A stretch of 58,013 nt of DNA from Alphaproteobacteria bacterium (GTDB lineage: Bacteria > Pseudomonadota > Alphaproteobacteria > Micavibrionales > UBA2020): NCBI GenBank assembly GCA_021413445.1, contig JAIOQI010000008.1:1-58013 (forward strand). Direction: 5' to 3'. The position numbers and the translations under genes were made by a program. This document shows positions 1 to 58,013 of the stretch, one piece after another. The notes below the pieces were generated by a model that worked only from the letters and a program-made list of their open reading frames with translations, was not told the DNA's origin and did no database searches. Each line of letters begins with the position of its first letter. The first letter of the stretch is position 1.

Positions 1-1443
<1,443 letters not shown>

Positions 1444-1568
1444 CGATACCCCCCAGCCTTTTTGAAAACCCTGAAAACGACCCAGCTGTTATACTAGCGT
1501 ATTTTCAGGGAAGTGGGAACTCCGCAGAGCTGAGGGAAGGTCTTATGCAAGGCGGCGATAAGGTTTTG

Positions 1569-1769
1569 TTACTTATTTGCCGTAGAGCCTTCATCCCCGA
1601 TGTCGAGGACGCCCATCGGGTCTTTCTCGACGAGGTCGGCAACCTGTTCATAAACAGAGGCATTATCGTCCATTTGCTCTTTCAGGGGCGCATTCTGGGC
1701 GCCGACATTCCTGAAAAATGTGGCGGCATCACGCAGCAGTTTGGCGGCGAGGTGGGCATATGTGGCCAT
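1569..1769 (-). CDS. Small hypothetical protein (66 aa)
   Basis: A 66-residue acidic, mainly helical soluble protein with no signal peptide or membrane segment. The start is supported by an AGGGAG Shine-Dalgarno sequence 9-10 bases upstream of the ATG at 1769. The N-terminal half (AAKLLRDAATFFRNVG) looks like an amphipathic helix, followed by an acidic tail with DKDP-like turns. It sits between ftsK and pheA in the same orientation, about 100 bases from each, so it could be a separate unit. I do not recognise the family. Function unknown. Confidence 0.6.
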   Translation of the reverse strand: MATYAHLAAKLLRDAATFFRNVGAQNAPLKEQMDDNASVYEQVADLVEKDPMGVLDIGDEGSTANK

Positions 1770-1872
1770 TTAAATAAGCTCCCTGAAATTAAAGTCGCAC
1801 AACTTTTTAAAACCTAGCATGCAGGAATAAATCGGTCACTGCAAATTTCTCAGCATTTATGAAAAGAAAAAA

Positions 1873-2715
1873 CTATATCTTTTTACGGAAAGCATGCGCC
1901 GGGTAGGTGCCGAGCATGCGGATGTCGGCGGCGAAAAAGCGCAGCTCGTCCAGCGCATGCTCGAAGCCGATGTCGTCGGGATGCGCCTCGACCTCGCAGT
2001 AGAAAGAGGCCGACTTGAACTTGTTGCCCTCGAGGTAGCTTTCCAGCTTGGTGATGTTGATGCCATTGGTGGCGAAGCCGCCGAGGGCCTTGTAGAGCGC
2101 GGCGGGAATGTTGCGCACCTCGAAGATGATCGAGGTCAGGTATTTTTGGCCTTTATGTTGCTGCGGCTTCTTCGCTGCTTTGGCCAGCACGATAAAGCGC
2201 GTGGTGTTGCCCGCCTCGTCCTCGATGTTCTTGCGGAGGATTTTAAGCCCGTAAAGCTCGGCCGCCAGCGCCGAGGCGATCGCGGCGTGGTGCGGGTCTT
2301 CCATTTCGGCGACCCGCTGCGCGGACCCGGCGGTATCCTCGAACACCACCGGCTTCAGCCCCAGCTCAGCGATGATCTTCCGGCATTGCGGCAGCGCGTG
2401 CACGTGGCTATAGACGGTCTTGATGTCGGAAATTTTCGCGCTTTTGATTCCCAGCAGGCAGTGGTGCACGGGGATGAAGCATTCGCCGACGATCGACAGC
2501 GGTGATTTCGGCAGCAGGTGATGGATGTCGGCGACGCGCCCGGCAATCGAGTTGTCGATCGGGATCATCGCCATGTCGGCGCGGCCGGTTTCCACCGCCT
2601 TGAAGGCATCGGCGAAAGTCGGGCAGGGCAGCGGCTCCAGCTTGGGGAAGGCGGTCAGGCAGGCAGTGTGCGAATAGGCGCCGGCTTTGCCCTGAAAAGC
2701 GATTTTGTGGGTCAT
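1873..2715 (-). CDS. pheA: Prephenate dehydratase
   Basis: Converts prephenate to phenylpyruvate in phenylalanine biosynthesis (cytoplasm). At 280 aa it has the normal length of a monofunctional enzyme without a chorismate mutase domain. The N-terminus IAFQGKAGAYSH is the canonical PDT start, and NTTRF at about 170-174 carries the catalytic threonine. Residues about 190-270 form the C-terminal ACT regulatory domain with the TKLESY element used in phenylalanine feedback binding. Its ATG overlaps the kdsB stop by four bases (ATGA), so the two are translationally coupled, an order seen in alphaproteobacteria. Confidence 0.95.
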   Translation of the reverse strand: MTHKIAFQGKAGAYSHTACLTAFPKLEPLPCPTFADAFKAVETGRADMAMIPIDNSIAGRVADIHHLLPKSPLSIVGECFIPVHHCLLGIKSAKISDIKTVYSHVHALPQCRKIIAELGLKPVVFEDTAGSAQRVAEMEDPHHAAIASALAAELYGLKILRKNIEDEAGNTTRFIVLAKAAKKPQQHKGQKYLTSIIFEVRNIPAALYKALGGFATNGINITKLESYLEGNKFKSASFYCEVEAHPDDIGFEHALDELRFFAADIRMLGTYPAHAFRKKI

Positions 2716-3449
2716 TTTTGCAACATGCTCCTTGCTGTTTCCAGGTCTTCCGGCGTATCGACGCCGAGCGGCACGGTATCGACCACCGCAATATCAATGC
2801 GCAGGCCGAGCGCGAGGGCGCGCAGCTGCTCCAGTTTTTCGCGCTGCTCAAGGTATGACGGCGGCGCGGCGACGAATTTTTCCAGCGCGCTGCGCTGGTA
2901 GGCATACATGCCGATGTGGTGCAGCAGCGGCCCCGCGCCGGACGGGGTCGTGGTGCGCGTGAAATACAGGGCGCGGCCGGTCTTCTGGTTTTTGGCGAAA
3001 TCGATCTCGGCCACCGCCTTCACCACATTGGGGTTGGTTTTTTCAGCTTCTTTGACGATGACGGCGGCGAGGGTGCCGATGTAGGTGGCCGGATTTTTTA
3101 AAAGCTCGAAGGCGGTCTTGATGAGAGCTGCGTCGAGCGTCGGCAGGTCGCCCTGGACGTTGATGACGGCATCGTGCTTCGCGGCGGGGTCGATGGTCTT
3201 CAGCGCGGCGAGGATGCGGTCGGAGCCGGAGGGCAGCATCGGGTCGGTCAGCACCGCTTCGCCGCCGGCTTTTTCGACGGCTGTTTTTATTTCCTGCTCG
3301 GCGCAGGCGATCACCACCCGCCCCAGCTTCGATTCCAGCGCCCGCTGCATCACGTGCACGATCATCGGCTGGCCGTGAAGGTCGGCCAGCGGCTTGTTCG
3401 GCAGGCGGGTGGAGGCCATGCGGGCGGGGATGAGGATGATCGGGTTCAT
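2712..3449 (-). CDS. kdsB: 3-deoxy-manno-octulosonate cytidylyltransferase
   Basis: Activates Kdo as CMP-Kdo for lipopolysaccharide inner-core synthesis, which implies a Gram-negative outer membrane. At 245 aa it has the usual KdsB length. The nucleotide-binding N-terminus IPARMASTRLPNKPL is diagnostic, followed by HVMQRA, VVIACAEQEI and the VNVQGDLPT segment that holds metal and substrate ligands. First gene of a two-gene leftward operon with pheA, which it overlaps by four bases. The 135-base gap upstream separates it from the divergent LNDG-repeat gene at 3585. Confidence 0.95.
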   Translation of the reverse strand: MNPIILIPARMASTRLPNKPLADLHGQPMIVHVMQRALESKLGRVVIACAEQEIKTAVEKAGGEAVLTDPMLPSGSDRILAALKTIDPAAKHDAVINVQGDLPTLDAALIKTAFELLKNPATYIGTLAAVIVKEAEKTNPNVVKAVAEIDFAKNQKTGRALYFTRTTTPSGAGPLLHHIGMYAYQRSALEKFVAAPPSYLEQREKLEQLRALALGLRIDIAVVDTVPLGVDTPEDLETARSMLQK

Positions 3450-3507
3450 AGGGTGTTTTTAGGCCTAGGAGGTTGAAAAATCAAGAAAATATGCACTACC
3501 ATTTTTA

Positions 3508-3536
3508 TTGACATAATTATAAAAACAGTGTAGGTT
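3508..3536 (+). promoter_or_regulatory. Sigma70-like promoter for the LNDG-repeat gene pair
   Basis: TTGACA at 3508-3513, a 17-base spacer, then TAGGTT at 3531-3536. The -35 is perfect and the -10 weak. The downstream gene has a strong AAGGAG Shine-Dalgarno (3571-3576) eight bases before its ATG. Confidence 0.5.
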
Positions 3537-3584
3537 CCGCCATACTTCATGCGCCGCTCAAATAAGCAATAAGGAGTCTCCGGG

Positions 3585-4376
3585 ATGGGCTTTCAACCGT
3601 TGAAAAAAATAATTCTCGCCGCCGCTGTGACGTTGTCGTGCGCATTCAATGCGGCGGTCAGGGCGCAGGCGGCAAATCCCTCCCCGACCGAACAGGTTTC
3701 TTCCCTGCCTGCGGATTCGGTACATAAGGACTTCAATGATAAAGGCGTGCTTATCCGCGTGGAGCATTACAGCAACGGCCAGCTGAACGATGGCCCGAAT
3801 GGCGAGCCCGCCGTTCAGCGGTTCTTCAACGATGGCAAACCCTTTTTTGTGTACCGTTACAGGGATGGCGTCATCAACGACGGCGCGAACGGCGCGCCCG
3901 CCTATCAATTGTTTAATGATGACGGCAAGCTCGCCATCGTAGAGCGTTACAAGGACGGCATCCTCAACGACGGCGTGAACGGCGAACCGGCCATTCAGCA
4001 GTTCAATGATAAAGGCATGCCCACTGTTGTGGGCCGTTTCAGGGATGGAAAACTCAATGACGGCGCGAAGGGCGAACCGGCGGAACAGCTCTTCGAAGGC
4101 AACGGCATGCTGATCCTTGAGGCGCATTACAAGGATGACAAACTCAACGATGGCGCGAACGGCGAACCGGCGTACCTGATGTTCAACGACAAAGGCGCGC
4201 TTGTTCTTGCCGTGCGGTACAAGGACAATGCTGCTGTGCAAACGCTCTCGCAAGAGGAAATGGCTGCCTATCAGAAACAGAGGGATGCCGCGTTAGAGAA
4301 GCAAAAAAAACAAGAAGCGCAAAAGAAAGCGGCGCAGAACAAGCGCAATTTAAACCGCGCCTTTCCCTGCTATTAG
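3585..4376 (+). CDS. Exported LNDG-x-NGEPA repeat protein, five repeats
   Basis: A 263-residue protein with an N-terminal signal sequence (charged start, then ILAAAVTLSCAFNAA, probable cleavage after RAQA). It carries five tandem units of about 30-33 residues, each reading roughly F-N-D-K-G-x-L-x5-Y-K-D-G-x-LNDG-x-NGEPA. The Y-x-D-G and GEPA elements recall MORN_2/YwqK repeats, but the LNDGxNGEPA core differs. The C-terminus is a charged Lys/Gln-rich helix. The next gene encodes a paralog with a nearly identical leader, 12 bases downstream, so the pair is an operon. Four further relatives lie at 13171-15386. Periplasmic or surface location is inferred; function unknown. Confidence 0.85.
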   Translation: MGFQPLKKIILAAAVTLSCAFNAAVRAQAANPSPTEQVSSLPADSVHKDFNDKGVLIRVEHYSNGQLNDGPNGEPAVQRFFNDGKPFFVYRYRDGVINDGANGAPAYQLFNDDGKLAIVERYKDGILNDGVNGEPAIQQFNDKGMPTVVGRFRDGKLNDGAKGEPAEQLFEGNGMLILEAHYKDDKLNDGANGEPAYLMFNDKGALVLAVRYKDNAAVQTLSQEEMAAYQKQRDAALEKQKKQEAQKKAAQNKRNLNRAFPCY

Positions 4377-4388
4377 AAAGTCCTTGCC

Positions 4389-5009
4389 ATGAGCTTTAAG
4401 CCGTTGAAAAAAACTATTCTCGCCGCCGCTTTGGCGCTGTCGTGCGTGTTCAATACGGAAGCGCAAGTTCCTTCCCGCGGTTTTGCGGCCGGGCAGACCC
4501 ATCATAATGCCCCTGCCCTGCCCGGGGATACGGTCTGTAGGAATGTCGATAAGAACGGCGTGCTGGTTTCCATCGAGCGCTACACCAATGGCAACCTGAA
4601 TGACGGCCCGAATGGCGAACCCGGTTACCAGGAATTCAACAGGGACGGCAAGGTGATCGTCGCCGAGCATTACGCGGACGGCATCCTCGGTGATGCCGTG
4701 GGCGGCGCGCCGGCGGTCCGGAATTTCAACGATGACGGCGTCCTGATCCACGAGGAACACTATAAGAATAACGAACGCCATGATGGGAAGAACGGCGAGC
4801 CGGCGTATCAGGATTTCAATGACAGCGGCACGCTCATCCTTGCCATGCGCTACAGAAAAGGGGTTCTGACGGCAATCCTCTCGGAAGCTGAAATGAAAGC
4901 CTATCAGGCGCAGAAAAAAAATTCATCGGAGACGGCAGTGACACCGGCTCCGGCCCCGGAAAAGCCGCCGCATCACTGCTTTTTCAGGCGCATCTTCCAC
5001 CGCCACTAA
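4389..5009 (+). CDS. Exported LNDG-x-NGEPA repeat protein, three repeats
   Basis: A 206-residue paralog of the preceding gene. The leader matches it almost residue for residue (M-S-F-K-PLKK-T-ILAAALALSC). It has three repeat units, of which the middle one has diverged (LGDAVGGAPA). The C-terminus is proline-rich and ends in a short Cys/His/Arg-rich tail (HHCFFRRIFHRH), unlike its neighbour. Twelve bases separate it from the upstream gene, which supports co-transcription from the 3508 promoter. It overlaps the convergent SDR gene by four bases. Tandem duplication followed by repeat loss is the simplest origin. Function unknown. Confidence 0.85.
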   Translation: MSFKPLKKTILAAALALSCVFNTEAQVPSRGFAAGQTHHNAPALPGDTVCRNVDKNGVLVSIERYTNGNLNDGPNGEPGYQEFNRDGKVIVAEHYADGILGDAVGGAPAVRNFNDDGVLIHEEHYKNNERHDGKNGEPAYQDFNDSGTLILAMRYRKGVLTAILSEAEMKAYQAQKKNSSETAVTPAPAPEKPPHHCFFRRIFHRH

Positions 5010-5644
5010 AAAACTTTATAAACCTGACCGGTCTGCAAGCCTTCGACGCTGCGGCTGTAGGCCAGCGCGGCGCGGGAAGCGGGCACCGCCTCGAAGCCGC
5101 GGAAGAACGATTCATAGGCTTTCATCGATTCAACCAGCACATTGGGGCTCACCACGTTGATGCGCAGGCCGCGCGGCATTTCGACGGCGGCGGCGCGGAC
5201 AAAGCTTTCCAGCGCGCCGTTGACCAGGCTGGCCGATGACCCTTGCGCGATATACTGCTCACTGAGGATGCCGGAGGTGAGCGTGATCGAGCCGCCTTCG
5301 CGCAGATGGTCGCGGGCGGCCAGCGCGAGGTTGACCTGCCCCATCAGCTTGTCGTTGATGCCTTGCATGTGTAGCGACTCAGCCAGCGGCGCGGGTTTGA
5401 AATTTTGGAACGGCGCGAAGGCCACCTTGCCGGCGGTGCAGATCACCGCATCCAGCTTGCCGGCCTGCGCCAGGGCGTCGTTGATGCTGTTCGCATCGGT
5501 CAGATCCAGCTGCAGGTCGCCGGAGTGGCGCCCGGCGCTGATGACCTCATGGCGTTTTTTCAGCTCGGCGGCGACCGCCTTGCCGAGGGTGCCGGAAGCC
5601 CCGACCAGGAGGATGCGCAGATAGGGAAGGGATTCATGGGACAT
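5006..5644 (-). CDS. Short-chain dehydrogenase/reductase-like protein lacking the usual catalytic Tyr-Lys
   Basis: Rossmann-fold SDR-family protein of about 212 residues. The dinucleotide-binding motif GASGTLG follows the first strand LRILLVG, and the acidic/Arg region and CTAGK strand are in their expected places. The segment where YxxxK should lie reads ASLVNGALESF, so both the catalytic tyrosine and lysine appear replaced. The ATG at 5644 has a GAGGTG Shine-Dalgarno five bases upstream; an alternative ATG at 5668 has none. Convergent with the LNDG gene. It may bind NAD(P) without classic SDR chemistry. Substrate unknown. Confidence 0.8.
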   Translation of the reverse strand: MSHESLPYLRILLVGASGTLGKAVAAELKKRHEVISAGRHSGDLQLDLTDANSINDALAQAGKLDAVICTAGKVAFAPFQNFKPAPLAESLHMQGINDKLMGQVNLALAARDHLREGGSITLTSGILSEQYIAQGSSASLVNGALESFVRAAAVEMPRGLRINVVSPNVLVESMKAYESFFRGFEAVPASRAALAYSRSVEGLQTGQVYKVF

Positions 5645-5726
5645 GGCGGCACCTCGGCTGTCGTTCATTTGATTTACTGTTTTTAGCTCTATGCGCTTGA
5701 AAAATCAACAGAATCCAGAATTTGTG

Positions 5727-5754
5727 TTGACATAACACGTAATATCTCTACTAT
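5727..5754 (+). promoter_or_regulatory. Sigma70 promoter of ankyrin-nucleotidyltransferase paralog 1
   Basis: TTGACA at 5727-5732, 16-base spacer, TACTAT at 5749-5754. The TTGACATAACAC start of this promoter recurs in front of paralog 3 at 10893 with the same 16-base spacing. Confidence 0.6.
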
Positions 5755-5794
5755 CGAATTGGTTTTACAGAAATAAACAGAAAGAACTGCCGAG

Positions 5795-6850
5795 ATGACA
5801 GTATCAAAAGATTGGATACAAATTCCCCGGCCACACTTCGATGACGAGCTCTCCGCCTGCATCGCGGCGGGGGATTGCCGCCGGGTGCGGGAGCTTTTCG
5901 ACCAGGCTTTCTGGGATGAGTACAAAATTTTCCTGACCTGGGAGCATTTGAAATCGGCGCTGGTGCATGAAGACAAGCCGATGCTGAAGCTGCTGGTCAC
6001 CTGGGGCGCAACGGCCACCGAAGCCAGTCTGGCGCAGTTGTGGTCCGCGTCGGGGAGCAAATATCCGCGCTATCTCAAATTGCTGCGCCAGTGCGGCGTC
6101 AGGATTCCGGCAGCGGCGGCCGCGCTGCCCCTGTCGGAGCCGCCGGCGCCTGAGGCGGACATGATCGCCATGGTCCCGGAAGAATGGAAGAAGGTGCTAC
6201 AGGCCCTCCATGATGCAGGAGCCGAGGAGGCGATGATCGCCGGCGGCGCGCTGCGCGACCTGTTCAACAACCGCGCCATCAAGGACGTGGATATCTTTCT
6301 CCAGCCGCGCGGCAGCGAAAATGATAACAAGATTTTTCTGAAAGAGGTTTTCAGGAAAGCGGGTCTTGCTGTTGCCGGGCAATCCGACTATTCAACGTCT
6401 TATTTCTCCGATGAGGCGGCGCTTCCGTCCGCCGAGAAAGGCCAGGCTTTCCTGGTTCACCGCCTCGGCCCCTATGCGACCGTGATCAATTACGTATCTG
6501 AAAGCTGGACAGTCATCGCCGGGCCGCAGAAAACAGAATACAATATCATCTTTGTGGGCAAGCCGGGCCTGCTTGCCGCGACCGAGCTGATCGAAGGTTT
6601 TGATGTCGGCCTGTGCCGGATCGCCTATAACGGCGCAAAGATCATCACCTCTGCGGGTTACGACAGCGACGTGCAAAACCGGCGCATCACGCTCCTGCTC
6701 CCGAACAATACAAGCAGCGGCCACCTGCAGCGCATCGCTAAAAAATATCCGGATTGGGAGTTGTGCGCGAAAGCCAAAAAGCTTCTGGCGCCGGAGCCGA
6801 AACGGGGGTTCTGGCTGGGCGGCAGCGGCTGCAATACCGGTATGCGGTAA
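5795..6850 (+). CDS. Ankyrin-like / nucleotidyltransferase-signature protein, paralog 1
   Basis: A 351-residue cytoplasmic protein with two parts. Residues about 15-105 are paired helices resembling ankyrin units ([13 protein letters not shown], then YPRYLKLLRQCGV). Residues about 125-185 carry [21 protein letters not shown] (read as [21 protein letters not shown]), which matches the GGxxRDxxxxRxxxDxD head signature of class II CCA/poly(A)-type nucleotidyltransferases, with both metal-binding aspartates. The rest, about 190-351, is unassigned. It has its own promoter at 5727, and paralog 2 follows closely. I do not know the substrate, and no partner gene is obvious. Confidence 0.8.
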   Translation: MTVSKDWIQIPRPHFDDELSACIAAGDCRRVRELFDQAFWDEYKIFLTWEHLKSALVHEDKPMLKLLVTWGATATEASLAQLWSASGSKYPRYLKLLRQCGVRIPAAAAALPLSEPPAPEADMIAMVPEEWKKVLQALHDAGAEEAMIAGGALRDLFNNRAIKDVDIFLQPRGSENDNKIFLKEVFRKAGLAVAGQSDYSTSYFSDEAALPSAEKGQAFLVHRLGPYATVINYVSESWTVIAGPQKTEYNIIFVGKPGLLAATELIEGFDVGLCRIAYNGAKIITSAGYDSDVQNRRITLLLPNNTSSGHLQRIAKKYPDWELCAKAKKLLAPEPKRGFWLGGSGCNTGMR

Positions 6851-6874
6851 AGGAAGATGGGCACGGAAGACGAC

Positions 6875-7936
6875 ATGGCATACGACTACGAATTCCGGGA
6901 GCAATGGGATTACGAACTGTCCGAGCTTGTCTCGCATGGGGATTGCCAAAAGGTGCGGGCGTTTTTCGACCGCGCGTTCTGGAAGGGGTGGAAAGAGCCG
7001 CCGACCTGGGATCATCTGTACATCGCTCTCCAGTCGGAGAATAAGCCGATGCTGAAACTGCTGGTCACCTGGGGCGCGCAGGCGACGGACGAGGACATGG
7101 CGCGGCTACGGACGCAGATGCAGTCAAAGGACAAGTATCCGCACTATCTCAAGCTGCTGCGTCAGGCGGGGTTGCCGCTGTCGGCGGCGGCGCTGAAGGA
7201 AATCCCTGTCGCGGAAATAGAATCACCGGCGCCGGAAACCCTGATCCCGCAGGAATGGAAGCGGGTTTTGCGGGCGTTTCAGCAGAATGGCGCCGCGTCA
7301 GCCTTTATCGGCGGCGAGGCTCTGTGCGACCTGTTCAACGAGCGGGGAACCCGCCGCAAGGTGGATATTTTTCTCCAGTCGGTTCTCAGGCAGGACAGTG
7401 TGAAAGAAAACCGGAGGTTCCTGCGGGCGGTTTTTAATGCCAGCGGCTTTGAAGTCACCGAACAGATGGTTAAGTCATTCCCGGATACCGCCGCGCCGGA
7501 AGCTTTCCCTCCACCGAAGGACGGCAAGCTTCCCTTCCACGAAGGCGATTACCGCCACGGCATCACCGAAATCTGGACGGTCATCGCCGGGCCGCAAAAG
7601 ACGCAATACAATATTATCTTCGCAGACCGGGGAGATCTGGGCAGCAGCCTTCAAACCCCGGAGCAATTCACGCAGCACATGCTCTACGATTTTGATTTCG
7701 GCCTGAACCAGATTGCTTACGACGGCAAACAAATCATCACCACGCCGTTTTACAATGCTGATGTGCTATACCAGCAGATCATCTTGAAGAACCTGAGCGA
7801 CACCAGCAGGGAGCATCTGCTGAATCTGGTGAAGAAATATCCCGACTGGAAGCTTTGCGCGGAATCGAAGAAGCTTCTCAAGCCGCCACCACCCCCCTCG
7901 CACTGGTATGCCGATCTGCACGGCAATATCGGGTAA
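6875..7936 (+). CDS. Ankyrin-like / nucleotidyltransferase-like protein, paralog 2, probably inactive
   Basis: Second paralog (about 353 residues), co-oriented and about 25 bases after paralog 1. The ankyrin-like half is well kept (NKPMLKLLVTWGA). The nucleotidyltransferase signature is degraded: GGEALCDLFNERGTRRKVDIFL has lost the Arg of the RD pair, and the first catalytic aspartate is replaced by a basic residue. Catalysis is therefore unlikely, and it may be a binding or regulatory copy. The ATG at 6875 has GGAAGA at good spacing; an upstream ATG at 6857 has AGGAAG almost adjacent. The gene ends 20 bases before the target duplication of the IS1-type element. Confidence 0.75.
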   Translation: MAYDYEFREQWDYELSELVSHGDCQKVRAFFDRAFWKGWKEPPTWDHLYIALQSENKPMLKLLVTWGAQATDEDMARLRTQMQSKDKYPHYLKLLRQAGLPLSAAALKEIPVAEIESPAPETLIPQEWKRVLRAFQQNGAASAFIGGEALCDLFNERGTRRKVDIFLQSVLRQDSVKENRRFLRAVFNASGFEVTEQMVKSFPDTAAPEAFPPPKDGKLPFHEGDYRHGITEIWTVIAGPQKTQYNIIFADRGDLGSSLQTPEQFTQHMLYDFDFGLNQIAYDGKQIITTPFYNADVLYQQIILKNLSDTSREHLLNLVKKYPDWKLCAESKKLLKPPPPPSHWYADLHGNIG

Positions 7937-7955
7937 AAGCATTTGAAATATAAAG

Positions 7956-7963
7956 ATAATCTG
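7956..7963. repeat. Left copy of 8-bp target-site duplication
   Basis: ATAATCTG directly outside the left inverted repeat, identical to 10878-10885. This shows a single unrearranged transposition event. Confidence 0.85.
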
Positions 7964-7981
7964 GGTCGTGACTCAGTTTGA
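7964..7981 (+). repeat. Left terminal inverted repeat of the IS1-type element
   Basis: GGTCGTGACTCAGTTTGA, an exact 18-bp inverse of the right end at 10860-10877. Pairing breaks on both sides of this stretch. Confidence 0.9.
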
Positions 7982-7991
7982 TTTTTTCTGT

Positions 7992-8017
7992 AAAAAAAAG
8001 CCCCCTTTCGGGGGCTT
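7992..8017 (-). terminator. Rho-independent terminator of the element's operon
   Basis: AAGCCCCC (7998-8005), a TTTC loop, GGGGGCTT (8010-8017). Read leftward, the 8-bp GC stem is followed by a run of T, so it ends transcripts from the MazF-like gene just inside the left inverted repeat. It would insulate paralog 2 from element transcription. Confidence 0.85.
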
Positions 8018-8141
8018 AAATCTGCGCCACATCTGAGTTTGTAATCACTCTCTGACATGGCGGCCTCCCCACTAAAGGGGCAGGTCTTAGATTGTGGATC
8101 ATCCGAGGATGAGAGCCACTCACACCTCTATTGTATAACTG

Positions 8142-8570
8142 TTATATGTGAGGTGTCAATGAAGACAGACCCATTCCGTGTAAAACACATTTATATACTT
8201 GTTTTAATTGGTCTTTTTGTAATTGATGTAAATAATATTCTCTTTCTCCATTAATAATTCTACCTGTTCTGATTAAATCTAATCTATGAAATCCAACCGT
8301 ATAGATCATGTCGCCCTTTACCCAAATTCCATTGCTCTGAAATTTTTTAGGAGGAAGCTGCGGCGTAATATTAATTTGGCAGTGATAGGGCATTTGCGGG
8401 TCTGGCGCTGTAGCACTTAAGGCAACTACGGTACATAGACCAGGTCTGGTGGCAATAATTGGATTTAATACAACAACAAGCCTTCGTTTGGTCATTTCTG
8501 GAATTACAAAGCAATCGCCAAAATCGCATGTAACAAGACTACCTTGTGGAACTGGATAAGAAATGGGCAT
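8142..8570 (-). CDS. PemK/MazF-family toxin-like endoribonuclease
   Basis: A 142-residue protein of the PemK/MazF (CcdB-fold) family, known as mRNA interferases. Visible family features are the first strand GSLVTCDFGDCF, then MTKRRLVVVLNP, an RPGLCTVVALSAT core and a C-terminal DLIRTG segment. It starts two bases after the transposase stop, so the two are one operon. No recognisable MazE-like antitoxin is adjacent. The 81-residue basic protein or the P63C protein in the element could serve that role, but nothing in their sequence shows it. In a transposon such a gene could favour retention. Confidence 0.8.
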   Translation of the reverse strand: MPISYPVPQGSLVTCDFGDCFVIPEMTKRRLVVVLNPIIATRPGLCTVVALSATAPDPQMPYHCQINITPQLPPKKFQSNGIWVKGDMIYTVGFHRLDLIRTGRIINGEREYYLHQLQKDQLKQVYKCVLHGMGLSSLTPHI

Positions 8571-8572
8571 TG

Positions 8573-9400
8573 CTATCGCTCTTTATTGTCAAAATAAGCA
8601 TCCATCATATTGACCAGATCTTCCAGCGTCCAGAGCTTATCCGTGACATTCGCCGCCATAGCTGGAGAAATCCGTAGGGATTTATGAATCCTGCAGAAGT
8701 TGTAATACATGAAATGTAATGCGATAGCATGACAATGATTCTCGATCTTCTTCGAGAAGGCGTTGGTCTTTCGCGTGAATCTTCTGATTCCCATGCGCAT
8801 CGTCAAATTCTGCCTTTCAACGTAGCTGGTGGACACTTTTTTAATATCAGGTCGACCGACTTTAATCTTCTTATCAGCCCCTTTGTACTTTTCTCGTTTG
8901 CCACTTAGCTTTTCGTACATCTTAACCAGCATGGCGTAATCTACGTCTATGCCGAAGGCTTCTTCAACGGCCTGTGGATAGTCGCCGAAGCCATCAGAGG
9001 TGAGATGAATCTTATTCGCCATGCGTGGTGCTAGATCGCACATAAACTCACGCGCCGCCGCTGCATTGCGGCCACCCACGTGCCAGCAGGGCACGAGCTT
9101 CGTTTCCGCGCAGATAGCAACCCATGTCCATACATCACCCGCATCGGGTGTCATGCTATCGGTGACATTCTTCCTTTTCGCGTAAATGAAAGACCAGATT
9201 TCATCGACTTGGATTGTGCGACAGGGCAGGTTCCTGAAAGCTATATCCTGATAATTGGCGCAGACCTCGCCGACTTCAACGAGCAACTTATAGACGGTAT
9301 TAATGGAAACGTCGGAAATGCGACTGGCCGCACGAAGACTATTGCCCTCGACAAGAAGCTGAAGAATTTTAGCTCGATCTGAAACGGATTTCTGATTCAT
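8573..9400 (-). CDS. IS1-family transposase
   Basis: DDE transposase of the IS1 family in a single frame, about 275 residues from the ATG at 9400. An N-terminal helix-turn-helix (LRAASRISDVSINTVYKLL) is followed by the catalytic core: VDEIWSFIYAKR (first Asp), HLTSDGFGDY (second Asp) and SYVERQNLTMRM (Glu). The IS1-type tail RRFTRKTNAFSKK comes next. A longer reading from an ATG at 9439 overlaps the P63C stop (TAATG). However, a promoter (TTGACC-17-TACAAT) ends six bases before the ATG at 9400, favouring that start and a leaderless mRNA. No programmed frameshift is needed. Confidence 0.9.
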   Translation of the reverse strand: MNQKSVSDRAKILQLLVEGNSLRAASRISDVSINTVYKLLVEVGEVCANYQDIAFRNLPCRTIQVDEIWSFIYAKRKNVTDSMTPDAGDVWTWVAICAETKLVPCWHVGGRNAAAAREFMCDLAPRMANKIHLTSDGFGDYPQAVEEAFGIDVDYAMLVKMYEKLSGKREKYKGADKKIKVGRPDIKKVSTSYVERQNLTMRMGIRRFTRKTNAFSKKIENHCHAIALHFMYYNFCRIHKSLRISPAMAANVTDKLWTLEDLVNMMDAYFDNKER

Positions 9401-9406
9401 ACTTCT

Positions 9407-9440
9407 ATTGTATGCCATAATGCTTGAGCGGTCAAGCATT
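9407..9440 (-). promoter_or_regulatory. Transposase promoter with palindromic operator
   Basis: Read leftward: -35 TTGACC (9435-9430), 17-base spacer, -10 TACAAT (9412-9407), six bases before the ATG at 9400. A perfect inverted repeat AATGCTTGA-N4-TCAAGCATT (9419-9427 and 9432-9440) covers the -35. A protein bound there would block polymerase. It also contains the P63C stop codon. Confidence 0.65.
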
Positions 9441-10461
9441 AGTCATCAAGAAGGTCGAGTTGCATTCCCACCTTAGGGTGTCTTTTTAAAAAGAGTTTTT
9501 TGAATTGGGAAACGGTGTCAGACACGCTCATCAGTGTCATGACATCCTGTACCTGCCGCCGTAGCTTCTCTATGCCATAGCCTTGCGACAAGTGCTGATG
9601 AAATCTTGACTTTCGCGTTCCGTGTTTATCAATTTTTGGGTTGAGGCGGTCAAGTTCCTCAAGAACCGCCCCGTTTTCTAGCGGATGATAAACATACTCT
9701 CTTGTGAAATTTGCGAAATGCTGAGGCCTGTTTTGAATCACAGCCCCTTTCGTCGTCTTTGTTAATTTCTGGCTTCCGTAAAGCCTATTTAGGTCGTCAT
9801 AGTAAGAATCAGGGAACTGCTTTTCCCACTCTCGTTTTTCAACTTCAATATACTGTTGAACGAGGATCCGAAGGGCGTCGGGGCTACGTACCTGTTGGAA
9901 GCCAGTTGCTTCGTCAATTAAAGCTGTAACGCCAACCTTCGAGAAGGCGTTCAGGAGGATCCGCGCCATACCGGCCAGACCTTCTTGGGTTTTTGTTAGT
10001 TTTTTTTCGTCATCCGCGCGGATAATTGCCTTGCAGACATCTACAAGGACATCGGCTTCGTATCCATGAGCCAGATCCTGTGTTAGTGGCTTGAAATTAA
10101 TTGGGCTTTCGATTTTTTTGAGAAGATTTAACCCAAGTTCGGATCCAAGCCCCTTTCTCTGCATAGCGCGCATAAAAACGTTTCCGCCTTGGGATTTCAT
10201 ACCCAAAGCCCGCGCCATTCCTCGTTTGTGAAACACCCTGCGCCCATCTTCAAGGACATAACAATCAAGCTCCAACCCGCCGACCGCCATCTGCCCTTGG
10301 TGGGTAGCTTTTAAGAGGTTAATGTCTTGATCTGCGGATCCATCATCTTTGTGCATCCATCTGGCTTTTGCCGCCAGCGTGGCAATCTCCTTCCGCGCTT
10401 GTCCACTTAGCTGTTCTGCGCGGACTTTCCCACCTTTGCTTTGTCTGGTCTTGTCATTCAT
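9439..10461 (-). CDS. P63C-domain protein (phage/transposon-type, function unknown)
   Basis: A 340-residue basic soluble protein. The N-terminus (SKGGKVRAEQLSGQARKEIA, then AAKARW) resembles the small Lys/Arg-rich protein encoded just upstream. The C-terminal half matches the P63C domain found in phage and mobile-element proteins: WEKQFPDSYYDDLNRLYG, RPQHFANFTREYVYHPL, then LDRLNPKIDKHGTRKSRFHQ. A middle segment VFHKRGMARALGMKSQGGN looks like a KilA/Bro-type entry motif. An AAGGAG Shine-Dalgarno lies nine bases before the ATG. Function is not established; DNA binding is a plausible inference from composition. Confidence 0.75.
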   Translation of the reverse strand: MNDKTRQSKGGKVRAEQLSGQARKEIATLAAKARWMHKDDGSADQDINLLKATHQGQMAVGGLELDCYVLEDGRRVFHKRGMARALGMKSQGGNVFMRAMQRKGLGSELGLNLLKKIESPINFKPLTQDLAHGYEADVLVDVCKAIIRADDEKKLTKTQEGLAGMARILLNAFSKVGVTALIDEATGFQQVRSPDALRILVQQYIEVEKREWEKQFPDSYYDDLNRLYGSQKLTKTTKGAVIQNRPQHFANFTREYVYHPLENGAVLEELDRLNPKIDKHGTRKSRFHQHLSQGYGIEKLRRQVQDVMTLMSVSDTVSQFKKLFLKRHPKVGMQLDLLDD

Positions 10462-10496
10462 GGCTCTTAGCTCCTTATGCTTGCTACATAAGAACC

Positions 10497-10530
10497 ATGT
10501 TAAATGCTTGCTTATTTTTTAGCAAGCATT
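10497..10530 (-). promoter_or_regulatory. P63C gene promoter with palindromic operator
   Basis: Leftward -35 TTGCTA (10525-10520), 17-base spacer, -10 TAACAT (10502-10497). Inverted repeat AATGCTTGCT-N8-AGCAAGCATT (10503-10512, 10521-10530) spans the promoter. Additional ATGCTTGCT half-sites occur at about 10478 and 10552. Confidence 0.55.
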
Positions 10531-10558
10531 AATTTATTTTTTTATATAAAAATGCTTG

Positions 10559-10804
10559 CTATTTGTTTAAGTGTTTGTTTTTCCATCTTTTTTTAGCTGC
10601 TTTTTTAGCGATTTCTTGACGTCTTTTCGGACTTAATGCCTTCGCTCTAGCCTTTCCACCCTTTAGACCTCCGCGCCGTCCTAACTCCACGGCAGCAGGA
10701 TTTTTCGTCTTTGCGTGCTTCTCAGCCGCATCGCCGGTGGCGAGATCAACGATCAGCTTTCCAAGTTGGTTCGGGTCACGCGGTCTGGTGGGTTTTTTGC
10801 TCAT
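10559..10804 (-). CDS. Small Lys/Arg-rich protein (81 aa)
   Basis: An 81-residue highly basic protein: an acidic/neutral N-terminus (PRDPNQLGKLIVDLATGDA), then NPAAVELGRRGGLKGGKARA and repeated lysine clusters ending KKRWKNKHLNK. GRRGGLKGGKAR-type small proteins are widespread beside mobile elements. The family has no firm function, and nucleic-acid binding is inferred from charge. First gene of the element's operon. The ATG at 10804 is only six bases beyond TAAAAT, so the mRNA is predicted to be leaderless. Possible antitoxin or repressor for the element, unproven. Confidence 0.65.
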   Translation of the reverse strand: MSKKPTRPRDPNQLGKLIVDLATGDAAEKHAKTKNPAAVELGRRGGLKGGKARAKALSPKRRQEIAKKAAKKRWKNKHLNK

Positions 10805-10810
10805 ACCCGT

Positions 10811-10847
10811 ATTTTATCGGAAACATCCTTGATCGGTCAAGCATTTA
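10811..10847 (-). promoter_or_regulatory. Promoter and half-palindrome ahead of the element's first gene
   Basis: Leftward TTGACC (10840-10835) and TAAAAT (10816-10811, 18-base spacer; GATAAA at 16 is the alternative). The AATGCTTGACC-GATCAAG sequence repeats the operator seen at 9419-9440, with an imperfect second arm. Confidence 0.5.
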
Positions 10848-10859
10848 AAGGCTTGAATT

Positions 10860-10877
10860 TCAAACTGAGTCACGACC
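10860..10877 (-). repeat. Right terminal inverted repeat of the IS1-type element
   Basis: TCAAACTGAGTCACGACC, the exact reverse complement of the left end, lying 16 bases before the promoter of the third ankyrin-nucleotidyltransferase paralog. Confidence 0.9.
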
Positions 10878-10885
10878 ATAATCTG
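10878..10885. repeat. Right copy of 8-bp target-site duplication
   Basis: ATAATCTG, identical to 7956-7963. Removing the element and one copy restores a continuous short intergenic region ahead of the TTGACA promoter at 10893. Confidence 0.85.
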
Positions 10886-10892
10886 ATATTTG

Positions 10893-10920
10893 TTGACATA
10901 ACACACAATTAAACTATTAT
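10893..10920 (+). promoter_or_regulatory. Sigma70 promoter of ankyrin-nucleotidyltransferase paralog 3
   Basis: TTGACA (10893-10898), 16-base spacer, TATTAT (10915-10920). The TTGACATAACAC beginning is shared with the promoter at 5727. The transposon inserted just upstream and left it intact. Confidence 0.65.
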
Positions 10921-10961
10921 CTGTTTGAATTTTATAGAAAACAATACGAAGGACTGTATCC

Positions 10962-12047
10962 GTGGCGTTACCCGGCAAAGATCCATTTGATTATAGCGGT
11001 GAGAACCTGCCGCATGGCGTTTCCTTGTCCGAAGAGGTCATGGATGGAGACATCCAGGCTGTCAGAAAACGCTTCGACACAGCTTTCTGGCAGGGGTGGA
11101 AGGATCAGCCGGGCTGGAGGCATCTGAAACTCGCGCTGCAGCGCGAAGACAAGCCGATGCTGAAACTGCTGATCACCTGGGGCGCTCGCGCCGCGGATGA
11201 AGACCTGGCAAAGCTCCGTGCCGTGGCGAAAGACAAATACCCGCACTATATCAAGCTGCTGCGCCAGTCCGGGTTGCATCTGCCGGCGGCGGTGGAAAAC
11301 ATTCCCTATGTCGAGCCGGGAGTTCCGGTGCCGGATGCCGGGCTGGTCCCGCAAGAATGGAAGCGGGTTTTGCGGGTGTTTCAGGATAGAGGCGCGGAAG
11401 AAGCGATGATTGCCGGCGGCGCCTTGCGTGACCTGTTCAACAACCGGGCGATCAAGGACGTGGATATTTTTCTCAAGTCACGCGGCAGCGAAAAAAAGAA
11501 CCGCGAATTTCTGAAAGATGTTTTCCACGCGACCGAGTTGAGGTTCACGGGAAACTGCCAGGCGCCCGACTATACTTTATTTGATGAGGATCTTCCCTCT
11601 CCCGATAGGAGCCAGCTGTCCATCAAGTATCAGGCGGGCTACGACACAGTTGTCAAAGAAAGCCGCGTTGAAAGCTGGACGGTGACAAGAAAGGAAACGG
11701 AATACAATGTCGTGTTCGTTGATAACGTGAAGTTTGCTAACGGCGTGATCAGCGATTCCTTATCTGCGGACCGCTTTAGGGGGTTTTTAACAAGCGGCTT
11801 TGACTTAGGGTTGTGCCAGATCGCCTATGACGGCAAAGAAATCTCGCGCACGTCCGCCTACGACAACGACGTAAAATACCGGCAGATCACCCTGCATAAC
11901 CCTAATGATAAAAGCCGGGAACACCTGCAGCGCATTTTTAAAAAATATTCCGATTGGGAATTGTGCGAGAAATCGCGAAGGCTTCTCGCCAAGAAGCCCC
12001 CTTCCGGGGATGAGTGGATGATGTATTCCTGGTCGGGGTGGCGATGA
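10962..12047 (+). CDS. Ankyrin-like / nucleotidyltransferase-signature protein, paralog 3
   Basis: A 361-residue paralog with a GTG start preceded by GAAGGA at good spacing. Same plan as paralog 1: ankyrin-like helices ([13 protein letters not shown]), then [20 protein letters not shown] followed by D-V-DIFL, retaining the GG, RD and both aspartates of the nucleotidyltransferase head. It lies after the transposon with its own promoter. The stop overlaps the preferred rlmN start by four bases (ATGA), so rlmN is probably translated from the same message. Charge pattern and codon use match paralogs 1 and 2. Substrate unknown. Confidence 0.8.
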
Positions 12048-13195
12048 GCGTTTCATCACATGCCGGCAAGTTTTCCGCACCGCCGACGGACGCCGCGGGG
12101 AGGATTCCGCTGATCGGGCTCTCCCTGGCGGAGATGCAGGCGGCGCTGGCGCTGCACAAGCTGCCGGGTTTCCGCGCCAAGCAGGTCTGGCACTGGATTT
12201 ACCAGCGCGGCGCGCGTGATTTCGCCAGCATGGCCAATCTGCCCAAAGAGATGCGCGAGCTGCTGGCGGAAAAATATTCCATCGCGCGCCCGAAAGTCAT
12301 GACCGAGCAGCGCTCCGCAGACGGCACCATCAAATGGCTGCTCTCGATGTCGGACGGGCAGCTGGTCGAGACGGTTTTCATTCCCGAGGCGAAGCGCGGC
12401 ACGCTCTGCGTCTCGTCGCAGGTCGGCTGCACGCTGACCTGCAAGTTCTGCCACACCGGCACCCAGCCGCTGGTGCGCAATCTGGGCGCGCACGAGATAC
12501 TGCAGCAGATCATGCATGCCCGCGACATCTTGGGCGAGTGGCCGCAAAGCGGCGAAAAACAATCCAATGAAGGCCGCGACCTGACCAATATCGTGATGAT
12601 GGGCATGGGCGAGCCGCTGTATAACTACGACAATGTCGCCGGCGCGCTGAAAATCTGCATGGATGCCGACGGCCTGGCGATTTCCAAGCGCCGCATCACC
12701 CTGTCCACCTCCGGCGTGGTGCCGCAGATCCGCCAGTGCGGCGAAGAGCTGGGCGTCAACCTCGCCATTTCCCTGCATGCGACCACCGACGAGCAGCGCT
12801 CGGCGATCATGCCGATCAACAACAAGTACCCGCTGGCCGAACTGCTCGAGGCCTGCCGCACCTATCCCGGCGTCAGCGACATCCGGCGCATTACCTTCGA
12901 ATACGTCATGCTGCAAGACGTGAACGACACCGACGAGGACGCGAAGCGCCTGACGGAACTTTTGCGCGGCATCCCCTGCAAGGTCAACATCATCCCCTTC
13001 AACAGCTGGGAGGGCAGCGGCTTTACCTGCTCGACAAAAGATCGCATCGATGCTTTTGCGCGCATCCTCGAGAATTCCGGCTACGACGCGCCGGTGCGCC
13101 GCGCGCGCGGCCGCGACATCCTCGCCGCCTGCGGCCAGCTCAAGTCCGCCAGCCTGCGGGTCAAAAAAGTTCACGCTGAAATTACGGAGAAGTAA
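12044..13195 (+). CDS. rlmN: Dual-specificity 23S rRNA/tRNA adenine-C2 methyltransferase RlmN
   Basis: Radical-SAM enzyme that methylates A2503 of 23S rRNA and A37 of several tRNAs. About 383 residues from the ATG at 12044. The radical SAM cluster motif CTLTCKFC (C-x3-C-x2-C) follows SSQVG, with [18 protein letters not shown] and NLAISLHA as further family blocks. The conserved C-terminal cysteine region ([25 protein letters not shown]) is present. The start at 12044 overlaps the upstream stop; a longer reading from 12014 would overlap by 34 bases. Convergent with the LNDG operon, overlapping its last codons by 25 bases. Confidence 0.95.
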
Positions 13196-13713
13196 GGACG
13201 GTTTTCAGCCGGGCTTCGGGTTGCCGGTGGCCGGGCCGGGTTTATTGCGGTCCGGCGGCGGCCGGCCGGCGTTTTTCGCGGCAGTTGATAATTGTAATCC
13301 TTTATTTCCTGTTCCGACCAGGTCTTTGTCTTTTCGCCGTTTTTGTAATGCTCCGCACGGGTGAGCCAGCTCCTGTCGTCGAAGATCTGCACCGCCGGCT
13401 CGCCGTTGGCGGCATCGTTGTTGCGGCCATTCGCGAAGTACCCCTTGAATTCAATATTGCCGCTCTTGCTGAACATCTGCTGCGCTGCCTCGCCGTTCGG
13501 GCCGTCGTTGAGTTGGCCGTTTTTGTAACGCTCCACCCATGAGATCGCCCCCTGCGCCTGAGCCAGAAGGGCGGCGACGAGATCTTCCCCGTCCTTGTCC
13601 TGAAGGTCCGGCTGCAGCGCCGCCCGCCTGAAAAATTCCGCAGATTCACCAGACAGCACCACCGTGAGAGCAGCCCCGTCTTTTTTGTATCTGATGCTCA
13701 GCTGTTCCGCCAT
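13171..13713 (-). CDS. Cytoplasmic-type LNDG-repeat protein, fourth gene of operon
   Basis: A 180-residue protein from the ATG at 13713, four bases after the upstream stop. The N-terminal domain (about 1-60) is shared by all four operon members: [26 protein letters not shown], then [15 protein letters not shown]. Two repeat units follow ([20 protein letters not shown]). The C-terminal 40 residues are basic and proline-rich ([20 protein letters not shown]). No signal peptide or membrane segment. The last 25 bases overlap the convergent rlmN gene. Function unknown. Confidence 0.8.
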
Positions 13714-13717
13714 TTTT

Positions 13718-14227
13718 TCACCCAATCTTTGCGCCGCCCGGTCCGGGCTTTTTGCCCTCCGGTTGCGGCTTGCCGGCGTTTTTTTGCGCCAGCCGGTACA
13801 TATAGTCGTCCCGTTCCTGTCCGGAGAGTTCCTTGACCCGCTCGCCGTTCTTGTAGGAAACGGCGTGGATGAGCCGGTTCCGGTCATCGAACATCTGCAT
13901 CGCCGGTTCGCCGTTGACGCCGTCGTTAAGGCGGCCGTCCTGAAAATGCTTGGCAGTGATGATCTTGCCGCTGTCGCTGAATACCTGCATGGCGGGCTCG
14001 CCGTTCGCGCCGTCATGGCGCAGCCCGTCCCGGTAACGCTCCACCAGCAGGACATCTTTGGACCTGATATAGGCGATCAGGGCGGCGATCAGCTCCTCGT
14101 CTTTTTTATCGCGGATGTTTTCCTGCTGCGAAGCTTTCGCGAAAATCTCCGGAGATTTGGCGGTCAGGACTACCTTGAAAGCGGTTCCGTCTTTTTGATA
14201 TTCGATTTCCAGGCTACGGCTGTCCAT
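13718..14227 (-). CDS. Cytoplasmic-type LNDG-repeat protein, third gene of operon
   Basis: A 169-residue protein. The shared N-terminal domain reads LEIEYQKDGTAFKVVLTAKS, with DKKDEELIAALIAYI, then VERYRDG opens two clear repeat units (LRHDGANGEPAMQVFSD and LNDGVNGEPAMQMFDD). The tail is Lys/Pro/Gly-rich (KPQPEGKKPGPGG). It begins three bases after the stop of the 14231 gene and ends four bases before the next start, so translation is tightly linked. No signal peptide, unlike the two related genes at 3585-5009. Confidence 0.82.
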   Translation of the reverse strand: MDSRSLEIEYQKDGTAFKVVLTAKSPEIFAKASQQENIRDKKDEELIAALIAYIRSKDVLLVERYRDGLRHDGANGEPAMQVFSDSGKIITAKHFQDGRLNDGVNGEPAMQMFDDRNRLIHAVSYKNGERVKELSGQERDDYMYRLAQKNAGKPQPEGKKPGPGGAKIG

Positions 14228-14230
14228 TTT

Positions 14231-14803
14231 CTACCTTCTCGGCGACCTGGCCTCTTTCTTTGCTTTTGGCGCGACGGGGGCGTGCTTGGCCTGAAACTCC
14301 GCCAGCTCCTGCGCCGTGAACATTTTTGTCTGCTTGTCGTCCCTGTAACGCGCGATATAGATGAAATTGCCGCGGTCGTCGGAAATCTGTTCCGCCGGTT
14401 CGCCGTGTTTGCCGTCGTTGCGCTTGCCGTCCTGGTAATGGGCGATATGCAGGATCTGGCCGCTGTCATTCATTCTCTGGTATGCCGGCTGGCCGGGCCG
14501 CGCCCCGTCGTGGCGCAGGCCGTTCTCGTAAAGGGACATCGACATGCCGCCGTCGGTGAATTCCTGGATGGCCGGTTCGCCATGCGGGCCGTTGTTGCGC
14601 CTGCCGTCCTTATAGCGCTCCACCTTGGAGATCGCGCCCTTGGCGTGCTTCAGCAGCGCCGCGACCAGCTCTTCCCCTTCTTTGTTCCCGATCTCCGGCA
14701 GCGCCTTGGCGTGCGCGAAAAAATCCGTGACCGGCGACGTCAGCACCACTTTGAAGGGGCCTTCGCTGCTGGTGTATTCGATGGATACCTGTTCTCTTGC
14801 CAT
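14231..14803 (-). CDS. Cytoplasmic-type LNDG-repeat protein, second gene of operon
   Basis: A 190-residue protein from the ATG at 14803, which has GGAGAG six bases upstream. The shared domain is VSIEYTSSEGPFKVVLTSPV, then NKEGEELVAALLKHAKGAIS. Three repeat units follow: RNNGPHGEPA, LRHDGARPGQPA with an insertion, and RNDGKHGEPA. The C-terminus is Lys/Ala/Pro-rich. It lies 46 bases downstream of the 14850 gene. Repeat number varies between 2 and 3 across the operon, as expected from unequal exchange among similar units. Confidence 0.82.
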   Translation of the reverse strand: MAREQVSIEYTSSEGPFKVVLTSPVTDFFAHAKALPEIGNKEGEELVAALLKHAKGAISKVERYKDGRRNNGPHGEPAIQEFTDGGMSMSLYENGLRHDGARPGQPAYQRMNDSGQILHIAHYQDGKRNDGKHGEPAEQISDDRGNFIYIARYRDDKQTKMFTAQELAEFQAKHAPVAPKAKKEARSPRR

Positions 14804-14849
14804 GTGCGTCTCTCCAGAATGGGGATGATAGAGTTTAAGTGGCTGCACC

Positions 14850-15386
14850 TCAAACTTTGGGCGAAGCCGTTTTGGATGTCCGGAGGGCGGGCCCGGCTGT
14901 TTTCACGGAGAACTTGATTTCACCGTCTTTGAGCGGCATTTCGACGCCGTCTTTATAGCTCTTTGTCCCTTCCGTGGGCCGCCAGCCGGCAGCCTGATTG
15001 CCCTTTTGCACGGGCGCCAGTTCCTGCACGGCAGGCTCGCCGTTCGGGCCGTCGTTGAGCTTGCCGTCTTTGTAGAGGTTGACCGTCAGGCGGTCTTTGC
15101 CGAATTCGATGAGCGCGGGCTCGCCATTGGGGCCGTCGCTGGGCTGGCCGTTTTTGAAGCGCTCAACCCTGAAGACGGAGCCTGCATGGGTCAGGATCGC
15201 CTTGACCAGTTCTTCGCCCGTCTTGTCGCGGAGGGCAGGGTGGCCTTTGATGCGGGTGAAGGCGTTTTCGTTCGGGTCCGCCGAGAAAGAGGCGAGGGCC
15301 CAGAATGACAGCGGATCTTCATGGGCCGTCAGGCTTACCAGGAATTTGTTGCCGTCTTTTTCGTAGTTGATGTTGAGCTTGGGCAT
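14850..15386 (-). CDS. Cytoplasmic-type LNDG-repeat protein, first gene of operon
   Basis: A 178-residue protein with a GAGGAG Shine-Dalgarno upstream of its ATG. The shared N-terminal domain (LNINYEKDGNKFLVSLTAHE) has an insertion of about 15 residues, then RDKTGEELVKAILTHAG. Two repeat units ([29 protein letters not shown]) precede a divergent C-terminal segment with a further SYKDG. First gene of the four-gene leftward operon. The AT-rich 15387-15540 interval must hold its promoter, but I could not fix a convincing -35/-10 pair. Confidence 0.82.
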   Translation of the reverse strand: MPKLNINYEKDGNKFLVSLTAHEDPLSFWALASFSADPNENAFTRIKGHPALRDKTGEELVKAILTHAGSVFRVERFKNGQPSDGPNGEPALIEFGKDRLTVNLYKDGKLNDGPNGEPAVQELAPVQKGNQAAGWRPTEGTKSYKDGVEMPLKDGEIKFSVKTAGPALRTSKTASPKV

Positions 15387-15554
15387 GTTTTAGTTCTCCT
15401 CAAATTTGCCGTGGTTGGGCCTTGCGGCGGGTTTCATAGAGTCACACATCATTGTAATGACAAATCCTTAACGAATTATGGACAACATTTCCGTTAAGTA
15501 AAAATAATTATTATTTATCAATATGTTATGATCTTAATCGTCGTGAAGTTTACA

Positions 15555-15600
15555 GATAAAAAATCGCGCGCGGACCCGGTTAAGGGCCTCACGCGCGATT
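15555..15600 (-). terminator. Terminator of the acyl-CoA dehydrogenase gene
   Basis: Arms AATCGCGCG (15562-15570) and CGCGCGATT (15592-15600) with a 21-base loop that can pair further. Read leftward, the stem is followed by a T-rich run. It lies 23 bases past the stop at 15623 and separates it from the LNDG operon. Confidence 0.75.
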
Positions 15601-15622
15601 CTGTTCGTTCCGGAATAAACGC

Positions 15623-17575
15623 TTAAGGCGTCAGGTCGTCGTTCGAGAATTTGCCGATCGAGCCGGAGCCGGCGTTGATGCGCATTTCGAGGCGTTTGAC
15701 TTCCGGCATCATGATGCGCTTCATATAGACGTCGCCGAGCTGCATCTTGTTTTCGCAGAAGTCCTTCGCGCCGGGATCGGCGGCCATTTTCGCTTCGGCG
15801 GCGGTCATCATCTTCAGCCACATGCGGCCGACGGCGACCTTGGAGAACAGGTCCATGAAGTCGCGGGCGTTGATGAGGGTCTCGTCAGCCTTGCCGGTCA
15901 TGCCCTGCAAGGCGAGCGTGCCCACGGCGCAGGTGAAAGAGTCCATGCTGTCTTGCAGCAGGAGGGCGTATTCGCGCAGCGCGGGGTTCTTGGCCGCGGC
16001 CTTGATTTCTTCCGCCAGCGGGATGGCAAAGGTGGAAAGCATGGTGCCCGGCTTGGTCGGATCCACCGCCTTGCGGATCTTGCGCTCGATCATCATGCGG
16101 CCGAGGGAGGTCTTGGCGAACATGCCGGCGAGGCCCTTGGTCGGGATCGGCGAGCCTTTCGGCTTGTCTGACGGTTTTTTCGCGGCGCCGGCGCCGGACT
16201 TCTTCGGCTTCAGCGCCTTGCGGAAGGTGAAGTCGATGCTCTGGATGTCGTTGGTGCCTTCATAGATGGTGCCGATCAGGGAGTCGCGGTAATACTGCTC
16301 GACGCCCATGTCGCGGCAATAGCCCATGCCGCCGTGGATCTGGATGCCCTTCTGCGCGATGGTGCAGCTGAGGTCGGTCAGGCAGGACTTGAGCACCGGG
16401 GTCAGCAGCGAGGTGTAGTCGTCGGCATTTTTGCGCGCGTCGGCGTCGGGATGCTTCTCGGCGATATCGAGCGCGATGGAGGCATCATACGCGAGGGCGC
16501 GGAAGCCCTCGATCTGCGCCTTCATCTCGACCAGGTCCTTGCGGATGTTGGCGTGGTTAATGATCGCCGTCGCTTTCGCCTGCTCGTTGAAGGCGTCTTT
16601 CAGCAGCTTGCCCTGCACGCGCACGCCGGCGTATTCCGCCGCGTTCTGGTAGGCGATTTCGGACAGGCTGAGGCCCTGGATGCCGACGTTGAGGCGGGCG
16701 TCGTTCATCATGGTGAACATGGCTTTCAGGCCCTCATTCGGCTTGCCGATCATCACGCCCTTGGAGTTTTCAAAGCTGATCGCGCAGGTGGAGGAGCCGT
16801 TGATGCCCATCTTGTGCTCGATGTTGGTGCACTTGACGCCATTGGTCTCGTTGGTCTGCGGCGACAGTTTCGGCACCAGGAACAGGGTGATGCCTTTGGT
16901 GCCCGCCGGCGCGTCCGGCAGGCGCGCCAGGACGAGGTGGCAGATGTTGTCGCTCAGGTCATGTTCGCCGCAGCTGATGAAGATCTTGTTGCCGCTGACT
17001 TTAAAGGAGCCGTCGGCCTGGGGCAGGGCGCTCGTGGAGACGCCGCTTAAGTCGGAGCCGGAATTCGGCTCGGTCAGGCACATGGTGCCGGTCCAGTCGC
17101 CGCTGTACATCTTCGGCAGGTAAAGGTTCTTGATCTCGTCGCTGGCGAAGTGCTCGAGCACTTTCGCCGCGCCGGCCGTCAGGCCGCCATACATGGCAAG
17201 GGAGAAGTTCGAGGCCGTGATAATTTCCTTCGCGCCGACGCCGAGGTAATGCGGCATTTCCTGCCCGTTGTATTTCAGGCTGCCCTCAAGGCCGATCACG
17301 CCGAGGCTGCGGTAGAGGTCGTAAGCCTCCTTGAAGCCTTTGGGCGCTTTGACGCTGCCGTTCTCCTTGTTGTAGGTGCAGCCTTCCGCGTCGCCGCTCT
17401 TGTTGAGGGGCAGCGCCGTCTTGACGGCGTAATCCGAAATGGCGTCCAGCATCATCTTCGTCATTTCCCAATCCGCCGTGGCGTAAGCCGGAATATCCTT
17501 GGTGCGCTCGGCAGCGTGCAGAACGTCCTTGAGCAGGAATTCGATGTCTTTCATGGGCGGTTTGTAGCTGGGCAT
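15623..17575 (-). CDS. Acyl-CoA dehydrogenase (DmdC-like, long form)
   Basis: FAD-dependent acyl-CoA dehydrogenase of about 650 residues, the long type with an added C-terminal domain. Substrate-entry and FAD motifs are GTMCLTEPNSGSDLSG and FKVSGNKIFISCGEHD; IHGGMGYCRDMGVEQYYRD precedes the catalytic glutamate in IYEGTNDIQS. The segment after it is a Lys/Pro linker and then a helical domain as in 3-methylmercaptopropionyl-CoA dehydrogenase relatives. It catalyses alpha,beta-desaturation of an acyl-CoA; the actual substrate is not readable. AAGGAG precedes the ATG, with a strong promoter upstream and its own terminator, so it is monocistronic. Confidence 0.9.
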   Translation of the reverse strand: MPSYKPPMKDIEFLLKDVLHAAERTKDIPAYATADWEMTKMMLDAISDYAVKTALPLNKSGDAEGCTYNKENGSVKAPKGFKEAYDLYRSLGVIGLEGSLKYNGQEMPHYLGVGAKEIITASNFSLAMYGGLTAGAAKVLEHFASDEIKNLYLPKMYSGDWTGTMCLTEPNSGSDLSGVSTSALPQADGSFKVSGNKIFISCGEHDLSDNICHLVLARLPDAPAGTKGITLFLVPKLSPQTNETNGVKCTNIEHKMGINGSSTCAISFENSKGVMIGKPNEGLKAMFTMMNDARLNVGIQGLSLSEIAYQNAAEYAGVRVQGKLLKDAFNEQAKATAIINHANIRKDLVEMKAQIEGFRALAYDASIALDIAEKHPDADARKNADDYTSLLTPVLKSCLTDLSCTIAQKGIQIHGGMGYCRDMGVEQYYRDSLIGTIYEGTNDIQSIDFTFRKALKPKKSGAGAAKKPSDKPKGSPIPTKGLAGMFAKTSLGRMMIERKIRKAVDPTKPGTMLSTFAIPLAEEIKAAAKNPALREYALLLQDSMDSFTCAVGTLALQGMTGKADETLINARDFMDLFSKVAVGRMWLKMMTAAEAKMAADPGAKDFCENKMQLGDVYMKRIMMPEVKRLEMRINAGSGSIGKFSNDDLTP

Positions 17576-17606
17576 GGGCGATTCTCCTTGTTGAAACGGG
17601 ACTCAA

Positions 17607-17635
17607 GTTATAAAAAATATCATGTGCTATGTCAA
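17607..17635 (-). promoter_or_regulatory. Promoter of the acyl-CoA dehydrogenase gene
   Basis: Leftward TTGACA (17635-17630), 17-base spacer, TATAAC (17612-17607). AAGGAG lies at 17589-17584, eight bases before the ATG. Near-consensus. Confidence 0.75.
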
Positions 17636-17697
17636 TAGTTTATTTAACGTAATGCGCTAGAAGTTTTTGCTACTTAACGCTTTGATTTTATTGCTTT

Positions 17698-18690
17698 TTA
17701 AGGGGATGGTTTCATCAGCGCCGTGCGGTAGGCGCCGTAGTGGTACTTCGATACAAGGCCTTCCGCCGCGGCTTTGAGGATGTTTTCGGCATCCTCCGCC
17801 TTTTCCCGGCGGGCGATGCCGGTGCGCGCGGCGAGCATGTCGAGGGCCTTCAGGCAAAGGTAGCTGCCGGCCTGCACGTCTTTGCCGGTGATTTTTTGAT
17901 AAGCGCTTTGCACGGCCAGGGCGAAAGCCGGGTCGTAACATTCCTGCAGGTGCAGGAATTCCGCGTCCGGGATGATGGTGCGCTTGACGCGGCCGAAATC
18001 GAGAAAGGCCGAGATCTTTCCCGTTTTGGGGTCGAACAGGATATTGCCGCCATGCAGGTCGCCGTGGATGATCCCGGGCTGGCGCGACGGGTAATCGTCC
18101 AGGAATTTTTGCAAGGCCAGTGAAAAATCCGGCGCCTGTGCGGCGAGGATTTTTTGCACGACGGGAGCGGACAGGCCTTCCCGGGCCAGAAGCAGTTCCT
18201 CCGGCGAGAGCGCGAAATCGTCTTCAGGCGGCAGGAGTGCGCCGAGATCGGTTTTTTCCAGCGCGGCCTTGAACGACGCGATGCCGTGAATGATGTCTTT
18301 CCGTTGCCGTTTGGACAGCTTGACATAGACGCCGGAAAGGGCGTCCTTCAGGCTGAGGCCGTTGATTTTCTGCATGCCGAAGAAAAAAGCCTTCTGCCCG
18401 GTGCAGGTGACGTGCGGCACGGGGAGGTTTTGCGCCGCCAGCAGCTGCTGGATTTTTATTTCTTTCTGGAACGCCTCGACAATTTCGTCGTCGCCGTAGC
18501 AGTTCAGCTCTTTGGGCGCCTTGACGACCTCATGGTTGAAAATGAAGGCATAGCCGTAGTTCCCTTCGCCGGCGCAGCGGGGGTTTTGTCCCTTCAGGTC
18601 GGGGCGCTCCTGAAGGATAATATCCAGGATATCCCGGTCTTTTTTCCGGGGCTTGGCGGCTTTGAAAAAGGCTTTTCTGATCTCTGTCAT
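17698..18690 (-). CDS. APH/choline-kinase-family phosphotransferase
   Basis: A 330-residue protein of the aminoglycoside phosphotransferase-like kinase fold. The N-lobe includes EGNYGYAFIFNHEVVKAPKE, with a candidate ATP-binding lysine. The catalytic loop IIHGDLHGGNILFD (Brenner HGD-x4-N) is near residue 220, and AFLDFG supplies the metal-binding aspartate. The C-terminal helices match the APH fold. Substrate cannot be told from sequence. Antibiotic resistance is only one of several options for this family and there is no supporting context. It is divergent from mobA and its mRNA may be leaderless. Confidence 0.82.
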   Translation of the reverse strand: MTEIRKAFFKAAKPRKKDRDILDIILQERPDLKGQNPRCAGEGNYGYAFIFNHEVVKAPKELNCYGDDEIVEAFQKEIKIQQLLAAQNLPVPHVTCTGQKAFFFGMQKINGLSLKDALSGVYVKLSKRQRKDIIHGIASFKAALEKTDLGALLPPEDDFALSPEELLLAREGLSAPVVQKILAAQAPDFSLALQKFLDDYPSRQPGIIHGDLHGGNILFDPKTGKISAFLDFGRVKRTIIPDAEFLHLQECYDPAFALAVQSAYQKITGKDVQAGSYLCLKALDMLAARTGIARREKAEDAENILKAAAEGLVSKYHYGAYRTALMKPSP

Positions 18691-18696
18691 GACGCA

Positions 18697-18724
18697 CTAT
18701 TAACATAATCAATTATTTTGTCAA
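18697..18724 (-). promoter_or_regulatory. Promoter of the APH-type kinase, leaderless arrangement
   Basis: Leftward TTGACA (18724-18719), 16-base spacer, TAATAG (18702-18697), then only six bases to the ATG at 18690. The predicted transcription start coincides with the start codon, and no Shine-Dalgarno is present. Confidence 0.65.
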
Positions 18725-18801
18725 GAAAAACCTCGCGGTAACAGGCGGCGGCAGCGGCGGCTTTCGGATATAATCCCGTTGAAGGGTTTCGGGGCCGGGC
18801 G

Positions 18802-19344
18802 GTGGAGAAAAAACGGGTGGAAAACGTGGATACAGTCGCGGGGATTGTTTTGGCGGGCGGACAGTCTTCCCGCATGGGCCGGAACAAGGCCCTGCTGGTT
18901 TTCCGGGGCCTGCCGCTGGTCGAGCACATGCAAAAGACGCTGGCGGAGGCGGGGATCGCGGATACCTATATCAGCGGGACGCTGGCGGGGTACGACACGC
19001 TCCCCGACCGCGAGCCTTTGGCCGGCCCCGCCCGCGCCATGGCGCGGCTGCTGCAGGAATTTTCCGGGCGCTACAACCGCCTGCTTTTCATCCCCGTCGA
19101 TATGCCGTTCATGAGCGCCGGGGTCATCCGCGCCCTGCTCGCCGCGCCGGGGAATGTTTTCATCAAGGGCCACCCGCTGCCGAACTGCCTTCTGACGCGG
19201 CGCGGCCTGCCGGCGTCAAATGCCGTCAAGGGCCTGCTTGAAGAAGTTTCCGCGACCGCCCTGGAGATTCAAGGCGGCCATGAAAAAGATTTCCTGAACC
19301 TGAACACGCCGGAGGATTGGGAAAGGGCGGGGGGTGGGGGGTGA
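18802..19344 (+). CDS. mobA: Molybdenum cofactor guanylyltransferase
   Basis: Transfers GMP to molybdopterin to make the MGD cofactor. A 180-residue protein with the nucleotidyltransferase start AGIVLAGGQSSRMGRNKALL, an LLFIPVDMPFMSAG metal site and the C-terminal FLNLNTPEDW that is typical of MobA. A GTG start at 18802 is used here; GTG codons at 18817 and 18826 are alternatives and none has a strong Shine-Dalgarno. A TATAAT sits at 18764-18773 with no clear -35. No other moco genes are in view. Confidence 0.9.
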   Translation: MEKKRVENVDTVAGIVLAGGQSSRMGRNKALLVFRGLPLVEHMQKTLAEAGIADTYISGTLAGYDTLPDREPLAGPARAMARLLQEFSGRYNRLLFIPVDMPFMSAGVIRALLAAPGNVFIKGHPLPNCLLTRRGLPASNAVKGLLEEVSATALEIQGGHEKDFLNLNTPEDWERAGGGG

Positions 19345-19435
19345 GGGGGGTGGGGGGTGTGAAAAGCGGATAATCTCTGGGGGTGGAAAGATTTGGTGGT
19401 GTGGGGAGTCTGGCGATAAAAAGTCTTTGTTGTTT

Positions 19436-20641
19436 TTACGAGAGTTTGAAACGAACCCTTACTTGCATGACGATCATAAACCAGATGTAAGAGCTCAATA
19501 AAAGGTGTGCAAATGACAAAGCTTTCACACTAAAATTATTGGGTTGAATATTATCTGTATTGAAAAAGAGGCCAAAAGGCCCTAGCGCATATTTCGCTGC
19601 CATGTAGATTGATGTTACAGAGGGAAATCTTTCATAGGAACAGAGCGCTTGTGCCCACTTCAATTGAAATTCAGCGGAGGTACAATAGAAACCACCGAGA
19701 ATTATATAAAACTCACTAAATGCAATTACAAACAAAACAAGAGAGATTAGCGGTCGCTTAAAATTTCTTCCAAAATCATTGGTTGCCCGATATATGGATG
19801 AGTAAATTTTTTCCAGCCCTCCCTTTAGCCTTACGTTGTGTCGTGCCGATAGTTCATGTGCGTTGAATTCAATCATATTGTAGTCGGAATTCAGTGATAT
19901 CATGATGTGCTTCAGGTGGCTGTAGGCATTTTCAGCATAGTTTGATCGAAAGTCCTTAAAGGTACAATGCCGGAAATCAAAACTTGAACTAAACTCCGAT
20001 TTGAAAAACAAGGGTGCATTTAGAAACACACAGTCACTAAAATTAACAGCATCATTAAATTTACAATCCATCAACCTGAGAGGTGGAGTTTTGTCGGCGG
20101 CGTTACCAAAGATGCAGTTTTCAAAATTAACTGCTTTTTTAAAATGACACTTGATCATTGATATATTTTCAAAGGTAGAGTCTATAAACTCTATCTGGAT
20201 ATTCACCTCTACATGCTTGGAGCTATTTTGGTGATCGAGATTGAAGTTTTGTATTTTAGAATTATTACATACAGCAATATGTTTACAAAAGTTTGGCGCA
20301 CTACTAATTTTCTGGATGTTGCAGCCGGAAAAGCACACAGTGTTAATTTTTGAATTTCCTGCGTCAGCTACAAGAGCATCAAAGGTGCAACGATTGAACT
20401 GTAAGTTCCAAATTAAATCTGGTTTTTCTCTCTGAAATCTTTCTGCAATATAGGCAACAAGATTCTTATCTCCATACTCCGCTTTTCCGGGGACCAATAC
20501 CTTATAAGTATTTAAAAACCGTGCATTTTCAAACAAGAGAAAAATTGGAGCAGTGCTGTCTTCATAAGAGACTGACCTTATAGCCTGTCGTACGAAGTCC
20601 TCTAGTTTTTGTGTATTATCAATAATATGCAGGGAAGTCAT
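19436..20641 (-). CDS. Pentapeptide-like repeat protein with C-terminal membrane segments
   Basis: A 401-residue protein, AT-rich and unlike the GC-rich genes around it. The middle (about 95-250) has loose five-residue periodicity with aromatic and Cys residues (VNFENCIFG, VNFSDCVFLNAP, FDFRHCTFKDF), typical of pentapeptide or right-handed beta-helix repeats. The C-terminus has two hydrophobic segments (SLVLFVIAFSEFYIILGGF and LSFAHLLLSSYIWFMIVMQV) separated by a loop, as in small pore proteins. It lies just outside the left att repeat of the tRNA-Ala island and is probably acquired DNA. Defence or transport roles are conceivable but unproven. Confidence 0.7.
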   Translation of the reverse strand: MTSLHIIDNTQKLEDFVRQAIRSVSYEDSTAPIFLLFENARFLNTYKVLVPGKAEYGDKNLVAYIAERFQREKPDLIWNLQFNRCTFDALVADAGNSKINTVCFSGCNIQKISSAPNFCKHIAVCNNSKIQNFNLDHQNSSKHVEVNIQIEFIDSTFENISMIKCHFKKAVNFENCIFGNAADKTPPLRLMDCKFNDAVNFSDCVFLNAPLFFKSEFSSSFDFRHCTFKDFRSNYAENAYSHLKHIMISLNSDYNMIEFNAHELSARHNVRLKGGLEKIYSSIYRATNDFGRNFKRPLISLVLFVIAFSEFYIILGGFYCTSAEFQLKWAQALCSYERFPSVTSIYMAAKYALGPFGLFFNTDNIQPNNFSVKALSFAHLLLSSYIWFMIVMQVRVRFKLS

Positions 20642-20703
20642 TTTATATTAAGGCCAATTTTTATTTCGCCAAGTGTGAACTGGGCACCTATCGATTTAAT
20701 AAT

Positions 20704-20752
20704 ATGGTGGAGATGATCGGGATCGAACCGACGACCTCTTGCATGCCATGCA
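20704..20752 (-). repeat. attL: 3' fragment of tRNA-Ala
   Basis: Direct repeat of 28791-28839 with two mismatches. It contains the tRNA T-arm, anticodon-arm 3' side and CCA-end sequence, but the 5' half of a tRNA does not follow, so it is not a functional tRNA gene. Confidence 0.85.
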
Positions 20753-20842
20753 GTTTTGCACACTTAAGGTACACGAGAAACAGCCTAAATCAGCCTGCCA
20801 CAATCACTATTATATCTGGTTATCTGTCAGAAATCAACTCAA

Positions 20843-20853
20843 GTGTGGCAGGA
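20843..20853 (+). repeat. Integrase-arm-like repeat, left end
   Basis: GTGTGGCAGGA, identical to 28713-28723 at the other island end. CCTGCCACA at 20794-20802 is an inverted partial copy. Such repeats beside att cores are typical integrase arm sites. Confidence 0.45.
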
Positions 20854-21088
20854 GTGTGGATGGGTACGGGGGAAATTTAGGTGTATGTTGACATAGGTAG
20901 GGGCATGAAATTTGATGCCATTTTTACAGCCCACCCCAAGCATGTAAGATTGAGATATTGCACTGAACAGTTTCAAGGTCAGTTTAGTCCGAATCAGCAA
21001 AAGAAGAAGCACAATGTGCGCTACCGCAACTCCGTTACATACAAAAATAAGCCTTATAATTTGTAATTTTCTAATAAAGTGGTCTAGA

Positions 21089-21155
21089 CCCCTTCGCAAA
21101 GAAACTGCGAAAAGAGAAATCTTGCCAAATAATACTTGGTAATCGGAGCAAGGGG
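21089..21155 (+). ncRNA. Candidate structured RNA upstream of the tRNA-like gene
   Basis: CCCCTT (21089-21094) pairs with AAGGGG (21150-21155), enclosing two hairpins with seven-base loops: TCGCA/TGCGA (21094-21098, 21106-21110) and CCAA/TTGG (21125-21128, 21136-21139). A third hairpin GGCCT/AGGCC (21154-21158, 21166-21170) overlaps the closing stem and the first base of the tRNA-like gene, so the folds may compete. No protein frame is convincing here. The pairing is visible, but conservation and expression are not. Confidence 0.35.
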
Positions 21156-21169
21156 CCTCAACGTAAGGC

Positions 21170-21276
21170 CGTGGCGTAGCTCAACTGGATAGAGTGCCTT
21201 GCTTTCTAGAGACATTGGAACGTCAAGAATTTCAATGTACGGCAAGGAAGTTACGGGTTCAACTTCCGTCGCCACT
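21170..21276 (+). tRNA. tRNA-like gene (Arg-TCT-like) with a hairpin insertion in the anticodon arm
   Basis: A nearly complete tRNA fold. The acceptor is GTGGCG (21171-21176) with CGCCAC (21270-21275); D-arm GCTC-AACTGGATA-GAGT; anticodon stem CCTTGC with GCAAGG; T-arm ACGGG-TTCAACT-TCCGT with a canonical loop. The stretch where a seven-base anticodon loop belongs begins TTTCTA, as in tRNA-Arg(TCT). It is expanded by about 34 bases that themselves form ACATTGGAA/TTTCAATGT with a nine-base loop. The first acceptor pair is a C-T mismatch and no CCA is encoded. The insert is far too short for a group I intron. Whether it yields a tRNA is unknown. Confidence 0.5.
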
Positions 21277-21291
21277 CCCTCATCAATCGTC

Positions 21292-21702
21292 CTATTTATG
21301 AGCGGCAAGGAATTTCTCAATCTTTCTCACAACCGAACTTATATTTTTAATTTCGCATCCCCATACGGTTAACACTTCCCATCCCTCTCGTTTCAAGGCT
21401 CGCGTACTTCTTCTATCGCGCTGTTTGTTGGCTAGTAACTTGGGAGTCCAATAAGATTTTCTACTTTTCGGAGGCCGACCTTTTTTGCAGTTGTGACCGT
21501 GCCAGAAACACCCATGAATAAAGATAACCTTTCTTTTCTTCGTAAAGACTATATCGGGTCGCCCCGGAAGACCGGGATAGTTCTTCCGGAAGCGATAGCC
21601 TTTTCGGTGTAATAGACTGCGAACAATTCTTTCGGGTAATGTGTCTTTTGTTCCTACTGAAGACATGATAGCACTTCGTTTTTCCTTCGATACCCTATCC
21701 AT
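21292..21702 (-). CDS. vsr: Very short patch repair (Vsr) endonuclease
   Basis: Vsr-family endonuclease that nicks beside T-G mismatches formed when 5-methylcytosine deaminates, protecting genomes that carry a Dcm-like methylase. About 136 residues from the ATG at 21702, with GGAAAG upstream; a longer reading would need a TTG start. Family motifs: DRVSKEKRSAIMSSVGTKDT, LPERIVRSLLHRKGYRFRKN, GRPDIVF with the catalytic Asp, and IFIHGCFWHGHNC, where Cys/His coordinate zinc. It is divergent from the C5 methyltransferase, 54 bases away, the pairing expected for function. Confidence 0.93.
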   Translation of the reverse strand: MDRVSKEKRSAIMSSVGTKDTLPERIVRSLLHRKGYRFRKNYPGLPGRPDIVFTKKRKVIFIHGCFWHGHNCKKGRPPKSRKSYWTPKLLANKQRDRRSTRALKREGWEVLTVWGCEIKNISSVVRKIEKFLAAHK

Positions 21703-21719
21703 AATACAGAACTTTCCGA

Positions 21720-21748
21720 TCGACAAAAAATGAAACTGCGTGTATCCT
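21720..21748 (+). promoter_or_regulatory. Promoter of the C5 methyltransferase, near-leaderless
   Basis: TCGACA (21720-21725), 17-base spacer, TATCCT (21743-21748), seven bases before the ATG at 21756. No Shine-Dalgarno fits before the ATG. Confidence 0.5.
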
Positions 21749-21755
21749 CTTAATT

Positions 21756-22952
21756 ATGAAGGAAGAAAATAGAAACATCATCGATCTTTTTTGCGGTTGC
21801 GGCGGTTTTAGTTTAGGCGCGTATCTTGCTGGTTACAAAAGTGTTCTATCAGTAGATATTGATACTACTCTTTCTTCTGCTTATACGCGAAATTTTTCAA
21901 GTTCAAAATTGCTCAATTGCGATCTGGCAAAGGTTAAGACCGAGAAACTTCTTGAAGAAGCGGGTACTGAAAAAATCTTCGGAGTAATTGGCGGCCCACC
22001 TTGTCAAGGATTTAGTACGATGGGTAAACGCGATGCTGACGACCCACGTAATGAACTTATCAAGCACTACTTCAAACACATCGCGAATATCAAGCCAGCT
22101 TTCTTCGTGATGGAGAACGTACCCGGTCTTTTAAATGGCTTTATGAGAGATAAGCTAGACAAGCAGCTTAAAATCCTCTCTGAGGAATACACGATCATTG
22201 GCCCTGTTATAATTAGCGCGTCCAAGTTAGGCGCAGCGACTAAGCGGGAAAGAGTGATTATTATCGGTTACGATAAAAACCGTATAAATGATTTCTCTCA
22301 ACGGGATGTTTTGTCCTTATCAGCTAACCGCGTGAATACAGTTGAAGATGCGATTAACGATCTTCCGATGCCGATAGACTGTGAAGATGGTAACTACGGC
22401 TGGGCAAAAATAGACGGAAGAAGAAAAGTCAGCGACTATGCGACAATAGCTAGGCAGACCCCTCCTGAAGGATGCGGGTGGGATTTCGCTCTCGAAATGT
22501 TCGATAAAGGATACGTATCCGGCTTCATGAATACCATTCATACGAAATCCGTTCAGAAGAGATACGAGAAGGTAGAGCAAGGAGCGCAGGACGCAACCAG
22601 CAAAGCTGTAAAATTACGTTGGGAAGGACAATGCCCTACGCTTCGTGCCGGTACGGGCAGCGATAAAGGAAGCTACCAAGCGGTAAGACCCCTTCATCCA
22701 GAACAAGGAAGGGTAATTACCGTCAGAGAGGCCGCTAGATTACAAGGCTTTCCCGATTGGTTTACATTCCACCCAACAAAATGGCACAGTTTCAGAATGA
22801 TCGGAAACAGCGTCTCACCCTATCTCTCTAAAGGCATACTCGAATTTATCAATTCCAAGACTAAAGGAAATGAGAAAAATGTTTCTTCATTGCGCGAGGA
22901 ACGGTCTTCGAGTCCGACAAAAAAACGTACGGCGAATAGGCTCTATGCTTGA
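21756..22952 (+). CDS. DNA (cytosine-C5) methyltransferase
   Basis: A 398-residue Dcm-type enzyme that puts 5-methylcytosine in a specific DNA site. Motif I IIDLFCGCGGFSLGAYLAGY, motif IV GGPPCQGFSTMG with the catalytic cysteine near residue 85, motif VI MENV, and motifs IX-X VREAARLQGFPDWF and MIGNSVSP are all present. The target-recognition region is about 210-300. The recognition site cannot be read. The last 30 residues are charged and overlap the convergent gene at 22861 by 92 bases. Partner of vsr on the opposite strand; no classical restriction gene is adjacent. Confidence 0.95.
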   Translation: MKEENRNIIDLFCGCGGFSLGAYLAGYKSVLSVDIDTTLSSAYTRNFSSSKLLNCDLAKVKTEKLLEEAGTEKIFGVIGGPPCQGFSTMGKRDADDPRNELIKHYFKHIANIKPAFFVMENVPGLLNGFMRDKLDKQLKILSEEYTIIGPVIISASKLGAATKRERVIIIGYDKNRINDFSQRDVLSLSANRVNTVEDAINDLPMPIDCEDGNYGWAKIDGRRKVSDYATIARQTPPEGCGWDFALEMFDKGYVSGFMNTIHTKSVQKRYEKVEQGAQDATSKAVKLRWEGQCPTLRAGTGSDKGSYQAVRPLHPEQGRVITVREAARLQGFPDWFTFHPTKWHSFRMIGNSVSPYLSKGILEFINSKTKGNEKNVSSLREERSSSPTKKRTANRLYA

Positions 22953-23919
22953 TATAGCTGCTTAACGATCCTAGAGATTCATCATCGTTGCTGGCTAATT
23001 TAAACCCAAGAGCGGTGTGTACTTGGAGCGCATCGCTTTTGTGCTTCTTAATCAATTTGTCTATACGCTGTCTTTCTTTGATAGAAAGCTCTGGCACGGC
23101 AATTTCGTGCCACTTCATCCACGTTTCCGAAAAGAACGGCCACTTTTTAACTTTTGATTTTTTAAAGAAGCCAGCCATATCTTTTTCGTTAAGGGCGACG
23201 ACGGTTACAGTCATCATTTCATGAAAGCCATCGCTATACCTCAATACGCTTAGAGGCATGTATTTTTTTCTATAGTCCCCATTAGTAGCATCCGATGCGA
23301 CTTTTTCTAAGGCCAACAATAGGGCCTTTGCAAGACCGTCATTGTTCATTTGAGAGCTATCTAGCTCCCCCTCGATGAACAAATCCCCGAGATCGTCCTT
23401 CAATTTGTTAAAGGTCTGCGTCTGATACGCTGGCGTATCTTGATCCTTCAAGCGTTGATAAACCGTATTAATGCTGGTGTTCAGGGTAATTTTCGCTACA
23501 TCGCCGGTATTCATGGCCCTCAGCAATTGACCAAACTCTCTTATCTGGTGCTGCCGTGGCGAAGCCTTAGCAAAGTCAAGCCATACGATCGCATTGGTGC
23601 ATTTAAAATCGCTTATCCATGAATCGAAGTTCGTCACGAATCTACTGCTATCCATCTGTTCACAACGAATACCCTTAACCGGCATGTTGAATAATTGGCG
23701 CGTATGGATGTACGGCATAGACTCTACGGACAGGAGTTTTTTTATACCGAGTCTGACATTAACGAGTTTTGCATCGGCAAGAAACGCTCCTCCTAAGGAA
23801 GCGTATAAATAAGAATCCAGCTTCTTCCACTTGGAGAGTTTACCAAGTAATTCGCAAAATAACTCTCTTTCAATGAATTTATTCGGCCTTAAATGATAAG
23901 GAACGCTATCGCCACTCAT
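22861..23919 (-). CDS. Unknown island protein, possibly degenerate methyltransferase fold
   Basis: A 352-residue soluble protein translated two bases after the GHKL ATPase stop, hence the same operon. The N-terminal half has an alternating strand/helix pattern: YLYASLGGAFLADAKLVN, KKLLSVESMPYIHTRQLFN and AIVWLDFAK. This resembles a Rossmann-type methyltransferase with an acidic residue after strand 2 (SVE). The glycine loop is not canonical, so the assignment is tentative. The C-terminal half is Lys-rich and helical. Its last 30 codons overlap the convergent methyltransferase gene. Coupling to the ATPase points to a joint complex. Function unknown. Confidence 0.7.
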   Translation of the reverse strand: MSGDSVPYHLRPNKFIERELFCELLGKLSKWKKLDSYLYASLGGAFLADAKLVNVRLGIKKLLSVESMPYIHTRQLFNMPVKGIRCEQMDSSRFVTNFDSWISDFKCTNAIVWLDFAKASPRQHQIREFGQLLRAMNTGDVAKITLNTSINTVYQRLKDQDTPAYQTQTFNKLKDDLGDLFIEGELDSSQMNNDGLAKALLLALEKVASDATNGDYRKKYMPLSVLRYSDGFHEMMTVTVVALNEKDMAGFFKKSKVKKWPFFSETWMKWHEIAVPELSIKERQRIDKLIKKHKSDALQVHTALGFKLASNDDESLGSLSSYIKHRAYSPYVFLSDSKTVPRAMKKHFSHFL

Positions 23920-23921
23920 GA

Positions 23922-25340
23922 TTATTTGGCCTTCTTAAGAAATTCGTCGAAGCATCTTTCGCCTACTTCGCTTGCCGTTATATCTTCAGCTTTAATGCCC
24001 TTATATAAAATCTTAGTCACAGTGTTAATCTCATCTTCCGTTTTCCTAAACTGAATTAGTTTCGATTTTATACTCTCTACGGGCAACGGAAGATTAGGCA
24101 CGTATTTGCGGGCATCCTTAGCGTATCCTTTCAGCTTTCTTATGTCCGTCCACCCCTTGTTAGACTTCATGCGCGGGTTTTCGACCAGAGATTTAGACTC
24201 CAAGCCCTTAAACTTTTCAGTTACCTCTTTTGTGCGTGATTTCCACTTATTCGTGAAACCCGTAAACTGCTTAAGCCCTTCCGACATAAAATCTAAAGTT
24301 GTCAAATAGACTTCAGAATCCGTATCGATACCTCTTTTTGTGGTATTTAGAGGGAGCTGTTCGGATTCATTGCTTTTAAAAGTAACGATCCCCGAGATAG
24401 CAATAAACTGGTTGTGGTAACGAGGAACAGAGCCTCTGCCCCAGCCAGTCTTCATCGACTTATCCGCATAAAGAACAACCCGATCATTACATACGACAGT
24501 CCAACCTGCCGTTTCGCTACTTCTCGGTTCGTCAAGTTCGTCTTCAATTTCACTATCAGCGGCTAACCCTCTATATAGCCCCACAGCCAGATTAACTTGA
24601 ACGCCCTTAATTTTTGCCGTGAATAAGTAAGGCTCGATTAAAGCCTGTTTCGCGTGAGTTGCGGATGGCGTGAGTAGCGCAAGTCTGACCGGGGCGATTA
24701 CTTTATCGTTCAACGTAACCTGAAAACCTTTACTTATTATCAGCGAAAAAAGACGTGCTATATCATGCTCCAACGCGCGGATGAAGCTAGGCTCTCCAAA
24801 GTGGTGAGAAACACCATCATGAATGTCCGTGACATGAATTTTTGTTCCATTCTCAGGCAATATACTCTGGCTTTTATCGACTAATTTTAATTCCCAGGTT
24901 TTTTCGTTAGTTAACCAGCTTGGCGTAATATCTACCTGATAAGCACCGCCTTTATAGCGAGAAACGACTTCGCAGTTCCTCCCCATTTTAAAAATGGCTC
25001 GTTTCATGCCAATGCCATACATCCCCACCGTTGCAAGATTTTCATCCCGAGCCTCAGTTGTCTTTCCAAGACGAAATGCAGACTTGGTAGCGATTTCCTT
25101 CGTTATACCGCCGCAATTATCTACAATGATAAATTCTTTCTTTTTGATTGTGATCGAGGCTTTGAAACCTGCATAGGGTAAGTTCTTATTCGCAGGGTCT
25201 TTCTTTTCCAGTTCGCGTAAAACTCCATCGATGCAATTGTCCAAAAGATCGAGAATGGCATCTTTAAGATCAATGTCTCGCGTCAGCATATCCACAAAAA
25301 ATCGTTTCGTAGGTGAGCCATCGATCTTCTGTTGTGACAT
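23922..25340 (-). CDS. GHKL (HSP90/MutL/MORC-like) ATPase
   Basis: A 472-residue protein with a GHKL ATPase N-terminal domain. The N-box ILDLLDNCID is near residue 35, VDNCGGI (DxGxG-type) near 78 and GMYGIGMKRAIFKMG (G2 lid) near 107. A second domain, about 215-360, holds VVCNDRVVLYADKSMKTGWG and an SxxLPLNTTKRG-like transducer element with the lysine that contacts phosphate in MutL-type ATPases. Prokaryotic MORC/MutL-like ATPases are known next to restriction-modification genes. Here it heads an operon with the 352-residue unknown, facing a C5 methyltransferase and Vsr. A DNA-clamp role in defence is the natural inference. Confidence 0.88.
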   Translation of the reverse strand: MSQQKIDGSPTKRFFVDMLTRDIDLKDAILDLLDNCIDGVLRELEKKDPANKNLPYAGFKASITIKKKEFIIVDNCGGITKEIATKSAFRLGKTTEARDENLATVGMYGIGMKRAIFKMGRNCEVVSRYKGGAYQVDITPSWLTNEKTWELKLVDKSQSILPENGTKIHVTDIHDGVSHHFGEPSFIRALEHDIARLFSLIISKGFQVTLNDKVIAPVRLALLTPSATHAKQALIEPYLFTAKIKGVQVNLAVGLYRGLAADSEIEDELDEPRSSETAGWTVVCNDRVVLYADKSMKTGWGRGSVPRYHNQFIAISGIVTFKSNESEQLPLNTTKRGIDTDSEVYLTTLDFMSEGLKQFTGFTNKWKSRTKEVTEKFKGLESKSLVENPRMKSNKGWTDIRKLKGYAKDARKYVPNLPLPVESIKSKLIQFRKTEDEINTVTKILYKGIKAEDITASEVGERCFDEFLKKAK

Positions 25341-25512
25341 GACGCAAAATCCTTTGGTTTTATAAATTTAGAGGCGATTCTCTATGCTCGATAAACAACG
25401 ATTATGCTATGAGCATCGCCTCCATTATAGCGAAAAGAATATTATTTACATATTTATTTGAATGTTCTTCTGTGTATGTGGAAAAGAGATAGATGCCCTG
25501 CAAGTTTGCACC

Positions 25513-26160
25513 TTATTTAACAAACAAGAGAAAGGCCAACGCATCCAGCCTGATCCACTGCCGTTTGTTCTTCACAGTGACGCGAATAGCTGGATAAGTG
25601 CGCCCCCCTGACCCTCGTTTCTCTACGGGATATTCCTTTGCCCCGGCGACGACAACAGCTTCTTTGCTGATTGAAATCTTGCCTTTGAATGTGTGCACAG
25701 CCATCGCAACTCTATTGTGAGCCTTCAGCCTTTTTCTGAAGCCGGAAAGAGTCTTGCAGCCATGAAGGTCTATCGGGCTTGCCATGTTGCCCTGAATACG
25801 AGCAGCGACTTTCTCTACTACAGCAGGATGCAGCTTCTTCTGCCAGATGGTCGGACGCAACTCAAAGTCAGGAAATTGAGGTTGTATCTCTCGCACAATT
25901 TCGTTTTGTTTTTTCTTTCCTGTCTTATCGAACACCATTACATCGGCAATTCTGAGAATGGCTTTTGTGAAACCCGGCGGATTGCGAACAAAGGCTGCGT
26001 TCAGAGGTTTTACAGCCAAGTCCTCATTGCCAGGATTTTGCTTATGCCACTCCTTTACTTTTTCAGTAGCCCCTTCATTGGCTGCCTTGCGCAGTGCAGT
26101 CAGTTTTTCTTTTTTCTTGGTATATGCACCCTGTTGTGGGGTCTTGGGCTGTTCAGTCAT
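25513..26160 (-). CDS. Hypothetical island protein (215 aa)
   Basis: A 215-residue basic soluble protein. Lys-rich N-terminus (AYTKKKEKLTALRKAANEGA), then helical segments (VVREIQPQFPDF-like region and PAVVEKVAARIQG), and a C-terminal beta-rich stretch (ISISKEAVVVAGAKEYPVEK, RTYPAIRVTVKNKRQWIRLD). No membrane segment and no family I recognise. It stands alone, 172 bases upstream of the GHKL ATPase gene in the same orientation. The AT-rich 26161-26435 region presumably supplies its promoter. Confidence 0.6.
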   Translation of the reverse strand: MTEQPKTPQQGAYTKKKEKLTALRKAANEGATEKVKEWHKQNPGNEDLAVKPLNAAFVRNPPGFTKAILRIADVMVFDKTGKKKQNEIVREIQPQFPDFELRPTIWQKKLHPAVVEKVAARIQGNMASPIDLHGCKTLSGFRKRLKAHNRVAMAVHTFKGKISISKEAVVVAGAKEYPVEKRGSGGRTYPAIRVTVKNKRQWIRLDALAFLLFVK

Positions 26161-26435
26161 AGGCTTTGCCTTGTTTCCGGGTACAATAATTGATACTTTA
26201 GGGTACGGTTAAAATATATCATAAAATATTATATATACGTAGTATATATTAGAATTCTGGTACAATAATGGGCTATCATCTCATCCTTAGATGAAAGCAA
26301 TTCAGCGAGTTCGCATTACTATAGATGAGCCAACTAGTATCAATTAACTCATTGATACTAATCACTTTACAATCTATGATTGAAAATATGCTATTGATAT
26401 ATAAGGATATTATTTTCCTCTATTTTCTCCGAAAA
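26161..26435. other. AT-rich island spacer with inverted and direct repeats
   Basis: A 275-base gap. TAGTATCAAT (26335-26344) and ATTGATACTA (26351-26360) form a perfect 10-bp inverted repeat with a six-base spacer, and GGTACAATAAT occurs twice (about 26181 and 26262). No ORF is convincing. Operator or promoter function is possible. Confidence 0.45.
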
Positions 26436-26960
26436 TTATGCTGCCCGAGGCTTATCCCGCATGATTGTCGCAACACATTCTGCCGCCACATCAAGCCCCT
26501 TTGAGGCATCTTTTGTCCATACAGGATACCACTCCCGAAAGGCTTGTTTCCCTCCTAGCTCCATGGCTTCCCCAGTAAGGGGATCGCGAATGGTTTTCTG
26601 AACAGCAGCCATAGCACCCAATGCCTCTCCCTCGCTAAAGCCCAGCTTCTCTAATGCCGCTAACATGGAGGGCTTAATCATGAACTTGGGTATATTAAGA
26701 ACCGATACAGCTTCCGAAGCTGCTTCCATGCAATACAAGGCAACCTTGCCTTGCTCTTCGGGTACAATCACTCCATGTTCAATGGCGTTGAAACTGTAAA
26801 GAGCCATTTTCGTCTGATGGACAAACTCGGATATTACGGTTTCCAAACCTTGCAGTGTGATTGGGTTGTTTCTTATATACCGATGAATGCATGCAGCTTT
26901 GATACGTTTCCAAACACCCCAAGCCACTGCAATGGCCAGCACCCATAAGATGACTTCCAT
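26436..26960 (-). CDS. Membrane-anchored hypothetical protein
   Basis: A 174-residue protein from the ATG at 26960, directly after the lipoprotein gene's stop. One N-terminal hydrophobic segment (VILWVLAIAVAWGVW) is followed by a basic turn, so it is probably a single-pass inner-membrane anchor with a cytoplasmic helical domain. The rest contains LEKLGFSEGEALGAMAAVQK and AFREWYPVWTKDASKG. I recognise no family. The start at 27011 would overlap the upstream gene and lacks a ribosome site. Second gene of an operon with the lipoprotein. Confidence 0.6.
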   Translation of the reverse strand: MEVILWVLAIAVAWGVWKRIKAACIHRYIRNNPITLQGLETVISEFVHQTKMALYSFNAIEHGVIVPEEQGKVALYCMEAASEAVSVLNIPKFMIKPSMLAALEKLGFSEGEALGAMAAVQKTIRDPLTGEAMELGGKQAFREWYPVWTKDASKGLDVAAECVATIMRDKPRAA

Positions 26961-26961
26961 T

Positions 26962-27426
26962 TTATTTTCTCGGTTCTTTGGATTGGTTTGCTTCCGGCTC
27001 TGTATCGTCAATCAGCTTGCGCACCCTATCTACATATTTATCGCAACCAAACCCACTACCTTCAAAATTAGCATCAACGACCTTCTCCTTGCTGGTGACA
27101 AGTCGTATTTTGCAGTCTCCGCTAAAGGTGACTGGGGTGTTCTCTCGGATGGTGGTGCTGTTGCTGGCCACCCTTCCATTGGGTGCATATGTTGTAATGT
27201 ATTGCGGCCTGTAGCTGGTGACCGTACCTGTACTGGTAAAGCTATCCCTCCACACATAGACCTTTTTGCCAGCAACAGTTACTTCGTCATCTGGGTAACC
27301 AAGATATTTGATTGCATAGGTAATATCTTTGCCAACAAAGCGAGGCACCCCCGTTTGAAGCGTGGAGAAGGTGGAAGTACAGGCAGATAAAAGCAAAACA
27401 GTAATAAGGACAAACGATAAGCGCAT
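26962..27426 (-). CDS. Predicted lipoprotein
   Basis: A 154-residue exported protein. The signal MRLSFVLITVLLLSAC ends in a clear lipobox (LLSAC), so the mature N-terminus is a lipidated cysteine. The ATG at 27426 has GGAG six bases upstream; a GTG at 27438 is the alternative. Mature part: GKDITYAIKYLGYPDDEVTV, then VYVWRDS, a Thr/Ser-rich stretch and two cysteines (GDCKIRL, GFGCDKYV) that could form a disulfide. The K-Y-L-G-Y-P-x-D start resembles SmpA/OmlA-like small outer-membrane lipoproteins, but only weakly. Operon with 26436. Confidence 0.65.
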   Translation of the reverse strand: MRLSFVLITVLLLSACTSTFSTLQTGVPRFVGKDITYAIKYLGYPDDEVTVAGKKVYVWRDSFTSTGTVTSYRPQYITTYAPNGRVASNSTTIRENTPVTFSGDCKIRLVTSKEKVVDANFEGSGFGCDKYVDRVRKLIDDTEPEANQSKEPRK

Positions 27427-27447
27427 AACATTCTCCACATGGGCAGT

Positions 27448-27482
27448 TAAACAAAACGGCCACCAGATTTCTCTGGTGACCG
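27448..27482 (-). terminator. Terminator-like hairpin ending the island RNA
   Basis: CACCAGA (27461-27467) and TCTGGTG (27472-27478) extended by CGG/CCG past one mismatch. Read leftward, the stem is followed by TTTTGTTT. It sits just before the lipoprotein gene. Confidence 0.65.
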
Positions 27483-27640
27483 GGCTGTTTGTAACCGCTC
27501 AACGAACGGCGCGGCGTATTCGCTCACGCTATTATATTTCGCCGCCAACCCGACCATAGGTCGAGAGGCAGCGTCATGATTACGGCTTGACGCTAGTTGC
27601 CGCGTTGAGAAGGGGTTACAAAGCCCTCGGACTTTCGTCC
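27448..27640 (-). ncRNA. Candidate multibranched structured RNA downstream of the integrase
   Basis: Leftward RNA with a long closing stem: GTAACC/GGTTAC (27614-27619 with 27491-27496) and CTCAACG/CGTTGAG (27603-27609 with 27498-27504). It encloses three arms: AGCGTCA/TGACGCT (27570-27576, 27588-27594), CGACC/GGTCG (27551-27555, 27559-27563) and GCGGCG/CGCCGC (27511-27516, 27540-27545). A terminator hairpin follows at 27457-27482. Upstream, GTAAGGCT/AGCCTTAC forms another perfect hairpin, and TTGACA with TATAGC near 27650-27676 could be its promoter. No known class fits. The fold is read directly from sequence; its role is unknown. Confidence 0.55.
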
Positions 27641-27687
27641 TGTACGTAAGGCTATAGAGAGCCTTACAGGGTGTCAATCAATCTCCT

Positions 27688-28683
27688 TTATCCTAGCTTG
27701 TCCACAAGGCTTTCCGGCTTTAAATGCGTGTATCGGAACAGCATCCGGTAATCCCGATGCCCTGAAATCAAGGCTACTTCTGGCACAGATAAACCACGCT
27801 CCACGAATCGGCTAATTGCTTCATGACGTAGATCATGAAAATGGAGGTCATGTAATCCAGCACGATCTCGCAGTCTCTCCCACGCTTGCTGAAATCCATT
27901 TCCGGTCAAAGGAAAGACGCGCTTATGCTTCTTGCCCTTTCTCTTTGTCTGCTCATGCAGTACCGCAAGAGCATAGCTGGAAAGTGGAATTGTTCGTGCA
28001 TGACCATTCTTTGTAACGGGGATATGCAACGTTTTGGCATTGAAGTCTATATCCTTCCATTGCATTTGCAGTATCTCCCCTCTACGCATGCCAGTTGCAA
28101 TAGCAAAGCGAATGATCGGCATGACATAGGGATTGTGAGTTTGTGCAAGGGCATCCTGCAAAGCCGTATATTCATCCTCTGATAAACGCCTGTTACGCCC
28201 TGCTTGTGGCTTTATCTTGGCAATCTTATTCAAGGGGTTCTCCCTGATCGGGATATTCCATTCACGCTCTGCCGTATCAAAGGCATGTTTAAGGATGGCA
28301 AGATCGCGCCTGACTGTTCCGGCCTTTACTTCTTTCAGCCTCATATCCCGATAGTCACAAATCTTTCCGGTTGTGATCTCTGCCAGTGATAGGCTTGCGA
28401 ATGGTTGTTTGATTAAGTTGTCGAGGACATACTTTTCGCTATTGTAGCTACGTTTCTTAATGCTGATTTCGTCCCGATACCGTATCAGAAGGTCTTTAAC
28501 CTTATGTTGGTCGAGAACCTTTAAGGGCGTAGGTAATGCCCCACGGTCTGCCTGTGTCTCCATGAACCGCGCCCATTCTTCGGCATCGGAGTGTTTGTGG
28601 AATGATCGGCTGATAGGTGCAAAGCCTTTACGCCTGATCTGTACTTCGTATTTGCCAGTTGGTCTTTTTCTGATGGTTGCCAT
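27688..28683 (-). CDS. int: Tyrosine recombinase (island integrase)
   Basis: A 331-residue site-specific tyrosine integrase that would insert and excise the island at tRNA-Ala. The N-terminal arm-binding region (GKYEVQIRRKGFAPISRSF) and SAM-like core-binding domain (about 60-165) precede the catalytic domain. Its residues are Arg in ATGMRRGEIL, Lys in VTKNGHARTIPL, HDLRHEA, GHRDYRML and the nucleophile Tyr in FRYTH. Length and order are intact, so it may be active. It lies 108 bases from the intact tRNA, transcribed away from that end, the classic position for an integrase of a tRNA-targeting element. Confidence 0.93.
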   Translation of the reverse strand: MATIRKRPTGKYEVQIRRKGFAPISRSFHKHSDAEEWARFMETQADRGALPTPLKVLDQHKVKDLLIRYRDEISIKKRSYNSEKYVLDNLIKQPFASLSLAEITTGKICDYRDMRLKEVKAGTVRRDLAILKHAFDTAEREWNIPIRENPLNKIAKIKPQAGRNRRLSEDEYTALQDALAQTHNPYVMPIIRFAIATGMRRGEILQMQWKDIDFNAKTLHIPVTKNGHARTIPLSSYALAVLHEQTKRKGKKHKRVFPLTGNGFQQAWERLRDRAGLHDLHFHDLRHEAISRFVERGLSVPEVALISGHRDYRMLFRYTHLKPESLVDKLG

Positions 28684-28712
28684 AGCCTAAACCTCACTCA
28701 ATTGTGGACAGA

Positions 28713-28723
28713 GTGTGGCAGGA
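28713..28723 (+). repeat. Integrase-arm-like repeat, right end
   Basis: GTGTGGCAGGA, the same 11-mer as at 20843-20853. It lies between the integrase start and the tRNA-Ala gene. Confidence 0.45.
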
Positions 28724-28791
28724 TGGTTTTTGGCTATTTCTTATTTCTCAGGTCTAGTCCGTTTAACACCTGTATTGCAACAGGTTGGTAA

Positions 28792-28867
<76 letters not shown>

Positions 28868-28960
28868 ATTGGAGAAAAGATGTCAGAACATAGGCCGGTT
28901 GGGGGCGCTTTTCAAGAGGAATTTAACCGCTTGAAATCGCAGGGAGATAGGCCGCCCTAG

Positions 28961-29152
28961 GAGCAATCGACATTTGAGCCTTTACCCCCTCTCCCGCCCT
29001 GCGGGAGAGGGTTGGGGAGAGGGTGTGGTTCAGCAAAAGCGCCTTTTCGGCGCTGTCAACGATCCTTTCAGGCTCGTTGACCACCCTCTCCCGGCCTCTC
29101 CCGCAAAGCGGGAGAGGGGAAGTTGGGGCGATTTTTCAAATGTCGATTGCTC
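28961..29152. repeat. Palindromic intergenic element with 17-bp terminal inverted repeats
   Basis: Ends GAGCAATCGACATTTGA (28961-28977) and its exact reverse complement (29136-29152). Inside are two strong hairpins built on CCCTCTCCCGC/GCGGGAGAGGG plus an inner GAGAGGGTG/CACCCTCTC pairing, so the whole 192 bases can fold on itself. It touches the yccA stop codon without a gap. It resembles a small non-autonomous (MITE-like) element of the CCCTCTCCC repeat class common in proteobacteria. Confidence 0.75.
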
Positions 29153-29872
29153 TTAGCGGCGGTTGCCCATGAGCTGCAGCAGCATCTGGAACAGGTTGAT
29201 GAAATTGAGGTAGAGGCTTAAGGCCCCGACAATCGCCGTCTTGGCGTTGGCTTCCCCGGCGCCGGCGGAATAGAGCTCCTTGAGGCGCTGGGTTTCCCAT
29301 GCGGTGAGGCCGGTGAAGATGAGCACGCCCAGGGCCGAGACCACGAATTGCACCATCGCCGAGTGCAGGAAGATGTTCACGATCATGGCGATGAAAATCC
29401 CCATCAGGCCCATGAACAGGAACGAGCCGACGCCGGTCAGGTCGCGCCTGGTGGTGTAGCCGTAAAGGCTGGTGGCGGCGAAGGTCGCGGCGGTGATGAA
29501 AAACACCCGCGCAATGCTGGCGCCGGTGAAGACGTGAAAAAGCGCGGCCATGGAAACCCCCATCACCGCCGAGAACAGGATGAACGTCAGTTTCAGTTTT
29601 TCCGAGGGCATCCGCGCGATGCGGGCGGGCGTGAAGCCGAACCAGATGAAGCCGAGCGGCGCCAGCATGGCGACCCAGGCCAGCGGGGTGCCGAAGATCA
29701 GGTTAAACAGGGCGGGCACGCTGGCCACGCCGAAAGCCGTCAGGCCGGTGACCACCAGCCCCAGCCCCATGGTATGATAGACATTGTGCATATAAGCCTG
29801 CAGCCCGGCATCGACGGCGGGGGTCGCGGCGTAACCGGCTTGGGGACGCTGGTAGGAGGGATCATATGACAT
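29153..29872 (-). CDS. yccA: Bax inhibitor-1/YccA family membrane protein
   Basis: A 239-residue inner-membrane protein of the BI-1/YccA family. A short Pro/Tyr-rich cytoplasmic N-terminus is followed by seven hydrophobic segments, including YHTMGLGLVVTGLTAFGVA, APLGFIWFGFTPARI, LFSAVMGVSMAALFHVFT and SLYLNFINLFQMLLQLMG. The family motif around SLYLNFINLF near the C-terminus is clear. In E. coli YccA modulates the FtsH protease; others leak calcium or protons. Single gene, divergent from thpR. The stop codon abuts the palindromic repeat, which would add a large hairpin to the 3' end of the message. Confidence 0.92.
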   Translation of the reverse strand: MSYDPSYQRPQAGYAATPAVDAGLQAYMHNVYHTMGLGLVVTGLTAFGVASVPALFNLIFGTPLAWVAMLAPLGFIWFGFTPARIARMPSEKLKLTFILFSAVMGVSMAALFHVFTGASIARVFFITAATFAATSLYGYTTRRDLTGVGSFLFMGLMGIFIAMIVNIFLHSAMVQFVVSALGVLIFTGLTAWETQRLKELYSAGAGEANAKTAIVGALSLYLNFINLFQMLLQLMGNRR

Positions 29873-29989
29873 GGACGTTTACCTTTCATCAGAGCTATAT
29901 AATATTCAGCTTATACGTCCATTATACAGCATGGATCAGTTAAAAGCGCACAAAAACGATTATTCATAAAAATTCAGAAAGAAAACAAC

Positions 29990-30556
29990 ATGTTCAGGCT
30001 TTTCACCGGGATCCGGCTGCCGCCGCAGTTACGCCAGCAGCTGCATGTGCTGCAGGAGGGGATCGCCGGGGTGGGGGTCGATACGCGCCTGACCCTGCCG
30101 GATGATTTTCACATCACGCTTTGTTTCATCGGCAACGTCGATGCGGCGGCGGCGGAGACTGTTGACGAAGCCTTGTCCGGCATCCGCGCCGGCAAATTTT
30201 CCCTGACGGCGAAGGGGACGGGATGCTTTTCCGGCGGCCACGGCCCCAGCCATCTCTGGATGGGGCTCGCGCCCGGCGAGGCCCTGCCGCGCCTCAAGGA
30301 TAAAATCGACCACGCTCTTGAAAAGCATCAGGTGCCGTTCGAAAAGCGCGGCAAATACACGCCGCATATTACCCTGGCCCGGATCCGGCACGGCGCCGAA
30401 GCGACCGCCGCGGCTTTCATGCAGCAGCATAACCTGTTCGCCAGCGAACCTTTCGCTGTGGATGAATTCATCCTCTACCGCAGCCATCCCGGGGAGGAAG
30501 GGCCGCGCTATGAGGAGATCGGCGTTTATCCGCTGTTCTCCCCCCTCTCCCCCTGA
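29990..30556 (+). CDS. thpR: RNA 2',3'-cyclic phosphodiesterase
   Basis: Member of the 2H phosphoesterase superfamily (LigT/ThpR) that opens 2',3'-cyclic phosphates on RNA. A 188-residue protein starting MFRLFTGIRLPP. The two HxTx motifs that form the active site are HITLCF near residue 43 and HITLARI near 125. The last residues (PLFSPLSP) and the stop codon come from the CCCTCTCCC palindromic repeat that begins at about 30541, so the repeat has replaced the ancestral gene end. Divergent from yccA. Confidence 0.92.
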   Translation: MFRLFTGIRLPPQLRQQLHVLQEGIAGVGVDTRLTLPDDFHITLCFIGNVDAAAAETVDEALSGIRAGKFSLTAKGTGCFSGGHGPSHLWMGLAPGEALPRLKDKIDHALEKHQVPFEKRGKYTPHITLARIRHGAEATAAAFMQQHNLFASEPFAVDEFILYRSHPGEEGPRYEEIGVYPLFSPLSP

Positions 30557-30662
30557 GGGAGAGGGCTGGGGTGAGGGGGCGTGGCGTCTGCCGCGCATAT
30601 GACCCATATGACGCCCTGACGGGCTTACCCCTCACCCGACCTCTCCCACAAGGGGAGAGGGG
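30541..30662. repeat. CCCTCTCCC-class palindromic repeat at the thpR 3' end
   Basis: CCCCCTCTCCCCCTGAGGGAGAGGG-type hairpin at 30541-30564, GGGGTGAGGGG pairing with CCCCTCACCC at 30629-30638, and CCTCTCCC/GGGGAGAGG at 30640-30661 followed by ATTTTT. Same family as 28961-29152. It also ends in a possible rightward terminator for thpR. Confidence 0.7.
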
Positions 30663-30697
30663 ATTTTTGTGCAACATACGGAATTTGAAAACCCTAT

Positions 30698-31936
30698 CTA
30701 GGGCTTCGGCCCAAACTCCGCCTGCAGCTTTTGCAGGCATTCCGCGCGGTTGGGGGAGAAGTCTTCGCCGATCCACCACGCTTCGAGAGCCTCCAGCGTT
30801 TTGCCCATCTCCGGCCCCGGCGCATAGCCGAGATCGAGCAGGTCTTGTCCCTGCAGCGGAAAGCGCGGGGCGCGGAACGCGGTGGCGGTCTGGTACAGCC
30901 GCTCGAGGTCGCCTTTGTTCCCGGCTTTGGCGGCGGCGAGCAGCAGCACATTCCGCGCCATGTCGTTGCCGAGTTTATATACAACCTGCCGCGCTTCAGC
31001 ATCGCTCATGGTCAGCGACACCTTGACGCCGGGATCAATCATTTTCAGCAGTTGCGCGGATTGCCCGTTCGAAAGCCGGAGCGATTGAGAGATGCGGGGG
31101 ATTTCCCCGGCTGTCACATCGAGCACGGCGGCGAGACGGCGCAGGACAATCGCCCCGTCGTGATGTCCGGTTTCCAGACGCACCAGATTTTCCAGCGTCT
31201 CAACGCGGACGGCTTCCGGCAAAAACTGCGCCACGACGCCGCATTGCAGCATCAGCCTCCACACCGCCGGGCAGCGGTCGGAGTCCAGCAGCTTCAGGAT
31301 TTCCTGGCGGATGCGCTCCGCCGAGAGTTTCGGGATTTGCGCGGCGGCGGCGGCGCAGGCCTCGAGCGCCGCGGCGTCCGGCTCGCCCCGGCCGAAGTGC
31401 GCGTAAAAGCGGAAGAAGCGGAGGATGCGCAAAACATCTTCGTGGATGCGGGTGGCGGGGTCGCCGACAAAGCGCACCCGCCCGAGGCGCAGGTCCTCGA
31501 CGCCGCCGCAGGGGTCGAAAATATTGCCGTCGATGGTGCAGGACATCGCGTTGATGGTGAAGTCGCGCCGCGCCGCGTCGGCCGCCCAGTCGTCGGTGAA
31601 CTCAACCTCCGCGTGGCGGCCGAAGGTGGCGACATCCCGCCGCAGCGTGGTGATTTCAAAGGGGTGGCCGTCGGCAATTGCCGTGACGGTGCCGTGCTTC
31701 AGCCCCGTCGGCGCGTAATTGATCTTGTGGCGGATGAGGCGTTCGATCACCGCTTCCGGCTTGAGCTTTGTCGCGATGTCGATGTCGAGCACCTTGCGGT
31801 TGACCAGCGCGTCGCGCACGCAGCCGCCGACGAAGCGCGCGTCGCCGCCGTCTTCCAGCAGCGCCGCCATGACGTGCGCGGTTTCCGGCGCGACCATCCA
31901 CGCCTGCAGGCTGAGTTTTCCGCTAAAGCCGTTCAT
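30698..31936 (-). CDS. cca: CCA tRNA nucleotidyltransferase
   Basis: Adds or repairs the 3' CCA of tRNAs. A 412-residue class II enzyme. The head signature ARFVGGCVRDALVNRKVLDI followed by D-I-A-T gives GG, RD and the two catalytic aspartates. RRDFTINAM and the DP-x-GG-x-EDL region come next, then the RRxxRF-like segment LRILRFFRFYAHFG. Neck, body and tail follow in helical form. It overlaps the Nudix gene by 14 bases and is the last gene of a DUF1285-Nudix-cca operon typical of alphaproteobacteria. The same head signature recurs in the ankyrin-nucleotidyltransferase paralogs. Confidence 0.94.
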   Translation of the reverse strand: MNGFSGKLSLQAWMVAPETAHVMAALLEDGGDARFVGGCVRDALVNRKVLDIDIATKLKPEAVIERLIRHKINYAPTGLKHGTVTAIADGHPFEITTLRRDVATFGRHAEVEFTDDWAADAARRDFTINAMSCTIDGNIFDPCGGVEDLRLGRVRFVGDPATRIHEDVLRILRFFRFYAHFGRGEPDAAALEACAAAAAQIPKLSAERIRQEILKLLDSDRCPAVWRLMLQCGVVAQFLPEAVRVETLENLVRLETGHHDGAIVLRRLAAVLDVTAGEIPRISQSLRLSNGQSAQLLKMIDPGVKVSLTMSDAEARQVVYKLGNDMARNVLLLAAAKAGNKGDLERLYQTATAFRAPRFPLQGQDLLDLGYAPGPEMGKTLEALEAWWIGEDFSPNRAECLQKLQAEFGPKP

Positions 31937-32558
31937 CGCCGATGACGTCCACGAAATTGCGGAGCATGCCCGCCGTGGCCCCCCAGATGTAAAAATCCTG
32001 CCAGGTCAGCGCGTAAAAATTCCGCTCCCGGCCTTCCAGCGTCACTTTTTTGCAGACGAGCGCCCCCGGGCTGAGGATGTAGTCGAGCGGGACCTCGAAA
32101 ATTTTTTCCACCTCGAAGCTGTCGGGCTTCCATTCCTGCAGTGTTTTAATCAGCCCCACCACCGGCGCGACGCGGTAGCCGGTGCGGGTGATGTAAGGGT
32201 CGAGCGTGCCGAGAATTTCGGCATTCTGCGGCAAAAGCCCGATTTCCTCCGCCGCCTCGCGCAGCGCTGTCGCCGCGGGATCGCGGTCGGTTTCGTCCGC
32301 GCCGCCGCCGGGAAAACTGATCTGCCCGGCATGGGCGTTCAGGTGCGCGGTGCGCTGCGTGAACAGCACGGTGTAGCCGGTGTCGCGCTTCAGGAGAGGG
32401 ACCAGCACGGCGGCCGGGCGGTACGGCGGCGGCAGGAACAGTTCCGGATTGAGGCTGTAGTCGCCCCGCTCCTGCGGCTGGTAAGCGGCAAGTTTTTTGC
32501 GGAGGTTATCCTCAAAGTTCAAATCTTTCCGATCGGGAAAAATATGTTGCGGCTCCAT
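31923..32558 (-). CDS. Nudix hydrolase, CoA diphosphatase-like
   Basis: A 211-residue Nudix hydrolase. The Nudix box GGGADETDRDPAATALREAA followed by EEIGL fits Gx5Ex7REUxEExGU. The preceding LLKRDTGYTVLFTQRTAHLN and HAGQISFPGG match the NudL/CoA pyrophosphatase subgroup, which splits CoA and its acyl forms to 4'-phosphopantetheine and 3',5'-ADP. Start overlaps the DUF1285 gene by 40 bases and its end overlaps cca by 14, so the three are one transcription unit. Confidence 0.92.
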   Translation of the reverse strand: MEPQHIFPDRKDLNFEDNLRKKLAAYQPQERGDYSLNPELFLPPPYRPAAVLVPLLKRDTGYTVLFTQRTAHLNAHAGQISFPGGGADETDRDPAATALREAAEEIGLLPQNAEILGTLDPYITRTGYRVAPVVGLIKTLQEWKPDSFEVEKIFEVPLDYILSPGALVCKKVTLEGRERNFYALTWQDFYIWGATAGMLRNFVDVIGDERL

Positions 32559-33007
32559 AGTCCCAGAAGTCCTTTCTTTGTCTCGTCGGCGACGGCCAGC
32601 TTGACCAGTTCATAATAGACGGAACGCACGATCAGCGCCTCCAGCCCTGCGCGCACCAGGATATAGGGCGAAGGCTCCCCCGTCTCCGGGTTGATCTCCA
32701 CCCGCAGCGGATGTTCCTCCCCGGCCTCGATCCAGTCGTCCAGGTTGGTCCTGAATAGCAGGGTTTGCGATTCACCTGAAGAACTGCTTTTCAGCTCCAC
32801 CGCCGTAAACGGCGCGTCCTCGACCTCGATCCGCCCTTTCTCAAAGGGGGTGACCAGCCAGTAGCCGCCTTTGTCGTCCCTGTGCAGCACGCTGGCGAAG
32901 AGCTTTACCAGATTATGCCGCGTGATCGGGCTGCCCTGATAGAGCCAGGTGCCATCCTTAAGAATTTTGATCCCGTAGTATTCATTTGAATCGATGCGAG
33001 ATGACAT
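32519..33007 (-). CDS. DUF1285 family protein
   Basis: A 162-residue conserved alphaproteobacterial protein of unknown function (DUF1285). Recognisable segments are IKILKDGTWLYQGSPITRHN, KLFASVLHRDDKGGYWLVTP, FEKGRIEVEDAPF and RAGLEALIVRSVYYELV. The ATG at 33007 has AAGGAAAG about ten bases upstream; a TTG at 33013 is possible. A clean TATAAT (33038-33043, leftward) lies upstream, just after a terminator. First gene of the DUF1285-Nudix-cca operon. Confidence 0.85.
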   Translation of the reverse strand: MSSRIDSNEYYGIKILKDGTWLYQGSPITRHNLVKLFASVLHRDDKGGYWLVTPFEKGRIEVEDAPFTAVELKSSSSGESQTLLFRTNLDDWIEAGEEHPLRVEINPETGEPSPYILVRAGLEALIVRSVYYELVKLAVADETKKGLLGLWSRNIFFPIGKI

Positions 33008-33055
33008 GGGCAAGCCGCTTTCCTTGATAGGAGCCTATTATAACTGTTTTAAAAC

Positions 33056-33096
33056 AAAAAAGACCCATCGGCTTTCGCCGAATGAGTCTTTTTTAT
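33056..33096 (-). terminator. Bidirectional rho-independent terminator
   Basis: AAAAAGAC-CAT-GGC (from 33056) pairs with GCCGAATGAGTCTTTTTT (to 33094), loop TTTC. T-runs occur on both strands. It ends the leftward RNA starting near 33127 and any read-through from the lipoprotein gene. Confidence 0.85.
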
Positions 33097-33127
33097 CCGC
33101 AGGGGGACCGATCCCCGCCACAACAGC
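33056..33127 (-). ncRNA. Candidate small RNA, about 72 nt
   Basis: A leftward promoter TTGACC-17-TTGAAT (33162-33134) is followed by no ORF but by a hairpin GGGGA/TCCCC (about 33105-33118) and the strong terminator at 33056-33096. Promoter, short non-coding stretch and intrinsic terminator are the layout of a small RNA gene. A leader or attenuator for DUF1285 is the alternative, but that gene has its own TATAAT after the terminator. Confidence 0.45.
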
Positions 33128-33133
33128 GATTTT

Positions 33134-33162
33134 ATTCAACCACAGGTTGCTATGAAGGTCAA
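33134..33162 (-). promoter_or_regulatory. Promoter of the candidate small RNA
   Basis: Leftward TTGACC (33162-33157), 17-base spacer, TTGAAT (33139-33134). About 37 bases around it are a diverged copy of the promoter at 33773-33801. Confidence 0.45.
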
Positions 33163-33253
33163 GTCTTGTTTACCTCCGGTTATGTCCAGCCATATGCCGC
33201 ACTTCACTTGGAGCGCATCAGTTCAACGAGTTTCTCTGCTGATGGATAAGTTG

Positions 33254-33676
33254 TCATTTCTTCCTCCAAAGATCATTTTTAAAAATAATATCGCCGTATT
33301 CAAAAGCTCCATGATCAGCGTGTGTTTTTCTATATTCCCTTATTCTCACATGCTGCATTTGCGGAGTTTCGTCAAACTTCTTTACGATGATATTATTTAT
33401 CTCTCCCAATATTTCCTGATCTTCAATAGCATAGGTCTGGAACTGAAACCCTCCGTTTATAGGACCCACAAAATAAATATATCCGCCGCATTTCTTAAAT
33501 TGAAGCTCACAAACTCCATGCCGTATGAGCACATTCGCCACTTCTTTGGAGACCTCTTCATACTCTTGGTAAAATGTCATATCTTCGCCGGGTATGAAGC
33601 AAGCCGTGAGAAGAGATAGTAAACCTGCCATACAGATTTTTTTAATTTTATCCCTATAAAAATATTTCACTGACAT
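33254..33676 (-). CDS. Predicted small lipoprotein
   Basis: A 140-residue exported protein from the ATG at 33676 (AAGGA upstream). The signal sequence KIKKICMAGLLSLLTAC ends in a lipobox (LLTAC). The mature part begins FIPGEDMTFYQEYEEVSKEV and contains two further cysteines (GVCELQFKKCGGYIYFVG), probably disulfide-linked after export. AT-rich compared with its neighbours, and flanked by two diverged copies of a promoter segment. No family recognised; outer-membrane or periplasmic anchoring is inferred from the lipobox. Confidence 0.7.
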   Translation of the reverse strand: MSVKYFYRDKIKKICMAGLLSLLTACFIPGEDMTFYQEYEEVSKEVANVLIRHGVCELQFKKCGGYIYFVGPINGGFQFQTYAIEDQEILGEINNIIVKKFDETPQMQHVRIREYRKTHADHGAFEYGDIIFKNDLWRKK

Positions 33677-33772
33677 GCTATTTTCCTTCAAACATATCTT
33701 TTTCCAAACAAACACCCCTTATCATCATGGGCGTTCTCCTTCAGTTTTGTCCACGCACCCCACGCCATTTTT

Positions 33773-33801
33773 ATTCAACCATAAGTTGCACAAAAAGTCA
33801 A
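33773..33801 (-). promoter_or_regulatory. Promoter of the small lipoprotein gene
   Basis: Leftward TTGACT (33801-33796), 17-base spacer, TTGAAT (33778-33773), about 95 bases before the ATG at 33676. Surrounding sequence repeats that at 33128-33165. Confidence 0.45.
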
Positions 33802-33899
33802 GTCCTTTTCAAGAAAGCGCCGCTGATTTGGAATGGCATCCCGGCACGGTTTTATCTATGATGAAGCCTGCAACAGTCCAGAAAGCAAAGTGAAACGCC

Positions 33900-34904
<1,005 letters not shown>

Positions 34905-34977
34905 ATACTCCAAAAAACCGTTGCGCTTTTTAAATAGGTCAGCATATTGGTGGTATCAGATTCTTAGGGATATTCAC

Positions 34978-35358
34978 ATGAAAATTTCCATATTCGGAGT
35001 TCTCTCCAATATCCAGATTCTTCTCCATACCGCCCTCAGGGGGAAGCGGGTGGGGGTGGATCAGTTGGGTAACAAATATTATAAGGCCAAGCCGCGCCGG
35101 GGCACGAAGCTGGAGCGGCGCTGGGTCATTTACAAGACCGGGACCGACGCCTCGCAGGTGCCGCCCGAATGGCACGGCTGGCTGCATCATCAGACCGACG
35201 TTGTTCCCGCAAAGACCAACCCCTATCGTCAGGACTGGATCCAGCCGCATCAACCCAACCTGACCGGCACCGATCGGGCTTATCTGCCGCCGGCGCTCAA
35301 GGGCCAACCGCGCGCCGCCGCCACCGGCGATTATATCCCGTGGCATCCGCCACAATAA
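34978..35358 (+). CDS. NADH:ubiquinone oxidoreductase accessory subunit, NDUFA12 family
   Basis: A 126-residue homolog of the mitochondrial complex I subunit NDUFA12 (B17.2), found in alphaproteobacteria. Family segments: LRGKRVGVDQLGNKYYKAKP, RRWVIYKTGTDASQVPPEWH, GWLHHQTDVVP and the C-terminal YIPWHPP. It would sit on the peripheral arm of complex I at the inner membrane. The ATG at 34978 fits homologs; a longer frame starts inside moxR and is rejected. First gene of the operon with mlaD and DUF2155. The 35377 gene starts 18 bases downstream. Confidence 0.92.
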   Translation: MKISIFGVLSNIQILLHTALRGKRVGVDQLGNKYYKAKPRRGTKLERRWVIYKTGTDASQVPPEWHGWLHHQTDVVPAKTNPYRQDWIQPHQPNLTGTDRAYLPPALKGQPRAAATGDYIPWHPPQ

Positions 35359-35376
35359 AATTGAGGACAAGAAAGC

Positions 35377-35874
35377 ATGCAAAAAAATATTGTTGAAACC
35401 ATCATGGGGGCTGTTGTTTTGCTGGTTGCAGGCGGTTTCCTGCTGTTCTTCTACAAGACCACCGACATCCGCCCTTCCTCCGGCTATGAACTGACCGCCG
35501 CCTTCAGCAAGATCGACGGCCTGGACAGCGGCAGCCCGGTCAGGATCAGCGGCGTCAAAATCGGCCAGGTGCTCGATTTCAAGCTGGACCCCAAAAACTT
35601 CCGCGCCATCGTGCGCATGAACATCAACGAAGGTATCAAGTTGCCGAGAGACACGGCGGCGGTCATCGCCAGCTCCGGCCTGCTCGACGGCAAGTTTATG
35701 ACCCTGGAACCCGGCGCCGACGAGGACTTTCTGGAGCCCGGCGACCAGATCGAGTTCACCCAGTCCACCCCCGGCCTCGAGCAATTGCTGGGGCAGGTCA
35801 TTTTCAGCCTGAACAAGGAGAAGGATGACGGCGGCAAAAAAAGCGGCGGCAAGCCGTCGTCTAAAAAATCCTAA
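35377..35874 (+). CDS. mlaD: Outer-membrane lipid asymmetry protein MlaD
   Basis: Periplasmic substrate-binding component of the Mla phospholipid transporter, anchored in the inner membrane. A 165-residue protein. The N-terminal helix GAVVLLVAGGFLLFFY is followed by the MCE domain (about 40-115): SKIDGLDSGSPVRISGVKIG and AVIASSGLLDGKFMTLEPG. The tail is Lys/Gly/Ser-rich. The ATPase and permease genes are elsewhere. In alphaproteobacteria mlaD commonly sits between NDUFA12 and DUF2155 genes, as here, and the next gene begins immediately after its stop. Confidence 0.92.
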   Translation: MQKNIVETIMGAVVLLVAGGFLLFFYKTTDIRPSSGYELTAAFSKIDGLDSGSPVRISGVKIGQVLDFKLDPKNFRAIVRMNINEGIKLPRDTAAVIASSGLLDGKFMTLEPGADEDFLEPGDQIEFTQSTPGLEQLLGQVIFSLNKEKDDGGKKSGGKPSSKKS

Positions 35875-36378
35875 ATGATGTTGCGCTTTCTTATCGCCGC
35901 GGCGTTCCTGGGCGGGCTGCTTTTCGGCCCGGCCGCCCCGGCTGCGGCGCGGCAGATGGAGGACATGAACATTGCCGTGCTGCGCACCATCGACAAGATT
36001 TCCGCCCGCACCAGCACCTTTGAAGTTCCCGTCGATAAGACCGTCAAGTTCGGCTCCTCCCTGTTCATCAAGGCGCGCGCCTGCCGCCAGGCCTCGGCGA
36101 TGGAAAAACAGGAATCAGCGGCTTTCCTGCAAATCTGGGAAAGGAAGCCCGCCGAGGAGAAATCCCATTGGGTTTTCAGCGGCTGGATGTTCGCCTCCAA
36201 CCCGTCGCTTTCGGCCATGGACCATCCCGTCTATGATGTCTGGGTGATCGACTGCAAGAACAGCGTCACGTCCGCGAAATCGCAGGCGTTCTCGTCGGAA
36301 AAGACGCCGGAGGGCAACCCGGCCACGGCTCCCGCCGCGCCTCCGGCCAAGGAAGCTCCCGCACCCGCGGGCGATTGA
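35875..36378 (+). CDS. DUF2155 family exported protein
   Basis: A 167-residue protein with a signal sequence (FLIAAAFLGGLLFGPAAPAAA). The conserved DUF2155 core covers about 30-125: LRTIDKISARTSTFEVPVDK, SLFIKARACRQ, FSGWMFASNPSLSAMDHPVY and DVWVIDCK. The paired cysteines RAC and DC probably form a disulfide in the periplasm. The Ala/Pro-rich tail, about 40 residues, overlaps the convergent aat gene by 148 bases. Function unknown; family is restricted largely to alphaproteobacteria. It begins on the base after the mlaD stop. Confidence 0.9.
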   Translation: MMLRFLIAAAFLGGLLFGPAAPAAARQMEDMNIAVLRTIDKISARTSTFEVPVDKTVKFGSSLFIKARACRQASAMEKQESAAFLQIWERKPAEEKSHWVFSGWMFASNPSLSAMDHPVYDVWVIDCKNSVTSAKSQAFSSEKTPEGNPATAPAAPPAKEAPAPAGD

Positions 36379-36965
36379 TCCCTGTTGAAGGAAACTTTCT
36401 TTTCCAGCGCGATTTTCAGGCGGCGCTGGTATTCGCCGCGGGAAATTTCGCAAACGCCGAACTGCCGCAGGTGCTCGTTGGTGAATTGGGTGTCCAGCAG
36501 CTCAAACCCCTGCCGCCACAGCCGCGCCGCCAGATACACCAGCGCGATCTTGCTGGCGTCGGTGGCGGTGGAGAACATGCTCTCGCCGAAAAAAGCCCCG
36601 CCGAGCGCGATGCCGTAAAGGCCGCCGACCAGCCGCCCGTCCTGCCAGGCTTCGACGCTGTGCGCATAACCCTGACGATGAAGCGCGGTATAGAGCGCGA
36701 TAATATCGTCGTTGATCCAGGTATCGGGGCGGGTGTCGGCGCAGCCCTGCATGACCCGCGCGAAGGCCTGGTCGAAAGTGACGCGGTAAGGGCGTTTTTT
36801 GACGGTGTGCCGCAGTTTCTTCGGCACATGCAACCCCGCAATCGGCAGCACGCCGCGCAAAGGGGGGTCATACCAGCGGATATCCGCGCTTTCCCGATGC
36901 GCCGCCATCGGGAAAATTCCGGCGCGGTAGGCTTGTAAAATAATTTCCGGCGTCAGCTCTGCCAC
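36231..36965 (-). CDS. aat: Leucyl/phenylalanyl-tRNA-protein transferase
   Basis: N-end-rule enzyme that adds Leu or Phe to proteins with N-terminal Arg or Lys, marking them for ClpAP. A 244-residue protein. Family blocks: ILQAYRAGIFPMA, IRWYDPPLRGVLPI, TWINDDIIALYTALHRQGYA, HSVEAWQDGRLVGGLYGIAL, GESMFS and LLDTQFTNEHLRQFG. The conserved part ends near residue 195. The remaining 50 residues are Gly/Ala-rich and read antisense through the DUF2155 tail, so this extension may be poorly constrained. Confidence 0.93.
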   Translation of the reverse strand: MAELTPEIILQAYRAGIFPMAAHRESADIRWYDPPLRGVLPIAGLHVPKKLRHTVKKRPYRVTFDQAFARVMQGCADTRPDTWINDDIIALYTALHRQGYAHSVEAWQDGRLVGGLYGIALGGAFFGESMFSTATDASKIALVYLAARLWRQGFELLDTQFTNEHLRQFGVCEISRGEYQRRLKIALEKKVSFNRDQSPAGAGASLAGGAAGAVAGLPSGVFSDENACDFADVTLFLQSITQTS

Positions 36966-37010
36966 AGAACCTCTCTTTTCGTTCGTCCATTATCGCAGAA
37001 AATGCGCCCG

Positions 37011-37274
37011 TCAGGAAACCTTCAGGCGGCTGGATTTTGCGGCGAAGGGACTGGCCGGGTATTCGTCCGCGCAAACATGCACAATTGTATATCCCTCCCC
37101 GTACCCCGGCGTGATGACGCTTCCGGCCAGGTCATGCTCCAGATAAACCCCGCCCACATGTTCGACCAGCATGGGGCACCCGGGCCGGAAGGCCAGGCGG
37201 CCGACGGTGTGCGCCAGGTTGCCGGACAGGGTTTCACACATGCGGCGGGGAAAAAGTACGATTTTCTGTTTCAT
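37011..37274 (-). CDS. Small hypothetical protein (87 aa)
   Basis: An 87-residue soluble protein from the ATG at 37274, preceded by GGAGAG nine bases upstream; an in-frame ATG at 37289 is the alternative. Sequence features: KIVLFPRRMCETLSGNLAHT, GRLAFRPGCPMLVEHVGGVY and EGYTIVHVCADEYP. Strand-rich, no signal peptide. It lies 46 bases upstream of aat and could share its transcript. No family recognised. Confidence 0.5.
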   Translation of the reverse strand: MKQKIVLFPRRMCETLSGNLAHTVGRLAFRPGCPMLVEHVGGVYLEHDLAGSVITPGYGEGYTIVHVCADEYPASPFAAKSSRLKVS

Positions 37275-37389
37275 GGGCTTGCTCTCCATTTGTTGTTTTT
37301 GCCATTGAGCGGGCAGTTATGTAATACATGAATAATCCGCGATTCACGAAAAGGAATCGCAGGTCTTCATGACCATCAACCAAGAGGGA

Positions 37390-37902
37390 TTATTTCAGGT
37401 CTTTGATGAGTTTCAGGGTGAGCAGGTCGTCGATGGCGCGCATCTCATTGGCCCGGACGGCGGCATCATCGTAACAAACCCCGGCCCCGTCGGGAATATA
37501 GCCCTTTTTGACATAGAGGCGCTGCGCGGCGCCGTAGCGGGAATAGAGCCCGACCCCGATGCCGGCCGCAGATTTCCCCGCCTGACGGACCAATGCCTCG
37601 CAGGCCTCCACCAGCCGGCCGCCCAGGCCCTGCTGCCGCGCCTCGGGGATGACGTTGAGGTCCTGGATTTCGGGGATATCCTGTTTCCTAAAGGGCTGGT
37701 ACAGCGGCTGCCAGATCAGCTGCACGTAGCCGACGGGGCGGACGGCCTGCGCCGCGATGAGGACAACTCTTTTTTTCTCCCGCTGTTCCGCCAGGCAGCG
37801 CTCGAAATATCCCGGCTCGTGCACCGTCCCCATCTCCGCCGCAATGCGGCCGAGGCCGTCAAGATCGGAGGCGGTCGCCTGACGGATATGTTCTGCTGTC
37901 AT
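37390..37902 (-). CDS. GNAT-family N-acetyltransferase
   Basis: A 170-residue acetyl-CoA-dependent acetyltransferase. The start IRQATASDLDGLGRIAAEMG is typical of the family. Motif A, IQDLNVIPEARQQGLGGRLV, holds the Q/RxxGxG/A pyrophosphate loop, and GVGLYSRYGAAQRLYVKKGY is the motif B region with the YxxxGF/Y ending. Its ATG overlaps the ankyrin gene's stop by four bases (ATGA), so it is translationally coupled. Target, protein or small molecule, unknown. Confidence 0.88.
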   Translation of the reverse strand: MTAEHIRQATASDLDGLGRIAAEMGTVHEPGYFERCLAEQREKKRVVLIAAQAVRPVGYVQLIWQPLYQPFRKQDIPEIQDLNVIPEARQQGLGGRLVEACEALVRQAGKSAAGIGVGLYSRYGAAQRLYVKKGYIPDGAGVCYDDAAVRANEMRAIDDLLTLKLIKDLK

Positions 37903-38435
37903 GGCTTGGGCGGATTTTTTTTCAACGGCGGTTTCGACGGGCGCTGGTCTTTCAGTTTTTTGAAGCGCGCATTGGCCGTGTCTTTGGCGCGCTTGTCGGC
38001 CGCCTGTTTCTTTTGCTCGGCGAGGCGCCTCTTTTCCGGCCATTGTTCGATGATCTGCGCAATGGCGTCGTGGTTGAAGTCCTTGGCCAGCAGGAGCGCG
38101 GTGCGCTTGTTGTTGTCCACCTCAGCAAGCCCGGCGCCTTTTTCCAGCAGCAGCGTGATAAGGCTCTCGTGCCCTCTTTGCGCGGCGCACATCAGGGGGG
38201 TTTTGCCGTTGTTTTCCTTGTCGTCGATCCGCGCGCCGCGTTCCAGCAGCAGCGCGGCAACCTCCAGATGGCCGTTCCACGCCGCCCAGGTCAGGGCGTT
38301 ATCGCCGATGTGGTTTTTTTCATCGATGATGCCGGCGCCATATTCGTCGAGCGCTGCCCGGATGGCGGCGATATCCCCGTGCTGGGCGGCGGTGCAGAAG
38401 TTGTTGATCTCATCCTGGCTTGGCGCGCTGTTCAT
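37899..38435 (-). CDS. Ankyrin-repeat protein
   Basis: A 178-residue protein with about four ankyrin repeats (residues 10-130): GDNALTWAAWNGHLEVAALL, LERGARIDDKENNGKTPLMC, AAQRGHESLITLLLEKGAGL and KRTALLLAKDFNHDAI. The last 50 residues are a Lys/Arg-rich helix ending in PPLKKNPPKP. No signal peptide, so a cytoplasmic protein-protein interaction role is likely. It overlaps the Na/Pi cotransporter stop by 26 bases and the acetyltransferase start by four, forming a three-gene leftward unit. Confidence 0.88.
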   Translation of the reverse strand: MNSAPSQDEINNFCTAAQHGDIAAIRAALDEYGAGIIDEKNHIGDNALTWAAWNGHLEVAALLLERGARIDDKENNGKTPLMCAAQRGHESLITLLLEKGAGLAEVDNNKRTALLLAKDFNHDAIAQIIEQWPEKRRLAEQKKQAADKRAKDTANARFKKLKDQRPSKPPLKKNPPKP

Positions 38436-40023
38436 GGGGCTTGAACCTAATATTTTTCTGGCAGGGTCGCCGACGGCCTTTGTTTCGGCGTCCTGCCCTT
38501 GCCGTTTCCGCGACCCCCTCGCTCAGGCGCCTGAAGTGGCCTTCGGAGGCGCTCTTTTCCTGGGAGCGCAGCACCGTCTTTGCCTCGAACATTTTCCGGG
38601 CCATGGCGATGTCGCCGGTCATGAACACGTTATGCGCGAGCTGCATGTTCCCCATCACCAGCGCGTGCATGGCGGCGATTTCGGCGAAGCCCTGGCGCGA
38701 GAAGGTGTCCTGGTTGCGGATTTTCTTCATCGCCATTTCCATCATGCTGTTGTCGATGATGTCGCCGACATGCTCGAGGTTGGTGGAGAAATTCAGGATC
38801 TGCATATAACGGCGGGTCTCCTCCTTGCTGAGGGATTCGCCCGACAGCCGCGCCAGGTAGGTCTTGACCGATTCATAAAGGCTATCGACGATGGCTTCCC
38901 GGTCGCGGATGTCCTTGACCAGCCGCGCATTGTTGACCCGGAACGACTCCAGCGTGTCGCGCAGCATCCCCTGCACGATGTCGCATATGCGCAGGGTTTC
39001 GCGGGAGACGCAGGCCAGCGCCGCCGGCGGCGTGCTGATGGCGATGGGGTCCAGGTAGCGCGGCAGGCTTTCGTCCTCGTCGCGGGGGCGGTCGGGCAAA
39101 ACGACCTGGCTCAGGCGCGTCAGGGGGACGATAAAGGGCAGGAACAACAGCGCCACGCCGATATTGAACGCGGTATGGAAGTTGACCAGCATGCGCGCCG
39201 GATTCGGGTGCAGCTGTTCGATGAACGGCAGGATCAGGCTGCTCATGAACGGCATGACGAAAAGGACGCCGAGGCCCCGGATGACCAGGTTGCCGAGCGG
39301 CACGCGCCGTCCCGCCGGCATGTCGCGCAGGGTCATGATGACCGGCCCCAGCGCGCCGCCGATGTTGGCGCCCAGCACCATAAAAAGCCCGAGTTCCACC
39401 GGAATGGTGCCGGAACCGACAAAACTCATGTACAGAAGGACCATGCCCAGGCTCGAATGTACCATCCAGGTGATGAGCGCGGAGATCATCACCGCCAGTA
39501 TCGGCTGGTCGCCCAGGGGGCCGGTCAGGGCCTGCAATACCTCGGAATGCTTCAGGGGTTCGGCCACGGCCGTGATCGCCTTTAACGCCACCAGCGCGAG
39601 ACCGATCCCGATCATGGCGCGCCCGACGTGCTTGTACTGGGTTTCCTCCATCGCTTTGGCGACGATGTAGCCGGACGTAATCATCACCGGCGCGAGCCAG
39701 CGCAGGTCGAGGGACATGAACTGGGCGGCGATCGTGGTGCCGACATCCGCGCCCAGCATCACCGCGATCGCCGCCGAAACCGTGATGACGCTGCGGGCGG
39801 CGAAGGAGCTGACAATCAGGCTGGTGGCGGTGCTGCTCTGCAGGATGGCGGCGACGGACAGCCCGACGAAGAAGGCCTTGAAGCGGTTGTTGGTCGAATT
39901 GGAAATGATCCGGCGCAGCATCGTGCCGAAGGCGCGGTTCAGCCCGTAGCTGACCATGTTCACCCCCCACAACAGGAGGCAAACCCCGCCCACGATATGA
40001 ATCAGTATTTCCGTGCCGCTAAT
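38410..40023 (-). CDS. Na/Pi cotransporter family protein, probable ATT start
   Basis: Membrane transporter of the NptA/YjbB family. Duplicated Na_Pi_cotrans units contain the QSS motifs: LQSSTATSLIVSSF near 60 and WMVHSSLGMVLLYMSF near 200. The last 170 residues form a cytoplasmic PhoU-like helical domain. The first in-frame GTG is at 39993 and has no ribosome site. The frame continues upstream through SGTEILIHIV, which family members have at their N-terminus, to an ATT at 40023 with AGGAG (40036-40032) eight bases before it. ATT initiation is the best reading; otherwise use 39993. Phosphate or other substrate not known. Confidence 0.85.
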   Translation of the reverse strand: MSGTEILIHIVGGVCLLLWGVNMVSYGLNRAFGTMLRRIISNSTNNRFKAFFVGLSVAAILQSSTATSLIVSSFAARSVITVSAAIAVMLGADVGTTIAAQFMSLDLRWLAPVMITSGYIVAKAMEETQYKHVGRAMIGIGLALVALKAITAVAEPLKHSEVLQALTGPLGDQPILAVMISALITWMVHSSLGMVLLYMSFVGSGTIPVELGLFMVLGANIGGALGPVIMTLRDMPAGRRVPLGNLVIRGLGVLFVMPFMSSLILPFIEQLHPNPARMLVNFHTAFNIGVALLFLPFIVPLTRLSQVVLPDRPRDEDESLPRYLDPIAISTPPAALACVSRETLRICDIVQGMLRDTLESFRVNNARLVKDIRDREAIVDSLYESVKTYLARLSGESLSKEETRRYMQILNFSTNLEHVGDIIDNSMMEMAMKKIRNQDTFSRQGFAEIAAMHALVMGNMQLAHNVFMTGDIAMARKMFEAKTVLRSQEKSASEGHFRRLSEGVAETARAGRRNKGRRRPCQKNIRFKPHEQRAKPG

Positions 40024-40057
40024 GGCCGTTACTCCTAAAAACGAATGAGGCTTGGGC

Positions 40058-40810
40058 TTATTTCAGCTGCGCCCATATCTTTTTCTTTGCCTTGTACATG
40101 ATGCCGGCAAAGGCGAGCAGGAAGAGGATGACTTTCAGCCCCGTCTGCTTGCGCTGTTCCATGTGCGGTTCGGAAGCCCAGGCCAGGAACTGCGTGACGT
40201 CGCGCGCCTCTTGCTCCAGGCTGGCGCCCGTGCCGTCGGAATAGCTGACCTGGCCGTCCGCCAGCGGCTTGGCCATCGCAATCTGGTGGCCGGGGAAATA
40301 TTTGTTGTAGTTCATGCCCGGCTGCATTTCCAGACCGGCCGGCGCGTCCTCAAATCCGGTCAGGACGCCGAAAATGTAATCCTCGGCGCCTTCGCGCGCC
40401 TTGACCAGCAGGGACATGTCCGGCGGCAGGGCGCCGTTATTGGCGGCGCGCGCGGCCTTGTCGTTCTTGAAGGGCGACTTGAAGGGGTCGGAAGGCAGGG
40501 CGGTGCGTTCGAACATTTCGCCGTCGTCATTGGGGCCGTCGGTGACGGTATATTGCGCGGCAACCGCCTTCACTTCATCCGGCGTGTAGCCGAGGTCCCC
40601 GAGATTGCGGTAGGAGAGGAACTTCATCGCATGGCAGGACGAGCGGACTTCCTTATAGACCTGGAAGCCGCGCTGCACCGCCGCCTTGTCGTAGGCGCCG
40701 AAAAGGCTCTTGTGCGGCCAGTGCTGTTTGGGCAGAGCGATTTCTTCTGCTGCAAATGCCTGCGACGACAGCGTCAGTAACAACGCCGAGAATAAAAGCG
40801 TTTTTTTCAT
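40058..40810 (-). CDS. petC: Cytochrome c1 with a single-cysteine haem motif
   Basis: Haem-bearing subunit of the cytochrome bc1 complex, passing electrons from the Rieske protein to cytochrome c. A 250-residue protein. Signal sequence (LLFSALLLTLSSQAFAA), soluble c1 domain (about 25-215), and C-terminal anchor VILFLLAFAGIMY. The haem site reads EVRSSCHAMKF: where CxxCH is expected, the first Cys is Arg (RSSCH), a single TGC to CGC change. The axial Met in QIAMAKPLADGQ is present. Its ATG overlaps the petB stop by one base (TGATG). Last gene of petABC. Confidence 0.93.
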   Translation of the reverse strand: MKKTLLFSALLLTLSSQAFAAEEIALPKQHWPHKSLFGAYDKAAVQRGFQVYKEVRSSCHAMKFLSYRNLGDLGYTPDEVKAVAAQYTVTDGPNDDGEMFERTALPSDPFKSPFKNDKAARAANNGALPPDMSLLVKAREGAEDYIFGVLTGFEDAPAGLEMQPGMNYNKYFPGHQIAMAKPLADGQVSYSDGTGASLEQEARDVTQFLAWASEPHMEQRKQTGLKVILFLLAFAGIMYKAKKKIWAQLK

Positions 40811-42072
40811 CAGTCTTCGACCTCTTCATGGATGCTTTTGGGAAGGGGGAGGGTTTTTTCGTTTTTGCCGAGCCACGGCACGATCACCAGGAAGTGCAGG
40901 AAGTAATAGAACGTCCCCACCCGGCCGAACCAGACGGCGGCGCCTTCCGGCGGCTTGGCCCCGGCATAGGTCAGCGCCGCCATGGCGGCGATCAGCAGCA
41001 TCAGGCACCACTTATAGACCGGGCGGTAGCGGGCGCTCCTGACCGGCGAGGTGTCGAGCCAGGGCAGGAACAGCAGCAGCAGGATCGAGCCGAACATCGC
41101 CAGCACGCCCTGCAGCTTCGCCGTCAGCAGGACGATGTGCGTGAACGGGATGGAGATGTCGAGCGTGAAGGCGCGCAGGATCGCGTAGAAGGGCAGGAAA
41201 TACCATTCCGGCACGATGTGCGACGGCGTCTGCATCGGGTCGAACTGCTTGAAGTGATCCGGCTCCGTCAGCAGCAGCGGCGCGAAAAACACCATCGCCA
41301 TGAACAGGACCAGAAAGACGACCGTGCCGAAGGAGTCCTTGGTCGTGTAATAGGGGGAGAAGGGGATGGTGTCCTTTTCCGACTTCGGTTCGACGCCGGT
41401 CGGGTTGTTGGAGCCGGTCACATGCAGCGCCCAGACGTGGACGAACACCACGGCGCAGATGAGGAACGGCAGCAGGAAGTGCAGCGCGTAGAAGCGGTTG
41501 AGCGTCGGGCTATCGACGGAGAAGCCGCCCCACAGCCAGGTCACCAGGCCGTCGCCGACCAGCGGCACGGCGGAGAACAGGCTGGTGATGACCGTCACGC
41601 CCCAGCCGCTCATCTGGCTCCACGGCAGGGCATAGCCCATGAACGCGGTCGCCATCATCAGCAGCATGATGACTACGCCGAAGATCCAGATCAGCTCACG
41701 CGGTTTTTTATAGGAGCCGTAGAACAGGCCGCGGAAAATGTGGATATAGACGGCGATGAAGAAGAACGAGGCGCCGTTCATGTGCGTATAGCGCAGCAGC
41801 CAGCCGTAATTGACGTCCCGCGACATGCGCTCGATGCTCTCGAAGGCCATGCTGCCGGTCGGCACGTAGTTCATGGCCAGAAAAATGCCGGTGACGATCA
41901 TGATGCCCAGCATCGCCATGGCGATGGCGCCGAAGTTCCAGAAATAGTTGAAGTTGCGCGGGGTCGGGAACTTGCCGTATTCGTTTTGCATCATGGAAAA
42001 AACCGGCAGGCGGTCGTTGATCCACTGAATGGTCTTGTTGTCGAACTTTTCTGTCTTTGCAGAACCAGCCAT
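40810..42072 (-). CDS. petB: Cytochrome b of the bc1 complex
   Basis: Membrane quinol-oxidising core of the bc1 complex. A 420-residue protein with eight hydrophobic helices. Haem ligand histidines appear in LLRYTHMNGASFFFIAVYIH and in FYALHFLLPFLICAVVFVHV. The Qo-site PEWY motif is in SHIVPEWYFLPFYA, and GYALPWSQMSGWGVTVIT is the cd-loop. The C-terminal extension of two helices is usual for alphaproteobacteria. Middle gene of petABC, 45 bases after petA and overlapping petC by one base. Confidence 0.96.
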   Translation of the reverse strand: MAGSAKTEKFDNKTIQWINDRLPVFSMMQNEYGKFPTPRNFNYFWNFGAIAMAMLGIMIVTGIFLAMNYVPTGSMAFESIERMSRDVNYGWLLRYTHMNGASFFFIAVYIHIFRGLFYGSYKKPRELIWIFGVVIMLLMMATAFMGYALPWSQMSGWGVTVITSLFSAVPLVGDGLVTWLWGGFSVDSPTLNRFYALHFLLPFLICAVVFVHVWALHVTGSNNPTGVEPKSEKDTIPFSPYYTTKDSFGTVVFLVLFMAMVFFAPLLLTEPDHFKQFDPMQTPSHIVPEWYFLPFYAILRAFTLDISIPFTHIVLLTAKLQGVLAMFGSILLLLFLPWLDTSPVRSARYRPVYKWCLMLLIAAMAALTYAGAKPPEGAAVWFGRVGTFYYFLHFLVIVPWLGKNEKTLPLPKSIHEEVED

Positions 42073-42117
42073 TGTGTCTATTCCTTCAAAAATATGTTTC
42101 GCATGCGGGGCATGACA

Positions 42118-42651
42118 TTAACCGATGCGGACGAGGGTATCGGTCACGAATTCATATGTCGGCACTGTCAGGTTTTTCGGCGCCGGGCCCTTGCGGATGC
42201 GGCCCGAGATGTCGTAGTGCGAACCGTGGCAGGGGCAGAACCAGCCGCCGAAATCGCCGCGCGGCTGGCCGGGCTTGGTGCCGAGCGGAATGCAGCCGAG
42301 ATGCGTGCAGACGCCCTTGATAATCAGCCATTCGGCTTTCTTGACGCGGTCTTCGTCCTTTTGCGGATCGCGCAGGGACTGCCAGTCCTCGCCGCGCACT
42401 TGCGCGATTTCTTCCGGCGTGCGGTGGCGGATGAACACCGGCGCGCCGCGCCACACCGCCGTGATCGCCTGGCCCACTTCGACCTTGCTGATGTCAACTT
42501 CCGTTGAGGCCAGCGCCAGCGTGTCCGCGGCGGGGTTCATGCTGTCCACCAGCGGCCATACGGCGCTGCCCACGCTGACCGCGCCCATGGCGCCCGCCGT
42601 CAGATAAAGAAAATCCCGGCGGTTCCCGCCTTTTTTTAATGTTGAGTCCAT
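42118..42651 (-). CDS. petA: Ubiquinol-cytochrome c reductase Rieske iron-sulfur protein
   Basis: The 2Fe-2S subunit of the bc1 complex. A 177-residue protein from the ATG at 42651, which has AGGA about nine bases upstream; a longer frame to 42717 is not supported. Tat-type N-terminus [20 protein letters not shown] forms the uncleaved anchor. Cluster ligands lie in [10 protein letters not shown] and CPCHGSHYD, with the disulfide cysteines. First gene of petABC. The divergent traX-like gene starts 136 bases away. Confidence 0.95.
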
Positions 42652-42786
42652 TCTTATTCTTCCTACATGAAGTGCGCCGCCCTGAACGGGCACTAGCTCA
42701 CACAAAACAGTCGACACTGTTCAACAAAAGATAGTACGCTGATGCAGGGGAAAATAAAAGACACCGATTAAAAAAACAAGAACATT

Positions 42787-43539
42787 ATGTTCAACAATCA
42801 TTCAAAAAAAAGCTTTTTACCTCAATGTGATGGCCGCGCCCTTGATTTCATAAAAATCTGCGCCGCCTTGTTTATGGTTATCGACCATATGAACGCGATC
42901 TGGTTCGGCGAAGCATTTTTCCCGCTGCATCTGCTGGGCCGCGCGTCTTTTCCGCTGTTCTGTTACGCGGTGGCGGCGGCGGTGATGAAAAAGGATGCCG
43001 GCGGGGCGGGGCGCTATGCCGCAAAGCTGCTGGTGCTGGGGGCGCTGGTGCAGCCTTTTTACCAATTGGCGCTGGGTCTGGAGACCGGCAACGTTGTTTT
43101 TACCCTCGCTGCCGGCGCCGCCCTCGCCGCCTTCAGCTCCCGCGTCAGGCCCTGGCAAATCTATGCCCTTTATATCGTCGCGGCTTTGTCGATGCTTTTG
43201 CCGACCGCGCTTGAGTTCGGCCTGGCAGGAATCATGCTGCCTTCCGCCATCGTGCTGGCGCTGCGCGGGCAGAGGAGCGTTTACCCCTTCCTGATTTTGC
43301 TGCTGTTCTCCGCCAATATGGGCGGCCTGCTGGAGACCTTGCGGCAGGGGATGGGCGGCAATGTCTGGATTGCCTACTCCGCCGTCGGGCTGGCAAGCAC
43401 GCTGCTGCCGTGGCTGGTGCTGAGCATCGCCAAAGACCTGAAGCCATCCGGGCGCTATCTGCCGAAATATGCGCTGCATGTTTTTTATCCGGCGCACCTG
43501 CTGCTGCTGAAGGCGCTGGGGCTGGCGTTCTTCACATGA
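42787..43539 (+). CDS. TraX-family membrane protein
   Basis: A 250-residue polytopic inner-membrane protein of the TraX family, named after the F-plasmid pilin N-acetylase but found chromosomally in many bacteria. The opening ALDFIKICAALFMVIDHMNA with the conserved DH pair, then HLLGRASFPLFCYAVA, are the family signature. About seven hydrophobic helices follow. The stop overlaps the trmL start by four bases (ATGA), so the two are coupled. No conjugation genes are in view, so an acetyltransferase-like role on another envelope substrate is more likely. Confidence 0.85.
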   Translation: MFNNHSKKSFLPQCDGRALDFIKICAALFMVIDHMNAIWFGEAFFPLHLLGRASFPLFCYAVAAAVMKKDAGGAGRYAAKLLVLGALVQPFYQLALGLETGNVVFTLAAGAALAAFSSRVRPWQIYALYIVAALSMLLPTALEFGLAGIMLPSAIVLALRGQRSVYPFLILLLFSANMGGLLETLRQGMGGNVWIAYSAVGLASTLLPWLVLSIAKDLKPSGRYLPKYALHVFYPAHLLLLKALGLAFFT

Positions 43540-44003
43540 GACTGGCGTTGTTCGAGCCCGACATTCCGCAGAACACCGGCGCCCTGATGCGGCTCTGCGC
43601 CTGCCTGAAGGTGCCGCTGGACATTATCGAGCCGTGCGGATTTTTATTGTCGGATAAAAACCTCAAACGCGCCGGCATGGACTATCTCGAGCATCTGGAC
43701 CTGACGCGGCACCTGGATTGGGACGCTTTCAAGGCGGCCACTGCCGGCAAAAGGCTGGTTCTCATATCGACCAAATCCAGCAGCTCTTTTCTCGATTTTT
43801 CCTTCGCTCCGGACGATATTCTCATCGCCGGACGCGAAAGCGCCGGGGTTCCCGATCATGTCCATCAGCAGTGCGCGGCGCGGCTGAAAATCCCGATGAT
43901 CGCGGCGGCGCGTTCGTTGAATGTGGCGTTGGCGTCGGGAATCGTTCTCGGCGAGGCTTTGCGGCAGACGGGCGGTTATCCTTTACCTGCCGGGACGGAA
44001 TGA
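43536..44003 (+). CDS. trmL: tRNA (cytidine/uridine-34-2'-O)-methyltransferase
   Basis: SPOUT-class enzyme that 2'-O-methylates the wobble base of tRNA-Leu isoacceptors. A 155-residue protein, the normal TrmL length. Start LALFEPDIPQNTGALMRLCA; SAM-binding knot segments LIAGRESAGVP and IPMIAAARSLNVALASGIVL. The ATG at 43536 overlaps the TraX-family stop. The 3' end overlaps a convergent hypothetical gene by 21 bases. Confidence 0.94.
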   Translation: MRLALFEPDIPQNTGALMRLCACLKVPLDIIEPCGFLLSDKNLKRAGMDYLEHLDLTRHLDWDAFKAATAGKRLVLISTKSSSSFLDFSFAPDDILIAGRESAGVPDHVHQQCAARLKIPMIAAARSLNVALASGIVLGEALRQTGGYPLPAGTE

Positions 44004-44393
44004 ATTGAGGAACCTCCTGAGGGCGCCGGGTTCTTGCGGCGGCGTTTCTTGCGACGCCTTCAGGAGATCCTTGAGCGGGTCCGGCATCCCGCCGAAAATA
44101 ATCAAAGCCTGATAGGCGTCGTTGACCTCATCCGGGTCGAGCGCCGCCAGTTTTTTTGTGCCGAGCGGCGTGACTTCATCGCCGACCTGTTTCCATTCGG
44201 CGGCATACGGCTCTTTCGGCTGGGAGGGGTCCGTGCCGGTGTGAAAATGATATTCCCGGACCACATTTTCCGTGGCCGACGATCCGCCGGTCGCTATGGT
44301 TTTCTGGCTGATGGTTTCCCGCATCGTATAAAAATCTACCAGGCGGTATCTTGAAACGGAGCGCTGGCTGGTCTCCTTAAAACTTTTTTTCAT
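43983..44393 (-). CDS. Hypothetical protein (136 aa)
   Basis: A 136-residue soluble protein with AAGGA nine bases before its ATG. Features: a basic N-terminus (KKSFKETSQRSVSRYRLVDF), a central VVREYHFHTGTDPSQPKEPY segment, and an acidic helix (LDPDEVNDAYQALIIFGG) before a Pro/Arg-rich end. No signal peptide or membrane helix. Convergent with trmL, overlapping it by 21 bases. No family recognised. Confidence 0.6.
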   Translation of the reverse strand: MKKSFKETSQRSVSRYRLVDFYTMRETISQKTIATGGSSATENVVREYHFHTGTDPSQPKEPYAAEWKQVGDEVTPLGTKKLAALDPDEVNDAYQALIIFGGMPDPLKDLLKASQETPPQEPGALRRFLNSFRPGR

Positions 44394-44564
44394 TTCTGCG
44401 CGTTCCTTTGAAAGTTAACGCCCCATGTTGGATATGGCAACACCATGACAAGTGTATGGTACCGCATAAGTATTAATTTTTTTTTAACGGCTTCAATATT
44501 TTTGAAGCATTTCACAGGGATATCTGTATTTTGTACGCATAGGTAATCTTAAAGGAAGGCCGTC

Positions 44565-45410
44565 ATGAAACAACAAGCTGAAACATGGTTTACGGCGCTG
44601 TGCGACCAGATCTGCGCGGCGTTTGAAAAGATCGAGGCCGATCTGACCGGCACCTATCGCGACCTGCCGCCGGGACGGTTCGAGAGAAAGCCGTGGGAAC
44701 GTAAAAATGAAGACGGCTCGGCCGGCGGCGGTGGCGTCATCTCCATCATGCGCGGGCGCGTGTTCGAGAAGGTCGGCGTCAATATCTCGACGGTGCATGG
44801 GAAATTTTCCGAAGCTTTCCGCAAGCAGATTCCCGGCGCGGAAGACAGCGGCGCGTTTTTCGCCACCGGCATCAGCCTGGTCGCGCACATGCGCTCGCCG
44901 CTGGTGCCCGCCGTGCATATGAATACCCGGCACATCGTCACTTCCAAGAGCTGGTTCGGCGGCGGGGCGGACCTGACGCCGATGACGCCGGTGCAAAAAG
45001 ACACCGATGATTTTCACGCCGCTTTCAAGGCCGCCTGCGACGCCACCGACGCGGCCTATTACCCGAAGTTCAAGAAATGGTGCGACGAATATTTCTTCCT
45101 GCCGCACCGCAACGAGCCGCGTGGCGTCGGCGGAATTTTCTATGATTATCTCGACAGCGGCGACAAGGCGAAGGACTTCGCCTTCACCCAGGATGTCGGC
45201 AAGGCCTTCCTGAAGATTTATCCCGAGATCGTCCGCCGCCATATGAATGACCCCTGGACGGCGGAACAGCGCGAGCACCAGTTGGTCCGGCGTGGCCGCT
45301 ATGCGGAATTCAATTTGCTCTACGACCGCGGCACCCAGTTCGGCCTTAAAACTGGCGGCAATACCGAAGGGATCCTGATGTCCCTGCCGCCGGAGGCAAA
45401 ATGGCCTTGA
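44565..45410 (+). CDS. hemF: Oxygen-dependent coproporphyrinogen III oxidase
   Basis: Converts coproporphyrinogen III to protoporphyrinogen IX with molecular oxygen in haem synthesis. A 281-residue protein. Highly conserved blocks: [69 protein letters not shown] and [20 protein letters not shown]. All catalytic-region histidines and aspartates are present. Monocistronic. It indicates aerobic haem synthesis, in keeping with the bc1 operon nearby. An AATAAGGG/CCCTTATT hairpin follows the stop but lacks a T-run. Confidence 0.96.
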
Positions 45411-45527
45411 AAAATAAGGGGAAATTTTATCACCCTTATTAAACTCAAGAGAATACATAATCTTTTTCCTTGCCAGCCATAGCAATTTGCTTTACCTAAG
45501 ATGTATCTCACACATAAGGGCAAAAGC

Positions 45528-46649
45528 ATGACCAAAGCAGAAGAATTGAAATCCAAGACCTCCTTGCCGCTGATTATGGCGCCGATGTTTCTTGTCTCCA
45601 CTCCGGCGCTGGCGCTGGCTGCTTGCGCGGAAGGCGTTGTTGGCAGTTTTCCGGCGCTGAACCAGCGCACCTCCGCAGGGTTTGAGCAGTGGCTCATTGA
45701 AATGAATACCGGTCTTGAAAAACTGCGCCAGCCCGACCCGAGCAAAGTGATTGCCCCCTATGCCGTCAACCTGATCCTGGCCCATCCGCGCCTGAATGAT
45801 GACCTGGCCCTGATCGTCAAGCATAAAGTGCCGGTCGTTATCACCTCGCTGGGCATCAACAAAGACGTCATCGACGCGATCCATTCTTACGGCGGCATCG
45901 TGCTGCACGACGTCACCAACGCGCATCATGCCAGAAAGGCGATTGCGGCGGGGGTCGATGGCATCATCGCCGTTGCGGCGGGCGCCGGCGGCCATGCCGG
46001 AAACCTGAACCCGATCGCGCTGGTCGATGAGATCCGTTCCTTCTACGACGGCCTTCTGGTCCTGTCGGGCTGCATGACCGCGGGCAGCGATATCCTCGCG
46101 GCCGAGGCCATGGGCGCTGACTTCGCCTACATGGGCACGCGCTTCCTCAACACCGTTGAATCGGGCGCCAACCCGGAGCACAAGCAGATGATCATCGATG
46201 CCCAGGCTTCGGACCTTATATACACTTCCGCCATCAGCGGCGTTCCCGCCAACTTCCTGGGCAAGAGCCTCGAAAAAGCCGGCTACGACCTTGAGGTGCT
46301 TAAAAGCGCCGGCCCCGGCACCGGCAAGATGGAGCCCGGCAAGCCGAGCGGCTGGAACAGGTTCTGGTCCGCCATCACCCGCATGCCCAACAAATTCCTG
46401 AGCAAGCACTTCAAGAAGGCCAGCGGCGGCAAGCTTAAAAAAGCTCTGGGCGAAAAAGCCATGAAAAAAGAAGCGGCCACCTGGGCCACCGTCTGGTCCG
46501 CAGGACAGGGCGTCAGCAATATCAATGACGCACCGACCGTCCATGACCTGATCGACCGCCTGAAGAAGGAATATGAAGCAGCGCAGAGCAAGTTGATCGC
46601 CAAATTCAACAAACCGCAAGCCAAAGGGCCGCAAACACCAACGCCTTGA
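45528..46649 (+). CDS. Nitronate monooxygenase (2-nitropropane dioxygenase family)
   Basis: FMN-dependent TIM-barrel enzyme of the nitronate monooxygenase family, which oxidises alkyl nitronates such as propionate-3-nitronate. A 373-residue protein from the ATG at 45528 (AAGGG upstream); a longer frame to 45501 lacks a site. N-terminal PLIMAPMFLVSTPAL, the FMN phosphate loop AVAAGAGGHAGNLNP, LVLSGCMTAGSDILAAEAMG and FAYMGTRFLNT match the family. The last 90 residues are a Lys-rich extension. The real substrate may differ, since the family is broad. Confidence 0.9.
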   Translation: MTKAEELKSKTSLPLIMAPMFLVSTPALALAACAEGVVGSFPALNQRTSAGFEQWLIEMNTGLEKLRQPDPSKVIAPYAVNLILAHPRLNDDLALIVKHKVPVVITSLGINKDVIDAIHSYGGIVLHDVTNAHHARKAIAAGVDGIIAVAAGAGGHAGNLNPIALVDEIRSFYDGLLVLSGCMTAGSDILAAEAMGADFAYMGTRFLNTVESGANPEHKQMIIDAQASDLIYTSAISGVPANFLGKSLEKAGYDLEVLKSAGPGTGKMEPGKPSGWNRFWSAITRMPNKFLSKHFKKASGGKLKKALGEKAMKKEAATWATVWSAGQGVSNINDAPTVHDLIDRLKKEYEAAQSKLIAKFNKPQAKGPQTPTP

Positions 46650-46670
46650 AAATAAACAATATTTTATCAT

Positions 46671-46708
46671 AATAGGCCACAGAGGTTATCTGTGGCCTAT
46701 TATTTTAT
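46671..46708 (+). terminator. Terminator of the nitronate monooxygenase gene
   Basis: AATAGGCCACAGA (46671-46683) and TCTGTGGCCTATT (46689-46701), a perfect 13-bp stem with a five-base loop followed by ATTTTAT. Usable in both directions. Confidence 0.85.
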
Positions 46709-46745
46709 ATTACATAATAATTTTTTATGTTATATTGGCCTCTTG

Positions 46746-46776
46746 CAGATTCGTATCAACTTTTTTGTGAGTGCAG
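46746..46776 (+). repeat. Duplicated 31-bp leader, first copy
   Basis: This 31-base stretch (CAGATTCGTATCAAC, a T-run, then GTGAGTGCAG) is identical to 48495-48525. Each copy ends three or four bases before the ATG of one HEGWH paralog, so it includes the 5' untranslated region and ribosome site. Confidence 0.8.
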
Positions 46777-46779
46777 GGC

Positions 46780-48384
46780 ATGGGCGTATTGAAGAGGATA
46801 AAAGATGATTTTACGGCGGCAGCGCGCCGTTTTGCCGCCGTGACGGCCTTTGCCGGCAGCAGCCTCTTTTTCTCCACTGACGGGGTTGCACAAACGCTAA
46901 CCACTCCGGCGAATAATAATGCCGCCCAGACGGAACAAGTCGTCAGGAAACATTCTCACCTGAACAAGAAGCAGCGGCAAGAAATCAACGCCGCCCTGAT
47001 CCAGCAAGGGCAGGAACAGTTCGTGAATTTTCTGCCTTCCGTGGAAAGCGGCTACTCGTGCCAGCTTCAGGATTTGCAGCAGGAATTGAACACCCGCCTG
47101 AAGGCCAGCGACCCGAACTCCAAGATCCGCGTGGTCATCCTCGATCCGATCCAGATGGATGTCGGGCTCAGCCTCGGGCTTTGGCCGGGGGAGGTAGCCG
47201 TGCAGATGCTGTGGGCGCAAGGCGTCAAACCCGATGCCATCCTGGTATACCAGGTCGCGGAAGCCTTCACTGGCGTGGCCGTGGTTTCCGCGGGGCAGGA
47301 CACCACCTATACCTCAGACCCGAAGACGGTATGGAGCAGCCCGGATGCGGAAGGAAACATCGTCCGCATCGTCATTCCGGTATCCGATTACGCGCCGTGC
47401 TTTTATATCCCCGGCCTGTCATCGCAGGATATGACTGAAGCCGTTGACCGCCATGAAGGCTGGCACGCCATCGACCGGAAAAACATCAGGCCGGTCATTG
47501 ACTATCTCAAGCTCAACCCCGATTCCCTGAAAACGATCCGGCAGAAGAACGGCAACCTCGATTACCTGAAGTATTCCTGCTCGAAGTATAATAGAGAATC
47601 CTATGCCGATGTCGGCTCCGCCGGCGACATGATCCGCAACGGCCGCGGGCCAGAGCTTATCAGCCAGCTGATCGCCTGGCGCATGGCGAACAGAGAAGAC
47701 GTCAGCCATATGTCGCCCCCGGCCTTGCGCGAATTGCAGGCGCAGATCAGCGCCATGGGGCTTGACAAGTTCCGGGCGCTGGACGATCAGCAAGCGGAAC
47801 AGCTTTACAACGGCGTCATTGACAAGATCGGTCTGACCCCGGCGCGGCTGACCCTGGTCTATCAATACCTTCAGTGCGCGCCGGAAAAGAGGATGGACTT
47901 CGTGGTTGAAAACGAGTGCGACCCGGACTTCGCCGTCGCCTTCAGCTACATCAACAGTTTTGTGATGCTGGATGTTGCCGAAAGACCCGTTTCCGCCTTG
48001 AGCGAAGACACGGAAGTTTCAATGATCCTGGACATGATGGACATCCCGGCCGCCATGCAGGCCTGGGACGCGAAAACCGATCTGCAAAAACGCGCCATGG
48101 CGATTGACGGCAAGATCACGCCGGCTTCTTATGCCAGGGCCTACGGCTCGCTCATGAATGATATGGACAACCTTTTTGACAGTGCGGATATTTACACGCA
48201 GGCGTTCCTGGCGAGCAAAATGATTAAGCTCAAGAACACGTTTCTTGTCTCGGTTGTGACTACTGATTATGTCCAGGCGAATAAAATTTACGGCGTGGAT
48301 ATTGTCGTTGCCGAACCTTCCCTGCAAAAGGCTTTGCAGCAGGACAAGCAGCCGAAAAGCTTCTTCCCGCACCCGCAGAAATAG
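46780..48384 (+). CDS. Exported putative zinc metallopeptidase, HEGWH family, copy 1
   Basis: A 534-residue protein from the ATG at 46780. The basic start (GVLKRIKDDFTAAARRF) leads to a hydrophobic segment and probable cleavage after GVAQ. Near residue 220 lies DRHEGWHAID, an HExxH zinc-binding motif, with RESYADVGSAGDMI about 65 residues later, whose glutamate is a candidate third ligand as in gluzincins. Before it, LDPIQMDVGLSLGLWP is shared with copy 2. The C-terminal 200 residues are helical (LTLVYQYLQC, YINSFV, RAYGSLMNDMDN). I recognise no named family. Proteolysis is inferred from the motif only. Confidence 0.75.
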   Translation: MGVLKRIKDDFTAAARRFAAVTAFAGSSLFFSTDGVAQTLTTPANNNAAQTEQVVRKHSHLNKKQRQEINAALIQQGQEQFVNFLPSVESGYSCQLQDLQQELNTRLKASDPNSKIRVVILDPIQMDVGLSLGLWPGEVAVQMLWAQGVKPDAILVYQVAEAFTGVAVVSAGQDTTYTSDPKTVWSSPDAEGNIVRIVIPVSDYAPCFYIPGLSSQDMTEAVDRHEGWHAIDRKNIRPVIDYLKLNPDSLKTIRQKNGNLDYLKYSCSKYNRESYADVGSAGDMIRNGRGPELISQLIAWRMANREDVSHMSPPALRELQAQISAMGLDKFRALDDQQAEQLYNGVIDKIGLTPARLTLVYQYLQCAPEKRMDFVVENECDPDFAVAFSYINSFVMLDVAERPVSALSEDTEVSMILDMMDIPAAMQAWDAKTDLQKRAMAIDGKITPASYARAYGSLMNDMDNLFDSADIYTQAFLASKMIKLKNTFLVSVVTTDYVQANKIYGVDIVVAEPSLQKALQQDKQPKSFFPHPQK

Positions 48385-48494
48385 CCATTTGTTTCCAAAA
48401 TCAATTTTCGGAACATGCATCCTTATTCCGTAATTTTGTTACAAAAAAACGGTATTGTGCAATATAAATATTGCTGTAATCTGTACGTCTTCGA

Positions 48495-48525
48495 CAGATT
48501 CGTATCAACTTTTTTGTGAGTGCAG
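48495..48525 (+). repeat. Duplicated 31-bp leader, second copy
   Basis: Identical to 46746-46776. The duplication therefore included the leader and not only the coding region. Confidence 0.8.
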
Positions 48526-48529
48526 AACC

Positions 48530-50188
48530 ATGGGCGTATTCAAGAAGATAAAATCTCTGACTGAGTCTTTCACCAAAGCCACCCGCCGTTTCGCTGCGGT
48601 GACGACATTCGGCGTCAGCAGCGTCCTTGCCACCGGGACAGCATTCGCGCAAACGCAAACCGCGCCGGCGAATAACAACAAGACCAAAACGGAACAGACG
48701 TCAGCCACCGCCACCAAGCTGACCGAGACGCAGCGGCAAAAAATCAACGAGGAGCTGATCCGGCAAGGCCAGGATCAGGCCGAAGTTTTGCTGGCCTCCA
48801 CGGAAGACAGCTATTCACTCTGGCTCGACGGCTTGCAGAAAGACCTCAACGACCAACTGAAGGAAAGCAACCCGGACGGCGATATCCGCGTCGTGGTGCT
48901 GGACCCGATCCAGATGGACGTCGGCCTCGGCCTCGGCCTGGCGCCGGAAAAAGTCGCCGAACTGATGCTGAAGGCGAATGGCGTCGAACTCACCCCGGGC
49001 CTTGCCGCTGACGTTGCGGATGCCCTCACCGGCATCGGCTACAAGTCCGCTGCGGGCGACGAGACCTATACCCAGATCCCGATGATGATCCCCCTGGACC
49101 CGGATGCGAACGGCAACCAGGTCCGCCTCATTATCCCGATGTCCAGCTACGCGCCGATCCTCGATATCCCCGGCATGTCCCTGCCGGACGAGGTGCGGAC
49201 CGTCGCCATGCATGAAGGCTGGCACGCCATGGACCTGAACGACAGGTTCGCGGGTATTAATTTTGACAACCTTGATATCGACTCCCTGCAGACGATCGAC
49301 CAGAAAATCGGCAATATCGATTATATGAAGCTTTCCTGCGCGGTCTATAACAGCGAATCCTACGCCGATGTCGGCGCGGCCGGCGACCTGATCCGCGGCG
49401 GCGAGTCGATCGATGTGATCGACGAGATGATCGCCTTCCGCACCGCGAACAACCGGGATGCCGGGCACATGGCCCCGCCCTCGCTGCTGGAGCTGAAGAA
49501 GGAGATCCTCGCGATGGGAATCGACAACTTCCGGGCCCTGGACGACGCGGCGGCGCTGGATATTTATAACAATGTGATCGACGTGGCCGGCCTGACGCCG
49601 GAGCGGCTGACCCTGGTCTATCAGTACGTCCAGTGCAAGCCGGACGAAAGGGAAGCCTTCGTGGTCAAAAATCAGTCCAATCCTGATTTTGACGTCGCCT
49701 TCGCGTACATCAACAGCTTCGTGACGGACAAAACCATCGACGTCCTCGAAGTCCCGCCCCCCGGCGGCGGCTTCGATATGTCCTTGCTCATCGACTGGAT
49801 GCGCGTGAATGACGAGATAGCGGCATGGGATGCCAAAACCGAGCTGCAAAAACGCGCTTTTGACATTGACGGCAAGATCACCCCGGTGTCCTACGCCAAG
49901 GCTTACGGCTCCATGATGAAAGACCTGAACAATCTTTCCAAGGACGCCACCGTCTATGACCAGATGCTGTTCGAGAGCAAGATTATCAGGCTCAAAAACA
50001 CCTTCTTTGACGCGGTCGCCACCACCGACTACGTCCTGGTGAACAAGACGTACGGCGTGGATATCGTCGCCACCGATCCTGCACTGCAAAAGATCGCCGC
50101 CGAAAAAGACAAGGCCCCGACGAAGAAGAGCACAGGCCACAATAAGTCACCTGCTCACAAGTCGAAAAACTTCTACTATCCGGGCTAA
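48530..50188 (+). CDS. Exported putative zinc metallopeptidase, HEGWH family, copy 2
   Basis: A 552-residue paralog of the preceding gene, starting at the ATG at 48530. Signal region GVFKKIKSLTESFTKATRRF, then a hydrophobic stretch ending ATGTAFAQ. The HEGWH site is in TVAMHEGWHAMDLND and the second conserved site in SESYADVGAAGDLI. LDPIQMDVGLGLGLAP and LTLVYQYVQC match copy 1. It has a short insertion rich in Pro/Gly (EVPPPGGGFDMS) and a Lys-rich tail ending NFYYPG. A strong terminator follows. Tandem position and leader identity show a recent duplication with later divergence. Confidence 0.75.
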   Translation: MGVFKKIKSLTESFTKATRRFAAVTTFGVSSVLATGTAFAQTQTAPANNNKTKTEQTSATATKLTETQRQKINEELIRQGQDQAEVLLASTEDSYSLWLDGLQKDLNDQLKESNPDGDIRVVVLDPIQMDVGLGLGLAPEKVAELMLKANGVELTPGLAADVADALTGIGYKSAAGDETYTQIPMMIPLDPDANGNQVRLIIPMSSYAPILDIPGMSLPDEVRTVAMHEGWHAMDLNDRFAGINFDNLDIDSLQTIDQKIGNIDYMKLSCAVYNSESYADVGAAGDLIRGGESIDVIDEMIAFRTANNRDAGHMAPPSLLELKKEILAMGIDNFRALDDAAALDIYNNVIDVAGLTPERLTLVYQYVQCKPDEREAFVVKNQSNPDFDVAFAYINSFVTDKTIDVLEVPPPGGGFDMSLLIDWMRVNDEIAAWDAKTELQKRAFDIDGKITPVSYAKAYGSMMKDLNNLSKDATVYDQMLFESKIIRLKNTFFDAVATTDYVLVNKTYGVDIVATDPALQKIAAEKDKAPTKKSTGHNKSPAHKSKNFYYPG

Positions 50189-50201
50189 TTTTTCTGAAGC
50201 G

Positions 50202-50753
50202 CTAAGGACCAGAATTTCCGCCGTTCCCCTGATGGGGGGACGGCGGTTTTTTTTCCTCAAAAAACTTGAGAATATCGGGGCGCTGGCGGGCGTGGGGCAG
50301 CGCGCCGTCTTTTTTGGCGCCGCCGTCGATCAGGGCCCGCACGATGTCCGCGTGCCCTTTGACTACCGCCGTGATAAGCGCCGTGGCGCCGCTGACGCTT
50401 TTCTGCTCGAGATCCCTGACTGTGCCGGAAAAATCGTTCATGTCCGTCATGCGCCCGTGCATGTGCGGGATGAAATCATAGTGGTCCCCGGCCGCTTCCT
50501 CGAGCCGGGCGCCGTGCCCGATCAAGGCCGCCGCAATCTCCGTGTGGCCGTGAAAGGCGGCGAGGATCAGCGGTGTGCAGCCTTCTTCCGTTTTGCCGTC
50601 AAGCGGCGCGCCGGCCTGGATCAGCAGCAGGACTTTTTTGAGGTCGGCGTCCTTTTTGCCCGCTTCCTGCAGCAGTTCGTCCGCCAGCCGTTTCGCCTTT
50701 TCCGGCGAATGGTTGAAAATGTCGCTGAGGGGTTTCTTTTCCGGATGTGCCAT
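50202..50753 (-). CDS. Ankyrin-repeat protein
   Basis: A 183-residue protein from the ATG at 50753. Ankyrin-type units: LLLIQAGAPLDGKTEEGCTP, LILAAFHGHTEIAAALIGHG, GATALITAVVKGHADIVRAL and IDGGAKKDGALPHARQRPDI. An insertion (DHYDFIPHMHGRMTDMNDFS) separates units 2 and 3. Cytoplasmic, no signal peptide. Its end overlaps the terminator of the convergent HEGWH gene. The binding partner is unknown. The first in-frame ATG at 50801 is less likely. Confidence 0.82.
   Translation of the reverse strand: MAHPEKKPLSDIFNHSPEKAKRLADELLQEAGKKDADLKKVLLLIQAGAPLDGKTEEGCTPLILAAFHGHTEIAAALIGHGARLEEAAGDHYDFIPHMHGRMTDMNDFSGTVRDLEQKSVSGATALITAVVKGHADIVRALIDGGAKKDGALPHARQRPDILKFFEEKKPPSPHQGNGGNSGP
50218..50254 (+). 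terminator. Terminator after the HEGWH pair
   Basis: CCGCCGTTCCCC (50218-50229), loop TGAT, GGGGGGACGGCGG (50234-50246), then eight T. Strong rightward terminator. It also encodes the last residues of the convergent ankyrin gene. Confidence 0.85.
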
Positions 50754-50862
50754 GGGTGACTCAAAAAATAAAAAATGATGATAGGGGCAGTCTAACAACA
50801 ACCCCCCGCAGGGTCAAACTCCCCATATGGAGGGTTTATGGCTAAATGGGCGCTTTGACCCC

Positions 50863-51348
50863 TTAAGAATCTTTCTTCGCCCCGCGGAGGCTTCGCGGTT
50901 TGTGGCCGTTTGATTCCATTTCTTCCGGCGTCGTCGTCCGGTTGATGAAATAAACCGCCGGAAGCATGAGCAGGTTCACCAGGATGATGAAGATGGTCAG
51001 GATGCCGGCTGGTATAAAAAGCCCGGTGCCGGCGAACATTCCCACGGCCACGCTGCACCACAAGGTGGCGGCGGTATTGAAGCCCTTGATATTGACCCCT
51101 TCGTGCATGATGACGCCCGCGCAGAGGAATCCGACCCCGGTGATGATCTGGGAGGCGATGCGCCCCAGGCCGGCGGGGTCCCCTGCCGGCAGCATCAGCC
51201 CGAAGATCATCAGGGCGGCCGAGCCGATGGTGATGAGGGTGTTCGTCCGGAGCCCGACATAGTGGCTGCGCCATTGCCTTTCAAGGCCGATCATGCCGCC
51301 CAGGAGCAGCGCAATACCCAGCCGCAGCGTAATTTGTTCCCAAGTCAT
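50863..51348 (-). CDS. MgtC/SapB-family membrane protein
   Basis: A 161-residue inner-membrane protein. The MgtC core is clear: RLGIALLLGGMIGLERQW with the conserved GxERQ, HYVGLRTNTLITIGSAALMI, RIASQIITGVGFLCAGVIMH and NIKGFNTAATLWCSVAVGMF. About five hydrophobic helices. The family includes virulence-linked Mg2+ stress proteins and many of unknown role. The ATG at 51348 is chosen over TTG or GTG codons at 51369 and 51357. A short basic tail (PRSLRGAKKDS) remains cytoplasmic. Confidence 0.88.
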   Translation of the reverse strand: MTWEQITLRLGIALLLGGMIGLERQWRSHYVGLRTNTLITIGSAALMIFGLMLPAGDPAGLGRIASQIITGVGFLCAGVIMHEGVNIKGFNTAATLWCSVAVGMFAGTGLFIPAGILTIFIILVNLLMLPAVYFINRTTTPEEMESNGHKPRSLRGAKKDS

Positions 51349-51538
51349 AAAATCCACCCATCCTTCCAAGTTTCCTACCTGACTACACTATAACTGAATC
51401 ATCCGCCTGAAAACATGCTTTACGGCCTCCACTGGCGGAAAACGCAAAAAGAGGGTAAAAATGAGATATGGCCCGTGTTTCCCGCCCAGCGCCGGAAATC
51501 GCTGCCGGGAAGCAATAACCAGTGCAGGAGACAGCCGG

Positions 51539-52075
51539 ATGCGGAAAAAATCTTTGCCTTTATCTGACGTCTATCGCCTGCTGGAGCCCGGACCCGTCGT
51601 CCTTATAACGACGGCCGACAAAGGGCGGGCGGATATCATGACGCAGTCATGGCATACGATGATAGATTTCGAGCCCCCTCTCATCGGCTGCGTGATAAGC
51701 AACCGAAACTTTTCTTTTGGCCCCCTGATGAAAACGAAGGAGTGCACCATCAACATTCCGACGGTGGAATTGTCGTCGGCCGTCGCCGGTTGCGGCAATA
51801 CGTCGGGCCGTGACACTGATAAATTCAAAAGATTTCACCTGACGCCCGTTGCCGCGTCACGGGTTAAGGCGCCGCTGATCGACGAATGCTACGCCAGCCT
51901 CGAATGCCGGGTGATCGACGCGAAAATGGCCGGCAAGTACAACCTGTTCATTCTCAAAGTTCTCAAGGCCTGGATCGATCCGGCGCAGAAGAACCCCAAA
52001 ACACTGCACCATAGGGGCAACGGAAAGTTCATGGTCGCCGGCAAGACGGTCACGCTGCGCTCGCGGGCGAAATAG
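51539..52075 (+). CDS. Flavin reductase-like domain protein
   Basis: A 178-residue protein of the flavin reductase-like FMN-binding family. The ATG at 51539 has AGGAGA upstream; the frame also extends to 51461 without a site. Motifs: PGPVVLITTADKGRADIMTQ, PPLIGCVISNRNFSFG, ECTINIPTVE, and FHLTPVAASRVKAPLIDECY, then LECRVIDAKMAG. These fit members that bind FMN and reduce flavins or act with oxygenases. No partner oxygenase is adjacent. Confidence 0.88.
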   Translation: MRKKSLPLSDVYRLLEPGPVVLITTADKGRADIMTQSWHTMIDFEPPLIGCVISNRNFSFGPLMKTKECTINIPTVELSSAVAGCGNTSGRDTDKFKRFHLTPVAASRVKAPLIDECYASLECRVIDAKMAGKYNLFILKVLKAWIDPAQKNPKTLHHRGNGKFMVAGKTVTLRSRAK

Positions 52076-52096
52076 GACAAGGTCGGCGCCGCTAAC

Positions 52097-54319
52097 CTAG
52101 CGATCCTCGATCACGCCAAGCTCGCTGTCCGTCTGGCGGAGATGCAGCGAAATAGCGCGCGCGATCCGCGCAAAGACGCGCACGCCAAGCACGGCATCGT
52201 CATAGACATGCGTGTTGAACTCGCGCCGGGAGAGCACGTAAAGCTCGCAATCGGTCCTGGCCTCGGCATCGGCGGAGCGGCGGCCGCGATCCAGAAACGC
52301 CATTTCGCCGAAAAAGTCGCCGCGTCCTATGGTGGCGAGGTGATGGTGCTTGCCCCCCTTCAGCGGGAGCAGGATATGCACGATGCCGCGGCGAATAAGA
52401 TAAATTTCATCGCCTTCATCGCCGTGATAAAATATCTTTTCCCCGGCGCGCACCGTCCGTTCATGCAGGCACCGGCGTAATTTATCGAGCACGCTGTCGT
52501 CAAACTCGCGCAGCAACTCGATCTGTCTGAGGTCCAAAGCCTCCTCTTCCGCGCCTTTCACCCAGCCGGCCGCTTCCAGGATGCGGGTTTCCATCCACTC
52601 CAGGGCGTCATCCCTGATCTCGAATATGCGGATGCCGCCGCCTTTTTCATCGACCAGCCCGACCCCCACCATATAACGGTGGAGATCCTGGCGGCTGGGC
52701 AGGGTGGAGGGCATGCCGCTGAAAAGGAGTCCGCCGCCGTGTTCCTTAAGCTGCTCGTGCATCTGCGCAAAAAGATGCGCCGCCGTGTAGTCCATGGATT
52801 GGACCCGGCGCATGTCGAGGAGCAGCCATTTGCGCGTTTTCAGGTCGGATTGCATCTCCACGAATAAATTGTCGGTCGTGCCGAAAAACAGGTTCCCCTG
52901 CAGCTCATAGACCGCCGCGTCATCGCCGTGCTGCTGCAGGAGGGCGCGCTCGGCTTCGAGGCGGCGGGTCTTGGATGAAATCTCCCTGAGTGTCGCCCGC
53001 CGCCGCAGGACCGAGCCGCGAATCTGGTCGCGGATAAACAGCAGGATGGAAAGCCCGATGCCCGTCGCCGAAGCCGGAATAAGGCCGAACGTCTCGGCCA
53101 CGATGACGACCGCGGCGATGACGGCGAAATCCAGGCGCGTCTCGGCATGCTTCAGCAGCCTGAAGGCGTGCCAGTCGAACATCCGGAAGGCGACCACCAG
53201 CAGGATTCCGGCCAGCGCCCCGATCGGCACCCAGGCGATCAGCGGGGCCAGGGCCAGGATGGCGAGGATCACGAATATTCCTTCAATGAAACCCGATTGC
53301 GCCCCGCGCCCGCCGCTGGTGACGTTCACCAGCGTCGGCCCCATGGTGCCGGCGCCGGGCATGCCGCCCGCGGCGAAGGAGGCCAGATTGGCGATGCCCT
53401 GCCCGAATAATTCGCGGTTGGAGTTATGCCGGCTCCTGGTCAGGGCATCCAGCACCACGCAGGTTTTCAGGGTGTCGATGGAAAGCAATGCCGACAGGGC
53501 CAGCGCGGAGTAACCGACCAGCCGCAGGTCCTCCATGCGGATTTGAAGCATCGAGCTGAAACGGCCGCTGACCGTCTGCAGGAAAGATCCCGCCGACCGG
53601 ATGGGGCCGATCACCAGCGGGTTGGCTTCGATGGACAATAATGAAGGCATGAACAAGCCCAGTATCAGGTAACTGATAATGCCGGCCGTCAGGCCCAGAA
53701 TGGCGGCGGGCACTTTTCGCGTCACCCGCTGGGCCAGCAGCATGACGCCCATGGTAACGAGGCCGACGACAATGCCCGGCCACTGCCACAGCTCCGGGGA
53801 AGCGAGCCCGTGCAGGAGCGCGGTTCCCTTTGGCAAGCCGAGCAGCTTGGGCAGCTGCCCGAGCGCAATAATCAGGCCGACGCCGGAAAGGTAACCGCTG
53901 ACCACGGGATAAGGGATGTACTTGATGAGGCGGCCGCTCTTCGATATCCCGTATGCCACTTGCAGCAGCGCCGAAAGAAGCGCCGTCAGGGCCAGCAATC
54001 CCGGTATGCGATCGGCTTCCACTCCCTTGCTGACAAGGGCGATGGCGAGTCCCGACAGGATCGCCGCGGCGGGCGCGCAGGGCGCCGTAATCAGCGCCGG
54101 CGTGCGGCCCACCAGCGGAGCCACCAGACCCAGCGCGGCCGCCCCGATCATGCCGATGAGCGCGCCCTGGCCGGCCATTTCCGGCGAGATGGCTGAAAAG
54201 ATGAGCACGCCAAAGGCGATGGAGGAGGGCAGGGCGACCAGCATCGCCGCCAGCCCGCCCCAAACCTCGTTGGCGAGGTTGTGACTTGGTGCGCCTGTCG
54301 TGGAAGAAGCGTGTGCCAT
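52097..54319 (-). CDS. SulP-family anion transporter with STAS and cyclic-nucleotide-binding domains
   Basis: A 740-residue membrane protein with three parts. Residues about 15-420 are the SulP/SLC26 transporter (about 12 helices; ALPSSIAFGVLIF, TAPCAPAAAILSG). Residues about 440-550 are a STAS domain (AVYELQGNLFFGTTDNLF, LLLDMRRVQSMDYTAAHLF). Residues about 610-725 are a cNMP-binding domain (GEKIFYHGDEGDEIYLIRRG, GRGDFFGEMAFLDRGRRSAD). Substrate may be sulfate, bicarbonate or another anion. Attachment of a cyclic-nucleotide sensor suggests gating by cAMP or cGMP, but the domain's ligand is not proven. Confidence 0.92.
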   Translation of the reverse strand: MAHASSTTGAPSHNLANEVWGGLAAMLVALPSSIAFGVLIFSAISPEMAGQGALIGMIGAAALGLVAPLVGRTPALITAPCAPAAAILSGLAIALVSKGVEADRIPGLLALTALLSALLQVAYGISKSGRLIKYIPYPVVSGYLSGVGLIIALGQLPKLLGLPKGTALLHGLASPELWQWPGIVVGLVTMGVMLLAQRVTRKVPAAILGLTAGIISYLILGLFMPSLLSIEANPLVIGPIRSAGSFLQTVSGRFSSMLQIRMEDLRLVGYSALALSALLSIDTLKTCVVLDALTRSRHNSNRELFGQGIANLASFAAGGMPGAGTMGPTLVNVTSGGRGAQSGFIEGIFVILAILALAPLIAWVPIGALAGILLVVAFRMFDWHAFRLLKHAETRLDFAVIAAVVIVAETFGLIPASATGIGLSILLFIRDQIRGSVLRRRATLREISSKTRRLEAERALLQQHGDDAAVYELQGNLFFGTTDNLFVEMQSDLKTRKWLLLDMRRVQSMDYTAAHLFAQMHEQLKEHGGGLLFSGMPSTLPSRQDLHRYMVGVGLVDEKGGGIRIFEIRDDALEWMETRILEAAGWVKGAEEEALDLRQIELLREFDDSVLDKLRRCLHERTVRAGEKIFYHGDEGDEIYLIRRGIVHILLPLKGGKHHHLATIGRGDFFGEMAFLDRGRRSADAEARTDCELYVLSRREFNTHVYDDAVLGVRVFARIARAISLHLRQTDSELGVIEDR

Positions 54320-54498
54320 TAAATTATTTTTTCCCGTGCAACTGCCCGCTCATGGATCCGGGGCAAAGAGCTGTCTATTTGATTTTAATGGAAAGTAATG
54401 AAAAAGGGTAGCCCCTGCTGGGATTCGGTTAACCTTTGTATGGTAAAGTGAAGGATGGGCTTATTTGAACTTTAACCAACTTTTCAGGGGTAGAATCG

Positions 54499-55113
54499 AT
54501 GAAAAAATATACTTTAGCTTTGTTTGCAGCGGTTGCCCTTGTATTGGCAATGGGAAATATCAGCGCGTTTGCGTTCACAAGCGAAGTGGGCTGCAAATTA
54601 AAATGCGGCGCCGGCGGGACATGTACTGGGTCGGGGAGTAAGTGGCAATGTGACCACGGCGGCGCCGCCCTTTCTGCCGAACCATGGACGCCGCTTGCAA
54701 ACAGGGACATAGGGTCGCCGCGTTCGCAGCTAGGTTTAGACTATGCTTTGAACCCCAGCGTCAGGCTGGATTTAAGCCAGAGCGCCAAGCTGGGGTTTCC
54801 TGATGCGGAGGCGATGAACAGTTATTATAACGACGTTAGATTGCATTATCAGAACCGTCTGCAAGACGTTCAGCAGTCCGGCAATCCAAAATTTATACCT
54901 GACTTTATTAGAAACTATTCTACACGCGGCTTTGACAATGTCGCGATGTATAGAAGATGGTGGAATGAGTTTTCATCTTTGCTCATTAAGGACCAGGGCC
55001 TCGCCCCCGGCGCGACGGGTGGTACGGAAGTTTGGGTCTGGTGGTACTGCCATAGGAACTATGTCAGTGCGGCGGTACAGAAGTGCATGAGCGACTTAAG
55101 GTCGCTTGAATGA
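54499..55113 (+). CDS. Small exported Cys-containing protein
   Basis: A 204-residue protein with a clear signal peptide (KKYTLALFAAVALVLAMGNI, cleavage near SAFA). The mature N-terminus has a cysteine-rich knot (VGCKLKCGAGGTC, KWQCDHGG), consistent with disulfides outside the cytoplasm. The rest is helical with aromatic residues (YRRWWNEFSSLLIKDQG) and a second Cys pair (WWYCHRNY, VQKCMSDL). No family recognised. Monocistronic, between the SulP gene and a methyltransferase; could be secreted. Confidence 0.72.
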   Translation: MKKYTLALFAAVALVLAMGNISAFAFTSEVGCKLKCGAGGTCTGSGSKWQCDHGGAALSAEPWTPLANRDIGSPRSQLGLDYALNPSVRLDLSQSAKLGFPDAEAMNSYYNDVRLHYQNRLQDVQQSGNPKFIPDFIRNYSTRGFDNVAMYRRWWNEFSSLLIKDQGLAPGATGGTEVWVWWYCHRNYVSAAVQKCMSDLRSLE

Positions 55114-55175
55114 GCGATCGGATATTGGGAAAAAGCTTCCTGCTATGCTTGCCAATCTTCCGGTTAGCCTAAAAC

Positions 55176-55952
55176 TTAATCCGGCAGAGTGTTGTCATCC
55201 CCGGTCTTGGCGTAAATTCTTGACCAACTTGCAAAGTCCGCCTCCAATTTACCATCCTTGAAGTATGGCGAAAGATTATTCAAAAGCGCTGTCCTGAAGC
55301 GATCAATATCTAAAGACAGTCTCTTTAAGCTGTCTCCATAAGACGTTGACAGGGTATGATCGATGAGATATTGCAAGTCAAATTTACCCTTACGCCGGAC
55401 TGAAAATCTGTCAACAGCCTCAAACCCCGCGCCACGCAGTGTTTCAGCGCCGGTAAAATCATAGCGACGAACAGGTTGATCCTTATACTCTCGCAATAAG
55501 GAGCTATAGATTGAACCCCAGTCCGCACTCCATTGAGTCGAACAAATGACTATTCGCCCCCCTGTTTTCAAATTTGCCTTAATCAGGTTTACAAGACTGT
55601 CGGGGCCAATCCAGTGAATGGCGCGGCCAATCACAAAGTGATCCACTGGTTCTGGCGCTTTAAACACGGCCAAATTTACATCATGCTGTGAGTAAACGGT
55701 GTTCTTCAGTGGCGGGGCAAAAGACAGCATCTCCGCAGAGCCATCGACAGCGTAGATTTTACCAACATAATCGGAAAAACCTTTTGCCAATTCGCCGCTT
55801 CCGCAGCAAATATCAAGCAATCGGGATTCCGGGTTCAGCTGTAATTTATTTGATAATCGGACAAATAAATCTTGCAGATAGGGCTCGCGATATTTGTAAT
55901 ACTTTGCCTGGGCGGAGTGTAATTTAATTGATTCAGGATTGATGGCGTTCAT
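55176..55952 (-). CDS. Class I SAM-dependent methyltransferase
   Basis: A 258-residue protein with a Rossmann methyltransferase domain. Motif I SRLLDICCGSGELAKGFSDY, the acidic end of strand 2 IYAVDGSAEML, motif post-I YSQHDVNLAVFKAPEP and the strand DHFVIGRAIHWIGPDS are all present. The C-terminal 90 residues are helical. Similar to Tam/BioC-like small-molecule methyltransferases, but the substrate is not readable. Somewhat AT-rich compared with the flanks. Monocistronic and divergent from the 56231 gene. Confidence 0.85.
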   Translation of the reverse strand: MNAINPESIKLHSAQAKYYKYREPYLQDLFVRLSNKLQLNPESRLLDICCGSGELAKGFSDYVGKIYAVDGSAEMLSFAPPLKNTVYSQHDVNLAVFKAPEPVDHFVIGRAIHWIGPDSLVNLIKANLKTGGRIVICSTQWSADWGSIYSSLLREYKDQPVRRYDFTGAETLRGAGFEAVDRFSVRRKGKFDLQYLIDHTLSTSYGDSLKRLSLDIDRFRTALLNNLSPYFKDGKLEADFASWSRIYAKTGDDNTLPD

Positions 55953-56230
55953 GCAAGAATATTAGATAAATATCTTGCGGGGTCAACTCCGTAGGGGAGT
56001 CCGGCGGTTGCCGATTGGACGCCGTAAAAAACATAATGAATAAGAATTAAGGAATGCAGGAGAAAAACCCTAAGATCCAATCTTGTGCAGGAGATAAAAT
56101 TCGTGCTACTAATTTTTTGGTAGAGATTTTCATTCTGCTCAATAATTATTTAATGACTGATTTTATGTAATACGCGAAATTCGCGACGTTTGTCCGATTT
56201 TAAAGCGCTTAACCCAAGGGGACCGCCAAC

Positions 56231-58013
56231 ATGTCGATCAGCTTCAAAAAAATTCTTCTCACCGGTACGGCATTGGTGGCGGTCGCCGCCTTCTCCGCAC
56301 CGGCGCGGGCGACGACTCAAACGCTGGCGGCGGATGCCATATGGGCGGGTACAGGCGGTGCGACCGGCGCCGACATTTTAAACGCCCTTACCTGTGACAG
56401 TGTCAACCTGAACGGCAACATCCTGACCGTTACCAATAACCAAACGGCCAATGACGATATCTGCGGCTGTGCCTTGGATACCTTCACGATCGGCGGGATT
56501 GCGGACACCCTGGGCGTTGGCAGCGTCGAGATCATTCAGGACGCGGGGGGCACCGTCAATCCCCTGGCTGTTACAATCACTTCGGTGAACCTGGTGGCGG
56601 CGTCGAATAATTTCTCGGTGGAGAATGACGCCACCGATACTGCCGACCAGGACGTGACCGTTGACGTCTCCGGCGCCTTCACCCTGGGCGGCGATCTCAT
56701 GATCACCAACGGCGACGGGGACAGCGGCGACACGATTACCATGACCATCGGCGACGGCGTGGGCACCGACAACACGACCGTGGGCGGCGGCACGACCATC
56801 ACCGGCGGAAATTTTGCCGGCGCCGACACCACCCTGATTCTCAACGGCAAAACCAATACCTTTACCGGCGGCGTCACGCTGGATGACAGCACCGGCAGCG
56901 CGATTATTTCCTTTACGGGCTCCGGCGCGCAGTCGGTGACGGGCACGATTGATGGCGACGTTGCCGGCGAGGGCACCCTTTACCTCAATAACGCGGCTGC
57001 CGGCACGGGCGTGACCTTCAACAGCGCCATCGGGGGCGGCGCGGCGCTGGGTGCGATCGACTTCGCGAGCGCCAACACCACCGTCTTCAACTCCACGGTG
57101 AATGCGGATGAGATCCTTTTTGGGTCGGCCGCCACCGCCAATTTCAACGGTGACGTGACGACCGCCATCGGCATCGATTTATCCGGCTTTTCCGGTGTGA
57201 TCAATTTCGGCGACAATGCCGACCTGACCGGCAACCTGAACAGCACGACGGCCGGTTTCGGCACGGTCAATTTCCTCGGCACCAGCACGGTGGGCGGCGG
57301 CGTCCTGGGCGCATTGGGCGATGAGCTTGCCGAAATTAACGGCGGCGCGGCCGGTGAGACGGTGACGATCAACAGCTCGGTTGCCGCAACCAACATCAAC
57401 GTCACCGGCACGGGCACGCTTGAATTCAATGCCGATGTGATCGGCGCGCTGAACTTCAGCGGCGGCAACGGCACGATCGTTGCCGGCGACGGCGTGACAA
57501 TAACCGGCGATATCACCACCACGACCGACAATACGGGCATTCTGGAGCTGGCGGATACCGGTGGCGGCACGGTGATTGACGGGCTGGTCGGCGCGGCGGG
57601 CTCTGCGCTGAACGCGGTCAACGTGACGGGCGCCGCCGGCGACGTGACCTTTAACAAAGCCGTGGTTGCGTCCGACATCGACCTGGGCGGCTCTGCCGCG
57701 ACGGCGGCCACCTTCAAGGACGATGTGACCGGCGACGTGAACTTCAGCGCGGACGGCACGATGGTCGCCGACGGCGCCATCACCGTCACGGGCGATATCA
57801 CTGCGGCGGTGACGGGCGAGGGCACTATTAATGTCGTTGATTTTGCCGGGACAACTTCTTTTGACGGCAATATCGGCACCAGCGGCAAAAACATCGGCGT
57901 CCTGAATATCGCGGGCGCTGCGGCCAACACCGTCACCACCACCGGCAACCTCTATGTCAAGGCGATCACGGCGAATGCCGCGGACACCCTGGAATTCATC
58001 GGCACGGCGGCGG
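56231..58013 (+). CDS. Autotransporter-like repeat surface protein, N-terminal part (cut by window edge)
   Basis: Open from an ATG at 56231 to the right edge, 594 codons with no stop. Signal peptide (ILLTGTALVAVAAFSAPARA), then a long Gly/Thr/Asn/Asp-rich passenger made of short strands (LTGNLNSTTAGFGTVNFLGT, VTFNKAVVASDIDLGG, ITVTGDITAAVTGEGTINVV), as in right-handed beta-helices. Almost no Lys or aromatics; only three cysteines, all early. A Type V autotransporter or other large adhesin is likely, but the beta-barrel or anchor lies beyond the window. AAGGGGA is a weak ribosome site before the ATG. Confidence 0.75.
   Translation, partial: MSISFKKILLTGTALVAVAAFSAPARATTQTLAADAIWAGTGGATGADILNALTCDSVNLNGNILTVTNNQTANDDICGCALDTFTIGGIADTLGVGSVEIIQDAGGTVNPLAVTITSVNLVAASNNFSVENDATDTADQDVTVDVSGAFTLGGDLMITNGDGDSGDTITMTIGDGVGTDNTTVGGGTTITGGNFAGADTTLILNGKTNTFTGGVTLDDSTGSAIISFTGSGAQSVTGTIDGDVAGEGTLYLNNAAAGTGVTFNSAIGGGAALGAIDFASANTTVFNSTVNADEILFGSAATANFNGDVTTAIGIDLSGFSGVINFGDNADLTGNLNSTTAGFGTVNFLGTSTVGGGVLGALGDELAEINGGAAGETVTINSSVAATNINVTGTGTLEFNADVIGALNFSGGNGTIVAGDGVTITGDITTTTDNTGILELADTGGGTVIDGLVGAAGSALNAVNVTGAAGDVTFNKAVVASDIDLGGSAATAATFKDDVTGDVNFSADGTMVADGAITVTGDITAAVTGEGTINVVDFAGTTSFDGNIGTSGKNIGVLNIAGAAANTVTTTGNLYVKAITANAADTLEFIGTAA

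What the first reader, a model, noticed from the sequence alone, without database searches (positions are those of the whole stretch)
21292..25340. Possible defence system: Vsr + C5 methyltransferase + GHKL (MORC-like) ATPase + unknown partner
The methyltransferase and Vsr are divergent. The GHKL ATPase and a 352-residue protein form a coupled operon converging on the methyltransferase. No classical restriction endonuclease is present. Prokaryotic GHKL/MutL-MORC ATPases are known beside modification genes, but this composition, with an unassigned possibly methyltransferase-fold partner as the candidate effector, is not one I can match to a named system.
Basis: partly seen in the sequence, partly recalled or inferred. 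Interest (0 to 1): 0.65.

Follow-up and report, generated by a model that had tools for sequence, protein, structure and literature searches.

The report
Mobile methylase-plus-MORC-like ATPase defence cassette
An 8-kb mobile DNA island carries a DNA methylase next to an inseparable gene pair (a MORC/SMCHD1-like ATPase and a methyltransferase-fold partner) that recurs across many bacterial phyla beside DNA methylases, including inside the known DISARM anti-phage system, which suggests a little-noticed defence module without an ordinary restriction enzyme.

Summary
At 21292-25340 lie Vsr (-), a complete C5 DNA methyltransferase (+), a 352-aa protein (-) and a 472-aa GHKL ATPase (-). They are cargo of an 8.1-kb integrated island bounded by a 50-bp tRNA-Ala duplication (20702-20752 / 28789-28839), with its own integrase. 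The "unknown" partner is Pfam PF20553 (Methyltransf_35, E 1e-65). Its confident AlphaFold model is a class I nucleic-acid-methyltransferase fold, and the SAM-site residues are conserved. The ATPase is MORC/SMCHD1-like. The two genes form an obligate pair: adjacent in 83 of 84 resolvable loci from many phyla. About 95% of the pairs sit beside DNA modification genes: 57 with a C5 methylase (Vsr in about 40%), and 23 inside class 1 DISARM operons between drmMI and drmA. PADLOC and NCBIfam have no model for either protein. Most C5-type loci show no restriction enzyme in the operon. A Pf phage (PfAC20) carries only GHKL, Methyltransf_35 and C5 in a defence-cargo slot, and was published as an "incomplete" R-M. 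GHKL ATPases beside methylases and Vsr were noted in 2008 (MORC/paraMORC). The obligate methyltransferase-fold partner and its DISARM placement appear new. Defence activity and mechanism are inferred, not shown.

The parts
20702..20752 (.). attL: duplicated 3' part of tRNA-Ala (50 bp, 2 mismatches to attR)
21292..21726 (-). Vsr very-short-patch-repair endonuclease (144 aa from TTG; an ATG start lies 8 codons in)
   Evidence: Pfam PF03852 2.3e-29, TIGR00632, 1cw0
21756..22952 (+). DNA C5-cytosine methyltransferase (398 aa), catalytic motifs intact
   Evidence: PF00145 8.4e-56, 3g7u 1e-83, motifs
22861..23919 (-). MT35: Methyltransf_35 family protein (352 aa), class I nucleic-acid MTase fold; 3' end overlaps the C5 gene tail to tail by 92 nt
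   Evidence: PF20553 1.1e-65; AF2 pLDDT 93; VIA Z 14-16 to RlmI/RlmJ/Trm1-type RNA MTases
23922..25340 (-). GHKL (MORC/SMCHD1-like) ATPase with S5 domain (472 aa), first gene of the pair
   Evidence: PF13589 3.7e-10; AF2 pLDDT 91.5; top Foldseek hit SMCHD1 ATPase module; profile hits only MORC3 in PDB
25513..26160 (-). 215-aa island ORF, no family found; not conserved with the pair elsewhere
26436..27438 (-). two small island ORFs (191 and 158 aa), no convincing family
27688..28683 (-). tyrosine-recombinase integrase of the island
   Evidence: PF00589 1.1e-33; 68% identical integrase at the same tRNA in G003
28789..28839 (.). attR inside the intact tRNA-Ala gene
28792..28867 (-). tRNA-Ala (ggc), integration target
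   Evidence: ARAGORN

Best explanation
The locus is a mobile, restriction-modification-like defence cassette. Its core is three genes: a C5 DNA methyltransferase that marks resident DNA, and an obligate two-protein complex made of a MORC/SMCHD1-like GHKL ATPase and a methyltransferase-fold protein (MT35). Vsr is an optional add-on that repairs the T:G mismatches left when 5-methylcytosine deaminates. I propose that GHKL and MT35 act together on DNA. MT35 reads or modifies nucleic acid through its SAM/base-binding pocket, and ATP-driven dimer closure of the GHKL protein turns recognition of unmarked incoming DNA into its restriction, by clamping it and either blocking it or handing it to a nuclease. 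In DISARM the same pair would work the same way on top of DrmA/DrmB. Shown here: the genes, the pairing, the association with modification genes, the folds and motifs, and the mobility. Inferred: a physical complex, action against phage or plasmid DNA, and self-marking by the C5 enzyme. Speculative: which step MT35 performs and whether DNA is cut.
For: Obligate pairing: 83 of 84 resolvable GHKL-MT35 pairs lie -148 to +13 bp apart on one strand; the exception is split by an IS66 transposase. Evolutionary distances of the two proteins correlate at r=0.97 (0.85 within C5-type loci), against 0.25 for GHKL and C5. Context: 56 C5-type, 23 DISARM, 5 other; one of the 5 (L048) also has a C5. In an independent HMM census all 8 MT35-positive genomes have a DNA MTase next to it. 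Defence setting: inside class 1 DISARM; in the cargo slot of Pf phage PfAC20, where sister Pf phages carry IetAS, Avs and TA systems (PMC11878078); neighbours include AbiE, AbiT, NERD-UvrD, MkoB, PD-T4-5 and HNH genes. Mobility: 50-bp att repeats, integrase, and different cargo or empty site at the same tRNA in sister genomes. Enzyme integrity: N-box, G1, G2 and the S5 lysine conserved in 72 GHKLs; MT35 G43 93%, E/D66 74/75, D115 74/75, W113 75/75.
Against: There is no experiment. There is no recognisable nuclease in the pair, and most C5-type loci lack an adjacent restriction enzyme, so the destructive step is not identified. The GHKL family has Asp (71/72) where MutL, Hsp90 and VcSduA use a catalytic Glu. 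A near-identical DISARM operon (G327, DrmA 84%, DrmD 90%) lacks the pair, so DISARM can do without it. Two Ca. Parabeggiatoa loci keep the pair with no C5 or DISARM gene within about 7 kb.
Confidence: 0.5

Rival explanations
1. The pair is a second modification unit, not a restricting one: MT35 is an active nucleic-acid methyltransferase that adds another mark, with GHKL as its ATP-dependent partner; cutting is done by DISARM proteins, by HNH/REase neighbours, or by an unlinked enzyme.
For: MT35 keeps a SAM-binding signature and a motif-IV-like W-x-D-[YF], and matches RlmJ (an m6A MTase) and Trm1; in DISARM the pair sits directly after the DrmMI methylase gene; some loci have a nuclease: HNH_2 (L030, L032), a type II REase (L015), NOV_C (L056).
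Against: Most C5-type loci have no adjacent nuclease gene, which would leave modification with nothing to protect from; PfAC20 has only the pair, C5 and a 105-aa ORF.
Confidence: 0.25
2. The GHKL protein is a private MutL for very-short-patch repair of the C5 methylase's deamination damage, i.e. the four genes are a DNA-repair set.
For: In E. coli, MutL interacts functionally with Vsr (Monastiriakos 2004, cited in PMC2292703); Vsr and C5 are both present in the window.
Against: Vsr is absent within 4 kb in 34 of 56 C5-type loci although the pair is kept; the pair is built into DISARM; MT35 has no role in this scheme; the closest structures are SMCHD1/MORC and Hsp90.
Confidence: 0.08
3. An orphan or decaying restriction-modification locus: only the methylase and Vsr are useful, and the rest is passenger DNA on a mobile island.
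For: No classical REase; the island is mobile and cargo differs between sister genomes.
Against: All four proteins are kept at 65-74% identity with catalytic motifs in another genus of the family; the pair is conserved over many phyla with strong co-evolution.
Confidence: 0.07

Closest known systems
MORC/paraMORC-associated restriction-modification neighbourhoods (Iyer, Abhiman & Aravind 2008, PMC2292703)
   Same: GHKL+S5 ATPase, cytosine methylase, Vsr, laterally mobile; the 2008 paper already links these classes (paraMORC1 also with HNH) and proposes DNA looping
   Different: Its text does not mention an obligate methyltransferase-fold partner, and DISARM was not known then; our GHKL lacks the extra domains named for paraMORC3-5 and the exact subfamily could not be assigned
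HEF_HK / Response_reg_2 two-gene element (Bellieny-Rabelo 2021, PMC8011034)
   Same: GHKL gene coupled to a Rossmann-like partner gene, next to C5 methylase, often with Vsr
   Different: Our proteins match neither PF19191 nor PF19192; the partner is a methyltransferase fold, not a receiver-like domain
Class 1 DISARM (drmD, drmMI, drmA, drmB, drmC)
   Same: 23 relatives of the pair lie inside this operon between drmMI and drmA; methylation-dependent self/non-self logic
   Different: The window has no Drm genes; a close DISARM operon lacks the pair; NCBI and PADLOC do not name the pair as Drm proteins
VcSduA (Shedu type I-D, paraMORC3; PMC12137116)
   Same: GHKL ATPase used in a proven anti-phage system; ATP-site mutation abolishes defence
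   Different: VcSduA carries its own PD-(D/E)xK nuclease domain; our GHKL has only about 90 residues after the S5 region and no nuclease match
Eukaryotic SMCHD1 / MORC ATPases
   Same: Best fold match of the ATPase (6mw7) and only sequence-profile match in PDB (MORC3); also work with cytosine-methylated chromatin
   Different: No hinge, CW or coiled-coil domains; bacterial operon setting

Membership tests
MORC/paraMORC GHKL ATPases | GHKL ATP-binding motifs plus S5 domain with conserved basic residue | tested here: met
   D31/N35, D74xGG, GxYGxGMK and K335 invariant or nearly so in 72 sequences; AF2 model matches GHKL+S5 modules of SMCHD1 and Hsp90; profile hit to MORC3 E 0.002
MORC/paraMORC GHKL ATPases | assignment to one named subfamily (MORC-specific motif, paraMORC1-5 signatures) | tested here: inconclusive
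   No nuclease or TIR domain by Pfam speaks against paraMORC3/4; no ExxxH was apparent on reading the S5-region consensus; the paraMORC1 and MORC signatures were not available as models
HEF_HK / Response_reg_2 element | PF19191 in the GHKL protein and PF19192 in the partner | tested here: not met
   No match at E<=1
DISARM | DrmA helicase and DrmB (DUF1998) core | tested here: not met
   Not among the window ORFs or Pfam matches of the island; own genome has no DrmD above cut-off. In 23 related loci the pair is inside a DISARM operon
Classical type II restriction-modification | C5 (or other) DNA methyltransferase | tested here: met
Classical type II restriction-modification | cognate restriction endonuclease in the locus | tested here: not met
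   No nuclease other than Vsr recognised in the island by Pfam, PADLOC or NCBIfam; an unrecognised REase among the small ORFs is not excluded
Shedu / VcSduA | PD-(D/E)xK (DUF4263) domain on the GHKL protein | tested here: not met
   Pfam scan shows HATPase only
Any PADLOC-DB 2.0 or NCBIfam 20 defence system (incl. MADS, Mza) | profile match of the GHKL or MT35 protein | tested here: not met
   No PADLOC match for either at E<=1; NCBIfam MzaB only E 0.086, 11 bits against a 850 cut-off
Methyltransf_35 (PF20553) | profile match above gathering score over the full length | tested here: met
   222.5 bits against 27, residues 1-328
Anti-phage defence system | measured protection against phage or plasmid entry | not testable with these tools

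The most novel reading that the evidence does not exclude
A bacterial counterpart of MORC/SMCHD1 silencing: the C5 methylase marks self DNA, and the GHKL ATPase with its SAM-binding partner topologically clamps and compacts (or covalently marks) unmarked incoming DNA so that it cannot be expressed or replicated, without cutting it. This would be a nuclease-free, methylation-licensed restriction that has also been built into DISARM as an extra layer.
Probability: 0.15. Interest if true: 0.85.

Novelty: new variant of a known kind. Interest (0 to 1): 0.62.

Why it matters
The pair is a recurrent module (MT35 in about 1.3% of sampled Pseudomonadota species, and pairs in many other phyla) that current defence-annotation libraries do not name, so loci that carry it are read as 'orphan methylase' or 'incomplete R-M', as happened with phage PfAC20. 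It adds an unnamed component to a subset of class 1 DISARM operons. If the pair restricts DNA without its own nuclease, it gives a tractable bacterial system for asking what MORC/SMCHD1-type ATPases do to methylated versus unmethylated DNA, a long-open question.

Tried and rejected
(1) The drop in DrmMI identity (66% against 84-90% for DrmA/D/B) between a pair-less and a pair-bearing DISARM looked like coupling of the pair to DrmMI; it is C-terminal target-recognition-domain swapping that also occurs among pair-bearing operons. Rejected. (2) A conserved restriction enzyme as third partner: adjacent ORFs fall into unrelated families (HNH_2, type II REase, NOV_C, HhH-GPD, alpha/beta hydrolase), each in few loci. 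(3) Membership in the HEF_HK/Response_reg_2 element: no Pfam match; PF19192 proteins were found in 3 of 190 alphaproteobacteria but not compared further. (4) Close relatives in viral contigs with a single-sequence query: none. (5) E. coli complete genomes, megablast with the PfAC20 operon: none. (6) A single-sequence C5 search in the genomes behind the DISARM loci was too insensitive to tell whether a C5 lies upstream. (7) The MADS-like hits (mad3, mad8) among neighbours could not be traced to their loci. (8) The careful tree did not finish; the quick tree puts 23 DISARM pairs and two C5 pairs in one supported group, consistent with one entry into DISARM and later exits.

Full report
What is there. 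The four ORFs exist at the stated coordinates. Vsr (21292-21726, -) and the C5 methyltransferase (21756-22952, +) are divergent, 29 bp apart. The GHKL gene (25340-23922, -) runs into the 352-aa gene (23919-22861, -) with 2 bp between them. The 352-aa gene converges on the methylase with a 92-nt tail-to-tail overlap. C5 and Vsr keep their active-site motifs. No restriction enzyme is recognised among the other island ORFs.

The cargo of a mobile island. GC falls from about 60% to 40-45% over this stretch. A 50-bp direct repeat with 2 mismatches lies at 20702-20752 and 28789-28839; the right copy is the 3' part of an intact tRNA-Ala gene (28792-28867), and a tyrosine recombinase gene (27688-28683) abuts it. 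In the sister genome G003 the same tRNA-Ala carries a 68%-identical integrase and two att-like repeats 5 kb apart around different cargo. G004 and G005 have a single att-like copy at the site. The site is therefore a cargo-swapping integration hotspot, and the four genes are most of this island's coding content.

The pair is obligate. A scan of 84,980 species genomes with the GHKL alignment gave 80 loci. Adding loci from plasmids, phages and the held genomes gave 88 loci; 84 had a resolvable GHKL-MT35 pair, and 83 of these are adjacent on one strand within -148 to +13 bp. The one exception, on S. meliloti pSymA, is split by an IS66 transposase. Pairwise identities of the two proteins correlate at r=0.97 (0.85 within the C5-type loci), against r=0.25 between GHKL and the C5 methylase: the two proteins travel as one unit, while methylases are exchanged. 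An independent census with the Pfam model found MT35 in 5 of 385 alphaproteobacteria and 5 of 398 Pseudomonadota. GHKL is adjacent in every case where the contig allows, and a DNA methylase is next to all eight distinct loci.

Two contexts. Of the 84 pairs, 56 have a C5 methylase within 4 kb (22 of them also Vsr), 23 are inside class 1 DISARM operons, and 5 were first left over. One of the 5 (L048) turned out to have an adjacent C5 and two others end at contig edges. Only two Ca. Parabeggiatoa loci have full flanks without a recognised modification gene. In DISARM the order is drmD-drmMI-GHKL-MT35-drmA-drmB-drmC, confirmed by NCBIfam DrmA, DrmB and DrmD models. The quick tree places 23 DISARM pairs and two C5 pairs in one supported group. 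A DISARM operon in G327 with DrmD 90%, DrmA 84% and DrmB 88% identical to the Microvirga one lacks the pair; there drmMI runs straight into drmA, with C5 and Vsr upstream of drmD. The pair is thus an accessory cassette of DISARM, and a core element in the C5 context. Other defence genes are frequent neighbours; no background rate was computed for this.

A minimal natural unit. The 13.6-kb Pf phage PfAC20 carries exactly GHKL, MT35, C5 and a 105-aa ORF at its left end. The authors of that genome note that Pf accessory genes are mostly anti-phage systems, and they list PfAC20 as having an incomplete system, a lone cytosine methyltransferase (PMC11878078). The present data suggest that the operon may be complete.

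Proteins. MT35 is predicted with mean pLDDT 93. Its best solved relatives are RNA methyltransferases of class I fold (1wxw Z 15.9 over 167 residues at 2.6 A; 3axs Trm1 Z 14.9 over 222; RlmJ Z about 14). The family keeps a glycine after beta-1 (G43, 93%), an acidic residue at the end of beta-2 (E/D66, 74/75) and an invariant W113-x-D115-[YF] at the motif IV position. SAM binding is therefore likely, and catalysis possible; both are inferences from sequence and fold. A conserved N-terminal R11-x-x-K14-x-x-x-R18 and an R74-Q75-x-F77-N78 motif have no assigned role. The GHKL protein is predicted at pLDDT 91.5. Its top Foldseek match is the SMCHD1 ATPase module, and its profile hits only MORC3 in PDB sequences (E 0.002). 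All ATP-site motifs are conserved, with Asp instead of Glu at the usual catalytic position in 71 of 72 sequences (position assigned by reading the N-box against MutL from memory).

Most likely working. The C5 methylase marks resident DNA; the GHKL-MT35 complex polices DNA that lacks the mark; Vsr repairs deamination damage of 5-methylcytosine where it is present. The pair as restricting or sensing module is the simplest reading of three facts: it is the constant element; it occurs with two unrelated kinds of modification enzyme; and most C5-type loci contain no other candidate effector. What happens to the DNA is open. Iyer et al. 2008 (PMC2292703) proposed DNA looping for such ATPases. A GHKL-nuclease fusion of the same broad class (VcSduA, paraMORC3) is a proven defence protein whose ATP-site mutant is inactive (PMC12137116). 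I give 0.5 to this explanation, 0.25 to a second-modification role for the pair, 0.08 to private mismatch repair and 0.07 to a decaying orphan locus.

Novelty. GHKL ATPases near cytosine methylases, Vsr and HNH genes are known since 2008, and a parallel GHKL plus receiver-like element since 2021. I found no description of the Methyltransf_35 partner: the library search found no paper naming PF20553. I also found no description of the pair as a DISARM module; the original DISARM paper was not held, so this last point is not certain. I file it as a new variant of a known kind.

Noticed in passing
window 22861-22952 and L006 7466-7557: C5 and MT35 genes overlap tail to tail by 92 nt in both f1-family genomes; 14 of the 19 convergent loci abut or overlap (-91 to +7 bp). 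The C5 C-terminal tail is encoded antisense to the MT35 C-terminus.
   Followed up: partly
window 19436-20641: Pentapeptide-repeat protein of low GC just outside attL; may be a remnant of an earlier insertion at the same tRNA hotspot.
   Followed up: no
L149 (G003) 3544-8600: Same tRNA-Ala site in a sister genome holds a 5-kb island with a 68% identical integrase and different cargo, including 512-aa and 244-aa proteins without Pfam match.
   Followed up: partly
L024 10975-12720, L029 11761-13452, L037 959-2692, L041 195-1892, L069 10886-12628: A second, longer GHKL protein (563-581 aa) sits in five C5-type loci; the C-terminal part of the L024 copy resembles PD-Lambda-5_A. Possibly the MORC plus paraMORC1 pairing noted in 2008.
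   Followed up: partly
L046 6071-6787: HhH-GPD glycosylase gene overlapping the C5 gene start in Singulisphaera, possibly replacing Vsr in repair of 5mC deamination.
   Followed up: no
L004 (PP058144.1) 280-4035: Pf filamentous phage PfAC20 carries GHKL-MT35-C5 as cargo; published as an incomplete R-M with a lone methylase.
   Followed up: yes
L129 (G327) 3-13985: DISARM operon C5-Vsr-drmD-drmMI-drmA-drmB without the pair, otherwise 84-90% identical to pair-bearing operons in DrmD, DrmA and DrmB.
   Followed up: yes
L003 and other DISARM loci, drmMI gene: DrmMI N-terminal two thirds is 83-95% identical between operons (L129 vs L003) while the C-terminal recognition part drops to 17-49%: target-recognition-domain swapping in DISARM.
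   Followed up: yes
L134 (G688) 6780-14352: Divergent variant: MT35-GHKL facing an operon with a SNF2-type helicase, a NOV_C protein and an N6/N4 methylase; an undescribed arrangement.
   Followed up: partly
window 8001-12000 and 54001-57000: Further low-GC stretches (about 45-52%) in the window, possibly other islands.
   Followed up: no
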